Below, one piece after another: positions 1-64,000 of a stretch of DNA of 64,000 nucleotides. The notes under the pieces were generated by a model that searched no databases, had not been told where the DNA came from, and saw only the letters and a program-made list of their open reading frames with translations. Positions within the stretch are counted from its first letter, which is position 1. Each line of letters starts with the position of its first letter. A program made the position numbers and the translations under genes. Origin of the DNA: Mucilaginibacter empetricola (lineage in GTDB: Bacteria > Bacteroidota > Bacteroidia > Sphingobacteriales > Sphingobacteriaceae); NCBI RefSeq assembly GCF_024808665.1, contig NZ_JANUBZ010000001.1, forward strand, positions 186,001 to 250,000. Reading direction: 5' to 3'.

Positions 1-2884
1 TAACACCGGTTTAAAATATTTTTATAACGATAACAACGGGAAATTAAATCAACTTAATTACCCCCTGCTCGATAATTCGTATACTTCCGTTATCCTGTTT
101 CAGGCAAGCCTCGATCCAATAAATCAGTTAAACAACGCCTATCTCAGAACCTACCTGGCGTTTAATACCGGCAACACCATTTTCCCTACCTATCTGCGTT
201 CAGATGTGGGTAATATGATATCGCTGATAGCCAATTGCAATTTTGCGGCTAATCCGGATGCGTTGCCGTTTAGCCTTCCGGCAGATAACGCTTCGCTGCT
301 TGTTTTCAGCAGTTCTGACAAAGCAGGCACCCTGCCATCCTATTTATTAATGCAGGGCGGCTTTTTTGCCAGTACGCCCAACACTAAACCGGTTAACCTG
401 CTTTGCGGGCTTTCGGGGGTTGAAACAATATCGGTTAACCCGCGAAATGATAATTACCCTGGCGATTTTCTTTTATTTATCACCGGGCAGCCCGCTTATG
501 CACCTCTTTTCCCATTTCCTGACAATCAGACGTTTACCAACAACCCGCTGCTTACAGATGATTATCTGAGTGCCTGGGTTTCGGTGGTTTCTTCTACCGG
601 TCCATCTAACATTGCACAAAACACCGTACCTATCCGTTACTATTCACAGCCAGCGGGTGCTTCCCTTTATGCTGTTACGGATATTACCGATAAAACGACC
701 ACACCATTTCTTGGTTTTTACGAACCGGTAACCGCTGCTCTTGAAGTTTCAAACGCTCCGGTTTACTTCCCACTGGCCTTTTACGGCTCATTTATTAAGG
801 CAGCAACAGCCGGCGGAGACATTGCTTTATTTGAAAACAAAATTCTTAGCCCATGGCGAAAGATCACTATAGAAAACGCCGTTTTACCGCAAAAGGTAAC
901 GATGAGGAAGTTAAAACCGCCGGTACCAACGGTTGATCCAACACCATCAACAACGCCGCAGGGTTTAATGGTATTGGTTGATGAACAACAAAATACATGG
1001 CAAGAGCTTATTCTGGCAAAAAACTATGCAGGCACCTCGCCAAACCCAGGTCCGTCAGATTTGCTTACGCTGGATTTTGTGGATTTAAACCCGCGCCTGC
1101 AAAGCGCATTTCAAACTAACCAGCAGTTTTTGGTTATAGGTTTGGATAAGCCATTGCCTGATGATCCATCTCAAAACATACTGGGCACTTTTAACAATAC
1201 CATGGAGCTGGAAGGATGGCCCTTTATATTAAATGTGCCTCAGCAAAATACTTATGGCCAGTTTAATAATGTGCTCATCTTTAAATTTTGCAAAGGAACG
1301 TTGTATGATCGTGTACAAAACCCGGTTTTGTGGACTAACCCTGAAGATTTTAACGAAACATCGCAGGATGGCCTGAATACCATATCAGATTGGCTAACCG
1401 CTTATATTAAGGATGGTATTGACAAGGGCAAAGGTGCAAATCCTACCGATCCTGATTTTGCCAACTTTGCCAGCATTGTAACCGATCCCGACTGGAACGG
1501 TATACTGGCACTTAAAACTGATATCGGCTTAAAAAATTTTCCGGCAGAATTGCAGGGCTTGCTGGCCGGCATTGACCTTTCTATGTTCAATGCACATCAC
1601 TTTGGTATAAATGCCAATCAAATTAAAACAGCAACCGTAAATGGCAAAACGGTGGTATCCATGGATGATAAAAGTTCCATGTTTGGTCTTATTTATTATG
1701 TAGATCCGGCTTTTGCGCCATATACTAATGATATCGATAGCTATAAACAAACCCTAACGTTTAATCCAGCATCTGCTTACGATTTTAAAACGTTAATGCT
1801 GAAAGTGCTCTTTGAAAATTCAAAGATCAAGAGCTTTAAGAGTTTTATCCAGCTAAGTGTTTATAAACTGTTCGACAGCCCGGTTAAGCAAACTCCCGGA
1901 CGCGACAATATCCTGATACTTACCGGCAGTTACGAAGATCATAACGGCTCGCCGGCTTATACTTTTAACGGTTACGATGATGACCTTATCCCGCTAAATA
2001 ATTCATCATTAGGCATTGTTGAAATTATACGTTCAAATTTCAGCACGCTTACGCCAACAATGCTCGAGCAAAGCGAAAACCTGGTATTTGCGCAATTTGC
2101 CTTATGGGGATATCTCAACTTCACCAAACCAACCGGGATGGATGTTTTATCATTTGGCTCGGCAGATCCGGCTAATCCGGGCACAGCTAACGGCTTATCG
2201 TATTCGCAATTACTTATTAAAATGAATTTCAGCCTGGATACACCGGCTATAAAAACATTTGAATTTGATATCAGCGAAATCAGCTTTGATATCCCAACCA
2301 GTACCCCACGATCAGCAAGTTTGTATAACCATTTCCCAATCACTTTAACCAGTTTGGTTGGGGGCGATGCAAAAAACCTGCCGGCAAATCTTGGCTTTAT
2401 TCCAATTTCTACACCTAACGTAGTTAATACCAGTGTACCCACAGATAAGTGGTACGGTTTAATTTACGATTTCAATTTAGGCACGCCGGGCGCATTGGCT
2501 GCAAGTGCCGGTTTTAAATCGAGCATGATGTTCGCCTGGTCGGTAGTCGGCGGTTCAGTTTTCACCGGGCTAAAACTCCCCGGCATGAGCTCGCAAAGCA
2601 AAATGCTAAGCTTGCAGGGTGTATTGAGTATTGATATTGCATCCATCAAACTATTAATGGCAAAAACAGACGAAAGCGAAAAAGATGCTACCGCATTTCT
2701 ACTGATGTTAAACAATATTACACTGAAGTTTTTAAGTAAAAAGTTCCCGTCAGGCGCCAGCATTGATTTTTACCTCTTTGGCGATCCGGCTGCAACAGCA
2801 CAGCCCACCAGCATGGCCTGGTATACGGCCTATCAAAAAGACAGCAAATCGAGCAAAAAGAATAACCTATCACTAAACCCATAA
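1..2884 (+). CDS. Large beta-rich protein of unknown function, 5' end outside window
   Basis: The reading frame is open from the first bases of the window (codons from position 2), so the gene is cut at its 5' edge. A GTG at 206 is only an internal candidate, not the likely start. About 960 residues are visible. They contain many short hydrophobic/polar alternating segments and many Asn, Thr, Pro and Tyr, with no membrane helix and no catalytic motif I recognise. A stretch near position 2450-2650 (GLIYDFNLG, then MMFAWSVVGGSVFTGLKLPGM) resembles in style the beta-strand-rich first third of the giant protein at 5883, so the two may share a fold. That is an impression, not an alignment. The C-terminus is Lys/Ser-rich. 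The next gene starts two bases after the stop, which implies one operon with the two metallo-hydrolases and the giant protein. Function unknown. Confidence 0.75.
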   Translation, partial: NTGLKYFYNDNNGKLNQLNYPLLDNSYTSVILFQASLDPINQLNNAYLRTYLAFNTGNTIFPTYLRSDVGNMISLIANCNFAANPDALPFSLPADNASLLVFSSSDKAGTLPSYLLMQGGFFASTPNTKPVNLLCGLSGVETISVNPRNDNYPGDFLLFITGQPAYAPLFPFPDNQTFTNNPLLTDDYLSAWVSVVSSTGPSNIAQNTVPIRYYSQPAGASLYAVTDITDKTTTPFLGFYEPVTAALEVSNAPVYFPLAFYGSFIKAATAGGDIALFENKILSPWRKITIENAVLPQKVTMRKLKPPVPTVDPTPSTTPQGLMVLVDEQQNTWQELILAKNYAGTSPNPGPSDLLTLDFVDLNPRLQSAFQTNQQFLVIGLDKPLPDDPSQNILGTFNNTMELEGWPFILNVPQQNTYGQFNNVLIFKFCKGTLYDRVQNPVLWTNPEDFNETSQDGLNTISDWLTAYIKDGIDKGKGANPTDPDFANFASIVTDPDWNGILALKTDIGLKNFPAELQGLLAGIDLSMFNAHHFGINANQIKTATVNGKTVVSMDDKSSMFGLIYYVDPAFAPYTNDIDSYKQTLTFNPASAYDFKTLMLKVLFENSKIKSFKSFIQLSVYKLFDSPVKQTPGRDNILILTGSYEDHNGSPAYTFNGYDDDLIPLNNSSLGIVEIIRSNFSTLTPTMLEQSENLVFAQFALWGYLNFTKPTGMDVLSFGSADPANPGTANGLSYSQLLIKMNFSLDTPAIKTFEFDISEISFDIPTSTPRSASLYNHFPITLTSLVGGDAKNLPANLGFIPISTPNVVNTSVPTDKWYGLIYDFNLGTPGALAASAGFKSSMMFAWSVVGGSVFTGLKLPGMSSQSKMLSLQGVLSIDIASIKLLMAKTDESEKDATAFLLMLNNITLKFLSKKFPSGASIDFYLFGDPAATAQPTSMAWYTAYQKDSKSSKKNNLSLNP

Positions 2885-2886
2885 TT

Positions 2887-4362
2887 ATGAAGACCGGGCA
2901 CGTTGTTTCAGCTATTTTCATTAAAATGACCAGCCGTTTGCGCCGTTCATTTATCCCGGCTATTACAGTCATAGCTATTTTAAGTGGTTTTTCGATTATA
3001 GCTGCCGCGAAACCGGGCCGGCCAATAACACACAAAAAGGCTAAAACCGTAACCACGCTTGTAAATACAAGCCCGGTGGTAAGGCTTGAGATTCACCACA
3101 TCAATATAAATAATGGCGATGCCTCAGTAATAAGGTTGAGGCATAAAGACGGTACAGAAACCAAGGTATTGATTGATGGCGGACAATCAGATGCGACGAC
3201 TTATTTAGTACCGTATATTAATGCCGTATTTAAGGACGCCAATTTTCAATATACCATCCTTACACATTACCATAACGACCATTATAAAGGCCTGCGGGCC
3301 CTGGGAACCGGTGCTATCAGAAGCGAGTATTATATTGATTTAGGTGGATATAATATGGAGGACGATGTTGAGCCGGGCAAGCTGGCACTGATACAGCCTA
3401 AAGACATCATCTGCCCGTGGACTGATTCGACAGGGGTTTTTGAAAAATCAATGGCTGGGTATATAGCATCAATCGGCATAGCCGCCAACAACTACGGACT
3501 AAAACGTTATATGCCGCTCTCTAAACCAGGCGACTCTATACAATATATGGTTGGCGTTAAAATACCACTTGGCGTTTTTACACAGGGTACAGCCACTGTG
3601 CCAATTGAACTGAGATGTGTTGCCGCCTGGGGATTTACCCAGGATGATAACAAGGTGACTGACGACTGGCATGAAAACGCAAGTAAAAACGATCCTTCAT
3701 TAGGGTTTGTATTGGAGTGCGGCGAATTCCGTTACTTTTTTGGCGGCGATATGGGAGGCAGCTCAGGTAGTAATTATATTGACCAGGAAACAACATTGGC
3801 TAAGGGTTTTGCCTACCTATACAAAGGTGCCAAATCATATTACAAACCAGCTGCAACATACGATGGGCATATTTGTGGTTTTAAAGCTAACCATCATGGT
3901 AGTGCAGAAAGTAACAACAGCACCTTTTTAGGTCAAATGCATCCCGCAGTTTGTGTAACATCGGCAGGAAGTAATGACGCCTGGCACTTGCCTTCAATTC
4001 CTTTTCTTATCAGGTTAAATGCTACCACTCCGATAACACCGGCTGCGGATTTTCCAACGGACCCAACGCCCCCTCCCTTTTTAAAAGCGCAAGGATTTTT
4101 CTTTACAAATCTTTACAATTTCACCAAAGGGAATGACTCAAAAACAGAAGCCAAAAAGCTATTTGACAATAGGTTAAAGACAGCTTTTCAATACGGAAGC
4201 ATCGGCACAACTGATGTGAAAGCCGGATATGAAGTATTTTTGCTGCTGGATAATAATCAAACGGTAGATTACAGAAGACAAAGTGCTTTTGCTGTGTCAG
4301 ATATAGATACCGCCTATAAAGTGAGTCCTATTATAGCTGTTATTTATTGCCATCAAAAATAA
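2887..4362 (+). CDS. Exported metallo-beta-lactamase-fold hydrolase (ComEC C-terminal-like), copy 1
   Basis: 491 residues. A basic N-terminus followed by a hydrophobic segment (about residues 20-41, ending AAAKPG) looks like a signal peptide or membrane anchor. The zinc motif HxHxDH is intact at H127, H129, D131 and H132 (THYHNDHYKG). Later come an Asp-containing strand (FFGGDMGG), a conserved ANHHG histidine pair and a WHLPS histidine, in the order known for the metallo-beta-lactamase fold. The opening strand HHININNGDAS and the ANHHGS motif are like the C-terminal domain of ComEC/Rec2. Substrate unknown; phosphodiester or other ester hydrolysis outside the cytoplasm is an inference. It starts 2 bases after the upstream stop and is followed after 40 bases by a close paralogue. 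Start chosen as the first ATG; M14 is an alternative that would keep the signal. Confidence 0.85.
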   Translation: MKTGHVVSAIFIKMTSRLRRSFIPAITVIAILSGFSIIAAAKPGRPITHKKAKTVTTLVNTSPVVRLEIHHININNGDASVIRLRHKDGTETKVLIDGGQSDATTYLVPYINAVFKDANFQYTILTHYHNDHYKGLRALGTGAIRSEYYIDLGGYNMEDDVEPGKLALIQPKDIICPWTDSTGVFEKSMAGYIASIGIAANNYGLKRYMPLSKPGDSIQYMVGVKIPLGVFTQGTATVPIELRCVAAWGFTQDDNKVTDDWHENASKNDPSLGFVLECGEFRYFFGGDMGGSSGSNYIDQETTLAKGFAYLYKGAKSYYKPAATYDGHICGFKANHHGSAESNNSTFLGQMHPAVCVTSAGSNDAWHLPSIPFLIRLNATTPITPAADFPTDPTPPPFLKAQGFFFTNLYNFTKGNDSKTEAKKLFDNRLKTAFQYGSIGTTDVKAGYEVFLLLDNNQTVDYRRQSAFAVSDIDTAYKVSPIIAVIYCHQK

Positions 4363-4402
4363 ACCGATCAAAAAAATATAATGTAAGCCTAAACCAGCAA
4401 GT

Positions 4403-5830
4403 ATGAAAACGCATCAACATAAAATAACCCCGTTTGCAAAAAAGACACCAGCTTGGAGAATGTTTGTTGTTTTCTTTTTGTACGTAGTTGCAGCACCGGC
4501 TTCAACCATTGCAGCAACTAAACCCGCGAACGCTGTTTTAAACAACAGCCCGGTAATACGTTTGGAGATACATCATATCAACATAAATAATGGCGATGCT
4601 TCGGCCATAAGGTTGGTACATAAAGATGGCACCGAAACTAAAGTACTAATTGACGGTGGTGAGCCAAAGCCGACAGACAACTTATTACCTTATATACAGG
4701 GAATGTTTAAAGATGCACAGTTTCAATACATCGTTTTAACACACTATCATAAAGATCACTATAACGGGCTGACTGCTTTAGCTAACGGCACCTTAAAAAG
4801 CGAATATTATATTGATTTGGGGGGATATAATATGAGAGGGGCTGTATCTCAGGGAAACCTGGCTTTAATACAACCCCAAGACACAATTTGCCCGTGGACA
4901 GGTTCGGACGGAGTTTTTGACGGCACCATGGGCGCTTACGCATTGGGCATTGGCGCTGCTGTTGATCATTACGGACTAAAGCGCTATATGCCTATTTCTA
5001 AAGATAATGATCATATTCAGGATATGGTTGGAGTTGTAATACCACTTGGCAACTTTGAACGAAATAGCGTTAGCGTACCAATTAACTTACGTTGCGTTGC
5101 CGCCTGGGGATTTACCCAGGGAAATGGTGCTGTAGTTGATAACTGGAAAAAAGGTGCAAGTAAGAACGACCCGACGTTAGGATTTGTGCTGGAATGTGGT
5201 GAGTTTCGTTATTTTTTTGGCGGCGATATGGGTGGCGATGCCAGTAGCTCTTATATCGATCAGGAAACAACACTTTCTGAGGGCTTTGCTTTTCTGTACA
5301 AAAATTCGGTATCATATTTTAATCCAGGAACGGCTTATAATGGACACGTTTGTGGTTTTAAAGCCAACCATCACGGCAGCGATAAAAGCAATAACGATGT
5401 GTTTTTAACCAATATGCATCCATCTATATGCGTAACTTCGGCGGGAGACCACAGCGGCTGGCATTTGCCTTCTGTAGGTTTTATCGACCGTTTATCAACA
5501 ACTACCCCTATTACGTTGCCAACAGATATACCTTCAACTGAGTCGCCCACTGTATCGGCCCAGGCTTTTTTATTTACCAATTTGTATAATTTCGGCGGCA
5601 ATAACGACTCGCTCGATGAAGCCGACAATCGTTTTGGCCACCGGGAAAGAACAACCTATAGTTATGGAACGAGCGGGACCCAGGAGTACAAAAGGGGATT
5701 TGAAGTCATCGTCTATCTCAATATCCCGGACGTCGATATGACAAAGGTAAGTGCATACCAAACACTAGGTGTTTTAGATAACTTTCAAACAACCGGTGGC
5801 GAGGTGGTTTTTTGCCACAAAACATTATAG
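4403..5830 (+). CDS. Exported metallo-beta-lactamase-fold hydrolase, copy 2 (tandem paralogue)
   Basis: 475 residues, clearly homologous along its whole length to the preceding gene. It shares HHININNGDAS, THYHKDHYNG with H114, H116, D118 and H119, RCVAAWGFTQ, VLECGEFRYFFGGDMGG, GFKANHHGS and SAG..WHLPS. All zinc-ligand positions are conserved in both copies, so both should be active. The N-terminus has a hydrophobic signal segment (about residues 19-38, ending IAATKPA). The two differ mostly in signal peptides, the loop after the ANHHG motif and the C-terminal 60 residues, which suggests an old tandem duplication with divergence in substrate or partner. The gene sits 52 bases before the giant gene in the same orientation. 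Substrate not identifiable from sequence. Confidence 0.85.
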   Translation: MKTHQHKITPFAKKTPAWRMFVVFFLYVVAAPASTIAATKPANAVLNNSPVIRLEIHHININNGDASAIRLVHKDGTETKVLIDGGEPKPTDNLLPYIQGMFKDAQFQYIVLTHYHKDHYNGLTALANGTLKSEYYIDLGGYNMRGAVSQGNLALIQPQDTICPWTGSDGVFDGTMGAYALGIGAAVDHYGLKRYMPISKDNDHIQDMVGVVIPLGNFERNSVSVPINLRCVAAWGFTQGNGAVVDNWKKGASKNDPTLGFVLECGEFRYFFGGDMGGDASSSYIDQETTLSEGFAFLYKNSVSYFNPGTAYNGHVCGFKANHHGSDKSNNDVFLTNMHPSICVTSAGDHSGWHLPSVGFIDRLSTTTPITLPTDIPSTESPTVSAQAFLFTNLYNFGGNNDSLDEADNRFGHRERTTYSYGTSGTQEYKRGFEVIVYLNIPDVDMTKVSAYQTLGVLDNFQTTGGEVVFCHKTL

Positions 5831-5882
5831 TGCTTAGCTAAACGGCCCGAAACAAAAAATTTACACCTGAAACCTTTTTAAA

Positions 5883-8800
5883 ATGGATCTGCAACAATTA
5901 GCCACCGACCTGAAAAAAAAGGTAAGCAATCAACAGCTTACACTGGATAATTCTGTTATTAAGCAGGATACCTTTGCTGCTTTGCTCATCTTTTTCAGCA
6001 ATAATACTATTTCACTAACTGGCATTACCGATCCTGATAAACAGATCAGTGTTTCGGGCAAGGTTTTAACCATTACGGGCAGCCAGAGTTTATTTAGTTT
6101 ATCAATAAATGTTACCATAACCCTTACCCAACAGGATGATGACACGCTGAATAGTAACTATGCAACTTCCTTCGCCGGTATTACGTTCGGCAATCTAACC
6201 AGTTGGGGCATTTTACCTGCGGATGCGTTTGGCTCTTACACGCCACCTGGATTAGGGTTCGATACTGTTTCCATGACGATAGTATCCAATTCTAAACAAC
6301 TTGTTCAGAATTGGGCCGCCATTAATTCACAAAATACTTTATCGCTTATTGATAGTATCGGTTTAAACCTTACCAATATCGGTTTTGGCATTCAGCGCTC
6401 ACCTAACCCCTTAAGCAGCGGTTATGATATCTCTTTTTCACTAACCGGTACATTTAAGCTGGGTAATACTAACCTTACCGTTAGCGCGCTGGTGCCTGTA
6501 GGTTCAGGAGCCACTAAAGGGCAGTGGAACGTTACCCTATCATCAACCAGTACCCTGGCCGATGGCATTGCAGATTTAACGCAGATAGTTTTTGGCAACA
6601 ATCTGTTTGCCAGCCTGCCGCCGGGTTTCCAGGACGCCTTGAGCTTTAGTCTCACCAAATTACTCATCGTATTTTCACCAGCAAACGGGGGTGTTAAATT
6701 TATACAAATAGCTATAGCACGCCCGGCAGATAAGCCATGGGAGGTAGTAAGCGGCTTTACTATTACCGGCGCCGGAGCTACGTTTACGTTAAACAAAGCA
6801 AATACCAGCTTTGCATTAAGCACCAATGTTTTTGGCAAGTTCCTGATAGGACAGCCTTCAGCACCTACAAAAGTTTACCTGGATGTATACCTCTATATCC
6901 CTTCGGGACAAAACGACTGGCTGGCTGAAATCAACGGATCAATCCAAAACAACAGCATCACTGATGTATTTTCATCATTACCGGCATCAAACGGGCAATC
7001 GCTACCGGCATTCCCAATAGGGTTGCAACTGGAGCAGATAACGCTCGACTACCTGAATATCACCTATAGTCCATCGTCCAAAACAATAACCGAAATAAGT
7101 TTCAGCGTCACCAGTATTCTGGAGCTCAATATTTTTGATCTGTTCAAAATTCAAAACCCATATACCGCGCTCGATATTAAAAACCCTACGTTAGCTTCAC
7201 AGCGTGCGCTTACCGGTAACGTAGGCGGTACTTTGGTAGTGGCTGATGTGCCTTTTGACCTACTGGCCAATAAACCGGTAGCCGGATTAGGGTGGACCTT
7301 CTCGGCAACTATGCAGCCGGGTACTTCTATTGCTATTTTAGATCTGGTAAAATATTTCTTAAAAACACTCAACATCACCAGCCTGCCCGATTGGGTTAAC
7401 AAAGCATCGCTTGATATTTCGGGCATCATGGTATCCATGTATGTACCGGCCACCGGCGAAATCGATCAGAATAAAAAATACCATGTTGAGGGCACCGTGC
7501 AATGGGCGCTCAATGTAAATAGTTTTGTATTGCCCGAGCTTACTGCCATAGTGGCGATGGATTATGTAAACGGTAAAGCAACCGGTAACATAGCCGTATC
7601 GGCAATATTTTTAGGGCTTCCGTTTGAGATAGGATACAAATTCGGCTCGCCAAATACCGAAGTTTATCTGGAATGGTTAGGCATACAAGCCGATTACACG
7701 CACGATGCAGATAAAAACACCGACACTATTCTGATCACCTTTGCTGATATGTCGCTCGGTGAGATCATCACCCATTTAATTGCATCATTTGATCCTGAGT
7801 TTTCATTATCTGCTCCATGGGATGGACTGAACTCTATCAACCTGAGCGGCTTGTCATTAAAATACGTCCGCAATATTGCCGACGAGACCAAAAACTCAAT
7901 GACAGTTACTTACCAGGCATCTATTAACCTGGTATTTCTGGAAATTGATAAGCTTACACTTACAAAGGATGAGACGGGCGTATTCCTCGGATTTGAAGGT
8001 AAGTTCCTCGGTTTCCCGATTACATCTACCTCGCCAAACCCAGATGCACAGAAACTGGCAGGCAAAGGCTCAGATGTTCGCGACCTCGGCAGCATACCAA
8101 CCCCGGGATTAGGCGCCCAATATTTTGATCTCGATTATCTCGGCCTCGGCCAAAAGGTGGCGCTCTATCCATTTCAGGACCTTAAAACCGTTGACCAGGC
8201 GCTTACCAGTTTAAAAAATGTGTTCAAAGATCCGGTTAAACCGGCACCGGGCCAACCGCCTATTTTGCCAATAAAGATTAAACCGGCGACTCCTGTTTCA
8301 TCAACACTAATTTATAGCGACGAAAGCAGCTGGTTGGTTGCTACTAAGTTTACTATTATTGAAGCCATAACCTTGGGCGTAATTTTTAACGATCCTAACC
8401 TTTACGGCTTGCTTGTTGCCCTTAACGGCGATAAAATGAAAGGCCTGAATGGCCTTAACTTCCAGATTCTTTATAAAAAAGTTACCGACTCAACAGGCGT
8501 TTACCAAATTGAACTAAAACTACCTGATGCTATCCGCGAATTGCAATTCGGTGCCGTTTCGGTAACCTTACCCATAATCGGTATTGATATTTATACCAAC
8601 GGCAGCTTTAAGCTCGATTTCGGATTTCCATACAATATGGATTTTTCGCGCTCACTTACCATACAAGCCTTTCCATTCACCGGTTCGGGCGGCTTTTACT
8701 TTGCTTACCTCAGCAACGTGCCCTCCAAAAATGTACCGGTAACCAAGGCCGGCACCTTTAATCCTATTATTGAGTTTGGGCTTGGCCTGCAACTGGGCGT

Positions 8801-11800
8801 AGGTAAATCTATTAACCAGGGCATCCTTAAAGCAGGTTTCAGTATTACGCTGGTAGGTATATTTGAGGGTGTTATTGCTTTCTACTCGCCCAACCTTCCT
8901 TCGTACCCTGGCGCTAATGATACCTATTACAAAATATCGGCAACGGTAGGTTTGGTTGGAAAACTTTATGGCGAAATAAATTTCGCTATCATTTCGGCAA
9001 CCGTTAATGTTACCGTTTATGCCTATATTCAAATGGTGGTGGAAGCTTACCGCAAAATACCGGTATACCTGGAAGCAGGGGTATCGGTGTCGGTCAGTGT
9101 TTCTATCAATTTGGGCTTGTTCTCCATCTCTATCAGCTTTAGTTTCTCAACAACTATCAGTGCATCATTTACCATCGGGTCCGACAGTACAGCACCGTGG
9201 GATTTCATTCCACCATCACAATCAGGCTTACTTGCAGCCAGTTTATCGGGGGCACCGCAACCTCCGGTTTGCCCGTCAATTACATTAAACTGGCAGCCGC
9301 TTATCCTTACCGATGCAGAAAAAGCAAATGAGTTATTGTCGGTATATTTCTTCCCGCAATTAACTGTTGCAGCATCGGGCACTGCCCAGGCAGCACAGTT
9401 TGCTAATATTTTGTATATCGATGCCCCAGCCGACGGAAGTACAAAGGATGCCTCGTTAAATAAACTGGTAAAAGGCGTTTTATACTGGAGCATCAACGCA
9501 GCCATTAACACCACCCAATCAAATACCACGCTTGATAATCTAAAAACAGAAAATGTATCGGTTGATGTATTGAAACAGATTTATGCTTACCTGGCCGATA
9601 CAACCTCCAACCCAAGCCCTGTTCCATATTCTGCTATTGAGCCATTCCTGAAAGCGTACTTTACCATCAATGTGATGGATCCCGATTATGTGCTGGCACA
9701 AAATCAGGGTAAGGCGGTAAACATTAACGCTAGTATTTTACCGCTCTTCCCCACATTGCAATTGTCGTGGAAACTGAATGGTACCAACAGCACCTTGTCA
9801 ACGCAGAATGTAGATACAAACTACATGGAAGCGGTAGAAGCAGAGCTGGAAAAATTAAAAGTAAGCTATCAAAATAATCTTGAAAGCGCCAGTGACGCAG
9901 CGGAAGAAACCTCGCACGGCATTACTTCGCTGTTTAGTGTAAACGATGCGGCCTCACAGCCAATGCCTGCATTTATTTTCCAGGATTATATTTTGATGGT
10001 AGCAAAATCAGCATTGCAGGATGCTATTGCCGAGTTTGAAAATTTAAATTATGGCATCACCAGTAGCAATGAAAGTTTAAACACGCTGGTTACTCACTTC
10101 AATCAGTTAACCTACAATTGCAGCGACGATACTGTTATCACCAATAATTTAACGCCTGCAGCCATAGCAATAGCCAATAGTTCAATAAACTTTAATACCG
10201 GGCTGTCGTTAAAAATAACTGGGCTAAGCTATCAGGTACAATACCAGGACTCATTACAAATCATTGCCGATAGGTTTAAAGTACAGGTTAGCGATTTAGA
10301 TATCGACAGCAACCTGGCCATTCAGGGTTTGATAGCGGCCAATACCGTTGTTAAAATAACCGGCTTTGCTGATTATACCATCGCTCCGGGGCAAACCATT
10401 ACCCAAATCGCGGCGGCCATGAAGCCCATAACCGGCACAACAGCAGCAACAACAGTACAGGTGCTACAGGCAGTAAAAGATTCACTGGCATTATTAAGTC
10501 TGGCAAAACTCATCCTTCCGGATATTAGCTACCCTACCACAGGCACTGATTCTTTCGAAAGTGTATCTACCTATTACGGGGTAACTATCGATTCAATTGC
10601 TAATAATCCTGTAAACTCCGTACTTACCAATTTGTTTAATACCAATACAGTAGTCATTCCTGATCTGAACGTATTAAACGTAGAGACTGTAGTTTCTACC
10701 TTCGACAAAACAGACAATATTGCGCGGATCTCGGCGCAGGCTGCACGTTACTTCCTGCATGGTATGCGCCTGCCGGTACCGGGTAACCTGGCCGTAACAT
10801 CGGCACTTTATGCACTTAATGGTCAGCAATTTGCATTGCCAACTGTAAAAACCGGCGACGACTTAAGTATCCAACTGACCAAAACAGGCGATACCGGGCC
10901 AAACTGCTGGATGAAGTTTGACAATTCCTGCGATTCATCGACCTTAAATGTTAAAATTACCGATAACACCATTAGCCGTATCAATGATCTGGTAGGTATT
11001 ACTATTGATCCGGATACCACACCACTGCCGCCTCAACCGGCGCAAATGGGCAAATGGGTAAATGAAACGTTTACCTTAAAACCTGGTTTTGCATGGCAGT
11101 ATCCCGGTAAGTTAAGCTTGCCAATAGGCACACCGCCAAACCAATTGGCAACAAGGCCAACTATCTGGAATTTTTCGGATGCACTGATCAACAAATTACT
11201 ATTGCCCGACCAGTTGGTTGTAGAGGATTTGGGGCTTGAGGTAATTTTGATGGAGAAAGACAGTGCGGGTGGATTTAAAAAGGAAACACCTAATTATGCT
11301 TTTTCAACTATTGTGGAGGTTGATATTCAAAAGATCGTCAACAAATCGGCCGATGCCACCATATTGGATAATGCTTACGAGGTAACAGGAGCGAATGATA
11401 CCGGTATTGTATACCTTGAACGTTTAATTCAATATATGAACGGAGGTGCCGGTGATGGTTTTATACAGCAGATACAGATACTATATCCGCCGGATAACAG
11501 CGGCAATACACCTGATGGCTTACAATCGGCAGAAAACAGCGATATAACCCTTGCCCTGGTACAAGCCAATCTTTCTACCGAAACAAATCCGGTTAAAGGT
11601 GCTGCTTTACTCCTGGCTGAAGCGTTGGAGAACAGGACAACTGTAAATACATTTAACCAATTTATAAGCTACCTATGGCAGTGCAGCATTACCCGCACCG
11701 GCGGTTATTACCTGTACTACAAAACCGGCGATGGAAATGGCTTGCCTTCCACCATATTCAGTAAGAGTAATACTGCCAAAATTTATGTTTTAGTTACCTA

Positions 11801-14800
11801 TAAGCAAAGCTTATCCATCAACTTTGTTAACAGCGCAACTATTGCAACACCAATAGATGCAAATGCTACTGTTTATGTTAAGGCCGATAATTTAACCACT
11901 TTATCAGCATTGGCTACTCCCGGCAATGCAGGCTTTATGCTGGAGCGTACAAAACCGGATGATTATGTTCCTGTAGAACCATATCCTATTCCGGCCAGCC
12001 CGCAAAGCCATACGCAGGATGTAAATTATCTCAACTACCAGTACAATTTAATTGGTTATCAATTAATAGAAACCAATGTATTTAACGGCGTTTGGTCGTT
12101 GTTGCCAATTGGCCCGGTAAATGAGCATGATCCTGATGAAGTAAAAAATCTAAAGGCACTTTCAGCCAAGGCCCTGCTGGATCAAAACTGGAAATACAAT
12201 TCCTTAATCCCGTTGGCTAAAAATGTGAAGGATGCCAGCCGCATACAGCCCGCTAAAGCTACATATCCGGCGGCAATTGATGACCCTTACGCAGGTATTG
12301 GAAGCGCAGTAAATGTGAGGCTGAACTGGCAGGATATGTTTGGTAATATCATCAACACCACCTTAAATAACGGGCAGCATGATATTGTTTTATCCAACCT
12401 TTATTCCGACAATTTATACTCCATTTTACAATGGCCAAGCTTAACGGCTTACTATTATTTTGCTGCTTCGGGCGGCAAAACACAGCTGGAGTTTTATGCA
12501 GTGGTTGATCCAACACGGTATACCATTACACCAAAGTTATCAAAAGATGAGGCAATCAGTAACGCCAAAATCGACATGGTAACTTACCAAAAAATATACT
12601 ACCAGCTTATTCAAAAAGATATTAAGGTAACCCTGCAAAGCAGTATTAATGCTGATGATGCCAATAGCCAGATAACTATTGATCCTTCGGTAATATCCGG
12701 CTATGCAGGCGATATCTGGGCCTATTTAAACCAGGTGGTTGCCAACCCGGCAACTGCTATGGCGCCAACTTTCCCTGCGCTTACCTTTAATATCGATTTC
12801 AATAACGCTGAGCTTATTTTTGAGTTGACTGTTCAATTCACCATCAGCCGTACAGCAAACGTGGACCCTGCCTTTGCCGGTGAAGTTGCTGTAAATGCCG
12901 CCGTAACCGCACTGAAACCAGCAACATCCGATCCATCGGTAAAAACCAAAGCCAACGATGCGCCGCCAATGCAATCGCTCACCGCATTTGCTACGCAGTT
13001 TGAAACCGTGTTTAAAGATTTGCCATCGCCGGGCAACTTCCTCAAAATAGCAGTGGGGCTCGATCGCGAAAGTAATGACAACAACGACAAGAAAATTTGG
13101 GTGATACATTTTGATACCAACGGCAAAAATGGTATTTACTACACCATTGATAATTCGCAGCAATATTTCTTTGCGCCGCAGCCGCTGGCCAACAGCCTGG
13201 AAACCTTTGACAAAGTTGCCATCAATCAATATCAATCCGGCCAAAACTATCCTATTGGGTCGTCGGTGCTCAAAACTTTCTCTGATATCGATCTCGATAG
13301 TTGGGGCCGCACCTGCCTGGAAGCTATAGATTTGTTTTTAACAGCAGAATATGCAGTACCTGCATTTTTAATTGACGGCGGTATATCGCTTCAAAAAATA
13401 CTCGATGCAAAAGAATTAATAGCCGAAGGCATTGCAGGCAATGTGAACAACATTATTGAAATTGATAAGCCTGATAACTCGAGCCTTGCAAATGCTAAAG
13501 AAAAACTGAAACAACAGTTGCTTATTCAGCTTTCCAACTCGTATAAAATCAATACCATTGTACAAAATTCGGTGAAGGTTTTATATGGCTTTAAGGGCAG
13601 CAATGAGCCGGTTACCGCGCCACCTTATGTACCACAAATGTATGGTGATATGGCGGGCACTTTTGCCACCGCGGTACGTGCACGCCATGCCGTATTTGGC
13701 GAGGATGAAAAAGTAGCTGACCAATACACACTTTCAACCGCCCGCATTCCTTTGGGCTCCGATGATGGCGGCGCCTCTTGGCTTACTTACTTGTTTACCG
13801 CCAAAGAAGCAGAGAAACACAGCAGCTTTAAGTTTAGTGATATGAAGTTTAACATTTCATACATCGAACATCAGATCGATCAGGTTAAAAACATGGGCGA
13901 ATACCTGGCATCGTCATGGTTAAGCCTCATTATTCCTTTAGAGGTTGCCTTAACCAATGTTGGCCCGGTAGAAATACCTATTGCACTCCGAAGTTATCCT
14001 ACACCGCCTTCGCTGGTTAGTCAGCAGGTTGATTATGCACCATCGGGCGGCAAAGATCAAACTACAACGCTACCACAGGCAGTACAATGGGGTTATGATT
14101 TTAATTATATGCCGCCAATTGCAGGGCAGGATCAGGTTGACATACAGTTGCAGTTTAATTACACCAACCAGAGCAGTACTTTGCGTAGTTTGTTCTATCT
14201 GGACGATGGCAGTTACGATCCAACTTTACTGCCCGCTACGCTTGCAAATTTCATAACCGTATACCCTGCAATACAGGCAGATATTGTTAGTGCGTTAATC
14301 AAATCGCCGCAGGATCCAATTGCCGTAAAAGCCGTACAAGCCTTTGGGCAACTGATAACAGACGTTGGTAATGCCTGGAAGAAATGGCACCAGGTAATTC
14401 AACAACGAAAAATGATGCTGAAAAATGCCGCAAATGCTTTACCGGTTATTACCTACAATTATAATATTGTTGAATCATCACAGCAGGATACCGGTTACCT
14501 GGTAATAGAAGTAAACCCGCTTAACTCGGCACCGTCACTTAATTTATCGCTTGCCGGATATTTGCCGGGCGATGACCATACTTTTTATAAAACGGATGGA
14601 AAGGTAAAACAATACCTGCTTTACAACGATCGTAATACCGTGCCTTTGCGTAACCTTACCATTGAAGCTTTAAGTATTTTAGAAAGGCAAAATGCCTGGG
14701 CAGGTGCACAGCTGGTTAGAAATGCCGACTTAATTGAAAAACCAGACGGTGAATTTAAAACCACTAACGAAAACTTTATTTATAAAACGCCGCTGGTTAA

Positions 14801-15296
14801 GTTTTATAATGAATTGGTACCGCTGTTGGTTTGCAATGAAAGCATATACATAGCCCAAATACAAAACCCGGGTACTCCAGTGGCGCTTAACCTGGCGGTG
14901 CACATGCAAAACATGTTTAAAACACTGTTGCAAAATGTAAATAATCTCAACCAAACTATTAAAGTAGAATGCCTGTACCTGTATAACCTTAATGGCACCG
15001 ATAGCTTTAGTCAGATTGCCATACCGGTATTGCTTGCTCCGCCCAAACTGTTTGAACTGGGTAAAGACTGGGATATTGGGCAAGCCGGCAGCTATTGCGT
15101 AGGCAGTACAAGCTACGCCTGCAATTTAACCGAAACTATATTGGATTGGTTTAAAAACCAGGGGCCATCATTAAACAATGGCAGTTTGCAGTTTGTAATT
15201 GAAATATATGGCAACAATGGCGGCAACAATTTGCCTGTACTGAAACTGAATAACTTGCTACTGGAAGTAATTTACATCCATGAATTATTGAGTTAA
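5883..15296 (+). CDS. Giant 3137-residue beta-rich protein with LysM-like segments, function unknown
   Basis: One uninterrupted frame of 3137 codons. The N-terminus (MDLQQLATDLKKKVSNQQL) has no signal peptide, and the C-terminus has no obvious type IX sorting domain. Residues 1 to about 1110 are dense in amphipathic beta-strands, ending in a striking run of alternating Ser/hydrophobic residues (about 1068-1100); the first cysteine I find is near 1130. A helical charged stretch lies around 1310-1350. LysM-like segments begin at about 1450 (YQVQYQDSLQIIADRF), 1498 (YTIAPGQTITQIA) and 1550 (TDSFESVSTYYGV). The remainder to 3137 is mixed, with no enzyme motif seen. From memory it may belong to the group annotated as DUF6603, which I could not check. 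It ends the operon begun by the partial large protein and the two metallo-hydrolases. A role as a secreted, surface or toxin-like assembly is speculation. Confidence 0.8.
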   Translation: MDLQQLATDLKKKVSNQQLTLDNSVIKQDTFAALLIFFSNNTISLTGITDPDKQISVSGKVLTITGSQSLFSLSINVTITLTQQDDDTLNSNYATSFAGITFGNLTSWGILPADAFGSYTPPGLGFDTVSMTIVSNSKQLVQNWAAINSQNTLSLIDSIGLNLTNIGFGIQRSPNPLSSGYDISFSLTGTFKLGNTNLTVSALVPVGSGATKGQWNVTLSSTSTLADGIADLTQIVFGNNLFASLPPGFQDALSFSLTKLLIVFSPANGGVKFIQIAIARPADKPWEVVSGFTITGAGATFTLNKANTSFALSTNVFGKFLIGQPSAPTKVYLDVYLYIPSGQNDWLAEINGSIQNNSITDVFSSLPASNGQSLPAFPIGLQLEQITLDYLNITYSPSSKTITEISFSVTSILELNIFDLFKIQNPYTALDIKNPTLASQRALTGNVGGTLVVADVPFDLLANKPVAGLGWTFSATMQPGTSIAILDLVKYFLKTLNITSLPDWVNKASLDISGIMVSMYVPATGEIDQNKKYHVEGTVQWALNVNSFVLPELTAIVAMDYVNGKATGNIAVSAIFLGLPFEIGYKFGSPNTEVYLEWLGIQADYTHDADKNTDTILITFADMSLGEIITHLIASFDPEFSLSAPWDGLNSINLSGLSLKYVRNIADETKNSMTVTYQASINLVFLEIDKLTLTKDETGVFLGFEGKFLGFPITSTSPNPDAQKLAGKGSDVRDLGSIPTPGLGAQYFDLDYLGLGQKVALYPFQDLKTVDQALTSLKNVFKDPVKPAPGQPPILPIKIKPATPVSSTLIYSDESSWLVATKFTIIEAITLGVIFNDPNLYGLLVALNGDKMKGLNGLNFQILYKKVTDSTGVYQIELKLPDAIRELQFGAVSVTLPIIGIDIYTNGSFKLDFGFPYNMDFSRSLTIQAFPFTGSGGFYFAYLSNVPSKNVPVTKAGTFNPIIEFGLGLQLGVGKSINQGILKAGFSITLVGIFEGVIAFYSPNLPSYPGANDTYYKISATVGLVGKLYGEINFAIISATVNVTVYAYIQMVVEAYRKIPVYLEAGVSVSVSVSINLGLFSISISFSFSTTISASFTIGSDSTAPWDFIPPSQSGLLAASLSGAPQPPVCPSITLNWQPLILTDAEKANELLSVYFFPQLTVAASGTAQAAQFANILYIDAPADGSTKDASLNKLVKGVLYWSINAAINTTQSNTTLDNLKTENVSVDVLKQIYAYLADTTSNPSPVPYSAIEPFLKAYFTINVMDPDYVLAQNQGKAVNINASILPLFPTLQLSWKLNGTNSTLSTQNVDTNYMEAVEAELEKLKVSYQNNLESASDAAEETSHGITSLFSVNDAASQPMPAFIFQDYILMVAKSALQDAIAEFENLNYGITSSNESLNTLVTHFNQLTYNCSDDTVITNNLTPAAIAIANSSINFNTGLSLKITGLSYQVQYQDSLQIIADRFKVQVSDLDIDSNLAIQGLIAANTVVKITGFADYTIAPGQTITQIAAAMKPITGTTAATTVQVLQAVKDSLALLSLAKLILPDISYPTTGTDSFESVSTYYGVTIDSIANNPVNSVLTNLFNTNTVVIPDLNVLNVETVVSTFDKTDNIARISAQAARYFLHGMRLPVPGNLAVTSALYALNGQQFALPTVKTGDDLSIQLTKTGDTGPNCWMKFDNSCDSSTLNVKITDNTISRINDLVGITIDPDTTPLPPQPAQMGKWVNETFTLKPGFAWQYPGKLSLPIGTPPNQLATRPTIWNFSDALINKLLLPDQLVVEDLGLEVILMEKDSAGGFKKETPNYAFSTIVEVDIQKIVNKSADATILDNAYEVTGANDTGIVYLERLIQYMNGGAGDGFIQQIQILYPPDNSGNTPDGLQSAENSDITLALVQANLSTETNPVKGAALLLAEALENRTTVNTFNQFISYLWQCSITRTGGYYLYYKTGDGNGLPSTIFSKSNTAKIYVLVTYKQSLSINFVNSATIATPIDANATVYVKADNLTTLSALATPGNAGFMLERTKPDDYVPVEPYPIPASPQSHTQDVNYLNYQYNLIGYQLIETNVFNGVWSLLPIGPVNEHDPDEVKNLKALSAKALLDQNWKYNSLIPLAKNVKDASRIQPAKATYPAAIDDPYAGIGSAVNVRLNWQDMFGNIINTTLNNGQHDIVLSNLYSDNLYSILQWPSLTAYYYFAASGGKTQLEFYAVVDPTRYTITPKLSKDEAISNAKIDMVTYQKIYYQLIQKDIKVTLQSSINADDANSQITIDPSVISGYAGDIWAYLNQVVANPATAMAPTFPALTFNIDFNNAELIFELTVQFTISRTANVDPAFAGEVAVNAAVTALKPATSDPSVKTKANDAPPMQSLTAFATQFETVFKDLPSPGNFLKIAVGLDRESNDNNDKKIWVIHFDTNGKNGIYYTIDNSQQYFFAPQPLANSLETFDKVAINQYQSGQNYPIGSSVLKTFSDIDLDSWGRTCLEAIDLFLTAEYAVPAFLIDGGISLQKILDAKELIAEGIAGNVNNIIEIDKPDNSSLANAKEKLKQQLLIQLSNSYKINTIVQNSVKVLYGFKGSNEPVTAPPYVPQMYGDMAGTFATAVRARHAVFGEDEKVADQYTLSTARIPLGSDDGGASWLTYLFTAKEAEKHSSFKFSDMKFNISYIEHQIDQVKNMGEYLASSWLSLIIPLEVALTNVGPVEIPIALRSYPTPPSLVSQQVDYAPSGGKDQTTTLPQAVQWGYDFNYMPPIAGQDQVDIQLQFNYTNQSSTLRSLFYLDDGSYDPTLLPATLANFITVYPAIQADIVSALIKSPQDPIAVKAVQAFGQLITDVGNAWKKWHQVIQQRKMMLKNAANALPVITYNYNIVESSQQDTGYLVIEVNPLNSAPSLNLSLAGYLPGDDHTFYKTDGKVKQYLLYNDRNTVPLRNLTIEALSILERQNAWAGAQLVRNADLIEKPDGEFKTTNENFIYKTPLVKFYNELVPLLVCNESIYIAQIQNPGTPVALNLAVHMQNMFKTLLQNVNNLNQTIKVECLYLYNLNGTDSFSQIAIPVLLAPPKLFELGKDWDIGQAGSYCVGSTSYACNLTETILDWFKNQGPSLNNGSLQFVIEIYGNNGGNNLPVLKLNNLLLEVIYIHELLS

Positions 15297-15299
15297 GCT

Positions 15300-16004
15300 T
15301 TAAAAGCCGAGCGCTGATGCAATTTGCAAAACTGCCTGTTTGTTTGACCGACTTACAGGCAGTTTATATTCCACTACATGTACATGGCTGTTGTCAATTG
15401 CCTGTATATGATTAATAGCCACTACGTAGCTCTTGTGAATTCTGATGAATTTATTTGCAGAAAGGCCGCTTTCAATCGCTTTTAAGCTGGAGTAAACGGT
15501 ATATTTTTTATTTATGGTGATGATATTAATATAGTTGAGCATCGATTCTATAAATAAAATATCATCAATCCATACTTTCTCAAAACGCTGATTACATTTT
15601 ACATATAAAAATTCCGGATGCTCTTTATTTTGTTTAATGGTTTCGGAGCCGCTTACTTTTACCAGTGCTTTTTCGCATGCCTTTAAAAAACGTTCATATG
15701 TTACCGGTTTCATCAGGTAATCCGTGGCTTCCAGCTCAAATCCGTCCAAAGCATATTCGGGGAAAGCAGTTATAAATATAATCTGCTGAAAAATATCGTT
15801 ATTCTTCAAAAAATCAATGCCGCTTGTTTGAGGCATCTGAATATCCAGAAAAATAAGATCAATCAGTTCTGTATGCAAAACCTCTTTAGCAATTGCCGGG
15901 TTTCGTACAGATGCTATCAGCTTCAAAAAAGGCACCCTGCCAACATAAGCTTCAATTTGCTGCCGGGCCAGGGGTTCGTCATCTACTATTAAGCAATTGA
16001 GCAT
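15300..16004 (-). CDS. LytTR-family response regulator
   Basis: 234 residues. The receiver domain is at about 1-120, with acidic residues DDE at 8-10, phospho-acceptor D54 in FLDIQMPQ and the conserved KP near 108. The C-terminal LytTR DNA-binding domain covers about 135-234 (FLYVKCNQRFEKV, IRIHKSYVVAINHI, LPVSRSNKQAVL), the standard AlgR/LytR arrangement at normal length. It lies immediately after the kinase gene with no gap: kinase stop at 16005-16007, regulator ATG at 16002-16004. The two are therefore one transcript and a cognate pair. Its stop codon is three bases from that of the giant gene on the other strand. Targets unknown; the adjacent giant-protein operon and the 17188 peptidase are possible but unproven. 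Confidence 0.93.
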   Translation of the reverse strand: MLNCLIVDDEPLARQQIEAYVGRVPFLKLIASVRNPAIAKEVLHTELIDLIFLDIQMPQTSGIDFLKNNDIFQQIIFITAFPEYALDGFELEATDYLMKPVTYERFLKACEKALVKVSGSETIKQNKEHPEFLYVKCNQRFEKVWIDDILFIESMLNYINIITINKKYTVYSSLKAIESGLSANKFIRIHKSYVVAINHIQAIDNSHVHVVEYKLPVSRSNKQAVLQIASALGF

Positions 16005-17021
16005 CTACTTCAGTTTTATCATTAAATCTATAGTATACAATCCGCTAACAGTACCTATCCGCAGGCTGTAGGCATCGCCATAAATTAAATCCAGGCGTTT
16101 TTTCACATTGGTTATGCCGATGCCTTTATTGTTGTTATCAGATTTTTTGCTGCCGCTGTCAAAAGTATTAGTGCAATAAAAATTGAGTTTATTGTCGATA
16201 AAATCAACCTTAACTTTTATAAAGTTTGCTTGCTTATCATAATCAGAAACATACTTAAAGGCATTCTCTGCAAATGGAATGAGCAGCAGCGGAGCAATTT
16301 GCAGCTTTTCATAGTCGCCGCTTATTGTAAGCGAAGCCTGGCAATTGTCGTTGCGGATGCTTTGCAGGTTGAAGTAGTTTTTGAGGTAAGCAATTTCATT
16401 CGCCATTGGTATAAAATCAGTATTGCATTCGTATAGCTGATAGCGCAATAAATCGGCAATGGATATCAATGTACCTTTTGCATCTTCGGGACTATGTTCC
16501 AGTTGTGTGTATAAACTATTTAAGGAGTTAAATAAAAAATGAGGATTGATCTGCGCTTTCAGATAGGTCAATTCGGCCAATGACTGTTCTTTTTCCATAG
16601 CCTCCATTCTTCGTCCAACTTCCAGCCTGTCTACAGCCAGTTTTACAAAACATCCCGCAAGCACCCCCAATAAAGCAATAAAGAAACGGTTGTATTGCAG
16701 GTCAGTATAATCCCACGAAAAATGAAAATTAATAGGAACCAGCATATGGCGTAAAAACACTGTCATCATCCACACATACACACCAGCAAGTAACACGGTT
16801 AATGAAAAGGACAGTAATATGAGCCTTCCCAACTTTTTATTTTTCAGATAGTTGGGCATCACATATAGGTAGATGCTATAAAAGGCAAAAATAATCAGGC
16901 TAACATCCAATGCCGAAAAGTACAGCCGGTTAATATGATTGCTGATATAAAAATTCACGATGCGGTTCCACATCAAAAAGAAAACAATCCAAAACAGAAA
17001 ATGCAGGAAAAATTTACGCAT
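16005..17021 (-). CDS. LytS-type sensor histidine kinase
   Basis: 338 residues. Four hydrophobic segments span about 5-30, 35-55, 65-90 and 112-130, followed by a short coiled region. The His_kinase phospho-acceptor box AQINPHFLFNSLNSLY has H161. The ATPase part is recognisable from LLLIPFAENAFKYV (N-box) and a late GIGITNVKKRLDLIYG (G-box). There is no periplasmic sensor domain, so the signal is probably sensed in or near the membrane, as is usual for this family. It is translationally adjacent to the LytTR regulator at 15300 and divergent from the 17188 gene, with a roughly 165-base shared upstream region. Confidence 0.93.
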   Translation of the reverse strand: MRKFFLHFLFWIVFFLMWNRIVNFYISNHINRLYFSALDVSLIIFAFYSIYLYVMPNYLKNKKLGRLILLSFSLTVLLAGVYVWMMTVFLRHMLVPINFHFSWDYTDLQYNRFFIALLGVLAGCFVKLAVDRLEVGRRMEAMEKEQSLAELTYLKAQINPHFLFNSLNSLYTQLEHSPEDAKGTLISIADLLRYQLYECNTDFIPMANEIAYLKNYFNLQSIRNDNCQASLTISGDYEKLQIAPLLLIPFAENAFKYVSDYDKQANFIKVKVDFIDNKLNFYCTNTFDSGSKKSDNNNKGIGITNVKKRLDLIYGDAYSLRIGTVSGLYTIDLMIKLK

Positions 17022-17187
17022 TAACTAATTTATGCAAATAGCCTTAAAACTTACTGATCTTTTATAGCAACGGTTATTTTTAAAGGACGAACAACCAAAT
17101 TTGATGTAGTTGATATAAAAATTTGCGCACTTGATATAATTATGCCCGCCCGTATCGGCAGTACTGCTTATTCTTGATAAAAAGAGC

Positions 17188-18471
17188 ATGAAAAAGATAA
17201 TTATATTATTAGCCTGTTGTTGGGCTTATACCTGCCAGGCACAAACTACCGATACAACCAGCCGCCTGGCAGCATCTTACTTTGAGGAAGTAAAAACCGC
17301 CAGCCAAAATCAGCATATCTGGAATGAAACCCTGTACGGTCCAATGCTACTTGTACAGCCGCGCTCAAGAGTGGTTTATGCCAATGCGCCCGACAGTGCA
17401 GGAATATTGAAGCCTGATGGCGCAATTTATAAAGGCGTTTTACCCAAAACGCTCATTATTGCCAACACCTCAATAATTTGGGAAGGGAAAATGTGGTCGG
17501 TAGTGATGTGGCCCCTGCCTGCAAACCACGATGAGCGGCTGAACTTAATGGTGCATGAATCTTTTCACCGCATTCAAAATAAATTGGCGCTAAACCAGCG
17601 CAGCCCAACAGCCGACCATTTAAGCAGTATGTATGGCCGAATTTATTTTTTGCTGGAGATGCAGGCTTTAAAAGTCGCCTTGAGCAAGCCTGTTGATCAG
17701 CGCGGAGAGGATTTAACCGATGCCCTGCTTTTCAGAGAAAAGAGACATGAACTTTTCCCCAGTACCTTTGCAAATGAAAGAATTTTAGAAATGAATGAAG
17801 GCCTTGCTGAGTATACCGGCGTTATAATCGGCCGGCAAAAAGATAGCATTCGTCAATACCTGTTTCACATTATTGATACCCTGGGCAATCGTAAATCCTT
17901 CATCCGCGCCAGCGCCTATATCAGCGGACCGATGTATGGCTATCTATTATACGAAAAATCACCCGGATGGACGCTGAAAGTTGACTCCAATTCAGATTTT
18001 CCCACACTCATTTCACAATATTACCATATCAGTTTACCAAAAGATACCACCGGCATCGCCGCACTGCAAAAGCAATATAATGGTGATGCTATCATCGCTT
18101 CCGAAATGGTAAAAGAAAAAAAGCGACTGGAAATGTACAATCAGTATATTGATCTCTTCACAAAAAAACCGGTTTTAACTATCACCCTTATAAAAATGAA
18201 CATAGGCTTTAACCCAAGCATCTTGTTTGATTTGGGTGACTATGGAACAGTGTACCCCATAGCCGAAGTTAGAGACAAATGGGGACAAGTAACTATTTCG
18301 GCACCGGGCGTGCTCATGAAAAACTGGCAGGTAATAACCCTATCGGCAAGTGAAGGCATTAAGCAAACCGGGCAGCTGATTGAAGGCAATGGATGGAAAT
18401 TGCAGCTCAACGAAAATTGGCAGTTAACCAAAACAGATGCACTTCATTATCAACTAGTAAATAAAAATTAA
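17188..18471 (+). CDS. Secreted zinc metallopeptidase-like protein (gluzincin pattern)
   Basis: 427 residues with a clear signal peptide (MKKIIILLACCWAYTCQAQ, cleavage around residue 19). The zinc motif HExxH is present as H123-E124-S125-F126-H127. About 80 residues on, NEGLAEYTG (E204, E208) fits the downstream Glu ligand of gluzincin-type peptidases. The C-terminal 120 residues are beta-rich and may be a separate domain. Family name unknown; peptidase activity is inferred from the HExxH...E pattern. It stands alone, divergent from the LytS kinase, and a strong hairpin terminator follows at 18474, so it is monocistronic. Confidence 0.75.
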   Translation: MKKIIILLACCWAYTCQAQTTDTTSRLAASYFEEVKTASQNQHIWNETLYGPMLLVQPRSRVVYANAPDSAGILKPDGAIYKGVLPKTLIIANTSIIWEGKMWSVVMWPLPANHDERLNLMVHESFHRIQNKLALNQRSPTADHLSSMYGRIYFLLEMQALKVALSKPVDQRGEDLTDALLFREKRHELFPSTFANERILEMNEGLAEYTGVIIGRQKDSIRQYLFHIIDTLGNRKSFIRASAYISGPMYGYLLYEKSPGWTLKVDSNSDFPTLISQYYHISLPKDTTGIAALQKQYNGDAIIASEMVKEKKRLEMYNQYIDLFTKKPVLTITLIKMNIGFNPSILFDLGDYGTVYPIAEVRDKWGQVTISAPGVLMKNWQVITLSASEGIKQTGQLIEGNGWKLQLNENWQLTKTDALHYQLVNKN

Positions 18472-18473
18472 TT

Positions 18474-18508
18474 AAACTTACGAAGTTTTGAAAACTTCGT
18501 AAGTTTTT
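18474..18508 (+). terminator. Strong intrinsic terminator after the metallopeptidase gene
   Basis: AAACTTACGAAG, loop TTTTGAAAA, CTTCGTAAGTTT, then further T residues, starting two bases after the stop codon. The stem is perfect and flanked by A on one side and T on the other, so it could work in both directions. Confidence 0.85.
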
Positions 18509-18546
18509 CACCGCTATATCTGTCATGATAATTAAACTAATAGAAA

Positions 18547-18685
18547 GACCCCATCGGGGTCAAATATCGGTAGAAAAAAAACGACGACAATTATATCGTG
18601 CCGTAGGTACGAAACCTATACGCGGGCAAGGTGGCGTACCTACAGCACGCTAAAATCAGCTATAACAATATTTCTACCGATATTT
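18547..18685. repeat. Nested palindromic intergenic element
   Basis: A small hairpin GACCCC-ATC-GGGGTC (18547-18561) is followed by a nested palindrome. The outer arms AAATATCGGTAGAAA (18562-18576) and TTTCTACCGATATTT (18671-18685) are exact inverses. The inner arms CGTGCCGTAGGTACG (18597-18611) and CGTACCTACAGCACG (18635-18649) differ at one base. This is typical of a MITE- or REP-like dispersed element. No ORF inside. Confidence 0.75.
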
Positions 18686-18767
18686 TGCACGGTGCCGTAT
18701 TTTCATTTCTGGATTTTAAAACTCAGAATGACAAAAGTTCTTTTTAGGGTCTGTCGAACACTTAAGC

Positions 18768-19592
18768 CTAAAAGCCCAGCATTATACCAAATGCAAAGTC
18801 ATGAAGCCCATTTTGATCGGGGCTGTTTGCAAACATATTATTGAAGTAATACTTGGCAAAAATACCCCAGGCGCCATAGCCAACACGTGCAACAGCGCCG
18901 TATCTGAAAGTGGTAAAATTGTAGGTGTCGTTTACTTTTTGTGTGCCGTTTTCGGTGCTTATTTGTTTAACACTTGCGGTAAGCAGAAACCCACCCTCGG
19001 GTCCAATCACAAAGTGAAACCGGTTACCGTCGGCATCTTCTTTCGTCCTGAATTCAAAAGATAAAGGGATACGCAGATAGGTTGATGAAAGGCGGTTTTT
19101 AGTCAAATCCAAATCACTCTGTATATAAGTTAATGAAGGCTGGTTTGGTAAAATGGTTACGTTTTCGCGCAGGCGAATATTCGTCCAGTCAATTCCTGCC
19201 GCGAGGTATAATTTAAATGAATCGCTGAAACGTGCACTAAACTGAAATACATCAAAGCCCGGCGTACTTGTTTTCCATGAGCGGTACCTTAAAAACTGGT
19301 TCTGCGGCCTCAATGTAAAGCTGCCGTTATCCATCAGGGTTGCCAATCCCAAATCAAGCCGCGCCACCGTTATCCCAAACGAAAAGCGGGGATATGAGGA
19401 ATGGTGGTGTTCAGTGCTATCCGTATTTTTATTGATATTGATGTGTTCAACATCATCGCCATAACCAAATTTAATGGTCGACCCTTTTTTTACAACCACC
19501 GTATCTTTTTTTGTAGTGTCGGCATCAATGCCTTTTGCAAAAAGCGCGTTGGTGGTAAATGCTATTATCAGTATTAGTATTAATCGTTTCAT
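18768..19592 (-). CDS. PorT-like outer-membrane beta-barrel protein
   Basis: 274 residues. Signal peptide MKRLILILIIAFTTNALFAKG, then a Lys/Thr/Asp-rich linker (about 20-65). A series of amphipathic strands with aromatic girdles follows (for example FSFGITVARLDLGLA, YGAWGIFAKYYFNNMF), ending in an aromatic residue (FAFGIMLGF), as outer-membrane barrels do. This matches the PorT/outer-membrane-beta-barrel group common in Bacteroidota. It lies 100 bases downstream of the anti-sigma gene on the same strand, so it may be a member or target of the sigma-factor operon. Specific cargo unknown. Confidence 0.75.
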   Translation of the reverse strand: MKRLILILIIAFTTNALFAKGIDADTTKKDTVVVKKGSTIKFGYGDDVEHININKNTDSTEHHHSSYPRFSFGITVARLDLGLATLMDNGSFTLRPQNQFLRYRSWKTSTPGFDVFQFSARFSDSFKLYLAAGIDWTNIRLRENVTILPNQPSLTYIQSDLDLTKNRLSSTYLRIPLSFEFRTKEDADGNRFHFVIGPEGGFLLTASVKQISTENGTQKVNDTYNFTTFRYGAVARVGYGAWGIFAKYYFNNMFANSPDQNGLHDFAFGIMLGF

Positions 19593-19692
19593 GTTGTTGT
19601 GCTTTTGTTTTTAATTGATTAGATAGTTTGATGCAAGATTATTTTGATCGGGGAATTTTAGTTAATCAAGTTCAACCCAATCAACCATTCAC

Positions 19693-20442
19693 TTAATCAA
19701 CTTTATCTTCCTTTTTTATTTTAACTAAACCCAGGTTCACACTGGTTATGGTGGCTTCATCGCCATCGGTGTTGGAGAATTCTATAAACTTATTTTGCCG
19801 CTTATCAATTTTAGCAACCACTGCATTTACCATATCGCCAAAGGTATTGAGGCGGTGTTTCTTTTTAACAGGTTTAACATTCTGCTTATCCGCATTAGGT
19901 AATTGTGCGTTGGCCAGGGTCTGTTTAGCACCTAAAACAGGCATTTCCATAGGCTTTAATGTAATGTCCTCATCTGGCACTACAGGTTTAATAACCTCTT
20001 GCGGTTGTTGGCTTACATTGGCCAAAACTGGTTGTTCAACAGTATTCACCGGCTTTGCAGTATCAACTGCTATATGTTTTTTTATGTTGATAGCCTTTGT
20101 TATTTTAACCGGGTTACTGCCATTATTCTTAGCTATTATGGAATAAGCGGCTCCGTTTGTTATTTTTTTGGCTGTATCAACCTTTAAAACTGGTGCGGTA
20201 CTTTTGGCAATTGCATGGGTATTTTTAACAGGATTTTGTTTTTGAGGGATAAACAAAATTCCTGCTGCAAGCAAAACAATAACACTGGCGGCAATACTTA
20301 ACAGGGGCACGAGTCTTTTCCTGCGTTTTCCGGCACCCAGTTCGTTGGTTATATTATCCCAAACCAGGGCCGAAGGCTGCACTTCAAAATCATTCAGCTT
20401 TGAGCCAAATAATTCATCCATATCTTTATCCTGCATATCCAT
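19693..20442 (-). CDS. Membrane anti-sigma-factor-like protein
   Basis: 249 residues. The N-terminal cytoplasmic part (1-44) contains the short motif MDELFGSKLNDFEVQPSALVW common to anti-sigma-like proteins next to ECF sigma genes in Bacteroidota. One membrane helix spans about 45-65, after KRRKR. The exported remainder is a low-complexity Lys/Pro/Val-rich stretch. It overlaps the sigma gene by 17 bases (20426-20442), implying translational coupling. It most likely sequesters that sigma factor at the membrane. The family assignment rests on layout more than on conserved residues. Confidence 0.7.
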   Translation of the reverse strand: MDMQDKDMDELFGSKLNDFEVQPSALVWDNITNELGAGKRRKRLVPLLSIAASVIVLLAAGILFIPQKQNPVKNTHAIAKSTAPVLKVDTAKKITNGAAYSIIAKNNGSNPVKITKAINIKKHIAVDTAKPVNTVEQPVLANVSQQPQEVIKPVVPDEDITLKPMEMPVLGAKQTLANAQLPNADKQNVKPVKKKHRLNTFGDMVNAVVAKIDKRQNKFIEFSNTDGDEATITSVNLGLVKIKKEDKVD

Positions 20443-20998
20443 ATTGTTTTCCCTCCATTTTTGTTATTTGTTCTTTCAGCACTGCCCTTGCTCTTGATAA
20501 TTGTGATTTTGATGCGCCTTCAGTAATTCCCGTCATTTCCGCAATCTCCTTATGCGAATAACCTTCAATAGCATACAGGTTAAACACAATGCGGTATCCT
20601 GGCGGTAGCTGCTGTATTAAAACCAGCAAATCTTTAGCGGCCAGCTTTGCCGTAGCCAGCGGACTTCCTGATGCCTGGTTGTGCGATTCGTCAAGCTCAA
20701 CCACCTGCATCATTTTATGGTGTTTGCGGTAATACTCAATAGAACAATGTACCATAATGCGTCTTACCCATCCCTCAAATGATCCGTCGCCCCGGTAATC
20801 TTCTATCTTTTGAAAAACCTTTATGAAACCGTTCTGCAACATATCCTCAGCCTCCATCCTGTCTGTAGCATATCTGCAGCATACGCCCAGCATTTTGGCG
20901 GCAAACTGTTTGTACAGCAATTCCTGTGCTTTGCGCTCACCGGCTTTGCATTTTTTTATAAGTTCGTCTGTTGTGTACTTGTGTTCCAAAAACATCAT
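20426..20998 (-). CDS. ECF-type RNA polymerase sigma factor
   Basis: 190 residues. Region 2 is seen in YATDRMEAEDMLQNGFIKVF and GSFEGWVRRIMVHCSIEYYRK. Region 4 is seen in LPPGYRIVFNLYAIEGYSHK followed by EIAEMTGITEGASKSQLSRA, a helix-turn-helix. Length and two-domain layout are normal for ECF factors. It is followed, with a 17-base overlap, by a membrane anti-sigma-like protein and then by an outer-membrane barrel. It probably controls an envelope-response regulon including its own operon. It is divergent from the amidohydrolase gene with about 110 bases between start codons. Confidence 0.93.
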   Translation of the reverse strand: MMFLEHKYTTDELIKKCKAGERKAQELLYKQFAAKMLGVCCRYATDRMEAEDMLQNGFIKVFQKIEDYRGDGSFEGWVRRIMVHCSIEYYRKHHKMMQVVELDESHNQASGSPLATAKLAAKDLLVLIQQLPPGYRIVFNLYAIEGYSHKEIAEMTGITEGASKSQLSRARAVLKEQITKMEGKQYGYAG

Positions 20999-21108
20999 TT
21001 AAAAGTAAGATGTAAACCTTAGTTAAATGGTTGCATGGTATTAAAAATAAATTGTCAACAGCACATGGATATTTAAACTGTTATCTTGTAAATATTATCT
21101 TTATGCTG

Positions 21109-22386
21109 ATGAAATTAATCAAACTAATCATAATTGCGGTTCTTTTTACCTGTGCCGGTCAGGTTATCGCACAGCAAAAAACAGATACCACTTATATACT
21201 ATTAAAACCCGATCGCGTTTTTGACGGCCAGCAAATGCATACTGGCTGGTGGGTATTGATTAAGGCTAATCGTATCGAAGCCGTAGGAGATGCCGCTACT
21301 ATCACCGTGCCAGCAAACGCAAAAATAATAGAATTAAAAGGTGCCACTTTAATGCCCGGCATGATTGAGGGTCATTCGCATCTGTTTTTGCATCCCTACA
21401 ATGAAACCAGCTGGGACGACCAGGTATTAACCGAAAGCCGCGCCGAACGTACCGCCAGGGCTGTTACCCATGCAAAAGCTACACTGCTGGCAGGCTTTAC
21501 CACCGTGCGCGACCTTGGTACTGAAGGTGCAGGTTATGATGACGTAGGATTAAAAACCGCCATTGAAAAAGGCGTTATACCGGGGCCAAGAATGTTATGT
21601 GCCACCCGCGCCATTGTGGCTACGGGCAGTTACGGGCCAAAAGTTTTAGTGAGCGAAGCTGATGTAATTAAAGGCGGCGAGGAAGCCGATGGTATTGATG
21701 GCATAACGCACGCCGTACGCTCGCAAATTGGACATGGTGCCGATGTGGTAAAAATTTATGTAGATTATAGATGGGGACTGGATAATACCGCCGCCCCAAC
21801 CTTTACCGAAGACGAGCTGAAAGTAGCCGTGCAGGTGGCCAAAAGCAGCGGCCGCATAGTGGCCGTTCATTCTGGCACCGAGGAAGGTATGCGGCGCGCC
21901 ATTGTCGCCGATGTAACTACCATTGAACATGGCGACGGCGGCACACCCGAATTATTTAAGCTGATGAAAGAAAAAGGCATTGCACTTTGCCCGACGCTCG
22001 CCGCCACCGAGGCCATTTCAACTTATCATGGTTGGAAAAAAGGTATTGATGCTGATCCACCAGCGGTAAAGCATAAACACTATATTTTTACCGAAGCAAT
22101 GAAAGCTGGCGTTACCATTTGTATGGGTGGCGATGTAGGCGTTTTTCCGCATGGCGATAACGCCCGCGAGATGCTGCTAATGGTAGATTATGGCATGAAA
22201 CCGATCGACGTCTTCCGCTCAGCAACATCAACCAATGCGGCAGTATTTGGATTGAAAGAGCTGGGTAATATAAAGCCGGGCTATTTAGCCGATCTGGTTG
22301 CTGTTGATGGTAATCCCGTAGAGGATATTAAAGCCGTTAAACAAGTGAAGTTGGTAATGAAGGATGGGATTATTTATAGTGAATAA
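21109..22386 (+). CDS. Exported amidohydrolase (imidazolonepropionase-like family)
   Basis: About 426 residues from ATG 21109 (ATG 21103 is also possible; longer in-frame starts such as TTG 21031 only add non-homologous sequence). The N-terminus MKLIKLIIIAVLFTCAGQVIAQ is a good signal peptide, so the enzyme works in the periplasm or outside. Metal-site elements of the amidohydrolase superfamily are visible: EGHSHLF (HxH), VVKIYVDYRWG (Lys), VAVHSG and TIEHGDGG (His), and GGDVGVFPHGDN (Asp). The ends, LMPGMIEGHSH and IKPGYLADLVAVDGNPVEDI, are typical of imidazolonepropionase/prolidase-like amidohydrolases. Exported Bacteroidota members are usually annotated as amidohydrolases acting on peptides or amides; the substrate cannot be deduced. 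Confidence 0.88.
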   Translation: MKLIKLIIIAVLFTCAGQVIAQQKTDTTYILLKPDRVFDGQQMHTGWWVLIKANRIEAVGDAATITVPANAKIIELKGATLMPGMIEGHSHLFLHPYNETSWDDQVLTESRAERTARAVTHAKATLLAGFTTVRDLGTEGAGYDDVGLKTAIEKGVIPGPRMLCATRAIVATGSYGPKVLVSEADVIKGGEEADGIDGITHAVRSQIGHGADVVKIYVDYRWGLDNTAAPTFTEDELKVAVQVAKSSGRIVAVHSGTEEGMRRAIVADVTTIEHGDGGTPELFKLMKEKGIALCPTLAATEAISTYHGWKKGIDADPPAVKHKHYIFTEAMKAGVTICMGGDVGVFPHGDNAREMLLMVDYGMKPIDVFRSATSTNAAVFGLKELGNIKPGYLADLVAVDGNPVEDIKAVKQVKLVMKDGIIYSE

Positions 22387-22417
22387 TCCTAAATTCACAT
22401 TTGTTAAATTTATGTAG

Positions 22418-22597
22418 ATGAGAACCACTATTGAAATAGACGATACACTGCTTGCGAAAGCATTACAGTTAAGTAAAATTAAAACCCAAAAAGCTGTAGT
22501 TGAAGTAGCGTTAAGGTTATTTATACAAGTAGAAAGTCAGAAAAAGCTTTCGGATTATTGGGGCAAAATTCAGCTTGATGAAGAAGCGTTTAAATAA
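22418..22597 (+). CDS. VapB-type antitoxin, orphan
   Basis: 59 residues: MRTTIEIDDTLLAKALQLSK at the start, then KTQKAVVEVALRLFIQ. This is the ribbon-helix-helix pattern of VapB antitoxins (short beta-strand RTTIEID, then two helices with the K-T-x-K-x-A-V turn), and the length is normal. VapB normally precedes a PIN-domain VapC toxin gene. Here an ATG overlaps the stop as TAATG at 22595-22599, where a toxin would begin. That frame ends after about 20 codons within the 3' end of the convergent hemJ gene and shows no PIN motif. The toxin is therefore absent, probably lost by deletion. Confidence 0.75.
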   Translation: MRTTIEIDDTLLAKALQLSKIKTQKAVVEVALRLFIQVESQKKLSDYWGKIQLDEEAFK

Positions 22598-22609
22598 TGG
22601 AGTTACAAA

Positions 22610-23143
22610 TTACCCCTTCATCCTCATTTTTTTATAAATCTTCACCGCCATCGAGAGGATAATGGATAAAAGCACCAGTCCTACCAGTCCATAAATCCAA
22701 TTCACTGCACTTTTTAGTACTACTAAAAATACTATAGCGAAAAGTAAAATGGTGGCCACTTCATTCCAGAGGCGCAGCTGGGTTGATGTCCATTTATATA
22801 CTCCAAGTGCCATTTGCTTCATAATATTTTGGCATTTGAAATGATAAACCAACAGGCATACTACAAAAAACAGCTTAATATGCATCCATGGCTGTTGCAA
22901 CCAGGCCGGAACCAGGCACAACATGGTTATACCCGCAATTACTACAATTACCATTGAGGGTACAGTGATAATATACCAGAGCTTCCGCTCCATAATTTCA
23001 AACTGATTGGAGAGTATAGTACGATCAGGTTCAGGTTTTTGCTGCGCCTCGGTATGGTAAACAAACAAGCGCACCATATAAAACAGCCCCGCCATCCAGC
23101 AGACTACAAAAATGATATGTATGGCAAGTATATACTGGTACAT
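22610..23143 (-). CDS. hemJ: Protoporphyrinogen oxidase HemJ (UPF0093/CopD-like membrane protein)
   Basis: 177 residues with four or five membrane helices. The first helix carries H9 in LAIHIIFVVCWMAGLFYMVR, a pattern (His plus W-x-x-G-L-F-Y-x-x-R-L) characteristic of HemJ. A second basic/His region follows (HTEAQQ...), and an Lys/His-rich loop joins helices 3 and 4. Members of the family oxidise protoporphyrinogen IX to protoporphyrin IX in the inner membrane. The position directly downstream of hemE and in line with hemL, hemB, hemCD and hemA supports this over a generic copper-resistance CopD annotation. It is the downstream end of the block and converges with the orphan vapB. Confidence 0.82.
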   Translation of the reverse strand: MYQYILAIHIIFVVCWMAGLFYMVRLFVYHTEAQQKPEPDRTILSNQFEIMERKLWYIITVPSMVIVVIAGITMLCLVPAWLQQPWMHIKLFFVVCLLVYHFKCQNIMKQMALGVYKWTSTQLRLWNEVATILLFAIVFLVVLKSAVNWIYGLVGLVLLSIILSMAVKIYKKMRMKG

Positions 23144-23299
23144 AACCCCCTGGCCCCCTGAAGGGGGAACTTTTTTATTTGCTATCTATATAATTCAATC
23201 CCGTTACAAATTCCCCTTGCATATCAACTCCCCTTTTAGGGGGTCGGGGGGTATTGCCCCTTGCTTATCAACTCCCCCTTCAGGGGGCAGGGGGGTATT
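23144..23299. repeat. C/G-rich intergenic repeats between hemE and hemJ, overlapping hemE 3' end
   Basis: A CCCCCTGGCCCCCTGAAGGG palindrome-like unit follows the hemJ start codon (about 23146-23168). Two 43-base direct copies lie at 23213-23255 and 23257-23299. They match at about 38 of 43 positions (CCCCTTGC, TATCAACTCCCC, then GGGGG...GGGGGGTATT), and each is itself hairpin-forming (CCCC...GGGG). The second copy covers the last codons and stop of hemE (23280-23299). Confidence 0.85.
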
Positions 23300-24311
23300 C
23301 TTTTATTATCTCAATCGCATACTTAACATTATCAAAGGGGATATCAGGCATAATGCCATGACCCAGATTAAATATGAAACCGTTTTCACCTTTCATACGG
23401 TCGAACAAGCGGTAAATGCGTTCTTTGATCACTTTTTTATCGGCATACAAAATATGCGGATCAAGGTTACCTTGTACCGCTATACCTGCCGGCAAACGCT
23501 TTTTAATATCTAACAGATCAACGTTCCAGTCGATAGAAATCACATCCGGTTTTGCTTCGGCCATTAGCGGCGCAAAAACTGAGCTTCCCTTGCAGAAAGA
23601 AATTACCGGGATATCCTTACGGTTCAGCTTGCTGATAATTTCGACAATGTAGCGATGCGAAAATTCTTTATAATCATCCCATGCCAATGCTTGTGCCCAG
23701 CTGTCAAATATCTGCACGGCGTTTACTCCGGCAGCAATCTGCATATTCAGGTAGTCGGCAGTTACGGTTGCTATTTTTGATAGTAGCTGATGTGCCATCT
23801 CCGGCTCATTATGCAGCATCAGTTTTGTCAGCTTAAAATCTTTTGACGATCCGCCTTCAACCAGGTAACTCATTACCGTAAAAGGTGCGCCGGCAAAGCC
23901 AATCAAGGGGATACGGCCATTTAAACGTTGCTGAATAACCTTTATAGCATCAGCCACATACTGCAATTTTTGCGATACATCTGTTTGCAGGTTATCAATA
24001 TCCGCTTTGGTACGTACCGGGTTGGCAAACAGCGGACCAACACCCTGGTTAAAACTCAAATCGCCGCCCATTGCTTCGGCGGTTACCAGTATATCTGAAA
24101 ATAAAATGGCACCATCTATTCCCAAAAGGTCAACCGGCAACATAGTTACATCAGCAGCCAGTTCGGGGGTTTTGCACATTTCCAGGAAAGAATATTTATT
24201 TTTTATATCCCAGTATTCTTTCATAAAACGGCCGGCCTGGCGCATCATCCATACAGGTGGGCGTTCGGTAACTTCAGAAAATGCAGCTTTTATTAGTAAC
24301 GAATCTCTCAT
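23280..24311 (-). CDS. hemE: Uroporphyrinogen decarboxylase HemE
   Basis: 343 residues, normal length. Family signature 1 is at 17-33 (RPPVWMMRQAGRFMKEY) and signature 2 at 138-156 (GFAGAPFTVMSYLVEGGSS). The catalytic Asp is D73 (LFSDILV). The enzyme removes four carboxyl groups from uroporphyrinogen III to give coproporphyrinogen III in the cytoplasm. The last residues (YPPAP) and the stop codon are encoded by the C-rich intergenic repeat, so the natural C-terminus has been replaced or extended by the repeat without touching the catalytic barrel. hemJ follows 136 bases downstream; a small TPR membrane protein lies just upstream (31 bases). Confidence 0.97.
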   Translation of the reverse strand: MRDSLLIKAAFSEVTERPPVWMMRQAGRFMKEYWDIKNKYSFLEMCKTPELAADVTMLPVDLLGIDGAILFSDILVTAEAMGGDLSFNQGVGPLFANPVRTKADIDNLQTDVSQKLQYVADAIKVIQQRLNGRIPLIGFAGAPFTVMSYLVEGGSSKDFKLTKLMLHNEPEMAHQLLSKIATVTADYLNMQIAAGVNAVQIFDSWAQALAWDDYKEFSHRYIVEIISKLNRKDIPVISFCKGSSVFAPLMAEAKPDVISIDWNVDLLDIKKRLPAGIAVQGNLDPHILYADKKVIKERIYRLFDRMKGENGFIFNLGHGIMPDIPFDNVKYAIEIIKEYPPAP

Positions 24312-24342
24312 ATTTATCAGGCAGAGACGCCATGTTTAGTCT

Positions 24343-24870
24343 CTACGGTTTGTGCTTTTTTATTTCCTGATGAAGGCGGCTGATTACATCCTTCATTTTG
24401 GCATTTATTTTTTCCTGGTGTTTTTCGGTCAATTGTAAATATGCCTCAGCTTTATCATAATTACCCAGCCTTATGCTGATGTTTGCCACATGTACCAAAG
24501 CAGCCACATGATCATTTACCGAACGTAACGGGTATTGGGCAGCAATTTCATAATGTCTTTCGGCATCTTCAAAATCCTGCTTTTGCAGACAAACGCCGCC
24601 CATCAAAAATTCATAATAACCACGACGGCCCTTTCTTAACCATTCGGGCTTTAATATTTCCAGTAAAAGGAGCTCGGCTTTATCGTATTCCTTGTGATGA
24701 AAAGATTTGGCGGCAACAACAAGCGTTCCCTGCCTTATGTAGTCCCATCCTAATAATACAATCATCATCAACGCGACGGCTGCCAACTCATAAAACCGCA
24801 GATAACTCAGTAATATCAGCGACAGAAAAAATAAAACGCCGATGAATAAACGGGTCCTGTTAGCGAACAT
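24343..24870 (-). CDS. Small membrane-anchored TPR protein
   Basis: 175 residues. Two hydrophobic helices at about 8-26 and 28-45 place it in the inner membrane. The remainder is helical and has tetratricopeptide-like pairs: YDKAELLLLEILKPEWLRKG, QDFEDAERHYEIAAQYPLRS and GNYDKAEAYLQLTEK. It begins one base inside the stop of the response regulator (TAATG on the minus strand), so the two are translationally coupled. It is therefore probably a partner of the two-component pair or of the heme enzymes around it. No enzyme motif. Precise function unknown. Confidence 0.75.
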   Translation of the reverse strand: MFANRTRLFIGVLFFLSLILLSYLRFYELAAVALMMIVLLGWDYIRQGTLVVAAKSFHHKEYDKAELLLLEILKPEWLRKGRRGYYEFLMGGVCLQKQDFEDAERHYEIAAQYPLRSVNDHVAALVHVANISIRLGNYDKAEAYLQLTEKHQEKINAKMKDVISRLHQEIKKHKP

Positions 24871-25577
24871 TAATGCTGGTTATCGGTAAATTTATAGCCT
24901 ACACCACGGATAGAGTGAAAATAAACCGGGTTTTTAGGATCTGGTTCAAAATATTTACGGAAAGTAAGTATAAAGTTATCAATGGTACGGGTTGATGGGT
25001 ACACATCATAGTTCCATACTGTTTCTAATATCTGCTCGCGCGATACAGCGTCATTTCTGCGTTCAATAAGCAGTTTTAACAACATGGTTTCTTTTTTGGT
25101 TAATGCAGTGATCGAGTCATCGGCATTTACCAGTTCAAAAGAGTTAAAGTGGATGGTTTTATCGCCAATTTTATAGCTGTTAAACTCTTTAAGGTCATCA
25201 CCTTTCAGGCTGCGTTTTACCAGGTTATTTACTCTCAGTATTAGCTCTTCCAGGTTAAATGGTTTGGTCAAATAATCATCTGCACCTTTTTTAAGGCCTG
25301 ATATTTTATCCTCATTAGTGTTTTTAGCCGTTAAAAACATGATGGGCACATCAGAGTTTTCCAGGCGGATGGTTTCTGCTACTACAAAGCCGTCAATTTC
25401 GGGCATCATAACATCCAGTATCACCAGGTTAAAACGTTCTTCTTTAAATATTTGTAAGGCTTTTTTTCCGTTGTTAGCTGTTGCAACTTTATAGCCCTCT
25501 AACTCAAGATTAAGTTTTATGGCTTCCAAAAGATGCTCTTCATCTTCGGCTAATAAAATTCTTTTTTTGTTTGGCAT
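24870..25577 (-). CDS. OmpR/PhoB-family response regulator
   Basis: 235 residues. The receiver domain is at 1-120, with acidic EDEE at 11-14, phospho-acceptor D55 (VILDVMMPE), T83 and K105 (YLTKPF). The C-terminal winged-helix trans_reg_C domain is at about 135-232 (TKKETMLLKLLIERRNDAVS, then VYPSTRTIDNFILTFRKYF and FHSIRGVGYKF). It lies 120 bases downstream of a histidine kinase gene on the same strand, inside the heme biosynthesis cluster. This suggests a cognate pair, perhaps regulating the neighbouring hem genes, but nothing in the sequence proves the target. Confidence 0.95.
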   Translation of the reverse strand: MPNKKRILLAEDEEHLLEAIKLNLELEGYKVATANNGKKALQIFKEERFNLVILDVMMPEIDGFVVAETIRLENSDVPIMFLTAKNTNEDKISGLKKGADDYLTKPFNLEELILRVNNLVKRSLKGDDLKEFNSYKIGDKTIHFNSFELVNADDSITALTKKETMLLKLLIERRNDAVSREQILETVWNYDVYPSTRTIDNFILTFRKYFEPDPKNPVYFHSIRGVGYKFTDNQH

Positions 25578-25697
25578 GTGATCTATTATTTAGTGCGCTA
25601 ATTTTCTTGAATTTTGTCGAACTTCACGAAGTTACACAACATTAATATTGAGGCAGATAGGTGAAAATTCGCGTCAATTCGTGTAATTCGTCTTCAT

Positions 25698-26576
25698 TCA
25701 ATCAAAAACTACTTCAAATATACTACCTACCGGGCGGTTATCCTTCACTTTGATACTGGCCTGATGCTTTTCGAGCACTTCTTTTACAATATACAGACCT
25801 AAACCAGTACCTTTTGTATTTCTGGTATCCTCACTGCCCACACGATAAAACTTATCGAAAATACGGTTTTTCTCCTGATCTGCTATTCCGATGCCATGAT
25901 CGGCCACCTCTAAAAACACTTTACCTTCTTTCGAGAACAATTTAACGCCCACCGTTGCACATGGGCCCGAGTATTTGATGGCGTTTTCTATCAGGTTGGT
26001 AACAACCGATGTTAAGGCAAATTTATCGCCGGTAATTTCAACCTTGGGTTCAATTTCGGCGTCAATAATTTGTTGGTTACCCTCGCATTTGGTAATCTGC
26101 AAACGGTTCACAATACTGTCTACCAGTACCGAAAGACTAAACTTGTCTTTAGGAAAAGTATAAGACTGGTTGTCAATTTTCGAAGCCAGCAGCATATTTT
26201 CAACCATGTCATCCAACCGCTCAATATCCATCAATGATTTACTGATAAAGTTCAACACCTGCTCCCGCGATAAATCGCGCTTTTGTATGGTTTGCAAAAG
26301 TATTTTGATTGACGCCAGCGGCGATTTCAACTCGTGCGTTACCGAAAGCAAAAAGTTTTTCTTTTGTTCCTGTAACTTGCGTTCCTGGTTAATAGATTTA
26401 TGCAGCGAGTAGGCGCCGGCAAAAAAAACAACAATAAATATAGAGCCTTCGCCCATTATCATTGCCAGGCTGCTGGGCATCATTTTTACCAGCAAATAGC
26501 CCCACCAAACTAATTCTGCCAGCGCATAAATAATAAGCGCATAGAATATAACGAAAGACCGTTTTAAATTATTCAT
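25698..26576 (-). CDS. Membrane sensor histidine kinase
   Basis: 292 residues. Two membrane helices at about 7-31 and 36-58 have almost no loop between them, so there is no periplasmic sensor domain. The dimerisation/phospho-acceptor box is VTHELKSPLASIK with H81. ATPase boxes follow: NLIENAIKYSG (N), VADHGIGIADQ (G1), FDKFYRVG (F) and GTGLGLYIVKEVLEKH (G2). The short sensor-less architecture suggests it senses an intramembrane or cytoplasmic cue. It lies 20 bases downstream of hemL, in the same direction, so it is probably cotranscribed with the heme genes. Confidence 0.94.
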   Translation of the reverse strand: MNNLKRSFVIFYALIIYALAELVWWGYLLVKMMPSSLAMIMGEGSIFIVVFFAGAYSLHKSINQERKLQEQKKNFLLSVTHELKSPLASIKILLQTIQKRDLSREQVLNFISKSLMDIERLDDMVENMLLASKIDNQSYTFPKDKFSLSVLVDSIVNRLQITKCEGNQQIIDAEIEPKVEITGDKFALTSVVTNLIENAIKYSGPCATVGVKLFSKEGKVFLEVADHGIGIADQEKNRIFDKFYRVGSEDTRNTKGTGLGLYIVKEVLEKHQASIKVKDNRPVGSIFEVVFD

Positions 26577-26596
26577 TTCCTGTGTATTGTAACACC

Positions 26597-27967
26597 TTAC
26601 TTATTGCTGAAAACTACTTCAAGACTATCAAATATAGCACGTTTTGTTTTCTCCAGATCTATTTTAGTATGTGCCGATGATATAAATCCAACTTCATAAC
26701 CCGACGGGCCAAAATAAATGCCCCTGTTTAGCAATTCGCGGTGTAATTTTTTGAATTTTTCCATGCTGGCCGGGTCAATATCGTCGGCCGAGCGGATGGC
26801 TTCCTTATCAGTAAAGGCAAACCAAAAAATAGAGCCAATGGTAAACACCTTAAACTTATAGCTGCGCGCCGTGGCAAACCGCTGAATAGCCTCGGTAAAT
26901 TCTTGTGTTTTATTATTCAGGTCGCGGTAAAAGCCCATGCGCAGCAGCTCGCTCAGTTGCGCTATACCCGCGGCCATAGCCACCGGATTACCCGATAAGG
27001 TACCTGCCTGATAAACCCCGCCATCAGGCGAGATATGGGCCATAATTTCTTCAGATGCGCCGTAGCAGCCAACAGGCAAACCACCGCCAATAATTTTACC
27101 GTAAGTAACAATATCCGGCTTAATTTGATAGTGGCCCGCAGCGCCTTCAAAGCCAACACGGAAGCCCGAAATCACCTCGTCAAATATCAACAGCGTTCCG
27201 TTTTGGGCACACATAATGCGCAAAAACTTCAGGTATTCTTTTTCCTGTAGCAGCAAGCCATTGTTTGCCGGGATTGGCTCAATAATAACGGCGGCTATCT
27301 GATCTTTAAATTGCTCGAACGCTTTTTCTAAGGCTTCCTGATCATTTAAAGGTATTACAATAGTTTCATCAGCAAATGATTTTGGCACACCGGCCGATGA
27401 CGTTTCGCCAAAGGTAACCAGTCCCGAACCTGCCTTTACCAGCAGCGAATCTGTATGGCCATGGTAGCAGCCTTCAAACTTTAAAATTTTATCGCGCTTA
27501 GTAAAACCACGTGCCAGCCTGATGGCCGACATCACCGCTTCTGTACCCGAGCTTACAAAGCGGAGTTTTTTGATGTATTTATTATTTTTTACGATGAGCT
27601 CCGCCAGTTCATTTTCCAAAGCAGTAGGCGCACCGAACGACATGCCGTTTTGCATTACGCTGATCACCTTTTCACGCACCTTAGCATTATTATGCCCCAA
27701 AATTAGCGGGCCCCATGATCCGCAGAAATCAATAAACTCATTACCATCAGCATCCCAGATATGACTGCCATCACCTTTTTCAATAAAAAGTGGTGTGCCA
27801 TAAACTGATTTAAACGCCCTTACCGGTGAGTTTACCCCACCGGGGAAATACGTTTTTGCCTTGGCAAATAGTTCTGCCGATTTTTCCCTGCTGATGTCCG
27901 GTTTGGTGGTAGTACCCGCCGGTTCATCATTCTCGCCCGTAAATTTCTTTTTAAATGAATCAAACAT
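26597..27967 (-). CDS. hemL: Glutamate-1-semialdehyde 2,1-aminomutase HemL
   Basis: 456 residues from the ATG at 27967. An open frame continues 49 codons upstream, but that part is an intergenic repeat (27986-28119) and has no family similarity, so I reject the longer start. Family features: FPGGVNSPVRAF (41-52), SSGTEAVMSAIRLARG (139-154), the PLP-contacting Asp in FDEVISGFR (D263) and the Schiff-base Lys K291 in YGKIIGGGLPVG. The enzyme is PLP-dependent and converts glutamate-1-semialdehyde to 5-aminolevulinate, the second step of the C5 route. The first 25 or so residues (MFDSFKKKFTGENDE...) are a charged extension compared with the usual roughly 430-residue enzyme. Confidence 0.96.
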   Translation of the reverse strand: MFDSFKKKFTGENDEPAGTTTKPDISREKSAELFAKAKTYFPGGVNSPVRAFKSVYGTPLFIEKGDGSHIWDADGNEFIDFCGSWGPLILGHNNAKVREKVISVMQNGMSFGAPTALENELAELIVKNNKYIKKLRFVSSGTEAVMSAIRLARGFTKRDKILKFEGCYHGHTDSLLVKAGSGLVTFGETSSAGVPKSFADETIVIPLNDQEALEKAFEQFKDQIAAVIIEPIPANNGLLLQEKEYLKFLRIMCAQNGTLLIFDEVISGFRVGFEGAAGHYQIKPDIVTYGKIIGGGLPVGCYGASEEIMAHISPDGGVYQAGTLSGNPVAMAAGIAQLSELLRMGFYRDLNNKTQEFTEAIQRFATARSYKFKVFTIGSIFWFAFTDKEAIRSADDIDPASMEKFKKLHRELLNRGIYFGPSGYEVGFISSAHTKIDLEKTKRAIFDSLEVVFSNK

Positions 27968-27985
27968 GTTCTTTTGTTTTCCTAT

Positions 27986-28119
27986 CGTCATTGCGAGGTA
28001 CTGCCTGTCCCGAACTTGTTTCGGGAAAGCAATCTCTACACAGGCAGATCGAATATAAAAGTTAGCCACTTTTATGTTCGCCCTGTAAGTCGGGGATTGC
28101 TTCGTACCTCGCAATGACG
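27986..28119. repeat. Inverted-repeat element between hemB and hemL
   Basis: The ends are exact inverses: CGTCATTGCGAGGTAC (27986-28001) and GTACCTCGCAATGACG (28104-28119). Inside, AAGCAATCTCTACACAGGCAG is echoed by GGATTGCTTC near the right end. A related element lies at 30964-31083, also between hem genes. This is a dispersed intergenic element and is not coding, though one frame of it is open onto hemL. Confidence 0.85.
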
Positions 28120-28131
28120 CGGGTATTTAAA

Positions 28132-29103
28132 TTAAAGCCACTTATTTTCTAACACTTCTTTAGCGTGATAAGTTAATATCGCGGTTGCGCCTGCACGTCG
28201 TATACTTGTTAAAACCTCAGTAATGGCTCTTTGTTCGTTTAGCCAGCCTTTTTGTATTGCCGCCTTTATCATGGCGTATTCGCCGCTTACATTATACGCT
28301 GCAACGGGCAGTTCAGTATTGTCTTTTATTAATTTAATAACATCCAGGTAAGGCAGTGCCGGTTTCACCATCAGGAAATCTGCACCTTCGCTCTCATCTA
28401 GCGTCGCTTCTATCAACGCTTCACGCTGGTTGGCGGGGTTCATCTGGTAAGTTTTTTTGTCCCCAAATTTTGGTGCCGAATTCAATGCATCTCTGAAAGG
28501 ACCATAAAACGCACTGGCATATTTTGCCGAGTACGACATGATAGATACATTGGTGAATTTATTATCATCCAGCACCTTACGAATATAACCAACACGACCA
28601 TCCATCATATCACTGGGGGCAATAATATCGGCACCGCATTGCGCATGAGCCAGGGCCATTTTGCCTAAAATTTCCAGTGTTTCATCGTTCAGGATCTCGC
28701 CGTTTTCAACAATGCCATCGTGGCCATCGCTGCTGTATGGATCCATCGCTACATCGGTAATTACACAAGCCTCCGGAAAATTCTTTTTCACTTCGCGTAT
28801 GGCGCGCAGGTATAAACTTTCTTCGCGATGGCTCTCGGTAGCAAACTTATCTTTTAGCGCCTCATCAATATTGGGGAAAAGATCAAACGATTTTAAGCCC
28901 AGCTTCATGCAGCTTTCAATCTCGCGCAGCAAATTATCGATTGAATAACGATAAATGCCGGGCATGGATGCCACTTCGCTCTTTTGGAAAGTACCATCAA
29001 CTATAAACAGCGGAAATATCAAATTGGCGGCGCTCACATGTGTTTCCTGCACCATCTGGCGGATAACTTCGCTCTTCCTGTTTCTTCTTGGTCGTTGTAA
29101 CAT
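28132..29103 (-). CDS. hemB: Delta-aminolevulinic acid dehydratase (porphobilinogen synthase) HemB
   Basis: 323 residues, standard length. The two active-site lysines are K194 (SYSAKYASAFYGPFRDA) and K247 (DFLMVKPALPYLD). The metal region reads ITDVAMDPYSSDGHDG, the aspartate-rich form instead of the Cys-rich zinc form, so this should be a magnesium-type enzyme like those of plants and Pseudomonas. It condenses two 5-aminolevulinate molecules to porphobilinogen. It lies between hemCD (80 bases upstream) and hemL, the intergenic space to hemL being filled by the inverted repeat at 27986. Confidence 0.97.
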   Translation of the reverse strand: MLQRPRRNRKSEVIRQMVQETHVSAANLIFPLFIVDGTFQKSEVASMPGIYRYSIDNLLREIESCMKLGLKSFDLFPNIDEALKDKFATESHREESLYLRAIREVKKNFPEACVITDVAMDPYSSDGHDGIVENGEILNDETLEILGKMALAHAQCGADIIAPSDMMDGRVGYIRKVLDDNKFTNVSIMSYSAKYASAFYGPFRDALNSAPKFGDKKTYQMNPANQREALIEATLDESEGADFLMVKPALPYLDVIKLIKDNTELPVAAYNVSGEYAMIKAAIQKGWLNEQRAITEVLTSIRRAGATAILTYHAKEVLENKWL

Positions 29104-29183
29104 TTTATTAGTTCATGGTTGATGGATTATGGTTCTTGGATAGCACACACTATGATCTATTAACCATGATCTATCAACTTAAT

Positions 29184-30779
29184 TTAACACCTGGAGCTTA
29201 AACAAATTGTTCCGAAAACAGCCTCTGCCAATCCTGTTTCATCAGGCGAGTAAGGTAGTTTGTACTGTACGCCAAATTCGGCCAGTTTTTTTCCGGTTGA
29301 TTTGCCTATGGCTATTACTTTTTGATCGGGCTGCAATAAATTATCAACAAAATAAGCATCCACATTCGACGGACTTGTGAACACCAATATTTCGGCACCG
29401 GTTTCCCTTATGCCACTATCCAATATGGTTTCATAAATTGGCAGGTCGATAATCTTGGTTTCGGCAGATAAGCCTTTCTGTATGCTCCGCAAAGAGTTTT
29501 CTGCAGATGGGAATACTATAGTAGTACCGTTGGCAATTTCAGCAAAATGAGCAGCAACCTCAACGGTATCAACACCCTCGCCGGTATAATCAACAGCATA
29601 CCCTTTTCTACGCAGCATATCGGCAGAGCCGGCGCCCATTACGCCATATTTTACTTTTTTGGGTAGCAATGGACCTAGCTGAAAAAAGTATTCCACGGCA
29701 TTTTTACTGCTGAAAAATACCCAGTCTACATTTTTCAATATAAAATTATCCAGTTTGGTTATCATCGGCACGGTGCGAATCAATGACCGCGCTTCTATCT
29801 CAATGTCGTGATTTTCCAATGCCCTGCGGAAATAGCTTTGTTCCGAAAGCTCGCGCGAGATAAACACCCTTTGTGGCATCACACGGTCCTTCGCGTAATA
29901 GGATACAATCGTCTCGGCCAAGCCAAGTGTTGTGGGTGTTTCCAGATACAAACGATCAGGAAATCCGTCGCCTTCTTCAGCTTTAGAAGTAAATACCTGG
30001 TATTTGCCATCTTCCTTGCGGCAATAACAGCCCAAAGGCATGTGGCAGCCGCCGCCAAATAGCTTTAACACCGTACGTTCAACTGCCAGCTCTTCTGCCA
30101 CATCGGGATGGTTCAGCGGTTGCAGGGCATTAAACAGTTCGGTATCATTTTCTCGTATCTGTATAGCCAGCGCACCCTGTGCGGGGGCCGGAATAAATTC
30201 TGTTGGCTTAATTTCTTCAACGTGTAAATCGCTCAGATCAAGCCCCAGCCTTGATACGCCAGCTTTGGCAATCATAATGGCGTCGTAGCTTTCATCACGC
30301 AGCTTGTTTACACGGGTGGGCACGTTGCCACGAAGATCCTGTATCTCCAGATCGGGCCGTAAAGCCAATAACTGTGCTTTGCGCCGGTTTGATGACGTAC
30401 CAACAATGCCACCATATTTAACGGATAACTTTTGATGCTTATCCACACAATCCTTTAATATCAATAATAGCTCTGATGGATCTTCACGTTCTGATACCAC
30501 AGCAATGGTTAATCCTGCCGGGTTTTCGGTTGGCAAATCTTTGTGCGAGTGTACGGCAAGGTCAATAGTACCGGCCAATAGTTCTTCTTCCAGCTCTTTG
30601 GTGAAAAAGCCTTTACCTTCCAGTTTATCCAAACTGAGGTGAAGTATCCGGTCGCCCTGGGTTTTAATGATCTTTAATTCGGCATTAATATTTATAGCCG
30701 TAAGGCTATCTTTTACAAAGTTTGCCTGCCATAGTGCTAGTTCACTACCACGTGTTCCTATTATCAGTGTTCTATCCAA
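29184..30779 (-). CDS. hemC: HemC-HemD fusion: hydroxymethylbilane synthase + uroporphyrinogen-III synthase
   Basis: 531 residues. Residues 1 to about 300 are porphobilinogen deaminase: IIGTRGSELALWQ, VHSHKDLPT with catalytic D81, TSSNRRKAQLL, EFIPAPAQGALAIQ, and the dipyrromethane-cofactor cysteine C245 in FGGGCHMPLGCY. From about 303 (RVFISRELSE) to 531 the protein matches uroporphyrinogen-III synthase: VDWVFFSSKNAVEYFF, GAGSADMLRRKGY, and ILVFTSPSNVDAYF near the end. One polypeptide would thus make hydroxymethylbilane and pass it to ring closure, limiting release of the unstable intermediate. Separate hemC and hemD genes are the commoner arrangement. The frame is continuous through the junction. 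Confidence 0.94.
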   Translation of the reverse strand: MDRTLIIGTRGSELALWQANFVKDSLTAININAELKIIKTQGDRILHLSLDKLEGKGFFTKELEEELLAGTIDLAVHSHKDLPTENPAGLTIAVVSEREDPSELLLILKDCVDKHQKLSVKYGGIVGTSSNRRKAQLLALRPDLEIQDLRGNVPTRVNKLRDESYDAIMIAKAGVSRLGLDLSDLHVEEIKPTEFIPAPAQGALAIQIRENDTELFNALQPLNHPDVAEELAVERTVLKLFGGGCHMPLGCYCRKEDGKYQVFTSKAEEGDGFPDRLYLETPTTLGLAETIVSYYAKDRVMPQRVFISRELSEQSYFRRALENHDIEIEARSLIRTVPMITKLDNFILKNVDWVFFSSKNAVEYFFQLGPLLPKKVKYGVMGAGSADMLRRKGYAVDYTGEGVDTVEVAAHFAEIANGTTIVFPSAENSLRSIQKGLSAETKIIDLPIYETILDSGIRETGAEILVFTSPSNVDAYFVDNLLQPDQKVIAIGKSTGKKLAEFGVQYKLPYSPDETGLAEAVFGTICLSSRC

Positions 30780-31117
30780 TGGGATTTTTAATTGTTCCGC
30801 AAATTTAGCTTTTTATAAATATGATTGAAGTATTAATTAACGATATGAAAATAGGCTGACTAACAGGGATCTATTTTAAAAAGCTTTTGATTAAAAATGG
30901 GTGGGGGACTTCAATTGATGGGTTAATACCGCTTTGGCAGGAAACAACTAGCAACTCTCAAAGCGTCTTTGCGAGGTACGAAGCAATCTATATGCTATGC
31001 AGATCAACGGAGATAAATTTTTTGACGACCAATCGTGCTCTGGATTGTCCTTTGTAGAGATGGCTTCGTTCCTCGCCATGACGAGTGGTGAGTAGGTCCC
31101 GCTAAAGGGGAATATTC
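30780..31117. other. Intergenic region hemA-hemCD, largely a repeat element
   Basis: 338 bases with no gene. An A/T-rich stretch upstream of hemCD (30783-30900) should hold its promoter on the minus strand, though I cannot name a convincing -33/-7 pair. The rest is occupied by the inverted-repeat element at 30964-31083. No RNA gene or riboswitch fold recognised. Confidence 0.6.
30964..31083. repeat. Inverted-repeat element between hemCD and hemA
   Basis: Left end CGTCTTTGCGAGGTACGAAG (30964) with following AAGCAATCT; right end AGAGATGGCTTCGTTCCTCG and CCATGACG (to 31083). The ends are imperfect inverses, and the left end resembles the ends of the element at 27986-28119 (CGTCATTGCGAGGTAC). 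It is a second, more degenerate copy. Confidence 0.75.
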
Positions 31118-32344
31118 TCAATTATTATTCACCAATATATCCTTCGCCATAATCATGGGTACGCTGATATATTTCTTTTCCATATAATTGATCACTTTCT
31201 CCAATGTCTCGCGCGATTCTTTGTCCATGTTTTGCACTTCTTCGGCAAAAACAGAATTGATGGCGGTATTGCGGATCTCTTTTATCTTTTCGGGCACCTG
31301 ACGCATGGCCAGCTCAATTTTGCGCTGCTTTAGTTCAAGGCAAAAAAGATTAATATTTTCGGTGATGATGGCCTCGGCGTGGGTGAGTTCCTCGTAACGT
31401 TCCTGCAAATTTCTTTTGGCCAGCTCGTTTAGCGAGTGTACCTCAATAAAATTAACCGGAAACTGTTTCAATACTTCAGGGTCAGTATCATTAGGAACAG
31501 CCAGATCAACAATAGTTTTGCGACTGGTTTCGCCATTAAGCAGCGTAGTATAAATTTCGGGCGTAATAATAGGTTCAACTGCCGATGTGCATGTGATAAT
31601 TACATCAAAGCCTTTTTTATAATCTTTTAAAGCATCCAGCGCATAAGCTTCACCATTCAAATCGGCTGCCAGTTCGGCTGCCTTTTCAACGGTGCGGTTA
31701 AATACGGCAAAATTGCTGAATTTATGTTTCTGCAGATATTTTGAAATATTGCGGTTGGTTTCGCCTGCGCCAATAATCAAAATCCTTTCATTTAAGGTAA
31801 GGTGATAACTACGCAGCTTGCGGTAAGCTAATGAAACAACCGAAATTGGATTTTTTGAAATATTGGTATTGGTATAAACTTCTTTGGCAGTTTTAACTAT
31901 ACAGTTCATAAACATGCGCAGGCCATCGCCGGTTAGGCCGGCTTCTTTGCAATTTTCGTAGGCTTTGCGCAACTGGGCAAGTATTTCCTTCTCGCCAACT
32001 ATCAAACTTTCCATGGAGCATGAGGTACGCAGCAAATGCACTAGCGCATCCCTTCCCTCATAAATGGATGCAGCATCCAAAAAGGTGCCCGTAGAAACAG
32101 GACACAAGCCCATTTCCATTGCATTAACAAATCGACCTGCAAAATCCCTGTCAACAACCTTTGGGGTTATCATCACAAACTCTACCCGGTTACAGGTAGC
32201 CAAATAAAATATCTCAGATATACCAAACTGTGATTTTACCTGGTTTAGTTTTTCAGTCAGATTTTCCTGGCAAATCACCAACCTCCCTAATTCCTTCAGC
32301 TCAATTTGCTTATGCGTAAAAGCGATTACCTTTAGATACTCCAA
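31118..32344 (-). CDS. hemA: Glutamyl-tRNA reductase HemA
   Basis: 408 residues. Catalytic cysteine C51 is in FYLATCNRVEFV. The substrate-domain motif SMESLIVGEKEILAQLRKAY corresponds to the usual SM-LGE-QIL signature. The NADPH Rossmann domain starts at about residue 180 (ERILIIGAGETNRNISKYL), and a C-terminal helical dimerisation part follows from about 320. The enzyme reduces glutamyl-tRNA(Glu) to glutamate-1-semialdehyde, the committed step of the C5 tetrapyrrole route, and hands it to HemL, whose gene is three hem genes downstream. It is the first gene of the block and divergent from the DoxX gene. Confidence 0.96.
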   Translation of the reverse strand: MEYLKVIAFTHKQIELKELGRLVICQENLTEKLNQVKSQFGISEIFYLATCNRVEFVMITPKVVDRDFAGRFVNAMEMGLCPVSTGTFLDAASIYEGRDALVHLLRTSCSMESLIVGEKEILAQLRKAYENCKEAGLTGDGLRMFMNCIVKTAKEVYTNTNISKNPISVVSLAYRKLRSYHLTLNERILIIGAGETNRNISKYLQKHKFSNFAVFNRTVEKAAELAADLNGEAYALDALKDYKKGFDVIITCTSAVEPIITPEIYTTLLNGETSRKTIVDLAVPNDTDPEVLKQFPVNFIEVHSLNELAKRNLQERYEELTHAEAIITENINLFCLELKQRKIELAMRQVPEKIKEIRNTAINSVFAEEVQNMDKESRETLEKVINYMEKKYISVPMIMAKDILVNNN

Positions 32345-32511
32345 TGCTATTTAAAAATTTGACCCTACAAAAGTAATAGGATAAACGGGATGCAATGTCA
32401 ATACTTTGTCATACAGTAGTATTTAGAATGGTTTTAAATTACACCAAAGAACACTTTGATTCAATTAAATTTTGCGTAAACCACGTTTGGTAAAATAATA
32501 TATCTTTAAAC

Positions 32512-32892
32512 ATGCAAATACTTAAAAAAATAGGTTTAGTTGTGATGATTGTGTTTTACCTGGTAGCGGGGGCCAATCACTTCCGCGATCCTGAAAGCTA
32601 CCTTAAAATAATACCCAATTACTTTCCATACAAACCAGCCTTAAATATACTGGCAGGATTTTTTGAGCTTTTGTTTGCCGTTATGCTGATGTTCGACAAA
32701 ACGCGCTCACTTGCAGCGTGGGGTATTATATTAATGATGATTGCCTTTATCCCGATACATGTGCAAATGGTTAAGGATGCTCCGTTTTTGTTGGGTGGCC
32801 GCATTACCATCAGTCCTTTGGTGGCCTGGATAAGGCTGGTTATTTTACAGCCATTGCTTATATTGTGGGCATGGTGGTATACCAGAACTTAA
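32512..32892 (+). CDS. DoxX-family membrane protein
   Basis: 126 residues with four membrane helices at about 5-20, 43-62, 67-85 and 100-122. AGANHFRDPESYLKIIPNYF after the first helix, and a second helix beginning LNILAGFFELLFAVMLMF, are typical of DoxX/DoxD-like integral membrane proteins in Bacteroidota. The biochemical role is not established for this branch; some relatives are linked to redox stress. It is followed after 37 bases by an alpha/beta hydrolase and may be cotranscribed with it. Confidence 0.8.
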   Translation: MQILKKIGLVVMIVFYLVAGANHFRDPESYLKIIPNYFPYKPALNILAGFFELLFAVMLMFDKTRSLAAWGIILMMIAFIPIHVQMVKDAPFLLGGRITISPLVAWIRLVILQPLLILWAWWYTRT

Positions 32893-32929
32893 CTGGTTTA
32901 ATTTCCTATTTTTACTGCCACAATAACTA

Positions 32930-33763
32930 ATGATCAGAAAACAATATTTTAATATAGCCGGAGCCAAAGGTCGCGGTATGCTGATGGACCTAACCTTTCA
33001 CGATGCGCACAAAAAAGCGCCACTGGTAATTTTTGCGCATGGCTTTAAAGGTTTTAAGGACTGGGGCTCGCATAACCTGGTAGCTCATTACTTTGCCGAA
33101 CATGGCTTCAGGTTTTTGAAGTTCAATTTTTCGCATAATGGCACTACCGCAGATCATCCGGTTGATTTTACTGACCTGATAGCTTTTGCTGACAATACCT
33201 TTACTATGGAGTTGGATGATCTGGATGCAGTAATTGATTTTGCCTGCGGCGGATCAGCCATGCCGGCAGCGCCATGGGTTTACCTGATAGGCCACAGCAT
33301 GGGTGGCGGGCTCAGCATTATTAAAACCGCCGAAGATAAACGGGTAAAAAAACTGGTATCCATGGCGGCCATCTCCAACTTCCATAATTTATGGGATAAA
33401 AGTATTGAGGCACAATGGCGCCTGCAGGGCATCACTTATATCATTAATAAACGCACCGGCCAAAACCTGCCCCTGAAAGTGTCCTTGTTAGATGATCTGG
33501 ACAAACACCCGGCACGACTAAATATAATTACCAATGCCGAACAGGTAGCACAACCCTGGCTCATTATTCATGGGGATGCCGATCCAACTGTGCCTTTAGC
33601 CAGTGCCGAAGAACTGAAAGCGGCCCAGCCCAATGCTGAACTTTTAATAATTCATGGTGCTGATCATACTTTTGGCTCGAGCCATCCATATTTGAATGAG
33701 GAATTACCCCCGTATTTGCTGGAATTTTGTAACCAGGCTATCGCTTTTTTTAAAGCACATTAA
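32930..33763 (+). CDS. Alpha/beta hydrolase
   Basis: 277 residues. Oxyanion region FAHGFKGFKDWG at 35-46. The nucleophile elbow GHSMGG has S123. The likely catalytic Asp is in LIIHGDADPTVP and the His in IIHGADHTFG, so the triad is complete. There is no signal peptide, so it is cytoplasmic. The fold and motif order are those of serine esterases/peptidases of the dienelactone hydrolase or monoacylglycerol lipase type; the substrate cannot be told from sequence. Confidence 0.88.
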   Translation: MIRKQYFNIAGAKGRGMLMDLTFHDAHKKAPLVIFAHGFKGFKDWGSHNLVAHYFAEHGFRFLKFNFSHNGTTADHPVDFTDLIAFADNTFTMELDDLDAVIDFACGGSAMPAAPWVYLIGHSMGGGLSIIKTAEDKRVKKLVSMAAISNFHNLWDKSIEAQWRLQGITYIINKRTGQNLPLKVSLLDDLDKHPARLNIITNAEQVAQPWLIIHGDADPTVPLASAEELKAAQPNAELLIIHGADHTFGSSHPYLNEELPPYLLEFCNQAIAFFKAH

Positions 33764-33907
33764 ATGCAGATTGAAGTTTTAATACCTGTTCCTAATTGTA
33801 ATATCAGCGTAAATAAAGCAGCCACTATTTTGTAAGCATGTAACAATGTGCCACTATTGCTTTCCAAACACTGTTTAAAACAATTTTTATAAATATTATA
33901 GCGCTAT

Positions 33908-34900
33908 ATGAATTTAGTTGGTTCGACCAAAGAGGGTAAAAAATTTCAGAATCCAATTCCGACTGACGAAGCCGGTTTTGGTAAAATGATTCCGATACTA
34001 AAAGAATACATTAATAATAAAGCCGAAAATGTTCCTGCCAAACCACTCGGTCCTTTTAAAACTGACACCGCAATTTACAACACGTCGCCTGCAAACGGCT
34101 TAAGGGTAACACTCATCGGACATTCCAGCCTGTTGATAGAGATTGACGGCAAACGCATACTAACCGATCCGGTGTGGAGCGACAGGGTTTCATTTTCAAA
34201 ATATTTTGGTCCCAAGAGGTTTTTTCAACCGCCGATGACTTTGGATGAACTGCCTCCATTAGATGCCATCATCCAATCGCATGATCATTACGACCATTTG
34301 GATAAAGCAACCATAAAGTATTTTGCCGATAAAAATATTCCTTTCTATTGTTCATTAGGCGTAGGTCAACACCTGCAAAATTGGGGCGTATCCAAAAGCT
34401 TTATTAATGAGATGGATTGGGGTGATAGTTTTATTATTGGACAGGACATCACCCTAACAGCTACGCCATCGCGGCATTTTAGCGGCCGGGGTATTACAGG
34501 TCGCAACGAAACCTTATGGTCATCCTTTGTGATAAAAGGACCTGTTCATAATATATTTTTTGGTGCCGATAGCGGATGGTTTCCCGGCTTTAAGGATATC
34601 GGCGATGTCTTCGGCCCGTTCGATTTAACTATGCTCGAAATTGGCGCCTATGGCCAACATTGGGCCGACATTCATATGGGGCCCGATAACGCCTCGAATG
34701 CACATCTGGCACTAAAAGGCAAAATAATGATGCCCATACATTGGGGAACTTTTAGCCTTGCCCCGCATGCTTGGTATGAGCCCATTGAACGGTTACTAAA
34801 TTATGCCCAAACAAAGCACATCAAACTGTTTATACCCGCGCCGGGTACGCCAACAGATGTAAAAGAATACAATTCGGGATGGTGGGAAAAGTATTTATAA
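33908..34900 (+). CDS. NAPE-PLD/UlaG-like metallo-beta-lactamase-fold hydrolase
   Basis: 330 residues. The zinc motif HxHxDH is H125-D-H127-Y-D129-H130 (QSHDHYDHLD). Further ligands are in TPSRHFSGRG (His), FFGADSGWF (Asp) and PIHWGTF (His). KRILTDPVWSDRVS near residue 82 and GPKRFFQPPM are characteristic of the NAPE-hydrolysing phospholipase D/RomA-like group. The N-terminus (MNLVGSTKEGKKFQNPIP) lacks the membrane anchor of some relatives. It is unrelated in detail to the two ComEC-like hydrolases at 2887-5830. Phospholipid-type phosphodiesterase action is known for some relatives but not shown here. Confidence 0.85.
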   Translation: MNLVGSTKEGKKFQNPIPTDEAGFGKMIPILKEYINNKAENVPAKPLGPFKTDTAIYNTSPANGLRVTLIGHSSLLIEIDGKRILTDPVWSDRVSFSKYFGPKRFFQPPMTLDELPPLDAIIQSHDHYDHLDKATIKYFADKNIPFYCSLGVGQHLQNWGVSKSFINEMDWGDSFIIGQDITLTATPSRHFSGRGITGRNETLWSSFVIKGPVHNIFFGADSGWFPGFKDIGDVFGPFDLTMLEIGAYGQHWADIHMGPDNASNAHLALKGKIMMPIHWGTFSLAPHAWYEPIERLLNYAQTKHIKLFIPAPGTPTDVKEYNSGWWEKYL

Positions 34901-34918
34901 TACTGGATTAAGCTGTAG

Positions 34919-35200
34919 CTATTCTACGCTTACTGTCAAGCCTTCCTGTTGAAGAATTTTGCGGTAAATTTCAACTTCGGTAAATGAGCCTTCCAATATG
35001 GCGCATTTGCCTTCGTTGTGTACTTTCCATGCTATTTTTTCGGCTTGAGTTTCTGAATAGTCCAAATACTTCATCATGCAAAAAATTACATGCTCAAAAG
35101 AATTGACATCATCATTCCACAATATTAAACGATGCAGTTCTTTTAATCCTGCAAGTATTTCCTCAAGGGTTAACGTTTCTTCCTGTACTTCGGTTGACAT
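34919..35200 (-). CDS. clpS: ATP-dependent Clp protease adaptor ClpS
   Basis: 93 residues from the ATG at 35200 (MSTEVQEETLTLEE; an ATG four codons earlier adds only MWLH). The core LILWNDDVNSFEHVI contains the N-degron pocket residues (N-D-D at the start of the first helix). KVHNEGKCAILEGSFTEVEI is the usual second motif with its conserved His. ClpS hands N-end-rule substrates to ClpAP. It converges with the metallo-hydrolase gene with 18 bases between stops and stands alone. Confidence 0.95.
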   Translation of the reverse strand: MSTEVQEETLTLEEILAGLKELHRLILWNDDVNSFEHVIFCMMKYLDYSETQAEKIAWKVHNEGKCAILEGSFTEVEIYRKILQQEGLTVSVE

Positions 35201-35380
35201 ATGTAGCCACAAATTTACTCAAAAAGAATAATAAAAAAGCCAAAATCGTGTTGAATAAGCTGCGCTGATTTACCCTTTTTAACCAACTGGTTCAATTGCG
35301 GCTAAAAGGCTTCAATTGTTTAAAATATGTTACAATAGCGTTTAAAATGCTGTTAGTGAACCGTACAATAAAATTTACTA

Positions 35381-35388
35381 TAAATTTG
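35381..35388 (+). promoter_or_regulatory. Possible Bacteroidota -7 element directly before the start codon
   Basis: TAAATTTG fits the Bacteroidota -7 consensus TAnnTTTG and lies four bases before the ATG at 35393, which would give an mRNA with almost no leader. I see no good -33 TTTG at the usual distance, so this is tentative. Confidence 0.35.
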
Positions 35389-35392
35389 CCTC

Positions 35393-36241
35393 ATGAAATT
35401 ATCAGGCCCCAGTTTTTTCATTGCTGTTAGTTTACAGCTTGCGGCAATAAGCTTTTGCACCGCACAATCAAACAAAAACGCTATTGCAACCTTGCAGGCG
35501 CCACCCGCAAAAATTGTTATTGATGGCGATATTAAAGAATGGGGCGACAGCCTACGTTATTATAATACCGAAAAAAGGATCAACTACGCTATTGCTAATA
35601 CTAAGGACACCCTTTATATAGCCATCAGGGTTAACGACCGCTCGGAGCAAATACGCATTTTAAGGGCAGGTATTACTTTTACCATCGATCCCAAAGGCAA
35701 GAAAAAAGAAACCTATAGCATTACCTTCCCGCTTAACGTAAACGGAAGTGTATCACTGCCGCCAATTAAAAAAGATGATGTTCCGGCAGACGTTACCCAG
35801 GAAGACCGCGATGAACTGATGCGCGAGCGCTTAACTAATTTGCGTGGTATTAAGGTTGTTGGCTTTAAAGATATTGAAACCGATATGATTACTACTTCAA
35901 ACACTTATGGCTTTCAAACCGCTGTAAAGTACGATGATAACAACTACCTTATTTGTGAGGCAGCTATCCCGATGAGCTTTTTTCATGCAGATGGCTCTGA
36001 TAAAAACGAATGGGCCTTTAACTTCCGGATAAACGGAATACAGAAAAAACCTAACCCAGGCAATGGCGACGCAGGTTCAGAAAGCCAGGGCGGCGGACAT
36101 GGTGGTGGTATGGGCGGCGGTGGCCGTGGTGGACATGGAGGTGGCCGCGGCAACCACAACAGCGAAGCTTTAGGTGCCGATTCACCAAGCGAACTTAATA
36201 AAACAGAAGATTTTTGGGAGAAATTTTATCTGGCTAAATAA
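35393..36241 (+). CDS. Secreted CBM9-like protein with Gly/His-rich tail region
   Basis: 282 residues. Signal peptide at 1-25 (ending SFCTAQS). KIVIDGDIKEWGDSLRYY and the following DTLYIAIRVNDRSEQIR are the opening strands typical of family-9 carbohydrate-binding/DOMON-like domains, and the rest to about 225 is beta-rich. Residues about 228-252 are a low-complexity run of Gly with His, Arg and Met, followed by a polar C-terminus ending in EDFWEKFYLAK. The Gly/His stretch could bind metal or be an unstructured linker. No catalytic motif. Related Bacteroidota proteins are annotated only as sugar-binding or hypothetical. It is monocistronic. Confidence 0.65.
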   Translation: MKLSGPSFFIAVSLQLAAISFCTAQSNKNAIATLQAPPAKIVIDGDIKEWGDSLRYYNTEKRINYAIANTKDTLYIAIRVNDRSEQIRILRAGITFTIDPKGKKKETYSITFPLNVNGSVSLPPIKKDDVPADVTQEDRDELMRERLTNLRGIKVVGFKDIETDMITTSNTYGFQTAVKYDDNNYLICEAAIPMSFFHADGSDKNEWAFNFRINGIQKKPNPGNGDAGSESQGGGHGGGMGGGGRGGHGGGRGNHNSEALGADSPSELNKTEDFWEKFYLAK

Positions 36242-36243
36242 GG

Positions 36244-36376
36244 GCCTCACCTAAATCCTCTCCAACCGCGTGCCGCCTTAGCTTTAGCGGTGGCGCAAGG
36301 AGAGGACTTTGAATAGCAAAATTATATATTTTTTCAATTTAATCTCCCTCTCCCTTGGAGAGGGCCGGGGTGAGGC
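36244..36376. repeat. Inverted intergenic repeat
   Basis: Left arm GCCTCACC...TCCTCTCC and right arm GGAGAGGGCCGGGGTGAGGC are inverted, with an inner CGCCACCGCTAAAGC-like hairpin part (TAGCTTTAGCGGTGGCGC). It fills the gap between the CBM9-like gene and the transglutaminase operon. It resembles dispersed GGAGAGG/GGTGAGG elements of Bacteroidota. Confidence 0.75.
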
Positions 36377-36401
36377 TTTTGATCATCATTAAAGAACAAA
36401 T

Positions 36402-36425
36402 CCTGCTAAAAGATAATTTAGCAGG
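36402..36425 (-). terminator. Intrinsic terminator of the transglutaminase/MORN operon
   Basis: CCTGCTAAA-AGATAA-TTTAGCAGG is a perfect 9-bp stem. Read on the minus strand it is followed by a T-rich stretch (ATTTGTTCTTT). It is 27 bases past the stop of the last gene of that operon. Confidence 0.8.
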
Positions 36426-36451
36426 CCTTGTTGTTTAAAGCTGGATAATAT

Positions 36452-38422
36452 TTATGATTTTTTTGCCAGTACCAATACCACTTTATTAAAATCGGATGAG
36501 GCATTGATAATTTTCCTGAACTGTTCAAACTGCTCGAGCGGGTAAGAAGGTTTGCGGTATTCTTCTATAATATGGATGGATAACACATTGCCCTTAATTT
36601 CATAGCTGGAAACAAAGCCCATGGTTAACTCGCCATTATCTTTATAAGTTTGATCAATTTTTAAATCATTGGGGTTGGTAACCGTATAGCCATCGGGTAT
36701 CACAAAATCTATCTTTCGTTCTTCCACATGGCCAAAGTCGATATCAATAGGGTTCTGCCGTGCTTTTTCCTGGTACATTTCCACTTGCGGCCCTATCGCT
36801 AAACCAATTTTCACCAATAGTTTATCGCCGGCCTGCTCAATTAAAGCGTCAGATTTTGTTTTGATGTGCAGCACTACCGGTACATTGGTATTAGCCACTT
36901 CAAATTCCTTATTCAAAACTTCTGATGACAGAATATGATCGGTATTGGCAACAGATTTGGCCATTTCTTTAATAAAAGAGCTTTTCTGTTCGTCATTAGC
37001 AAAATTAAAAGCATCCCGCATGTTAACCGCGGCATAGCCTGCAAAAGTTCTTTTGGAGTCGATAGCCAGTGAATCAAGATTTTTGCTCATCTCGATCTTT
37101 GAATCAATATTATCGTACGATTTACTGTAGTCTTCCAATTCAATAGGTTTTATTTCGGCTATAGCCGCCGTAACGCTACCAACAGAAATTGCTTTACAAA
37201 ACAAGCCATTGGCATCGGCCCATAATGGTAAAATCCATGGGTAGCGGTAGTCGGGGCGGGTGGTTGCCAAAAATTTATTTTCGGCAGGGAAATAAAACAG
37301 GGGATTATCGCAGTTGTTCCAGTTTTCAAATCCCTTGTCAATAATAAACTTGCTTCTGTTTGCCGTTAAAACAATCTGATATTTTATTCCTAAATTTTGA
37401 TAAATAGCAGCATACAAACGTACAATACCCATGGTGCCTGCTATCTTAGTTTTTAAAACAGTTTCCAATCTATTGGCATCGGCCTCACTCTCTTCTTCGT
37501 TATATGAATAGGCTTTCTTCACGTAATTTTCAACCGCAATTATCCGGGGCTCTTCTCCGTCTATTTTATCCCAACCGTTGTTCTTAACCAGGTCTGCTAC
37601 CTTATTATACTCCTTGTCGGTATAATAAGTGTACACGGTAAAAGCTCTTTTTGCCAGTTCGTTCCAGGTAAAAAGACGCTCGCCTTTGCGGGTAGCATCG
37701 TTGTATGAAAGTTTAAATTCAATCCTTTTTAAATTAACATCATCAAAAGCATATTTTTCCGCCTCGGCGCCTTCAGAACCTTTGGTACTACAGAGAGTAG
37801 TTCTTTTTCCATTAACAACGGTATCTGTTGGCGTTAATTGAAAATTGTAGGGCTTTATCTCAAACTTCAATCGTTCGGGCGCTATTATTTTAAAGGTTGT
37901 TTGCAGTATCGGTACGCTTTCCTGTAATTCTTCACGACCAAAAAATGAAGTGGACCTTTTAAAGGTGTATAAAAACTCTATCTCGCACCCTTTTTCTAAA
38001 CCATCCAGGGCGAATATTTTATACACGTTGCCGTTGTTTTCCTTCAGATCCTTAATGTTGTTTTTATCAAGCTCGATGATTTTACCGCTTGGTAGAATAG
38101 TACGCGCCTTTACATCCACCACATCCGAAGTTTCGCTAAACCCCAGGTATATTTTATTAAAGGTTTCTATACCCCGGTCATTGTTGATGTGTATAATGCG
38201 GTGAAGCGTGTAATATTCTACCAGTTCGTTTTTTGATTCATCGGTATATTCAATTCTCCTGTTATCATACAAAACAACAGCGCTCTCTTTGCTGTACTTA
38301 TCGTCTATGGTATGAATAGCGGGTTTATCCGCCCATGTTTCCCTTTCAATATTTTTATTTTGGCTATACAGCTGTTGAAATGATAATAAACCTACTATCA
38401 CCGGGAATATTTTTTTGTTCAT
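36452..38422 (-). CDS. DUF3857/transglutaminase-like exported protein with degenerate active site
   Basis: 656 residues. Signal peptide MNKKIFPVIVGLLSFQQLYS. A DUF3857-type beta domain (about 50-230: YTLHRIIHINNDRGIETFNK, DVKARTILPSGKIIELDKNN) is followed by a transglutaminase-like helical part (about 260-400) and a C-terminal beta region. By eye against the downstream-encoded paralogue, the catalytic Cys of GDCKDM becomes Thr (AGTMGI) and the His of SNHMIC becomes Asn (WNNCDNP). The enzyme is therefore probably inactive and may act as a binding or regulatory partner. Third gene of the operon, 6 bases after the second. Confidence 0.8.
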   Translation of the reverse strand: MNKKIFPVIVGLLSFQQLYSQNKNIERETWADKPAIHTIDDKYSKESAVVLYDNRRIEYTDESKNELVEYYTLHRIIHINNDRGIETFNKIYLGFSETSDVVDVKARTILPSGKIIELDKNNIKDLKENNGNVYKIFALDGLEKGCEIEFLYTFKRSTSFFGREELQESVPILQTTFKIIAPERLKFEIKPYNFQLTPTDTVVNGKRTTLCSTKGSEGAEAEKYAFDDVNLKRIEFKLSYNDATRKGERLFTWNELAKRAFTVYTYYTDKEYNKVADLVKNNGWDKIDGEEPRIIAVENYVKKAYSYNEEESEADANRLETVLKTKIAGTMGIVRLYAAIYQNLGIKYQIVLTANRSKFIIDKGFENWNNCDNPLFYFPAENKFLATTRPDYRYPWILPLWADANGLFCKAISVGSVTAAIAEIKPIELEDYSKSYDNIDSKIEMSKNLDSLAIDSKRTFAGYAAVNMRDAFNFANDEQKSSFIKEMAKSVANTDHILSSEVLNKEFEVANTNVPVVLHIKTKSDALIEQAGDKLLVKIGLAIGPQVEMYQEKARQNPIDIDFGHVEERKIDFVIPDGYTVTNPNDLKIDQTYKDNGELTMGFVSSYEIKGNVLSIHIIEEYRKPSYPLEQFEQFRKIINASSDFNKVVLVLAKKS

Positions 38423-38428
38423 GCTTTA

Positions 38429-40354
38429 TTAAATTTTTGTGAGGCTTAGCGTTTCTTTATATAATGGCAGCAGGTTTTCAAGCACTTTGTTCCATTGCTC
38501 AAACTGATCGTTGGTTAACATCAGGTTTTCGTTATCAAATACCTGGGTCAGTATTACGTAATTACCTTTTTGCTCATACTGCAAATCAAATCCCCATACT
38601 TTATTATGAAAACTTTTGCTTTTAGGCAGATAAGACAGCTTATACCCTTCGGGGATTTTGAGCATGGTAACATACTTTTTAATAAACTTGAAGCTGTATT
38701 CAATAGGGCTCTTCCTTTTGGGATAATCTATCTGTTCATCATTATAAAACTTAAACAGGTTAAGGTTTAAATAATAATCGTTACCCAGTTTTTTCGCATA
38801 GTCGGGCAAATTGAAATCGGCATATAATGAAATCTCATTAGTTGTGGGCATTCTGTCAACACGGAAAGTATCCAGATGAAATTTGTTCGATCCCCGTTCA
38901 AACTCATTCTTCATATCTTCTTTCATATCCTTATCGCGCCAGTACATTAACTCGTCATACATTTCTGACGAGAAATAGCCGCTAAGTGATTGTTTGATTT
39001 TTCCTTTTAGCCCTGTAGGCGTTAACTGAAGCCAGGTGGTATCGGTAAGCGTATTTTTATTTTTGTCGATAGCCGGCACTTTCAAAATCTTGTACTCTTT
39101 TTCATCAATGGCTATCATGGCTTCTTTATCCTGTATAGCTGATGATGGCATTCCAAAAACGCAGGTGGGATCAGTGCCATCTAAAAAAACAAACTTGTCG
39201 TTCAGCTTTATGGCACATATCATATGGTTGCTTACCAGCGGCAAAGGGGTTTGGCTAAATTTATAAGGCAAATCGCGGGTACCAATCCAGGTAAAATAAG
39301 CCGGTACGCCGGCGGCATTCAACATTTCGGTTAGTATGCTGGCCATATCTTTACAATCGCCAAAACGTCTGCTGCAAACCAACCCTGCATCGCGTGGTAC
39401 AAAACCGCCCATGCCATCTTCAAAGGCCACATATTTAATATTGTGCTGCACCCACAAATAAATGCTGCGTGCCTTACTTTCTGTGGTGGTAAGGTTAGTG
39501 ATTAATGAATCAACAATATGTTTAAGCCCGGGATTTATGGTATTATTTACCGTTTTAATGTAGCTGTAATTTAAACGATACAGGTCATCGGCATTTGATA
39601 AATACGAAACAACGTTCCCTTTATCGTCCTTATAATTCTCAATGTAAAAAACAATATGCGGCGAGTACCAGGCAAAGCCTGGCGCATCCGGATATTTCTT
39701 ATCGGCAATACAGTTTTTGTATTGAAAAGTGTAGATATTATTATGGTGCTTACTCTCCACGCTCACAGCAATCTGACTAGTGTCAAGCCCTACCAGCTGA
39801 TATTTTAAGGAGATATCTTTTGAAACATTAATTTTCAGTTCGCTGTTGGCTACCGGTATGTAACTGGTAAAATAAAATGGCGACAGCAAATGCGGATCCT
39901 TATTCAAATACGATACCTGCAGATTGCCAATGGCTCCTGGCTCAACCGCAGGAAAGTTGAAAGTAGTTTCTTTTACATCATCATAAAAAACAAAGCTCTC
40001 CTTATCGGTACTGGTTTTAAACTCGCTCACTTTAAGTTTTTTATCCCCGGCGGTGCGGGTATAAGCCTCGTAGCTCACCAATTGCTGAAAATCGCTGTGC
40101 GAAAAACCATACTGCCCCATATAAGCAGTGGCGCTGCCAAGCAAGTATTCTATTTGCTGTAGCTCGTTGCTTTCAACATAGGGTTTACCATCTTTAAGGT
40201 TGATATTATATTCAAGCGTACGGTTAAGCAACACGGCTTTTTCATCAGGAAACTGTTTGCGCAGGGCATCAAACGTTTGCGCATCTAATCTTTGTGCCTG
40301 CAAAAAAAGACAAACAAATGCTGATGAAAGCAGCCAATAAGATTTATTTTTCAT
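38429..40354 (-). CDS. DUF3857/transglutaminase-like exported protein, intact active site
   Basis: 641 residues with a signal peptide (to about residue 25, FLQAQRLDAQ). The DUF3857 domain covers about 60-240. The transglutaminase-like core has the catalytic Cys in RRFGDCKDMASIL, His in VSNHMICAI and Asp in VFLDGTDP, the triad expected for this fold. Residues from about 470 form a C-terminal beta region (DUF2569/DUF3858-like in position). Such proteins are found throughout Bacteroidota and their substrate is unknown; peptide cross-linking or proteolysis at the cell surface is an inference. Its start overlaps the stop of the upstream MORN protein by 11 bases. Confidence 0.85.
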   Translation of the reverse strand: MKNKSYWLLSSAFVCLFLQAQRLDAQTFDALRKQFPDEKAVLLNRTLEYNINLKDGKPYVESNELQQIEYLLGSATAYMGQYGFSHSDFQQLVSYEAYTRTAGDKKLKVSEFKTSTDKESFVFYDDVKETTFNFPAVEPGAIGNLQVSYLNKDPHLLSPFYFTSYIPVANSELKINVSKDISLKYQLVGLDTSQIAVSVESKHHNNIYTFQYKNCIADKKYPDAPGFAWYSPHIVFYIENYKDDKGNVVSYLSNADDLYRLNYSYIKTVNNTINPGLKHIVDSLITNLTTTESKARSIYLWVQHNIKYVAFEDGMGGFVPRDAGLVCSRRFGDCKDMASILTEMLNAAGVPAYFTWIGTRDLPYKFSQTPLPLVSNHMICAIKLNDKFVFLDGTDPTCVFGMPSSAIQDKEAMIAIDEKEYKILKVPAIDKNKNTLTDTTWLQLTPTGLKGKIKQSLSGYFSSEMYDELMYWRDKDMKEDMKNEFERGSNKFHLDTFRVDRMPTTNEISLYADFNLPDYAKKLGNDYYLNLNLFKFYNDEQIDYPKRKSPIEYSFKFIKKYVTMLKIPEGYKLSYLPKSKSFHNKVWGFDLQYEQKGNYVILTQVFDNENLMLTNDQFEQWNKVLENLLPLYKETLSLTKI

Positions 40355-43300
40355 TTTTTACAGCCATTAATTTTCCATAATAATACCACAGTGTTTTAAT
40401 AAGCTTGCCATTTTCATTAAAATATTTTACCGGACCATTGTTAACGCCGTTTATGTAGGTTGCTTCCTTTTTTATCAAACCATTTTTACCGTATTCTTTA
40501 CAAACGCCATTTAAGTTGTCGTTTACATAAGTGTAATCGGTTTTCAATTTACCGTCGGCGTAGTATTCTTTATATGCTCCGTTGTAAGCGCCAAATTCTG
40601 TATTACCTATTGAGCTAAGCTGGCCATTGGGATAGTATAATTTATTGGTGCCATTTCTCACCCCATCGCTATAAATGCATTCCTTTGATATTTTTCCGTT
40701 TTGGAAGTATGATTTAACAAGGCCATTATTACTACTAATAGGGATAAGCGGCAATAACTTTCCATCGGCTCCCAGATAAGTGAACGCTTTTGCGCCATCA
40801 TCCTCAAAAAGCATCTGATAAGCCAAAGTTCCATCGGCATTGTAATCAATGTCCAGGCCATTCAGTTCGTCATCTTTATATTCTGATGTATAGTCCTTAA
40901 TCCCATCAACATAACTTACTTTTTCTCCGTTCAACAAATCGTCCACATATTGAACTGATGAATTTATCTTACCATCTTCGTCATAAAACTTCCAGGTACC
41001 GGTTTTATCACCGTGCAAATAGTTTCCTTCAGAGTATTTTGTACCTCCGTAATAGTAGCTGATATAAGAGCTATCTATCACGCCTTTTTTATAGAAAAGA
41101 CTACTTTCAACACTGCCATCAAAATAAAAGGTTTTGTAAGGGCCGTCCAAATCGCCATTTATATAATTGCCCTGCGCCATTATTTTGCCATTTGGATAGC
41201 GCAGCGTGTATTTGCCCGTAGCTTTAGGGAAAGTATCAATTGATATCACTTTACCTATGGTATCAAACTGGGTCATTTTTTCGAGCCAACCCATGTGGTA
41301 TTTTTCTTCCAGCGTTTTTTTGCCGTTTTGCAAAAAGCTTTCTTTATAGCCATCTAAATCTCCATCCTGGAAGAATGATTTTGTACTTATATTACCTATT
41401 TCATCATAATTAATCCATTCTCCCTGGTTATGACCATCCTTAACCCAGCCCTCGGTTTCTATTTTTCCGTTGGTGTAATAAGAAGTGTAATAACCATCCT
41501 GATCGTCATCAGTCATGTTTATTTCTGATTTCTTTTTGCCATTAAGATAATACGAAACCATGTCGCCATTGCGGCTATTTTTCTTAAACTGACTAATCTG
41601 ATTAATTTTCCCTGATGGATAAAATATGGTATCGGGTCCATCCAGATCGCCATTTTTATCATAAGTGGCATGTGATTTTTTCAACCCATCGGCAGAGTAA
41701 TGAATTAAATTTCTTGCTTTATCTACGTCATCTGCCGAATTTATTTCGGCACCCGCTGCATTAAAGAATTTTGCCGATTTAATAATACCATCATCGTAAA
41801 CATATTTGGCATACACCTTACCGTCCTTACGGTAATAATCGGCTTCGCCAATTATTTTACCCTTTTTGGTATTATAGGTTGTAAGCATCTGCCCATTATC
41901 ATAATATTCCTGGTGAAGCCCATTTTCAACGCTTTTGATGTAGTTGCGTACTTCTTTATTTTTACCATTATCATAATAATATTTCCATTCACCTTCGCTA
42001 TAATCTTTGGCGGTAATTCCCTCAACAATCACCTTACCATTTTGGGCATACTTTTTATAAGGGCCCTCTTCTTTCCCGTTTATATACGGTTGCAATTGTC
42101 TTAATTGTCCGCTTTTATAAAACTCTTTGTATTCGCCGGTAATTACGCCGTCGGCGTAATTGTCAATAAGTTCCAAATTACCATTTGAATAATAGCTGCG
42201 CTGTTCGCCGTTCTTTTTATCCAGTTTATAATTAAGCAATCCTCTTCTGGAGCCGCTGTAATAATAAGTTATAGCCTGGCCATCAAGTTTGTCGGCCACG
42301 TAATTTTCAGCAGATGAAACGTTACCATTTTCATAATAATATTGCTGTGCGCCCTGGCGTTTGCCATTTTCATAATGCTCTTTTGCCTGCACGCCGCCCG
42401 ATCGATAATAAAATATCCAATCGCCTTCACGCTCGCCTGTTGCATTGTATTTGCCCAGGCCCTTAATGTTGCCGGCAGGGTAAAGAGAGGTCCATGGGCC
42501 TGTCGCAGATTTGCCGTTACTGGTAAGCGTACCTTTTCCTATTAGTTTGCCATCGTCAAAATAGTACCGTTCGGTGATCTGATCGCGTTTTTTGAATTGT
42601 AATTCGCGGGTGGCGCGTATCAGGTTAAAAAAGTTGCCTGCTTCTGTCTCAAAATTCCCCAGCGCCTTTTTATTGCTTTTAACATAACTTTTAACAACCG
42701 GCAAGTTTACACCAGAAAAATCATGAAAAACAAACAGTTCAAATTCTTTCTGATTATACACCTGCTTATAATAAGGTAAATAATATTGTATGTAAAAATC
42801 ATTGTTGTTATCGCTATAATCCAGCTTTTCAAATACAACCTGCATTTGCCGGCTTATTGGGTCATCTAATGATATGATAGGTTTGTAAGCCCTGTCGAGC
42901 GCGATTTTTGAAAGTAAAATATCTTCCATCTGCTGATAATTGGCATCGGGCTGCTCGGTTCGCTTGTTTTTTAATTCTGCAATCTCATCAGCATTATTAG
43001 CAATTTCGCTCAAAAGTTTAATTGCCTTCGCAGCATATTTTCCGTCCGGCATCATCAACAGGTAACCCATAAAACATAAAAATGAGGGAACCACTTTACC
43101 CTGTTTTAATGCTGCAAGCCCCAATTGATAATGAGCGCTATACATATAAGGATTAATGAGCAGTGCTTGCTGAAACTGCAATTCGGCCTCGTGCAGGCGG
43201 TTTAGGGTTAACAGAGTAACGCCTTTGTTAAAGTATAATAAAGAATATGAGGGATATTTAGCAATTGCTGTATCAAATAATTTAAGCGAATGTTCACTTT

Positions 43301-43640
43301 CGCCAACATCGTTCAAAGCGTTACCATAAGCAGTGTAAATGTCAGGTTCATCTTCCCGTTGTTCTTTTAAAGTCAACGCTTCCTGGCAATACTTTATAGC
43401 TTGCTTATACTGACTGTCGGCTTCGCAGGTTAAGGCTTTTTCATAAAGTGACCGTACGTAATTGGTATCACTACGATTTATTTTGTTGTATAAAAGGAGT
43501 GCCTTTTTGTATTGTCCGGAATCATGAAGTGCAGATCCCTGCTTGATAATGTCGCCAGAATTTATTAATTCTATTTTTTGTGCATAAGAAATCTTCACCG
43601 ACATCAGGAGCGCCAGCAAAAACAGGATAGGATATTTCAT
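40344..43640 (-). CDS. Exported TPR + MORN-repeat (YwqK-like) protein, 1098 residues
   Basis: Signal peptide MKYPILFLLALLMSVKISYA. TPR-like helical repeats span about 30-215 (LLYNKINRSDTNYVRSLYEK, YNKGVTLLTLNRLHEAELQF). A middle domain of about 240-360 is followed by a very long array of MORN/YwqK repeats to the C-terminus: units of 20-24 residues centred on G-x-w-x-x-Y-Y-x-n-G-k (for example GEWKYYYDNGK, GPYKKYAQNGK, GAYKEYYADGK). I estimate close to 30 units. Proteins of this type are often annotated as YwqK-family antitoxins, but that label comes from Bacillus and is not supported by a toxin here. It is the first gene of an operon with two transglutaminase-like proteins, so a surface-exposed scaffold for them is plausible. 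Confidence 0.85.
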   Translation of the reverse strand: MKYPILFLLALLMSVKISYAQKIELINSGDIIKQGSALHDSGQYKKALLLYNKINRSDTNYVRSLYEKALTCEADSQYKQAIKYCQEALTLKEQREDEPDIYTAYGNALNDVGESEHSLKLFDTAIAKYPSYSLLYFNKGVTLLTLNRLHEAELQFQQALLINPYMYSAHYQLGLAALKQGKVVPSFLCFMGYLLMMPDGKYAAKAIKLLSEIANNADEIAELKNKRTEQPDANYQQMEDILLSKIALDRAYKPIISLDDPISRQMQVVFEKLDYSDNNNDFYIQYYLPYYKQVYNQKEFELFVFHDFSGVNLPVVKSYVKSNKKALGNFETEAGNFFNLIRATRELQFKKRDQITERYYFDDGKLIGKGTLTSNGKSATGPWTSLYPAGNIKGLGKYNATGEREGDWIFYYRSGGVQAKEHYENGKRQGAQQYYYENGNVSSAENYVADKLDGQAITYYYSGSRRGLLNYKLDKKNGEQRSYYSNGNLELIDNYADGVITGEYKEFYKSGQLRQLQPYINGKEEGPYKKYAQNGKVIVEGITAKDYSEGEWKYYYDNGKNKEVRNYIKSVENGLHQEYYDNGQMLTTYNTKKGKIIGEADYYRKDGKVYAKYVYDDGIIKSAKFFNAAGAEINSADDVDKARNLIHYSADGLKKSHATYDKNGDLDGPDTIFYPSGKINQISQFKKNSRNGDMVSYYLNGKKKSEINMTDDDQDGYYTSYYTNGKIETEGWVKDGHNQGEWINYDEIGNISTKSFFQDGDLDGYKESFLQNGKKTLEEKYHMGWLEKMTQFDTIGKVISIDTFPKATGKYTLRYPNGKIMAQGNYINGDLDGPYKTFYFDGSVESSLFYKKGVIDSSYISYYYGGTKYSEGNYLHGDKTGTWKFYDEDGKINSSVQYVDDLLNGEKVSYVDGIKDYTSEYKDDELNGLDIDYNADGTLAYQMLFEDDGAKAFTYLGADGKLLPLIPISSNNGLVKSYFQNGKISKECIYSDGVRNGTNKLYYPNGQLSSIGNTEFGAYNGAYKEYYADGKLKTDYTYVNDNLNGVCKEYGKNGLIKKEATYINGVNNGPVKYFNENGKLIKTLWYYYGKLMAVKNEK

Positions 43641-43880
43641 TATAATAAGGCAAAGTTTTAGTTACGGGTGAAAATAATATTTTTTTGTGACGACAGACGA
43701 AATAATTGTGGCATAATTTAAGTCTGTTTTCTTACGAAAAACTAGTCTTAATAGTTATTATAATTGTTGAAAAATAATTATTGAAGGGGGGCTCAAACCC
43801 TGAGGCATGAGCGGCAATATTATTGTGGATGAGAGGAAACCAGCACATTGCGCGGTACTATTTAACTGAATAAATTCTCT

Positions 43881-44459
43881 TCAAACCGCGCTTAAAAAAG
43901 CAACCAGTTTCTCAACGGCCTTCGCTCTGTGGCTAATTTTATTTTTTTCGGCCAGACTCATTTCTGCGAAGGTAACAGCATAGCCATCAGGTTCAAAAAT
44001 CGGATCATAGCCAAAACCTTCATCTCCCGATTTTTCGTGGCGGATTGTCCCTTCAACTGTTCCTTCAAAAAAATGTTCTTTACCTTCCCACATTAAGGAG
44101 ATTACTGTTTTGAATCGGGCTTTACGGTTAGTTTCATTTTTTAGGTTGATGAGCACTTTGTTAATGTTTGCCTCGTGGTCACCGTGCTTGCCAGCGTACC
44201 TGGCCGAAAAAACACCCGGTTCTCCGTTCAAGGCATCAATCTCCAGGCCGCTGTCATCTCCAAAACAGTTTAAATGGTATTTGTGATAAATGAGATGGCT
44301 TTTGATGGATGCATTGGCATGAAACGTGAAGCCGGTTTCTTCAATATCATCATGGCAGCCAATATCATTCAGTGTTAACAGCGCTATTTGTCCCTTTATT
44401 TTGTCAGCAACCTCATCCAGCTTATGGCGGTTATTGGTAGCAAAAACTAACTGCTGCAT
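43881..44459 (-). CDS. rdgB: XTP/dITP diphosphatase RdgB (HAM1 family)
   Basis: 192 residues. LVFATNNRHKLDEV at the N-terminus, GDDSGLEIDALNGEPGVFSARYAG, GFGYDPIFEPDG and EKNKISHRAKA are all the signature blocks of the HAM1/RdgB nucleotide-hygiene enzymes. They hydrolyse dITP, XTP and ITP to monophosphates, keeping them out of DNA and RNA. Cytoplasmic. The gene starts 4 bases after the stop of a small protein gene, so they form a two-gene operon. Confidence 0.96.
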   Translation of the reverse strand: MQQLVFATNNRHKLDEVADKIKGQIALLTLNDIGCHDDIEETGFTFHANASIKSHLIYHKYHLNCFGDDSGLEIDALNGEPGVFSARYAGKHGDHEANINKVLINLKNETNRKARFKTVISLMWEGKEHFFEGTVEGTIRHEKSGDEGFGYDPIFEPDGYAVTFAEMSLAEKNKISHRAKAVEKLVAFLSAV

Positions 44460-44463
44460 GGTA

Positions 44464-44985
44464 TTATAGTTGTTTCATTTGTTCCCAAAAAGTTTTTTTA
44501 TGGTCGTTATTGTCCATCATCTCGTCAAAGCTAAAGGTGAACAAAGTACGGCAGCTGTTTATTTGCTGTAGTTTATTGAGGTTTACATTATTCAACCCGG
44601 CAGGCATTGCATATTGCCCCAGTATCAATAATTTTTGCGGAGAAAAGAAATCGGTTAACTGCTCTATCGTAGCTTCCGCATGTTTTGCCCGGTTTAAAAT
44701 AGCGGTATCATCCAGGCTAAATTCCAGGCGTTTAAGTGTGTTTTCGAGTGCTGTTAAATGGCCGGCGGCAATAAAATCGGCATCTGCATAATGCGTAATA
44801 ATCAAGAAGTTTTTTTTGTGCTTACCAAGGTAATTAAAACTAAGCGGTAACGTTTCTGTAACAGGCAATTCAACACTTTCAACGGCAATAGCAGGCGGAT
44901 TGTTGTATGTGACCTTATCATTTGGGAGCAGGAAAATATCTTCCTGCATAATAAAACTGAAAGCAAGCGGGTTCTCGATGTGCAC
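44464..44985 (-). CDS. Conserved protein of unknown function upstream of rdgB
   Basis: 173 residues with no signal peptide. The layout is alpha/beta: KNFLIITHYADADFIAAGHL, LENTLKRLEFSLDDTAILNR, then SPQKLLILGQYAMPAGLNN and a C-terminal helix KKTFWEQMKQL. The pattern LLILG..AM plus a closing W-containing helix is somewhat like the uracil-DNA-glycosylase-like fold of the DNA polymerase III psi subunit (HolD), but I see no decisive motif. Coupled to rdgB (4-base gap), so a nucleotide or replication role would be consistent. Weak inference. Confidence 0.7.
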   Translation of the reverse strand: MHIENPLAFSFIMQEDIFLLPNDKVTYNNPPAIAVESVELPVTETLPLSFNYLGKHKKNFLIITHYADADFIAAGHLTALENTLKRLEFSLDDTAILNRAKHAEATIEQLTDFFSPQKLLILGQYAMPAGLNNVNLNKLQQINSCRTLFTFSFDEMMDNNDHKKTFWEQMKQL

Positions 44986-45162
44986 TTTAACAAATTTTAA
45001 CCAAAAGTAGTTAAACAGTTTGAAGCATTATCGGCATATTCGCACAATTATTATAGGCGTATAGTAAATTGCAACGTTTTGTACAGCCATAATTAATAAA
45101 TTTTACCGAAATTCGGAGTTTTTAACGGACTAACGGTCTGTTGTTTAATAAGTATAAGATAC

Positions 45163-46545
45163 ATGAGAAAGTTTGGGTTAGCCATTTTAAGTTTTGTTAC
45201 ATTAATTTCAGTTGCCACCGCGCAGCAAAGACGCACCCTTGATAAAATTGCCGGCGTAGTAGGCAGTGGTATTATTTTGGAATCGGATATTGAGCTAAAA
45301 TATGCTTCGTACCTGGCACAGGGCAACTCGCCAAACGCTGACATTAAATGTCAGATATTACAAAATTTATTAACGCAAAAATTACTGGCTCAACAAGCGG
45401 TTATTGATAGTATTGATGTGAAGGATGATGAGGTTGATAACGATGTTGACCGCCGTATGCGCGGTATGATTCAAAGAGCCGGTGGCCAGGACAGGCTGGA
45501 GCAGTTTTTGGGTCGCTCGGTAATTCAATATAAAGATGAAATACGCCCGGATATAAGGGAAAGTTTGGTGGCACGCAAAATGCAGGAAAAAATTACATCA
45601 AACGTAAATACTACTCCTCAGGACGTTCAAAGCTTTTTTAACAAACTACCTAAAGACAGCTTACCAACCTTTAATAAAGAAGTTGAAGTTGGCGAAATTC
45701 AGTTTAATCCCAAACTTACTCCGGCCGAAAAAGAAATTTATCGCCAAAAAGCTGAGGATTTACGCGCAAGGATTTTGAAAGGTGAAGATTTTGGTGCATT
45801 AGCCCGTTTATATTCGCAAGATCCGGGTTCGGCACCCGAAGGTGGGGACTTGGGTTTTAATGACCGTACCGCCTTTGTAAAAGAATTTACCGCAAATGCC
45901 TTTAAATTAAAAGCCGGCGAAATTTCACCGGTGTTTGAAACAGAATATGGATTTCACTTTTTACAGGTAATTGAGCGCCGTGGCGAGCAGGTTCACGTAA
46001 GACATATTTTAATTACGCCTGCAATTACCCAGGCCAGTTTGGATCGCGCTAAAGCAAAAGCGGATAGCGTTTACGATTTGCTGATGAAAAACAAAAAGAT
46101 CGACTTTTCTTCGGCAGCCGCTTTCTACTCTGATAATAAAGACACCAAATACAACGGCGGTATGCTATTGAACGCTGATAATGTTGAAACCCGTACCACC
46201 TATATCCCAACCGACAGACTGGACCCGCAGGTGGCATTAACTACCGATACCATGAAAGTGGGAGCCATTTCGCAGCCGCAGATATTTACCGGCCAGGATG
46301 GTAAAAAAACCTATAAAATTTTATACCTCAAGTCAACTACTCCGGCGCACAAGGCTAATCTGACACAGGATTATCCAAAAATTAAGGAGTATGCTACCAA
46401 TGATAAAATTAACCGTACGGTAAGCGAGTGGTTCCAGAAAAGAAGAAAAGAAACCTTTATAAAAATTGACCCGGAATATCAGCAATGTTCACAATTGAAG
46501 GGATGGTCAACACCACAAACAACTGCCGAAGTTAAACCTCAATAA
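45163..46545 (+). CDS. SurA-like periplasmic peptidyl-prolyl isomerase/chaperone
   Basis: 460 residues. Signal peptide MRKFGLAILSFVTLISVATA. The N-terminal SurA domain covers about 25-165 (DKIAGVVGSGIILESDIELK). A rotamase PPIC domain covers about 170-275 (EVGEIQF, ILKGEDFGALARLYSQDPGS, GGDLGFNDR, YGFHFLQVIERRG). A second, weaker PPIC region begins at about 277 (VHVRHILITPA). It folds outer-membrane proteins in the periplasm. The MoxR gene follows after 5 bases. Confidence 0.92.
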   Translation: MRKFGLAILSFVTLISVATAQQRRTLDKIAGVVGSGIILESDIELKYASYLAQGNSPNADIKCQILQNLLTQKLLAQQAVIDSIDVKDDEVDNDVDRRMRGMIQRAGGQDRLEQFLGRSVIQYKDEIRPDIRESLVARKMQEKITSNVNTTPQDVQSFFNKLPKDSLPTFNKEVEVGEIQFNPKLTPAEKEIYRQKAEDLRARILKGEDFGALARLYSQDPGSAPEGGDLGFNDRTAFVKEFTANAFKLKAGEISPVFETEYGFHFLQVIERRGEQVHVRHILITPAITQASLDRAKAKADSVYDLLMKNKKIDFSSAAAFYSDNKDTKYNGGMLLNADNVETRTTYIPTDRLDPQVALTTDTMKVGAISQPQIFTGQDGKKTYKILYLKSTTPAHKANLTQDYPKIKEYATNDKINRTVSEWFQKRRKETFIKIDPEYQQCSQLKGWSTPQTTAEVKPQ

Positions 46546-46550
46546 AAAAT

Positions 46551-47513
46551 ATGCAACACCGCTCGGATGTGGAAGCTGCTGATGCTTTGAGGCAAACTTA
46601 CCAGCAAGTAAGTGCTGAAATTGGCAAAGTTATAGTAGGCCAGCAGGAAGTATTAAAGTATGTGCTCATTTCTATTTTTAGTAATGGGCACTGCTTATTA
46701 GTAGGCGTTCCGGGTTTGGCTAAAACCCTGCTGGTTCAAACCGTTGCGCAGGTATTGGACCTTGACTTTAAACGCATACAGTTCACCCCCGATTTAATGC
46801 CATCAGACATTATCGGTTCCGAAATATTAGGTGAAGACAGAAACTTTAAATTTATACATGGCCCGGTTTTTTCAAACATCATTCTTGCTGATGAAATCAA
46901 CCGTACCCCACCAAAAACACAGGCCGCCCTGTTAGAAGCCATGCAGGAAAAAGCGGTTACAGCAGCCGGTATTACCCATAAACTGTCCCAGCCATTTTTT
47001 GTATTAGCTACACAAAACCCAATTGAGCAGGAAGGAACGTATCCTTTGCCAGAAGCACAACTGGATCGTTTTATGTTTAATATAGCGTTAGATTACCCAA
47101 CTTTTCAAGAAGAGTTATTGGTAGTAAAAAACACTACCAGTACCACTCAAGCAACGGTAAACAAGCTGTTAAACGCCGAACAGATCATTTACTTTCAGCA
47201 ATTGGTACGCAATATTCCGGTAACAGATAATGTGCTGGAATATGCGGTTAAACTGGTATCAAAAACACGTCCTAATGGCGAGTTTGCCCCCCCGCAGGTA
47301 AAGCGTTTACTTAATTGGGGTGCAGGGCCAAGGGCATCGCAATTTTTAATTTTGGGCGCCAAATGCCATGCTGTTATTAATGGTAAATATTCGCCTGATA
47401 TTGAAGATGTAAAGGCGGTTGCCAAACCTATATTAAGACACCGAATAGTACGCAGCTATCACGCAGAAGCCGAAGGCTTATCTACCGATGATATTATTGA
47501 ACAACTTTTTTAA
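46551..47513 (+). CDS. MoxR-family AAA+ ATPase
   Basis: 320 residues, cytoplasmic. Walker A GVPGLAKT is at 52-59, Walker B ILADEINR at 111-118, and the sensor-1-like ATQNPIEQEGTYPLPEAQLDRF follows. The C-terminal lid ends ...VRSYHAEAEGLSTDDIIEQLF. MoxR ATPases usually act as chaperones for VWA-domain proteins encoded downstream. Here no VWA or DUF58 gene follows; the next gene on this strand is at 52402. Its partners must therefore be encoded elsewhere. Start ATG 46551 lies 5 bases after the SurA-like stop. Confidence 0.93.
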   Translation: MQHRSDVEAADALRQTYQQVSAEIGKVIVGQQEVLKYVLISIFSNGHCLLVGVPGLAKTLLVQTVAQVLDLDFKRIQFTPDLMPSDIIGSEILGEDRNFKFIHGPVFSNIILADEINRTPPKTQAALLEAMQEKAVTAAGITHKLSQPFFVLATQNPIEQEGTYPLPEAQLDRFMFNIALDYPTFQEELLVVKNTTSTTQATVNKLLNAEQIIYFQQLVRNIPVTDNVLEYAVKLVSKTRPNGEFAPPQVKRLLNWGAGPRASQFLILGAKCHAVINGKYSPDIEDVKAVAKPILRHRIVRSYHAEAEGLSTDDIIEQLF

Positions 47514-47536
47514 GAAATACTAAACCGGGAGTTTAT

Positions 47537-47567
47537 AGTCCAGACTAAAGACCCCCGACTTTGGACT
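47537..47567. terminator. Weak hairpin between convergent moxR and hemH
   Basis: AGTCCA (47537-47542) and TGGACT (47562-47567) are exact inverses around a C-rich loop, in the 53-base gap between convergent stops. It is possibly a bidirectional terminator but lacks a long T run. Confidence 0.4.
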
Positions 47568-48592
47568 TAAGGTTTCTTCCCTACGACCATTTCTTCTAAA
47601 GCATCAATCCACGTTGGCGAATCGTTTAAACTTTCAACCAACTGAACATGCTCGCCGCCAAGGGCTTTAAATTCTCCGCCGTATTCTTCAGTAACCTCGT
47701 ACACCGTTTCCAGGCAATCGGCCACAAAAGCCGGGCAAAATACCAGCAGGCGTTTTTTTCCTTCATTAGCCAGTTTAACAATTACTTCGCTGGTGTAGGG
47801 CTGCACCCATGGATCGCTGCCTAAACGAGATTGAAAACAAATGGTATATTTTTCTTTGGGAATATTTAATTTCTCTGCTATCAGCTTAGCGGTGTGATGT
47901 GACTGTGCTGAATAGCAAAATTTGTTGGTATTGTTCAGCGTATCGCAACAACCATCAACCTTCAGGCAGTAATTGCCGGTATGATCGCATTTTATTAACT
48001 GACGCTGTGGCAGGCCGTGAAAACTGAACAGGATATGATCGTATGTTTCGGGCTGATACCTTTGTCCGTTGTCGGCAAAGGTTTGGATCATGCCCTCATT
48101 ATCGTGAAACGAGTTTGTAAATGACAGTGTAGGTATAGTTTGCCATTTACCTACAATATTCATTACTTTTTCATAAACAGAGCCGGTACTGGCCGATGCA
48201 TATTGTGGAAACAAAGCAATTACCTGTATACTTTCAACCAGCGAAGCCTTTAATCTATCTAATGCCGATTCGATGGAAGGGCTTTGATAGCGCATGGCCA
48301 GCTCTACCTGGTACTCATCGCCCAAACGGTCGGCAAGCAATTGGTACTGTAATTTACTATAGTGTAATAATGGTGAGCCGGTTTTATCGTCCCAGATTTC
48401 TTTATAAAGCTTAGCAGATTTTGGGCTCCTGAAAGGAACTATAATGCCTTTTACCAGGAAAGTACGCAATACAGGGTTTACATCAATAACCCTTGCATCC
48501 ATTAAAAATTCATCCAGGTATTTGCGTACATCCTTTGTTTCAGGGCTGTCGGGCGTACCTAAGTTAACCAGTAAAACTCCTTTTTTTGCCAT
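47567..48592 (-). CDS. hemH: Ferrochelatase HemH
   Basis: 341 residues. Family blocks are KKGVLLVNLGTPDSPETKDV at the start, YDHILFSFHGLPQRQLIKCD with the catalytic His, and CFQSRLGSDPWVQPYT followed by VFCPAFVADCLETVYEV with the conserved Glu. Four cysteines around CDHTGNYCLKVDGCCD are present, as in several bacterial ferrochelatases. It inserts iron into protoporphyrin IX, the last step of protoheme formation. It is encoded 15 kb from the main heme cluster and alone on its strand. Confidence 0.96.
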   Translation of the reverse strand: MAKKGVLLVNLGTPDSPETKDVRKYLDEFLMDARVIDVNPVLRTFLVKGIIVPFRSPKSAKLYKEIWDDKTGSPLLHYSKLQYQLLADRLGDEYQVELAMRYQSPSIESALDRLKASLVESIQVIALFPQYASASTGSVYEKVMNIVGKWQTIPTLSFTNSFHDNEGMIQTFADNGQRYQPETYDHILFSFHGLPQRQLIKCDHTGNYCLKVDGCCDTLNNTNKFCYSAQSHHTAKLIAEKLNIPKEKYTICFQSRLGSDPWVQPYTSEVIVKLANEGKKRLLVFCPAFVADCLETVYEVTEEYGGEFKALGGEHVQLVESLNDSPTWIDALEEMVVGKKP

Positions 48593-48923
48593 AATAATCG
48601 GCGAAATTAGTAATTAGCGGTAACAGATTGAGGGATTAGTTGAAAATAGGGGATAACGGAGCGATATTATTGACAATAATATGATAAGCTACAGGCAATC
48701 AAAAGCCTAACGCAAGAAAATCGCCTTTAAAACAGGAGGCTCCGCCCTCGCCCCTGTTGGTGTTGTCACCAACAGGAACCAAAAATATTTTGGGATATAC
48801 AAGCCCTCTACTCGTTGCCTTTGTCACCAACAAAGGAAAAGTCTCCGCTTGTTGGTGACAACACCAACAAGGGCCCGGCGACCAGGCCTCTAATCACCAA
48901 TCGCTAACCTCTAATCACTAACT
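48593..48923. other. Intergenic region hemH-ispH with hairpin repeats
   Basis: 331 bases without a gene. The part next to hemH (48593-48720) is A/T-rich and should hold its minus-strand promoter. The part from 48735 to 48890 holds three hairpin repeats described separately. No RNA gene recognised. Confidence 0.6.
48753..48871. repeat. Three related hairpins with GTTGGTG-N4-CACCAAC core
   Basis: Hairpin 1 (48753-48776) is CCTGTTGGTG-TTGT-CACCAACAGG. Hairpin 3 (48848-48871) is CTTGTTGGTG-ACAA-CACCAACAAG. Each has a perfect 10-bp stem and 4-base loop, and their 18-base cores are exact reverse complements of each other. Between them (48818-48836) a third, CCTTTGT-CACCA-ACAAAGG, shares the CACCAACA part. 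Confidence 0.9.
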
Positions 48924-49775
48924 TCAATAACTCTCCAGTTCGGCTTTAACCTGTTGCATCAGCCACATTGGTGTTGATGTTGCACCGGCTATGCCTATCT
49001 TATCGCCCGCGGCAAACATTGATTTTTCCAGTTCATTGGTGGCCGATACAAAATAGGTATTAGGGTTATGCTTGCGGCAAACTTCAAATAAAACCTTGCC
49101 ATTTGAAGATTTACGACCCGAAACAAAAACTATTTTATCAAACTTGCTTACAAATTTAGGTAGATCCTGATCGCGGTTAGACACCTGGCGACAAATAGTA
49201 TCGTTGGCCTTTAAATCATAACCACGCTCCAAAAGCTGATCTTTTACGTGGTAAAATTTCTCCATGCTTTTAGTGGTCTGACTATACAGTGTAATATTAT
49301 GTGGCAGTTCAACACCATCCAACTCGGCAATGTCCTGAAAAACAAGCGCCTCGTTGTTTGTTTGTCCTTGCAAGCCAACCACTTCGGCATGACCGTGTTT
49401 GCCAAAAATTAATATTTTTTCATTGGCATCGTGTGAGTTTTTGATGCGGTTCTGCAATTTCAAAACTACAGGGCACGATGCATCTATCAGGGTAATATTA
49501 TTTTCGAGCGCCATACGATAAGTATCCGGTGCTTCGCCATGAGCACGGATTAGCACCTTTTCGTTACGCAGGTTTTTCAGATCTTCGTGGTCAATTATCC
49601 TTAAGCCTTTAGCTTTCAGGCGCTCCACTTCTTCATCGTTATGCACAATATCGCCCAGGCAATACAAATAGCCATCTTCAGCCAGTATCTCTTCGGCCAT
49701 ATCAATGGCATAAACCACACCAAAGCAAAAGCCCGAATCCTGGTCAATAGTAACTTTTAACTGATAATCTCCCAT
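48924..49775 (-). CDS. ispH: 4-hydroxy-3-methylbut-2-enyl diphosphate reductase IspH
   Basis: 283 residues. The three cysteines that hold the Fe-S cluster are C17 (DSGFCFGV), C101 (DASCPVV) and C195 (NDTICRQVSNRD), near the positions known for E. coli (12, 96, 197). The substrate-binding RAHGEAP and KHGHAEVVGLQGQT motifs are present. The enzyme gives IPP and DMAPP in the last step of the MEP pathway. It has no operon partner; the GT2 gene upstream is separated by 55 bases and could be cotranscribed. Confidence 0.96.
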   Translation of the reverse strand: MGDYQLKVTIDQDSGFCFGVVYAIDMAEEILAEDGYLYCLGDIVHNDEEVERLKAKGLRIIDHEDLKNLRNEKVLIRAHGEAPDTYRMALENNITLIDASCPVVLKLQNRIKNSHDANEKILIFGKHGHAEVVGLQGQTNNEALVFQDIAELDGVELPHNITLYSQTTKSMEKFYHVKDQLLERGYDLKANDTICRQVSNRDQDLPKFVSKFDKIVFVSGRKSSNGKVLFEVCRKHNPNTYFVSATNELEKSMFAAGDKIGIAGATSTPMWLMQQVKAELESY

Positions 49776-49830
49776 TGTGCTGCAAAATTACATGAAAAAG
49801 ATTGAATTTATATACAGATAAAACGAGGTA

Positions 49831-50919
49831 TCAAATACTCCGGCCTTTCCAGGTATTGGTATTGGTTAAATGTTTTTGGATAGATAAAAAGGCTATAATC
49901 ATCATATTAACCATCTGCAATGGATGAAAAACGATATTCATCCAGGCATTTTGTCCGGCCGAAAGGGATATCATAATGCGGGTTAGTAAAATCAAACCCA
50001 GCATAAAAAATATCAGGTTAAAATTTAAAGTTATGGCAACCAACATCGGGCCGCCCAAAATCAGTATAATGTATAGCAATAGGGCCAAAATATTGTTATT
50101 AAAAACAGCCAGTACATTTTTGCTGAAACCGCTCAAAGCCCCGGCATAACTCTTATACATGCGGCAGCTTATCATACCGTTTGCCAGCAGCAACTCACCT
50201 TTAAAACCGGTTTGCTTCACTCTTTTCATAATTTCGGCATCCTCCACAATTTCATCCTTAACCATTTCGTGCCATTTTTTTTGCCTGTAAACGGTGGCAT
50301 CAAATAACATAAACTGTCCGTTGGCAATTGCCAGTGCAGCGCTTTTGGTAAGATAAACCAACCGCAGCGGCACCAAATTAAGCAGGATGTAATGCAAAAG
50401 CGGAACTGTTGTTTTTTCGCCTATAGTTTTCATTACCTGGTTAGGGAAAAGACTTAACAGTGCCAGTTTATAAGCCTGCATGCGGTGAACACCACTATTG
50501 ATCAGGCCCTTGTTTATCACCTCATCAGCATCTAAAAACAACAAATATTTGCCCCTGGCAAAATTGGCCAGCTGATGGCAGGCGTAATTTTTCCCCAGCC
50601 ACCCGGCAGGTAATTTACCACCTTTTATAACACTGAATTGCGGATAACGGGCAGCAAAATCGGCACAAATGGAATAGGTATTATCGGATGATTCATCGTC
50701 ATAAACAATTACCTCGTAATTAGTATAATCCTGCTGAAGGATGGATTTTAGCAATAGCAGTATATTATCTTCCTCGTTACGTGCCGGAATTAAGATAGAC
50801 ACAAGGTCAGCATACTGTCTGTTTACCTTGGTCAGTTTAGGATTAGATATAAAATTGAATAGCGTTACCGTGAAACGGATGATGATAAAAAATAAGGTTA
50901 CGGTTATAGCTATGATCAC
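49831..50919 (-). CDS. Membrane family 2 glycosyltransferase
   Basis: 362 residues. A membrane helix at the N-terminus (about 1-20) precedes the catalytic GT-A domain: VSILIPARNEEDNILLLLKS, VIVYDDESSDNT, then the DxD-type LLFLDADEVINKGL and EIVEDAEIMKRVKQTG. Three or more helices lie at the C-terminal end (about 265-355), the layout of processive or lipid-linked GT2 enzymes. Acceptor not deducible; in pigmented Bacteroidota similar enzymes act on carotenoids, lipids or cell-surface glycans. It lies in the same direction as ispH. Confidence 0.85.
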   Translation of the reverse strand: MIIAITVTLFFIIIRFTVTLFNFISNPKLTKVNRQYADLVSILIPARNEEDNILLLLKSILQQDYTNYEVIVYDDESSDNTYSICADFAARYPQFSVIKGGKLPAGWLGKNYACHQLANFARGKYLLFLDADEVINKGLINSGVHRMQAYKLALLSLFPNQVMKTIGEKTTVPLLHYILLNLVPLRLVYLTKSAALAIANGQFMLFDATVYRQKKWHEMVKDEIVEDAEIMKRVKQTGFKGELLLANGMISCRMYKSYAGALSGFSKNVLAVFNNNILALLLYIILILGGPMLVAITLNFNLIFFMLGLILLTRIMISLSAGQNAWMNIVFHPLQMVNMMIIAFLSIQKHLTNTNTWKGRSI

Positions 50920-51019
50920 TTTTTGTTAAAAATTGCTGGTGTAAAACGCTTAAAGATATAATTAATAACGTTTTAAATTCCGTTGATGTCTAACTGTTCT
51001 AAATTAAAATTGTACGCTA

Positions 51020-52243
51020 TTATTGTTGTGCATTTATGTAATCAATAATGGTTTTCGTTGCCCCGGTATGCTCTTTCACATAAGTGCTTATTTTTTTCCG
51101 GCATTCAGCATAAAATACCTCATCACCAATCAGCTGATGAAAAACCTCTTTTAATCCGGCCTCATCGGTTATGGTAAATCCAGCTTTTAAATCAACCAGA
51201 TCATGCGCTTCTTTAAATTTTGAATAATTAGGGCCAAAAATAACAGGCAAGCCAAATGCAGCAGCTTCCAAAGTATTATGTATACCAACGCCAAAGCCAC
51301 CGCCAATAAAGGCAATCTGCCCGTATTGATATAAGGACGACAACATGCCTATGTTATCAATAATTAATGTTTGATAAGTACTTAAATGCGGCGCACTTGC
51401 AGCTATTTGCGAATACCGGATAACCGAACCTTTAGGCAGCAGGTTAATCAAATCGTTTATCTTATCTTCCATTATTTCATGTGGCGCAAATATGAACTTC
51501 CAATCAGAATAAGTTCTTGTAAGCGCACTTACCAGTTTCTCGTCTGCCGGCCAGGTGCTGCCGCCAATAAATATATTTTTACCATTCTTAAACGCTTCTA
51601 CAACCGGTATTACTTTCGGGTACTGCGCATTGGCCCAAACGCGGTCAAAGCGGGTATCGCCGCTTACCATTGCATTGTTGATACCAATATTCAGTAGTAA
51701 TTGTTTTGATCGCTCATCCTGCACAAAAAAGTAAGTTACAAAACTCAGTATACGGCGATGCAGGCCACCATACCATTTAAAAAATATTTGTCCGGGTCTA
51801 AAAATTCCCGAAATAATATACAGCGGAATTTGCCGCTGATGCAGCTGACTAAAAAAATGATACCAATACTCATACTTGGTAAATATGGCCAGTTTGGGAT
51901 TTATAGTCTCAATAAATTCAATGGCATTTTTACGGGTATCTAAGGGTAAATAATAAACGGCGTCGGCCAGCGGTGTTTTTTTTCTTACCTCATATCCCGA
52001 AGGCGAAAAAAAGGTAATTACTATTTTAACATCCGGATTTAAGCCGCGCATTTGTTCCAAAACAGGGCGGCCCTGTTCAAACTCGCCTAACGAAGCAAAG
52101 TGAAACCAAATACTTTCCGGATAACGTATAAGGGCACTGTTTTTACGCCCCTTTATCCAAAGCTTAGCTTTTTTGTTAAAAAATGAAGCCAGCCTGATTA
52201 ATAAAAAATATAGTTTTATACCAACATTATATAATAAGAGCAT
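51020..52243 (-). CDS. waaA: 3-deoxy-D-manno-octulosonic acid transferase (Kdo transferase)
   Basis: 407 residues. One N-terminal hydrophobic segment. IWFHFASLGEFEQGRPVLEQ carries the conserved acidic pocket of WaaA/KdtA. Later come GDTRFDRVWANAQ, IFIGGSTWPADEK and the C-terminal AFIGGGFGVGIHNTLEAAAF, GPNYSKFKEAHDLVDLKAGF. It is inner-membrane bound and adds Kdo to lipid A precursor, so the cell makes lipopolysaccharide. It is divergent from the nucleotide-sugar cassette. Confidence 0.95.
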   Translation of the reverse strand: MLLLYNVGIKLYFLLIRLASFFNKKAKLWIKGRKNSALIRYPESIWFHFASLGEFEQGRPVLEQMRGLNPDVKIVITFFSPSGYEVRKKTPLADAVYYLPLDTRKNAIEFIETINPKLAIFTKYEYWYHFFSQLHQRQIPLYIISGIFRPGQIFFKWYGGLHRRILSFVTYFFVQDERSKQLLLNIGINNAMVSGDTRFDRVWANAQYPKVIPVVEAFKNGKNIFIGGSTWPADEKLVSALTRTYSDWKFIFAPHEIMEDKINDLINLLPKGSVIRYSQIAASAPHLSTYQTLIIDNIGMLSSLYQYGQIAFIGGGFGVGIHNTLEAAAFGLPVIFGPNYSKFKEAHDLVDLKAGFTITDEAGLKEVFHQLIGDEVFYAECRKKISTYVKEHTGATKTIIDYINAQQ

Positions 52244-52401
52244 TTTAATTATGAATTATTAACTTCGCAGGGCATAAAAGTAATCACAATAAAATAATTT
52301 GCGTGGTTTAAGGGGCGGGTGTTCATTGAAAAAAATAAAAAACAAATAACCAGCCTATAGCAGGTTCATCAAAAAACAAATAAAAAAAAGAACAAATACT
52401 T

Positions 52402-53712
52402 ATGAAAATTGCTGTTGTAGGAACAGGATATGTGGGCCTGGTAACCGGAACTTGTTTAGCTGAAACAGGCAACCAGGTGATCTGTGTTGACATCAACGAG
52501 AAAAAAGTAAAAATGATGCAGGAGGGTAAATTGCCTATTTACGAACCCGGCCTGGAACAACTCTTTGAAAGAAACATTGGTCAAAAACGCTTACACTTTA
52601 CTTCAAACCTTGCCGAGGCTATTGCCGAAGCAAAAATAATATTCATGGCATTACCTACTCCTCCGGGGGGCGATGGCTCTGCAGATTTGAGCTACGTACT
52701 GGGTGCAGCAAAGGATATTGCCAAATTAATTACCGAATACAAAGTTGTGGTAACCAAATCAACCGTGCCGGTAGGTACGGCCGATAAAGTTACAGCTGTA
52801 ATGAAGGCAAATACCAACGTTGACTTTGCCGTGGTATCAAACCCCGAGTTTTTACGGGAAGGTGTAGCGGTAGAAGATTTTATGAAACCTGACCGTGTGG
52901 TAGTGGGAACTTTGGACGATAGAGCCCGCAAACTAATGGCCGAATTATACGGCCCATATGTTCGCCAGGGCAACCCCGTTATTTTTATGGATGAGCGTTC
53001 GTCTGAACTTACCAAATATGCGGCAAATTCGTTCCTGGCAACCAAAATCTCGTTTATGAATGAGATAGCCAACCTATGCGAATTGGTTGGTGCCGATGTA
53101 GATATGGTTCGCCGCGGTATTGGAGCCGATGAACGTATTGGTAAACGATTCCTGTTTTCGGGTATTGGTTATGGTGGCAGTTGCTTCCCGAAAGACGTAC
53201 AAGCGCTGGCAAAATCGGCCGAAGAAAATAAATACGATTTCAGAATACTTAACTCTGTAATGGAAGTTAATGAAATTCAAAAACGTGTATTGGTTGAAAA
53301 AGTAAAAAAATACTTTAAGGGCGATTTAAAAGGCAAGAAATTTGCTATGTGGGGTTTGGCATTTAAGCCGGAAACGGATGACATCCGCGAGGCCCCGGCT
53401 TTATATATTATTGACGACCTGGTAGCCGCCGGTGCAATTGTTACCGCATTTGACCCCGAAGCCATGAACAATGTAAAAACACTGGTTGGCGATAAAATTA
53501 AATATGCGCAAGATCAGTACGAGGCTTTAGAAGATGCCGATGCGCTGTTAATAATTACGGAGTGGTCGGTTTTCAGAACTCCTGATTTTGAGGCGATGGA
53601 CGAGAAATTAAAAAGTAAGGTTATTTTTGATGGTCGTAACTTGTACGATTTAGAAAAAATGGTTGATCTGGGTTATTATTACAATAGTATAGGAAGGAAA
53701 TTGATCAGCTAA
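52402..53712 (+). CDS. ugd: UDP-glucose 6-dehydrogenase
   Basis: 436 residues. The N-terminal NAD-binding segment [20 protein letters not shown] starts at the first residue. The catalytic Cys is C261 in [16 protein letters not shown]. The third domain reads [19 protein letters not shown], and the C-terminus LFDGRN-type motif ([10 protein letters not shown]). The enzyme oxidises UDP-glucose to UDP-glucuronate, the substrate of the next gene product. The stop overlaps the next ATG by one base (TAATG at 53710-53714), so the two are translationally coupled. First gene of a five-gene cassette. Confidence 0.97.
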
Positions 53713-54698
53713 TGGGAAATCGTAAAAGAATATTAATAACCGGCGCCGCCGGATTTTTAGGTTCACATTTATGTGACAGGTTTATTGCAGAAGATTTTCA
53801 TGTAATTGGCATGGATAATCTGATAACAGGCGACCTGCGCAATATTGAACATTTGTTTAAGCTGGAAAACTTTGAGTTTTACAACCACGATGTTTCCAAA
53901 TTTGTGTATGTACCTGGCGACTTGCACTACATACTGCACTTTGCATCGCCGGCAAGCCCTATTGATTATTTAAAAATACCTATCCAAACGTTAAAAGTAG
54001 GCTCTTTGGGCACACACAACTTATTAGGATTGGCGCGAAATAAAAAGGCAAGAATGCTTATTGCCTCCACATCTGAAGTTTATGGTGACCCGAATGTTAA
54101 CCCGCAGCCCGAAGAATATTGGGGTAACGTTAACCCGGTTGGCCCGCGTGGTGTTTATGACGAAGCCAAGCGTTTTCAGGAAGCTATTACTATGGCGTAT
54201 CATACCTTTCACGGCCTTGAAACCCGTATTGTAAGGATATTTAACACCTACGGTCCGCGTATGCGCCTAAATGACGGCCGTGTATTACCTGCATTTATTG
54301 GGCAGGCTTTGCGCGGTGAGGCATTAACCATGTTTGGCGATGGCTCACAAACCCGAGCATTTTGTTATGTTGATGACTTGATTGAAGGTATATACCGCTT
54401 ATTATTCAGCGATTATGCGCAACCAATGAATATTGGCAACCCTGATGAAATTACCATAAAAGAATTTGGTGAGGAGATTATTAAACTAACCGGTACCGAT
54501 CAAAAACTGATTAGCTTACCATTGCCAACTGATGATCCCAAACAACGCAGACCAGATATCACTAAAGCCAGAAGCATTTTAAACTGGGAGCCAAAGGTTT
54601 CAAGAAGCGAAGGTTTAAAAATCACTTACGATTATTTTAAATCGCTCCCTGAGCACGAAATACAACATAAAGATTTTACCTATTTTAATAAACATTAA
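53712..54698 (+). CDS. UDP-glucuronate decarboxylase (UDP-xylose synthase)
   Basis: 328 residues, extended-SDR fold. [16 protein letters not shown] is at 8-23, the catalytic Thr/Ser region is [17 protein letters not shown], and the active Tyr/Lys is in [32 protein letters not shown] is diagnostic of the UXS group. It converts UDP-glucuronate to UDP-xylose (or the 4-keto intermediate), following Ugd. Overlaps ugd and galE by one base each. Confidence 0.95.
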
Positions 54699-55720
54699 TG
54701 GCTAAAATAGTAGTTACCGGCGGTTTAGGCTACATAGGTTCACATACGGTAGTTGAATTGGTAAATGCAGGTTATGATCCAATTATTATTGATGATCTGT
54801 CAAACTCGCAGGCGGGCATATTAGATCAGCTGACTAAAATCATTGGTTTTAAACCTACTTTTTATCAGTTTGATTTATGCGATGAAAAAAAGCTAAAAGA
54901 GTTTACCGAAAAAGAAAGTGACATTGAAGGCATTATTCATTTTGCTGCCTTTAAAGCTGTGGGAGAGTCTGTTCAAAAACCATTGAAATACTACCACAAC
55001 AACCTGCTTTCGTTAACTAATCTGTTAAGCGCCTATAGCGGCAAGGATATAAGCTTTGTTTTTTCATCAAGCTGTACCGTTTACGGCCAGCCCGATGTAT
55101 TGCCGGTTGATGAAAATGCTCCTGTTAAACCTGCGCAATCGCCCTATGGCAATACCAAACAAATTGCCGAGGAAATATTAAAGGATGCCATTGCATCAGG
55201 CGATGCTAAAAAAGTAATAGCCCTGCGGTATTTTAACCCTGTTGGCGCACATGAAACTGCGTTAATTGGCGAGTTACCTATTGGTGTGCCGCAAAACCTG
55301 GTGCCTTTTATAACGCAAACAGCCATTGGCAAAAGAAATAAGATTACCGTTTTTGGCGACGATTACAATACTAAGGACGGCAGCTGCGTTCGTGATTATA
55401 TACATGTGGTTGATTTGGCCAAGGCTCACGTTGCTGCATTAAAACTAATGGAAAGCAACTATTTTGCAGGTTATGATGTATTTAATTTAGGCACCGGCAA
55501 TGGCAATACGGTGCTGGAGATTATAATAGCCTTTGAAAATGCGACAGGTGTAAAATTAAATTACGAAATTGGCCCCCGCCGTAGTGGTGATGTTGAACAG
55601 GTTTGGGGCGATGTAACAAAATCGGCAAAAGAGTTAAACTGGAAAGCGGAATTGGGTATCGACACTATGATGGCTTCTGCCTGGGCATGGGAGCAATATT
55701 TATCCAAAAACCCGTTATAG
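54698..55720 (+). CDS. galE: UDP-glucose 4-epimerase
   Basis: 340 residues. VTGGLGYIGSHTVVELVNAG at the start, IHFAAFKAVGESVQKPL, SSSCTVYGQPDVLPV and SPYGNTKQIAEEIL (Tyr-x-x-x-Lys) are the standard GalE blocks, with FNLGTGNGNTVLE near the C-terminus. It interconverts UDP-glucose and UDP-galactose. Coupled by a one-base overlap to the decarboxylase gene; the dehydratase gene follows after 63 bases. Confidence 0.96.
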   Translation: MAKIVVTGGLGYIGSHTVVELVNAGYDPIIIDDLSNSQAGILDQLTKIIGFKPTFYQFDLCDEKKLKEFTEKESDIEGIIHFAAFKAVGESVQKPLKYYHNNLLSLTNLLSAYSGKDISFVFSSSCTVYGQPDVLPVDENAPVKPAQSPYGNTKQIAEEILKDAIASGDAKKVIALRYFNPVGAHETALIGELPIGVPQNLVPFITQTAIGKRNKITVFGDDYNTKDGSCVRDYIHVVDLAKAHVAALKLMESNYFAGYDVFNLGTGNGNTVLEIIIAFENATGVKLNYEIGPRRSGDVEQVWGDVTKSAKELNWKAELGIDTMMASAWAWEQYLSKNPL

Positions 55721-55783
55721 CATTTTTTTGATCACAAACCCCGGTGATCAGATAATTATTAAAGACAATATTTTTTCTTCTGT

Positions 55784-56836
55784 ATGAAAAAAATAATAAT
55801 AACCGGCGGAGCCGGCTTTATTGGTTCGCATGTAGTACGCAGGTTTGTAAAAACTTATCCTCAATATGATATTATTAACCTGGATAAGCTAACCTATGCC
55901 GGCAATTTAGCCAATTTAAAAGATATTGAGAATGAGCCTAATTACCGCTTTGTAAAAGGCGATATTGTTGACCTGGAATTCATAAACAATCTTTTTGCTG
56001 AAGAGCAGCCTGATGCAGTGATCCATTTGGCAGCAGAATCACATGTGGACAGGTCTATTACCAACCCGCTTGATTTTGTGATGACCAATGTGGTTGGCAC
56101 AGTAAATCTGCTTAACGCTGCCCGTAATATATGGAAAGGCCGTTACAGCGAAACCCGCTTTTATCATGTATCAACCGATGAGGTATACGGTACGCTGGGA
56201 GAAGATGGTATGTTTACAGAGCAAACCGGTTACGATCCGCATTCGCCATATTCAGCTTCAAAAGCAGGGTCAGATCATTTTGTGAGAGCGTATCACGATA
56301 CTTATGGCATTGATGCTATAGTATCTAATTGCTCAAACAATTACGGATCTTTCCATTTCCCCGAAAAACTGATTCCGCTGGCAATCAATAATATCAAACA
56401 AAACAAACCTGTACCAGTATACGGCAAGGGCGAAAATATCAGAGACTGGCTTTGGGTTGAAGACCATGCACGTGCCATTGATGTAATATTTCATAAGGCA
56501 AAAGCTGGCACAACTTATAATATAGGTGGTCATAATGAATGGAAAAACATTGATTTGATTACACTATTGTGCGCAACAATGGATAAAAAGCTAAACAGGC
56601 CCGAAGGGACATCAGCAAAACTAATTACTTTTGTTACCGACAGGGCCGGCCACGATTTACGCTATGCAATCGACTCAACCAAGCTTAAAAATGAGCTGGG
56701 ATGGGTACCTTCTATCACTTTTGAAGAAGGGCTCGAAAAAACTGTTGAATGGTATCTTGAAAATGAAGAATGGCTGGATAATGTTACTTCGGGGCATTAT
56801 CAGCAATATTATAATACGCAATATAATCATCGCTAA
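55784..56836 (+). CDS. rfbB: dTDP-glucose 4,6-dehydratase
   Basis: 350 residues. ITGGAGFIGSHVVRRF at 5-20, LAAESHVDRSITNPL, FYHVSTDEVYGTLGEDGMF with the catalytic Thr-Asp-Glu, and HSPYSASKAGSDHFVRAY (Tyr-x-x-x-Lys). This is the full signature of RmlB. It gives dTDP-4-keto-6-deoxyglucose, the entry to rhamnose and other deoxysugars. No rmlA, rmlC or rmlD is in the window. The next gene begins 2 bases after the stop. Confidence 0.96.
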   Translation: MKKIIITGGAGFIGSHVVRRFVKTYPQYDIINLDKLTYAGNLANLKDIENEPNYRFVKGDIVDLEFINNLFAEEQPDAVIHLAAESHVDRSITNPLDFVMTNVVGTVNLLNAARNIWKGRYSETRFYHVSTDEVYGTLGEDGMFTEQTGYDPHSPYSASKAGSDHFVRAYHDTYGIDAIVSNCSNNYGSFHFPEKLIPLAINNIKQNKPVPVYGKGENIRDWLWVEDHARAIDVIFHKAKAGTTYNIGGHNEWKNIDLITLLCATMDKKLNRPEGTSAKLITFVTDRAGHDLRYAIDSTKLKNELGWVPSITFEEGLEKTVEWYLENEEWLDNVTSGHYQQYYNTQYNHR

Positions 56837-56838
56837 GA

Positions 56839-57579
56839 ATGTTTGGGTTCTTTAAAAAGAAGGAATATAAAAAAGAGATCACGTTTGATTACAGTTCAAT
56901 AATGGTCGATATGCACTCGCATGTACTGCCTGGTATTGATGACGGCGCCAAAGATCCGCAGGAGTCCATTGTACTAATAAAGAAAATGATGGCTCTGGGA
57001 ATTAAAAAAATAATTGCCACACCCCATATTATGGCCGATTATTATCGCAATACGTCCGAAACAATAAACGAATCGCTTACCATACTTAAAGAAGAACTGC
57101 ACAAGCAAAAAATTGATATTGTTATAGAAGCTGCTGCCGAGCATTATTTTGACGAAACATTTGAAGAAAGAATTGACCGGCAGGAGCTAATGACAATGGG
57201 CGATAATTATGTACTGTTTGAATTTTCTTTTATTAACCAACCGCCAAATACAATAGCCGTTGTACAAAAGTTGAAGGACCTGGGATATAAACCTATACTG
57301 GCCCATCCGGAAAGATATCCTTATATGGATATCGATCAATTTAAAAGCCTGCACGATTGGGGCGTATCCCTTCAATTAAATACCATTTCGCTAACCGGCT
57401 ATTACGGTAAAGAATCAAAAAAAATGGCCGAAGATTTAATTGACGCACAATTAATTGATTTTATATCGAGCGACATGCACCATTTGCGCCACGCCGAAGC
57501 CCTTAAAAATGCCCTGAGGATGCCCTATCTGGAAAAGGTACTTTTTGATTATCCGCTTAAGAATATTTTGCTGAAATAA
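56839..57579 (+). CDS. PHP-type tyrosine-protein phosphatase (CpsB/YwqE/CapC-like)
   Basis: 246 residues, no signal peptide. PHP metal motifs are SSIMVDMHSHVLPGIDDGAK (HxH and DD), KKIIATPHIMADYYRN, EAAAEHYFDETF, PILAHPERYPYMD and FISSDMHH, in the known order of CpsB/YwqE manganese-dependent phosphatases. They dephosphorylate capsule-regulating tyrosine kinases (BY-kinases). Position at the end of a sugar-nucleotide cassette supports control of exopolysaccharide or capsule production. The kinase itself is not in the window. Confidence 0.92.
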   Translation: MFGFFKKKEYKKEITFDYSSIMVDMHSHVLPGIDDGAKDPQESIVLIKKMMALGIKKIIATPHIMADYYRNTSETINESLTILKEELHKQKIDIVIEAAAEHYFDETFEERIDRQELMTMGDNYVLFEFSFINQPPNTIAVVQKLKDLGYKPILAHPERYPYMDIDQFKSLHDWGVSLQLNTISLTGYYGKESKKMAEDLIDAQLIDFISSDMHHLRHAEALKNALRMPYLEKVLFDYPLKNILLK

Positions 57580-57585
57580 GAAGAA

Positions 57586-57772
57586 GAGAGCCAGGAACCA
57601 AGAGTCAAGAACCAGGACAATGAGGAGATTGGCTTATTAAGCTATCAGCAGCTTGGTTGTACAGTTTTAATCCTATTCTCTTGATTGTATCAAGCCGATC
57701 TTGAATCCGACCTCTTATTTTTCTATCTGCTTTTTGACTCTTGTTTCTTGAATCTTGGCTCTTGATTCTCCA
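57586..57772. repeat. Imperfect inverted repeat between convergent genes
   Basis: The left part (57586-57612, GAGAGCCAGGAACCAAGAGT...) and the right part (57731-57771, TTGACTCTTGTTTCTTGAAT..., GGCTCTTGATTCTC) are imperfect inverses built from AAGAGTC/AAGAACC-type words. It fills the 199 bases between the phosphatase and the ABC permease and may also serve to terminate both transcripts. Confidence 0.6.
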
Positions 57773-57778
57773 ACAGCC

Positions 57779-59020
57779 CTACTCATACCGCAAAGCTTCC
57801 ACCGGGTCCAATCTTGATGCTTTTTTTGCGGGATAAAATCCAGAGACCAGGCCAATAAAGGTGCATAATACTATTGCTGAAAAAAGCCAGATCCACGGAG
57901 TAACAAATCCTCCGCTTATACTTACGGCAATGAGGTTGCCTATAGCCATACCCAGTATAATACCGCCAACGCCGCCTATCATACAAATAACAATCGCCTC
58001 TATTATAAACTGTTTGCGTATAACGGCAGGTGTAGCTCCCAATGCTTTTCTTAAACCAATTTCGCGGGTACGTTCGGTAACTGATACCAGCATAATATTC
58101 ATCAGGCCAATGGCTGCACCAATAAGGGTTATTATACCAATGGCAAACCCGGCAATAGTCATACCGGTAAGCTGTCCGGATAATTGTTGCTGAACAGAGT
58201 CACTGCGTTCAATTTCAAAGTTATCTTCATTGGCAATACTTAATCCGCGTACGTTTCTAAACAGCGAAGTTGCCTCGCCAATGCTGGCGTCCAGTGCCGA
58301 TGGGCTGGTCACCATAATAGTTATGGTAAATGATGGATTTTTTGCAGTATTAATCTGCTTGGCCCTGAATACCGGTATCACACAAAATTTATCGCCACCA
58401 AAAGCAGAGCTCGACCCTTTTGAAGCAAATACACCAATTACCCTGAATTTATTATCGCCAATAAAAATGGATTTGTTAATGGCATCATCATTCTTAAAAA
58501 GACGCTTTTTTATCTCAAAGCCAATAATAACCACGTTTTCGCCATGCTCCAGTTCCGAAGTTGAAAAGTTACGGCCAAAAGCCAGTTTATAACCGCTGGT
58601 AGCCAGGTAATTTTCGTTTGAGCCGGTGATAGATATGTTTGGATTAGTTTTTTGATTACTGTATTTAACTACTGCCGTGCCCGATACTTGTAGATTAATG
58701 GTAACCACTGCGGGCAATGTAAACTCTTTTTTAAATCTGTCTGCCTGGTCGTAACGAATTGGCGGATAAACTTTTCTATGCCCGCCGTTTCCAAACCCTA
58801 AACCCGAATCGGTATTTTCTATGGTGAATGAGTTGGCCCCCAAACCTGCAAAAGCAGTATTTGTATATTGCTTAACACCCTCAATAGCAGTTAAAATACC
58901 CACCAGTGCCATTATACCAATAGCAATAATTAATGAGGTTAGTGAGGTACGTAACCTATTACCCGCTATTGACTGTAATGCTATGGATATGTTTTCTTTA
59001 AAGGTGGTTTTTACCGGCAT
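57779..59020 (-). CDS. ABC-transporter permease of the MacB/FtsX type
   Basis: 413 residues. Helix 1 lies at about 22-46 ([20 protein letters not shown]). A large periplasmic MacB_PCD domain covers about 50-280. Three helices follow at about 290-312, 335-362 and 370-395 (the FtsX domain, with [20 protein letters not shown] between helices 2 and 3). The C-terminal [18 protein letters not shown] is the classic ending. The ATPase partner is not adjacent. Likely role: efflux or lipoprotein/peptide handling at the inner membrane; substrate unknown. Confidence 0.92.
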
Positions 59021-59130
59021 AGTTTAAAAGTAACAAAAACTTGCAGATAAGACTATATACCCCCACAGTTTGTTACAGTTGCAGATGGGTTTATATTCAT
59101 CGATATTTAAAGGAGCATCAATCGCCAAAA

Positions 59131-59161
59131 ATAAAAAAGCCCCTTAATTGCTTAAGGAGCC
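59131..59161 (-). terminator. Intrinsic terminator after the IscA-like gene
   Basis: Read on the minus strand: GCTCCTTAA-GCAA-TTAAGGGGC (one G-U pair), then TTTTTTATTTTT. This is a textbook terminator 33 bases after the stop codon at 59194. Confidence 0.88.
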
Positions 59162-59193
59162 AAACTCTTTTTATATGTAGTAAAACGATTTAT

Positions 59194-59541
59194 TTATACA
59201 GAAAACGAAGTACCGCAGCCGCAGGTACTTGCAGCATTAGGGTTGTTAAAAGTAAAACCTCGCGCATTTAAGCCGTCCTGAAAATCAATTTGCATACCGG
59301 CAAGATACAAGCCATGTGCTTTGTGCATAAATACTTTTATACCGTCGATATAATATTCCTGGTCGCCGTCTTTTTTCTGATCAAAGCCCAATACGTAATT
59401 CATTCCCGAACAGCCTCCGCCCTCAACGCCTACGCGTAAGCCAAATTCGTCATTCAGCTCTTGCTGATCTTTAAGTTTAAAAAGTTCTTTAACGGCACCT
59501 GGCGTAAATGTAACAGGCGCGGTTTCTACAGCAATACTCAT
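59194..59541 (-). CDS. Iron-sulfur cluster assembly protein of the HesB/IscA family
   Basis: 115 residues from the ATG at 59541 (MSIAVETAPVTFT). An upstream ATG would add 18 residues of hydrophobic non-family sequence, so I prefer the inner start. The three cluster cysteines are C44 (GGGCSGMNY) and C107/C109 (AASTCGCGTSF). Family members carry or deliver Fe-S clusters (IscA/ErpA/SufA). No suf genes are in the window. Monocistronic, with its own terminator. Confidence 0.95.
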   Translation of the reverse strand: MSIAVETAPVTFTPGAVKELFKLKDQQELNDEFGLRVGVEGGGCSGMNYVLGFDQKKDGDQEYYIDGIKVFMHKAHGLYLAGMQIDFQDGLNARGFTFNNPNAASTCGCGTSFSV

Positions 59542-59633
59542 CTTATTTTTAATTAACCATACAAATATAATGTAAAATGCAGATTTTTGCGACAAGTGGT
59601 ATATTTATGACCTCTGCATAACATTTTTAAACT

Positions 59634-60164
59634 ATGACCCTGCTTTCTTTTTTATTAGACATTATTAAATACATCGTTGCCGGTTCGGCTGTTGTTGGTG
59701 TAGCTTACTACCTGGTAAAGCCCTACTTTGAGCGCGACGAAAAAATTCAGCTGCTGGAATTTAAAAAAGCAGTAACCAACCAAACGCTACCTTTGCGCCT
59801 GCAGGCCTATGAGCGCCTGGTATTACTTATAGAGCGTATTAACCCTGCCAGTATGCTTATCCGCCTAAATGGCCCGGCTTATAGCGCTCATGAATTATAT
59901 AGTTTGGTAGTCGAAGATATCCGGAACGAGTATCAGCATAACATTACGCAGCAAATTTATGTGAGCGTGCGTGCCTGGGCGGTTATTAAACGCGTTAAGG
60001 AAGATACGCTGGGCATAGTAAATAATGCTATAAAGTCATTACCCGAAAATGCAACCGGGCTTGAATTAAGCAAATTTATACTAGGCTCATTAAGTCAGCT
60101 GGAAGATAACCCTTATGATATTGGCACAAGCCTGCTGAGAAAAGATCTGGAAGATTTGTTTTAA
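59634..60164 (+). CDS. Small membrane-anchored protein of unknown function
   Basis: 176 residues. One N-terminal membrane helix (about 4-28, LLDIIKYIVAGSAVVGVAYYLV) is followed by an alpha-helical cytoplasmic region: QAYERLVLLIERINPASMLI, VVEDIRNEYQHNITQQIYVS and RAWAVIKRVKEDTLGIVNNA. No catalytic motif. It is followed by the methylmalonyl-CoA mutase gene in the same direction, 124 bases on, and may be transcribed with it. Function unknown. Confidence 0.75.
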   Translation: MTLLSFLLDIIKYIVAGSAVVGVAYYLVKPYFERDEKIQLLEFKKAVTNQTLPLRLQAYERLVLLIERINPASMLIRLNGPAYSAHELYSLVVEDIRNEYQHNITQQIYVSVRAWAVIKRVKEDTLGIVNNAIKSLPENATGLELSKFILGSLSQLEDNPYDIGTSLLRKDLEDLF

Positions 60165-60193
60165 GCTGACCAATGTTCATTTGTTCACTGGCT

Positions 60194-60291
60194 CATTAGT
60201 TCATTGGTGTTCTGGTGGGCGAGGTTTTTGCAGATAAATAAGCCAGTAAACAAACAATGCCCCAATGAACTAATGACCCAATGAACTAATG
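60194..60291. repeat. CCAATGAACTAATG repeats overlapping the mutase start codon
   Basis: CATTAGTTCATTGG (60194-60207) is the exact inverse of CCAATGAACTAATG, which occurs twice in tandem at 60262-60275 and 60278-60291. The last three bases of the second copy are the ATG of the mutase gene. Confidence 0.9.
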
Positions 60292-61830
60292 ACTACAAAA
60301 AGAACCACTTCGGGAATTGAAATAAAGGAGGTTTATTGCCAGCCATCGGCAATGAATGAACTGCCGGGCGAGTTTCCGTTTACGCGGGGCATACAAAAAG
60401 ATATGTACCGCGGCAAACCGTGGACAATGCGGCAGTATGCCGGTTTTTCAACTGCCGAAGAATCAAATAAGCGTTATCATTACCTGCTGAGTCAGGGCAC
60501 CATGGGTTTGTCGGTAGCTTTCGATCTGCCCACACAAATTGGATACGACTCAGATCATGAGCTTGCCGAGGGTGAAGTAGGCAAAGTTGGGGTAGCTATA
60601 GATTCACTAAAGGATATAGAGATATTATTTGATGGCATAGCGCTCAAAGACATCACCACCTCCATGACTATTAATGCTACCGCCGCCATATTACTGGCCA
60701 TGTACATCGCGCTAGCAAAAAAACAGGGAGCCGATCTGAAACAAATATCAGGCACTATACAAAACGATATATTAAAAGAATACGCCGCCAGGGGTACCTA
60801 TATTTACCCCCCCGAAGCCTCCATGAGGCTGATAACCGATATTTTTGAATATTGCAGCAAAGAGGTTCCTAAATGGAATACCATATCTATATCAGGCTAT
60901 CATATTCGTGAGGCCGGCTCCACCGCCGTGCAGGAGCTGGCATTTACACTGGCTAATGGCAAAGCTTATTTAAAAGCTGCCTTACAAAAAGGACTTGACA
61001 TCAACATTTTCGCTAAACGACTCTCGTTTTTCTTTAACTGTCACAACAATTTTTTTGAAGAAATAGCCAAATTCAGGGCTGCGCGGCGCATGTGGGCGCA
61101 TATAACCAAAGAATTGGGTGCAACAGATGCAGGCGCACAAAAACTACGCTTTCATACCCAAACCGGCGGTTCAACCTTAACTGCCCAGCAGCCTATGAAT
61201 AATATAGTGCGGGTAAGTAACCAGGCGCTGGCAGCTGTATTGGGTGGCACACAATCATTACATACCAACGGGTACGATGAAGCTATTTCGCTGCCTACCG
61301 AAGCTGCCGCCAAAATTGCACTACGTACCCAGCAAATAATAGCCTTTGAAAGCGGCGTGACGGATACTGTTGACCCATTGGCAGGTTCCTTTTTTATAGA
61401 AGCCCTAACGGATGAGCTTGAAAAAGCGGCGCAACTGTATATTGATAAAATTGATGCCATGGGCGGTTCGGTAAAAGCAATTGAACAGGATTATATTCAG
61501 CAGGAAATTGCGGCATCGGCCTATCAGTATCAAAATGAAATTGAAAACGGGGAAAGAGTTTTGGTAGGTGTAAACAAATTTGCCGAAACTGAGCAACCGT
61601 TACAAAACGTTTTCCGCGTTGACGACTCCATTCGCAAAATGCAAAGCGAGAAAATTAACAGCCTCAAAGCATCAAGAGATAATGATGCAGTGAGCAATTC
61701 ATTGAAAAATTTGGAGGAAGCAGCGACCAGAAAACAGAATTTGATGCCCTTTATATTAGACAGTGTGGAGAAATATGCTACACTGGGCGAAATTTCAGAT
61801 ACACTAAGACGTGTTTTCGGCGAATATTGA
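60289..61830 (+). CDS. Methylmalonyl-CoA mutase family, catalytic chain without B12 domain
   Basis: 513 residues. [19 protein letters not shown] is at about 42-60, with the Tyr that marks methylmalonyl-CoA rather than isobutyryl-CoA mutases. Then [60 protein letters not shown] and [17 protein letters not shown] with the active His. The protein ends at the TIM-barrel/linker ([15 protein letters not shown]), so the roughly 130-residue cobalamin-binding domain must be supplied by a separate subunit, as in some archaeal-type mutases. It interconverts succinyl-CoA and (R)-methylmalonyl-CoA if the partner is present. The start codon lies inside a repeat; no good alternative start nearby. Confidence 0.9.
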
Positions 61831-62256
61831 CATTGTCGCGTCTGCCATAAAATCCTTTGTCAGTTGCCAATTTCGGCACAAAAAAAATTAATCCTCCGGC
61901 GCACAGCACTTTGTAACTTTTTTGTTGTGTCAGTACTCAAAACTGGCTCAAGAATTGCTGTAAAGCCACCCACGGAAAAACGAAATATCCGGGCAATAGT
62001 ATTTTAAATACAAGGCAAAAATTAATTAAATGTTGAAATAATTTAAAAGAGAAGATAGGGTGTATTCCTAAAGCGAAATATAACAATTTCTGGGACTTTA
62101 GCACTATAAATCACTTTATTATATCATAAATTTATTTCATTAAAAAGTTAAAATTTAATTTTTTTATCCGCTTTTTTTTAGAATATTCGATGTTCCGTAA
62201 CAGTTCAAAAGATGTTTCGTTGGGAGGTTGGAAATCAATATTTTACTAAAATTCAT
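61831..62256. other. Long A/T-rich region upstream of dnaA
   Basis: 426 bases without a gene. The half next to dnaA is strongly A/T-rich and should hold the dnaA promoter. I looked for DnaA boxes (TTATCCACA and near variants) and found none convincing, only TTATCCGCT near 62163 with two mismatches. I therefore do not call an origin. No RNA gene recognised in the first half. Confidence 0.55.
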
Positions 62257-63684
62257 ATGGAAAAAACTTGTACTAACGTTTGGAATAGCTGTCTTCAGAT
62301 CATTAAAGATAACATACCGGCACAAAGCTTCAAAACCTGGTTTGAGCCGATAAAAGCTTTAAGGATGGAAGGAAGCGTTTTGACGATCCAGGTACCAAGT
62401 TTATTTTTTTATGAGTGGTTAGAGGAACACTATGTGGGACTTTTGCGTAAAACAATAAAAAAGCAATTGGGCGACGACGGAAGGCTTGAATATAACATTG
62501 TTGTAGAACAATCATCTTCGAGCAAGCCGTACACCACAAATATCCCATCGAACGGGAATGGTGCCGAAGCCAAAAATCAATCTATGCCAATACCTATTTC
62601 AATAAATAAGGATATTAAGAACCCGTTTGTAATACCGGGTTTAAAGAAGCTTAACGTTGATCCGCAGCTGAACCAGAACTATACTTTCAATAATTTTGTT
62701 GAGGGTGATTGTAACCGTTTAGCACGTTCGGCAGGTTATGCAGTAGCGGCCAAACCGGGCGGTACTTCATTTAACCCACTAATGATATACGGGGGCGTGG
62801 GGCTTGGTAAAACGCACCTGGCGCAAGCAATAGGTAATGAAATTAAACAAACACTGCCTGATAAACTGGTGCTTTACGTATCGTGCGAGAAATTTACCCA
62901 GCAGTTTGTTGATGCCCTTAAGCATAATAACATTAATGACTTTGTGAACTTTTACCAGGCCATTGATGTATTGATTATGGATGATGTGCACAACTTCGCA
63001 GGCAAAGAAAAAACACAGGATTTCTTTTTCCATATCTTTAATCACCTGCACCAATCAGGCAAGCAGGTAATTATCACCTCTGATAAAGCACCAAAAGATT
63101 TGGCAGGTTTAGAAGAACGCCTTTTATCAAGATTTAAATGGGGTCTATCGGCCGATTTACAGGTTCCTGATTTGGAAACCCGCATGGCTATCCTTAAAAA
63201 TAAAACTTACCAGGACGGCATCGAACTATCAAACGATGTAATCGAGTACGTTGCTCATAATATTGACAACAACGTACGTGAACTGGAAGGTGCAATGGTT
63301 TCCCTGTTGGCACAATCAACCTTAAACCGTAAGGAAATTGATTTGAACCTGGCAAAGCAGATGTTAAAGAACTTTGTAAAAAATTCATCCAAAGAAATTT
63401 CGATGGAATACATACAAAGCCTGGTTTGCGAATATTTTGAAGTGCCTATTGAAATGGTAAAATCACAAACCCGCAAGCGCGAAATTGTGCAGGCCCGCCA
63501 AATCTCTATGTATCTGGCTAAGGCACATACCAAAAGCTCATTAAAATCAATTGGTCATTTCTTTGGCGGTCGCGATCACTCTACCGTAATTTATGCCTGC
63601 CAAACAGTTGAGGATTTAATTGATACCGATAAAAAATTCAAAGGCTACGTTGCCGACATTCAGAAAAAGCTGAAAATGTCATAA
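62257..63684 (+). CDS. dnaA: Chromosomal replication initiator DnaA
   Basis: 475 residues from the ATG at 62257 (MEKTCTNVWNSCLQII). An ATG 15 codons upstream gives no family residues. Domain I is at 1-75 (AQSFKTWFEPIKALRMEGSV) and a short variable domain II at about 85-135. Domain III has Walker A GGVGLGKTHL (179-188), Walker B VLIMDDVHN (D242-D243) and the sensor SDKAPKDLAGLEERLLSRF. Domain IV ends with the DNA-binding signature GHFFGGRDHSTVIYACQTVE. Normal length for Bacteroidota. It binds the replication origin and opens the duplex with ATP. It stands alone on its strand with a terminator behind it. Confidence 0.98.
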   Translation: MEKTCTNVWNSCLQIIKDNIPAQSFKTWFEPIKALRMEGSVLTIQVPSLFFYEWLEEHYVGLLRKTIKKQLGDDGRLEYNIVVEQSSSSKPYTTNIPSNGNGAEAKNQSMPIPISINKDIKNPFVIPGLKKLNVDPQLNQNYTFNNFVEGDCNRLARSAGYAVAAKPGGTSFNPLMIYGGVGLGKTHLAQAIGNEIKQTLPDKLVLYVSCEKFTQQFVDALKHNNINDFVNFYQAIDVLIMDDVHNFAGKEKTQDFFFHIFNHLHQSGKQVIITSDKAPKDLAGLEERLLSRFKWGLSADLQVPDLETRMAILKNKTYQDGIELSNDVIEYVAHNIDNNVRELEGAMVSLLAQSTLNRKEIDLNLAKQMLKNFVKNSSKEISMEYIQSLVCEYFEVPIEMVKSQTRKREIVQARQISMYLAKAHTKSSLKSIGHFFGGRDHSTVIYACQTVEDLIDTDKKFKGYVADIQKKLKMS

Positions 63685-63711
63685 ACTCTTAGTCTTACTT
63701 AAAGAATAGTG

Positions 63712-63740
63712 AGCCTTGCATTTTTATGTAAGGCTTTTTT
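63712..63740 (+). terminator. Intrinsic terminator of dnaA
   Basis: AGCCTTGCAT, loop of T, ATGTAAGGCT (one mismatch), followed by TTTTTT; 27 bases after the dnaA stop. Confidence 0.88.
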
Positions 63741-63803
63741 GTTTGACTAAGATTTTCAGGATTTTTTTGATTGCAGGATATTTGTGGATGATAGTGCAAT
63801 TAC

Positions 63804-63994
63804 CATCCATAACGATGGGTGTAAAACCTTGAGTGTTCGAAACATGAGTTTTATTACGAAATTTAATTGGGATGTCACCCTGAGGCACTCGAAGGGTGAG
63901 CGCAGAGGCCTTTGCCCACATGCTTCGAGAGCCTCAGCATGACACCCTTTTTAATGTTTCGAACACCCTTAGTGTAAAACCCATCGTTATTTTA
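63804..63994. repeat. Nested inverted-repeat element at window end
   Basis: The outer arms are TAACGATGGGTGTAAAACC...AGTGTTCGAAACAT (from about 63810) and ATGTTTCGAACAC...GTGTAAAACCCATCGTTA (to about 63989). The inner arms are GTCACCCTGAGGCACTCGAA (63874-63894) and TTCGAGAGCCTCAGCATGAC (63923-63943), differing at three positions. It looks like one element inserted in another and may continue past the window. Confidence 0.75.
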
Positions 63995-64000
63995 ACCATC

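Follow-up and report, generated by a model that had tools for sequence, protein, structure and literature searches.

The BIG1–GIANT pair: two large proteins of six bacterial phyla with an exchangeable gene between them, possibly a carrier of interchangeable effectors

The locus in Mucilaginibacter

Do two very large proteins and the two exported hydrolases encoded between them form a unit, and what might such a unit do? The question arises from a window of 64,000 nucleotides of Mucilaginibacter empetricola (G000:C1:186001-250000 of the assembly), which opens with four ORFs on the + strand, separated by gaps of 2, 40 and 52 bases; the ORF listing agrees here with the first-pass annotation. The genes are as follows:

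1..2884, + strand: BIG1 gene, 3' part (residues 208-1167); ORF 2-2884 is open at its 5' side; upstream homologue in 78/80 loci
2887..4362, + strand: slot enzyme 1, exported ComEC-type metallo-beta-lactamase-fold (MBL) protein, 491 aa (Pfam and profile matches, motif alignment)
4403..5830, + strand: slot enzyme 2, exported paralogue of slot enzyme 1, 475 aa (identity, profile, motif alignment)
5883..15296, + strand: GIANT gene, 3137 aa, without a signal peptide; relatives in six phyla

The first large protein, initially put at a minimum of 960 residues, is cut by the window edge; its full length is 1167 aa, with the ATG at G000:C1:185381, 620 bases 5' of the window. A gene for 135 aa lies 118 bases upstream of BIG1 on the same strand. 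According to a hydropathy heuristic, both MBLs have a signal-peptide-like N-terminus, while GIANT and the full BIG1 have none, as had been suggested for the large proteins. The view of the MBLs as exported, ComEC-like paralogues also stands, since they are 55-56% identical to each other and their closest solved relatives in a profile search of PDB sequences are ComEC chains (E 8e-9).

The locus had been called unrecognised, and the library searches leave it so. Scans of Pfam, NCBIfam, PADLOC and PHROGs gave no significant family for window BIG1 and GIANT. Neither of them was identified when PDB sequences were searched with profiles (LysM-like stretches apart), and the AlphaFold model of BIG1 (pLDDT 83.8, pTM 0.75) had no confident PDB match. 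No paper on the pair was found in the literature searched, which was mostly without subscription papers and preprints.

A conserved pair and its exchangeable slot

A GIANT profile was run against about 85,000 species genomes; 103 loci were confirmed and 80 kept, which together with the window make a set of 81. The 80 kept loci are spread over six phyla, and in 78 of them BIG1 lies directly upstream of GIANT with the slot genes alone in between, the remaining 2 being contig edges. The 80 loci were collected with the GIANT profile alone. Across the loci, BIG1 has about 1200 residues and GIANT 2500-4700. The initial description had placed the MBL hydrolases at the centre of the system and had looked to their conservation beside GIANT in relatives. 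An MBL is found there in just 7/81 loci, plus one divergent MBL, and an MBL-centred system is therefore not supported; the constant partner is BIG1. Judged from sequence, the conserved unit is thus the pair of BIG1 and GIANT with an exchangeable gene between them, and not a “giant plus MBL”.

When classified with HMMs whose seeds were drawn from members of these same loci, the slot is filled by one of six classes in 79/81 loci:

EEP (DNase-I-like): 44/81 loci
NFGH (~520-aa family): 20/81 loci, 12 of them fused to the GIANT N-terminus
ComEC-type MBL: 7/81 loci, the window among them
Divergent MBL: 1/81 loci
Small-protein pair: 6/81 loci
HNH-like: 1/81 loci
Empty: 2/81 loci

The slot is therefore without a recognised enzyme in 26/81 cassettes (NFGH 20, small pair 6), and 2 more have no module. 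Both empty-slot loci carry an EEP gene upstream of BIG1, exported according to the signal-peptide heuristic; the one tested of the two, in L090, is MnuA-like (E 2e-4, below cut-off). In 79/81 loci the module is either encoded by an upstream gene or located at the N-terminus of GIANT, and in 2 none was found. The N-terminal fusions comprise NFGH in 12/20 NFGH loci and an MBL in L020, and NFGH is joined to GIANT-related sequence in 2/4 plasmid loci.

The six cassettes detected in 149 Mucilaginibacter genomes represent three slot types within one genus (MBL 2, NFGH 1, EEP 3). Mapping of seven slot labels onto a BIG1 tree of 77 rows requires 9 changes, the minimum being 6 and the mean of shuffled labels 32.2. 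MBL and NFGH loci fall within a single starred clade, one EEP is nested in the MBL group, and the BIG1 proteins of L020 (MBL) and L026 (NFGH) are 48% identical. On these comparisons, the modules are exchanged beside a constant protein pair, with EEP, MBL, HNH-like, NFGH and small pair all using one slot.

The phylum survey found the cassette in 4/395 genomes, with the window's own genome counted here as in the genus survey, and it is present in 8 plasmid records too. There were 0 matches of BIG1 among 50,697 phage records, and a prophage reading is rejected on this ground. In the nearest relative, homologues of one left-flank and one right-flank gene are on different contigs, so that no empty insertion site is demonstrated.

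Slot modules and regions of the large proteins

Most of the slot enzymes have folds of the nuclease type (DNase-I-like EEP, ComEC-type MBL, HNH-like), and they are apparently active. PF03372 is matched at E 0.01 or better by 9/12 aligned EEPs, and the positions N, E, H, GDFN, DN and SDH, whose catalytic roles we take to be those of DNase I, are retained in 10/12; L043 and L083 deviate, both being without the Asp of GDFN. The profile relatives of EEP include DNase I and also sphingomyelinase C. EEP and MBL folds comprise non-nucleases too.

Both window MBLs pass Pfam Lactamase_B, and HxHxDH, GGD and HHGS residues are invariant in nine aligned MBL proteins from seven loci. By sequence criteria the window MBL domain is of the ComEC type, sharing HxHxDH and HHGS with ComEC/Rec2. 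In contrast to ComEC/Rec2, however, the window proteins are free-standing and exported, have only MBL families in Pfam and no competence domain, and score 37 and 31.6 bits with the NCBIfam ComEC model against a cut-off of 190. An own signal peptide is predicted by the hydropathy heuristic for 8/8 MBL modules. The HNH-like slot protein resembles PtuB (E 6e-7, below cut-off). For NFGH, Pfam gave no identification, and the rows obtained with PDB profiles were all of picornavirus capsids and looked like chance matches (best E 0.018); a GT-B identity, based on a resemblance of motif shape, is supported by neither.

Within GIANT, four regions can be distinguished:

6228..7802, + strand: four related beta-rich repeats of ~125-140 aa each, residues 116-640 (hhalign)
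8115..9191, + strand: residues 745-1103, the part of GIANT conserved best, with a predicted porin-like barrel or closed beta tube
10224..10292, + strand: degenerate LysM-like stretch, residues 1448-1470 (Pfam E 0.022, below cut-off)
10725..15293, + strand: C-terminal region, residues 1615-3137, conserved, no library family

The hhalign probabilities are high for repeats 246-375/376-500 (97.6), 376-500/501-640 (94.9), 116-245/376-500 (93.2) and 116-245/246-375 (78.5), and low for 246-375/501-640 (13.8) and 116-245/501-640 (1.4). AlphaFold predicts related repeats of ~130 aa and, after them, for residues 745-1103, ~20 strands, the final six being 18-23 residues long. This region could be a porin-like barrel according to one model with pTM 0.43, or a closed hydrophobic tube instead of a pore. 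Unlike outer-membrane porins, to which it has 5-12% identity, it is embedded in a protein of 3137 aa that lacks a signal peptide, and in its last four long strands conservation is higher on the hydrophobic face. LysM is clear in relatives only, some of which have strong LysM arrays. One Mucilaginibacter genome encodes a separate 950-aa homologue of GIANT residues 2183-3057.

Possible functions of the cassette

The best explanation, to which we give about an even chance as a whole, is that BIG1–GIANT is a horizontally spread cassette, as its patchy occurrence, its presence in six phyla and its plasmid copies suggest, and that it encodes a carrier without signal peptides whose effector can be interchanged, in the manner of polymorphic toxin systems but without being a member of them. 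Linkage, module exchange, fusions, repeats, the LysM arrays of relatives and the conserved residues of MBLs and of 10/12 EEPs can be read from the sequences, and we infer that the cassette may deliver its module to a target and be toxic to it. BIG1 and GIANT would join in one complex, which would bind a cell envelope and cross or enter it by means of the repeats, the LysM domains and the beta barrel or tube, and the N-terminal enzyme would be the catalytic effector carried. The complex might exit the cell through lysis or another route. Since the MBL has its own signal peptide, the enzyme and the complex would come together outside the cytoplasm in MBL-type loci, including the window; the same export counts against the carrier reading, because such MBLs would need no carrier. 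Also against it are the absence of a recurrent secretion gene from the cassette, the rarity of module changes and the cassettes without a recognised slot enzyme. Of the roles initially suggested, a conflict or toxin-like system appears to fit the exchanged slot genes better than a surface assembly processed by hydrolases.

A constant carrier with exchangeable modules is a general feature of polymorphic toxins. The Rhs, CDI and WXG types, for example, share with the cassette a large constant carrier and exchangeable enzymatic modules, among which nucleases are frequent. The variable toxin domain is C-terminal in polymorphic toxins, whereas the cassette has its module at the N-terminus or in a gene of its own upstream; no known trafficking domain was found in the cassette, no described carrier matches either of the constant proteins, and the modules change rarely (9 changes) in comparison with fast polymorphic toxins. 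LysM occurs in some polymorphic toxins (PMC3482391).

Polymorphic toxins also have an adjacent cognate immunity gene, while none was seen beside the module of the cassette. In flank clustering at E 1e-5, which a fast-changing or highly variable immunity gene would escape, no cluster of at least 4 loci was regularly downstream of GIANT, besides common families and close-strain synteny. The small upstream family of the window type occurs with EEP (14 loci), MBL (7) and NFGH (4) and so does not track the enzyme, which leaves its role as cognate immunity unsupported. A second small upstream family is associated with EEP only (20 loci), and a third, also of 20 loci, with NFGH (14), small pair (5) and MBL (1).

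In Tc toxins (the TcB-TcC cocoon), giant signal-less beta-rich proteins are combined with an exchangeable enzyme. The Foldseek rows linking GIANT to them (6h6g, E 0.028; 6l7i, E 0.035) are not significant, there is no Pfam match, and the module of the cassette is N-terminal. A self-contained two-protein translocation device, in which GIANT would dock via LysM on a cell wall and insert its barrel or tube, BIG1 would cap or load it and the slot enzyme, a nuclease or another, would be the payload into the target, is a tentative proposal that we consider possible at best.

Among the alternatives, a secreted or surface nutrition machine is unlikely. Here the enzyme would digest an extracellular polymer such as environmental DNA, the two large beta-rich proteins would bind polymer or lipid at the cell envelope, and LysM would be the anchor. 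Nuclease-type modules together with LysM suit the use of extracellular DNA at the cell wall, the MBLs are exported proteins, a signal-peptide-like start is frequent in one of the small upstream ORFs (hydropathy heuristic), and the hosts are mostly of genera that we regard as free-living. However, by the same heuristic BIG1, GIANT, EEP and NFGH are without signal peptides, with few doubtful exceptions (among the 81 GIANTs just one, the MBL fusion L020, has such an N-terminus). In addition, no transporter or other uptake gene regularly adjoins the cassette in the flank clusters, and the cassette is rare and patchy.

A carrier of lipids or other hydrophobes, whose beta repeats and tube would form a hydrophobic groove like that of bridge-like lipid carriers, ApoB or the LptD jelly-roll, with the enzyme modifying the cargo, is quite improbable. 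A hydrophobic face more conserved than the polar one, as expected of an inward core or groove, is seen in the last four long strands and in 22/26 strands of GIANT 61-620, and ApoB100 (best E 1.7e-5) and LptD (E 2.4e-4) are among the eight Foldseek matches of GIANT at E 0.001 or better. Strands 957-979 and 982-1003 lack this pattern, though, the top-ranked Foldseek row is an outer-membrane SlpA protein, and the TM-scores of about 0.1 or less show no common fold with ApoB100, LptD or the others. DNase-like modules are also ill-suited to lipid cargo, although the EEP relatives do include sphingomyelinase C. Soluble beta proteins of any kind usually have a conserved core.

Defence systems typically have exchangeable nuclease effectors and a patchy distribution, and GIANT or BIG1 might sense phage infection with the exchangeable nuclease as effector; we see a slim chance for this reading. 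The window MBLs match PADLOC LmuA (E 1e-11, 2e-10) and the RT-associated MBL, and the similarity of slot enzymes to LmuA, Avs1a and PtuB extends to fold and partial sequence, below curated cut-offs where these exist. In contrast to defence MBL and HNH effectors, the window MBLs are exported and their large partners match no defence model (none in PADLOC for GIANT and the window part of BIG1), while LysM in GIANT relatives likewise points outside the cytoplasm. From 30/80 loci, 115 flanking proteins of 150-900 aa were picked (up to 2 upstream and up to 3 downstream), and 97 from 25 loci were scanned, leaving out those of L046, L056, L070, L077 and L086 and one of L037; the 97 include a few members of the small-gene families of the cassette itself. 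At most 4/97 matched any PADLOC model at E 1e-20, a count without a background set, and a defence island is unsupported in these flanks. Chance adjacency of unrelated genes, to which the MBL in only 7/81 loci might point, has a negligible probability and is refuted for BIG1 and GIANT by their proximity in 78/80 loci of six phyla and by repeated fusions.

A pair of such large proteins that recurs across six phyla and is also carried on plasmids, without a family model in the scanned libraries, represents a big gap in bacterial biology, and the exchange of unrelated and apparently active enzymes within a single slot gives a handle on which chemistry would be delivered. If the translocation proposal is true, the device would be unrelated to contractile, Tc, Rhs and two-partner systems, and its payload would sit at the end opposite to that used by other polymorphic toxins. 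A BIG1–GIANT carrier, if true, would be a new way of bringing enzymes to or into other cells; otherwise, the pair would be a new kind of envelope machine.

The constant pair and its distribution

The four genes at the start of the window are separated by gaps of 2, 40 and 52 bases and end in a product of 3137 aa (GIANT), as the first-pass annotation had described and as the ORF listing bears out. The window occupies G000:C1:186001-250000 of the 5.8-Mb source assembly. The first gene is truncated by the window edge; its whole product (BIG1) comprises 1167 aa, with the ATG at G000:C1:185381. A 135-aa gene lies on the same strand 118 bases upstream of BIG1, and 3 bases separate the end of GIANT from a convergent gene whose product, judged by reading its sequence, is a regulator of the LytTR type. 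Elsewhere, at 36452-43640 of the window, a 1098-aa TPR/MORN-repeat protein adjoins two neighbouring DUF3857/transglutaminase-core proteins.

Scans of Pfam, NCBIfam, PADLOC and PHROGs gave no significant match for the window part of BIG1 and just weak LysM-like stretches for GIANT. Against PDB sequences, profiles of BIG1 (53 rows) and of GIANT residues 1-1135 (54 rows) had no significant match, and that of residues 1615-3137 (27 rows) found LysM proteins. Strong LysM occurs in two distant giants (nine stretches in L090, six in L092), and an additional LysM region, absent from the window GIANT, is present in 6 of the 27 C-terminal halves.

A scan of one genome per species with the GIANT profile confirmed 103 loci, of which the best 80 were used, picked by GIANT alone and not by BIG1. 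BIG1 is located directly upstream in 78 of these 80, with nothing but the genes of a "slot" between the two; in the remaining two (L030 and L039) the contig starts just upstream of GIANT. Invariant columns number 30 in BIG1 (53-row alignment) and 85 in GIANT (32-row alignment), 40 of the latter at residues 835-1106.

The best 80 of the 103 loci belong to Bacteroidota (46), Pseudomonadota (24), Acidobacteriota (5), Bacillota (2), Cyanobacteriota (2) and Actinomycetota (1). Counting the window's own genome, GIANT is matched in 4 of 201 genomes of its family (one in the C-terminal part only), and the BIG1 profile in 6 of 149 genomes of its genus and in 4 of a sample of 395 from its phylum. BIG1 is also present on eight plasmid records, and no match was found in the phage records searched for it. 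All four plasmid regions with annotated genes (of five examined) carry BIG1 followed by GIANT-related genes, the GIANT-related sequence being divided into two genes in two of them. A free-standing 950-aa homologue of GIANT residues 2183-3057 occurs in the window's genus (L012:10599-13451, minus strand, genome G168), and the 20 kb around it lack a BIG1 or MBL match.

The exchangeable slot

Slot classes were assigned in the 80 loci and the window by HMMs seeded from members of these loci, searched against the N-terminus of GIANT and the gap translated in six frames. A single class was found in 79 of the 81 loci.

Slot classes among the 81 loci
EEP (DNase-I-like endonuclease/exonuclease/phosphatase): 44
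NFGH (family of ~520 aa): 20, of which 12 are fused to GIANT
MBL (metallo-beta-lactamase fold, ComEC-type): 7, of which one is fused (L020)
Small pair (two small proteins): 6
Divergent MBL: 1 (L089)
HNH-like: 1 (L092)

In the two Pseudomonas loci L090 and L091 the slot has no module, and both have in common an exported EEP gene ahead of BIG1; that of L090, the one scanned, resembles MnuA with a score below the cut-off.

The N, E, H, GDFN, DN and SDH positions of EEP are kept in 10 of 12 aligned proteins, the deviants being L043 (S for N, and GNFN) and L083 (GNFN and SSH); nine of the 12 match PF03372. Among solved structures the EEP profile found DNase gamma, DNase I and sphingomyelinase C, with three designed-protein rows, matching one low-complexity stretch, ranked ahead of them. 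The earlier assignment of the two window hydrolases as ComEC-like stands, since they pass the Lactamase_B cut-off and have ComEC as the nearest relative (Pfam, NCBIfam, PDB profile search); MBL metal-site residues are invariant across nine aligned proteins from seven loci. A further match of the window MBLs (2887-5830) is PHROG 7043, whose annotation is phage tail protein; it covers positions 620-843 of the 1077 in that profile, with E as low as 2e-13. The HNH-like protein scores under the Pfam and NCBIfam cut-offs. One slot is thus used by as many as three unrelated folds of nuclease type (EEP, MBL and HNH-like). No relatives of NFGH were recognised by Pfam and PDB profile searches.

By a simple hydropathy rule, signal-peptide-like starts are present in all eight MBLs, in one of 40 EEPs (doubtful) and in none of the eight separate NFGH genes, 12 small-pair proteins, one divergent MBL and one HNH-like protein. 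Full-length BIG1 and GIANT of the window lack such a start, as had been proposed for the large proteins; among all loci it was called in 2 of 79 BIG1 (doubtful) and 1 of 81 GIANT proteins. The latter is L020, a signal peptide-MBL-GIANT fusion that retains the metal-site residues. Because the alignments suggest that its MBL has lost the C-terminal part and its GIANT the first ~140 residues, this fusion could have arisen by deletion.

The seven slot labels need 9 changes on the BIG1 FastTree (77 rows), against a least possible 6 and a shuffled mean of 32.2, so that carrier and module mostly move as one, with exchanges at depth. Phyla are intermixed on this tree. One starred clade holds two MBL and three NFGH loci, BIG1 of the MBL-bearing L020 being 46-48% identical to those of the NFGH loci L023, L026 and L027; the EEP locus L019 falls inside the MBL group, its position being unsure owing to long branches. 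Six cassettes of the window's genus carry MBL (window, G286), NFGH (G280) or EEP (G292, G269 and G210, called on weak HMM scores of 26-48 bits). Since identity between the window BIG1 and those of the other five is no more than 32-37%, these cassettes are separate acquisitions rather than recent swaps.

Upstream genes and flanks

Counting any same-strand ORF under 420 aa upstream of BIG1, whether or not it belongs to a recognised small family, signal-peptide-like and other ORFs stand side by side in 40 of 78 loci; 10 have only the former, 21 only the latter and 7 none. The window-type small family (25 loci: EEP 14, MBL 7, NFGH 4) does not track the enzyme class. A second family is found in 20 loci (NFGH 14, small pair 5, MBL 1) and a third in 20, all with EEP. 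Within these families, some of the ORFs that stand side by side are paralogous to each other; for one small upstream protein a SKICH-like domain was matched weakly (E 0.09). In L046 two small-family genes sit downstream of GIANT instead.

Other flank clusters seen in at least 4 loci of the cluster survey were just common gene families or close-strain synteny, and among 97 flanking proteins no more than 4 have a PADLOC match at E 1e-20. Individual neighbours were as follows.

L002:6585-7289, protein with an FRG domain (PF08867, E 5e-25), located ~11 kb upstream of BIG1
L002:5624-6493, 289-aa protein without a Pfam family, adjoining the former
L014:10630-19178 (G188, a Pedobacter relative), candidate type I restriction-modification genes, named by eye, beginning ~4 kb past BIG1
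L078:1704-2882 (Oscillatoria), pepsin-like protein, by eye, replacing the small genes upstream of BIG1; no NCBIfam match
L098:12971-13951 (Paenibacillus), possible trypsin-like protein, by eye, in the same place; no NCBIfam match

A proposed carrier with an interchangeable effector

Our literature search found no description of the BIG1-GIANT pair. A survey of polymorphic toxins records giant proteins and LysM in toxins (PMC3482391), and the parts of it consulted do not mention the pair.

The best interpretation of the cassette is a carrier whose effector can be exchanged: a constant pair accompanies an exchangeable, sometimes fused and mostly catalytic module, and the whole occurs across phyla and on plasmids with no metabolic genes as regular partners. 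This logic is shared with polymorphic toxin systems; however, the module occupies a different end, and the cassette has no visible immunity gene or known carrier domain, which places it outside that family. The carrier may act at an envelope or outside, as the LysM of its relatives, a predicted beta tube and the export of the MBLs indicate.
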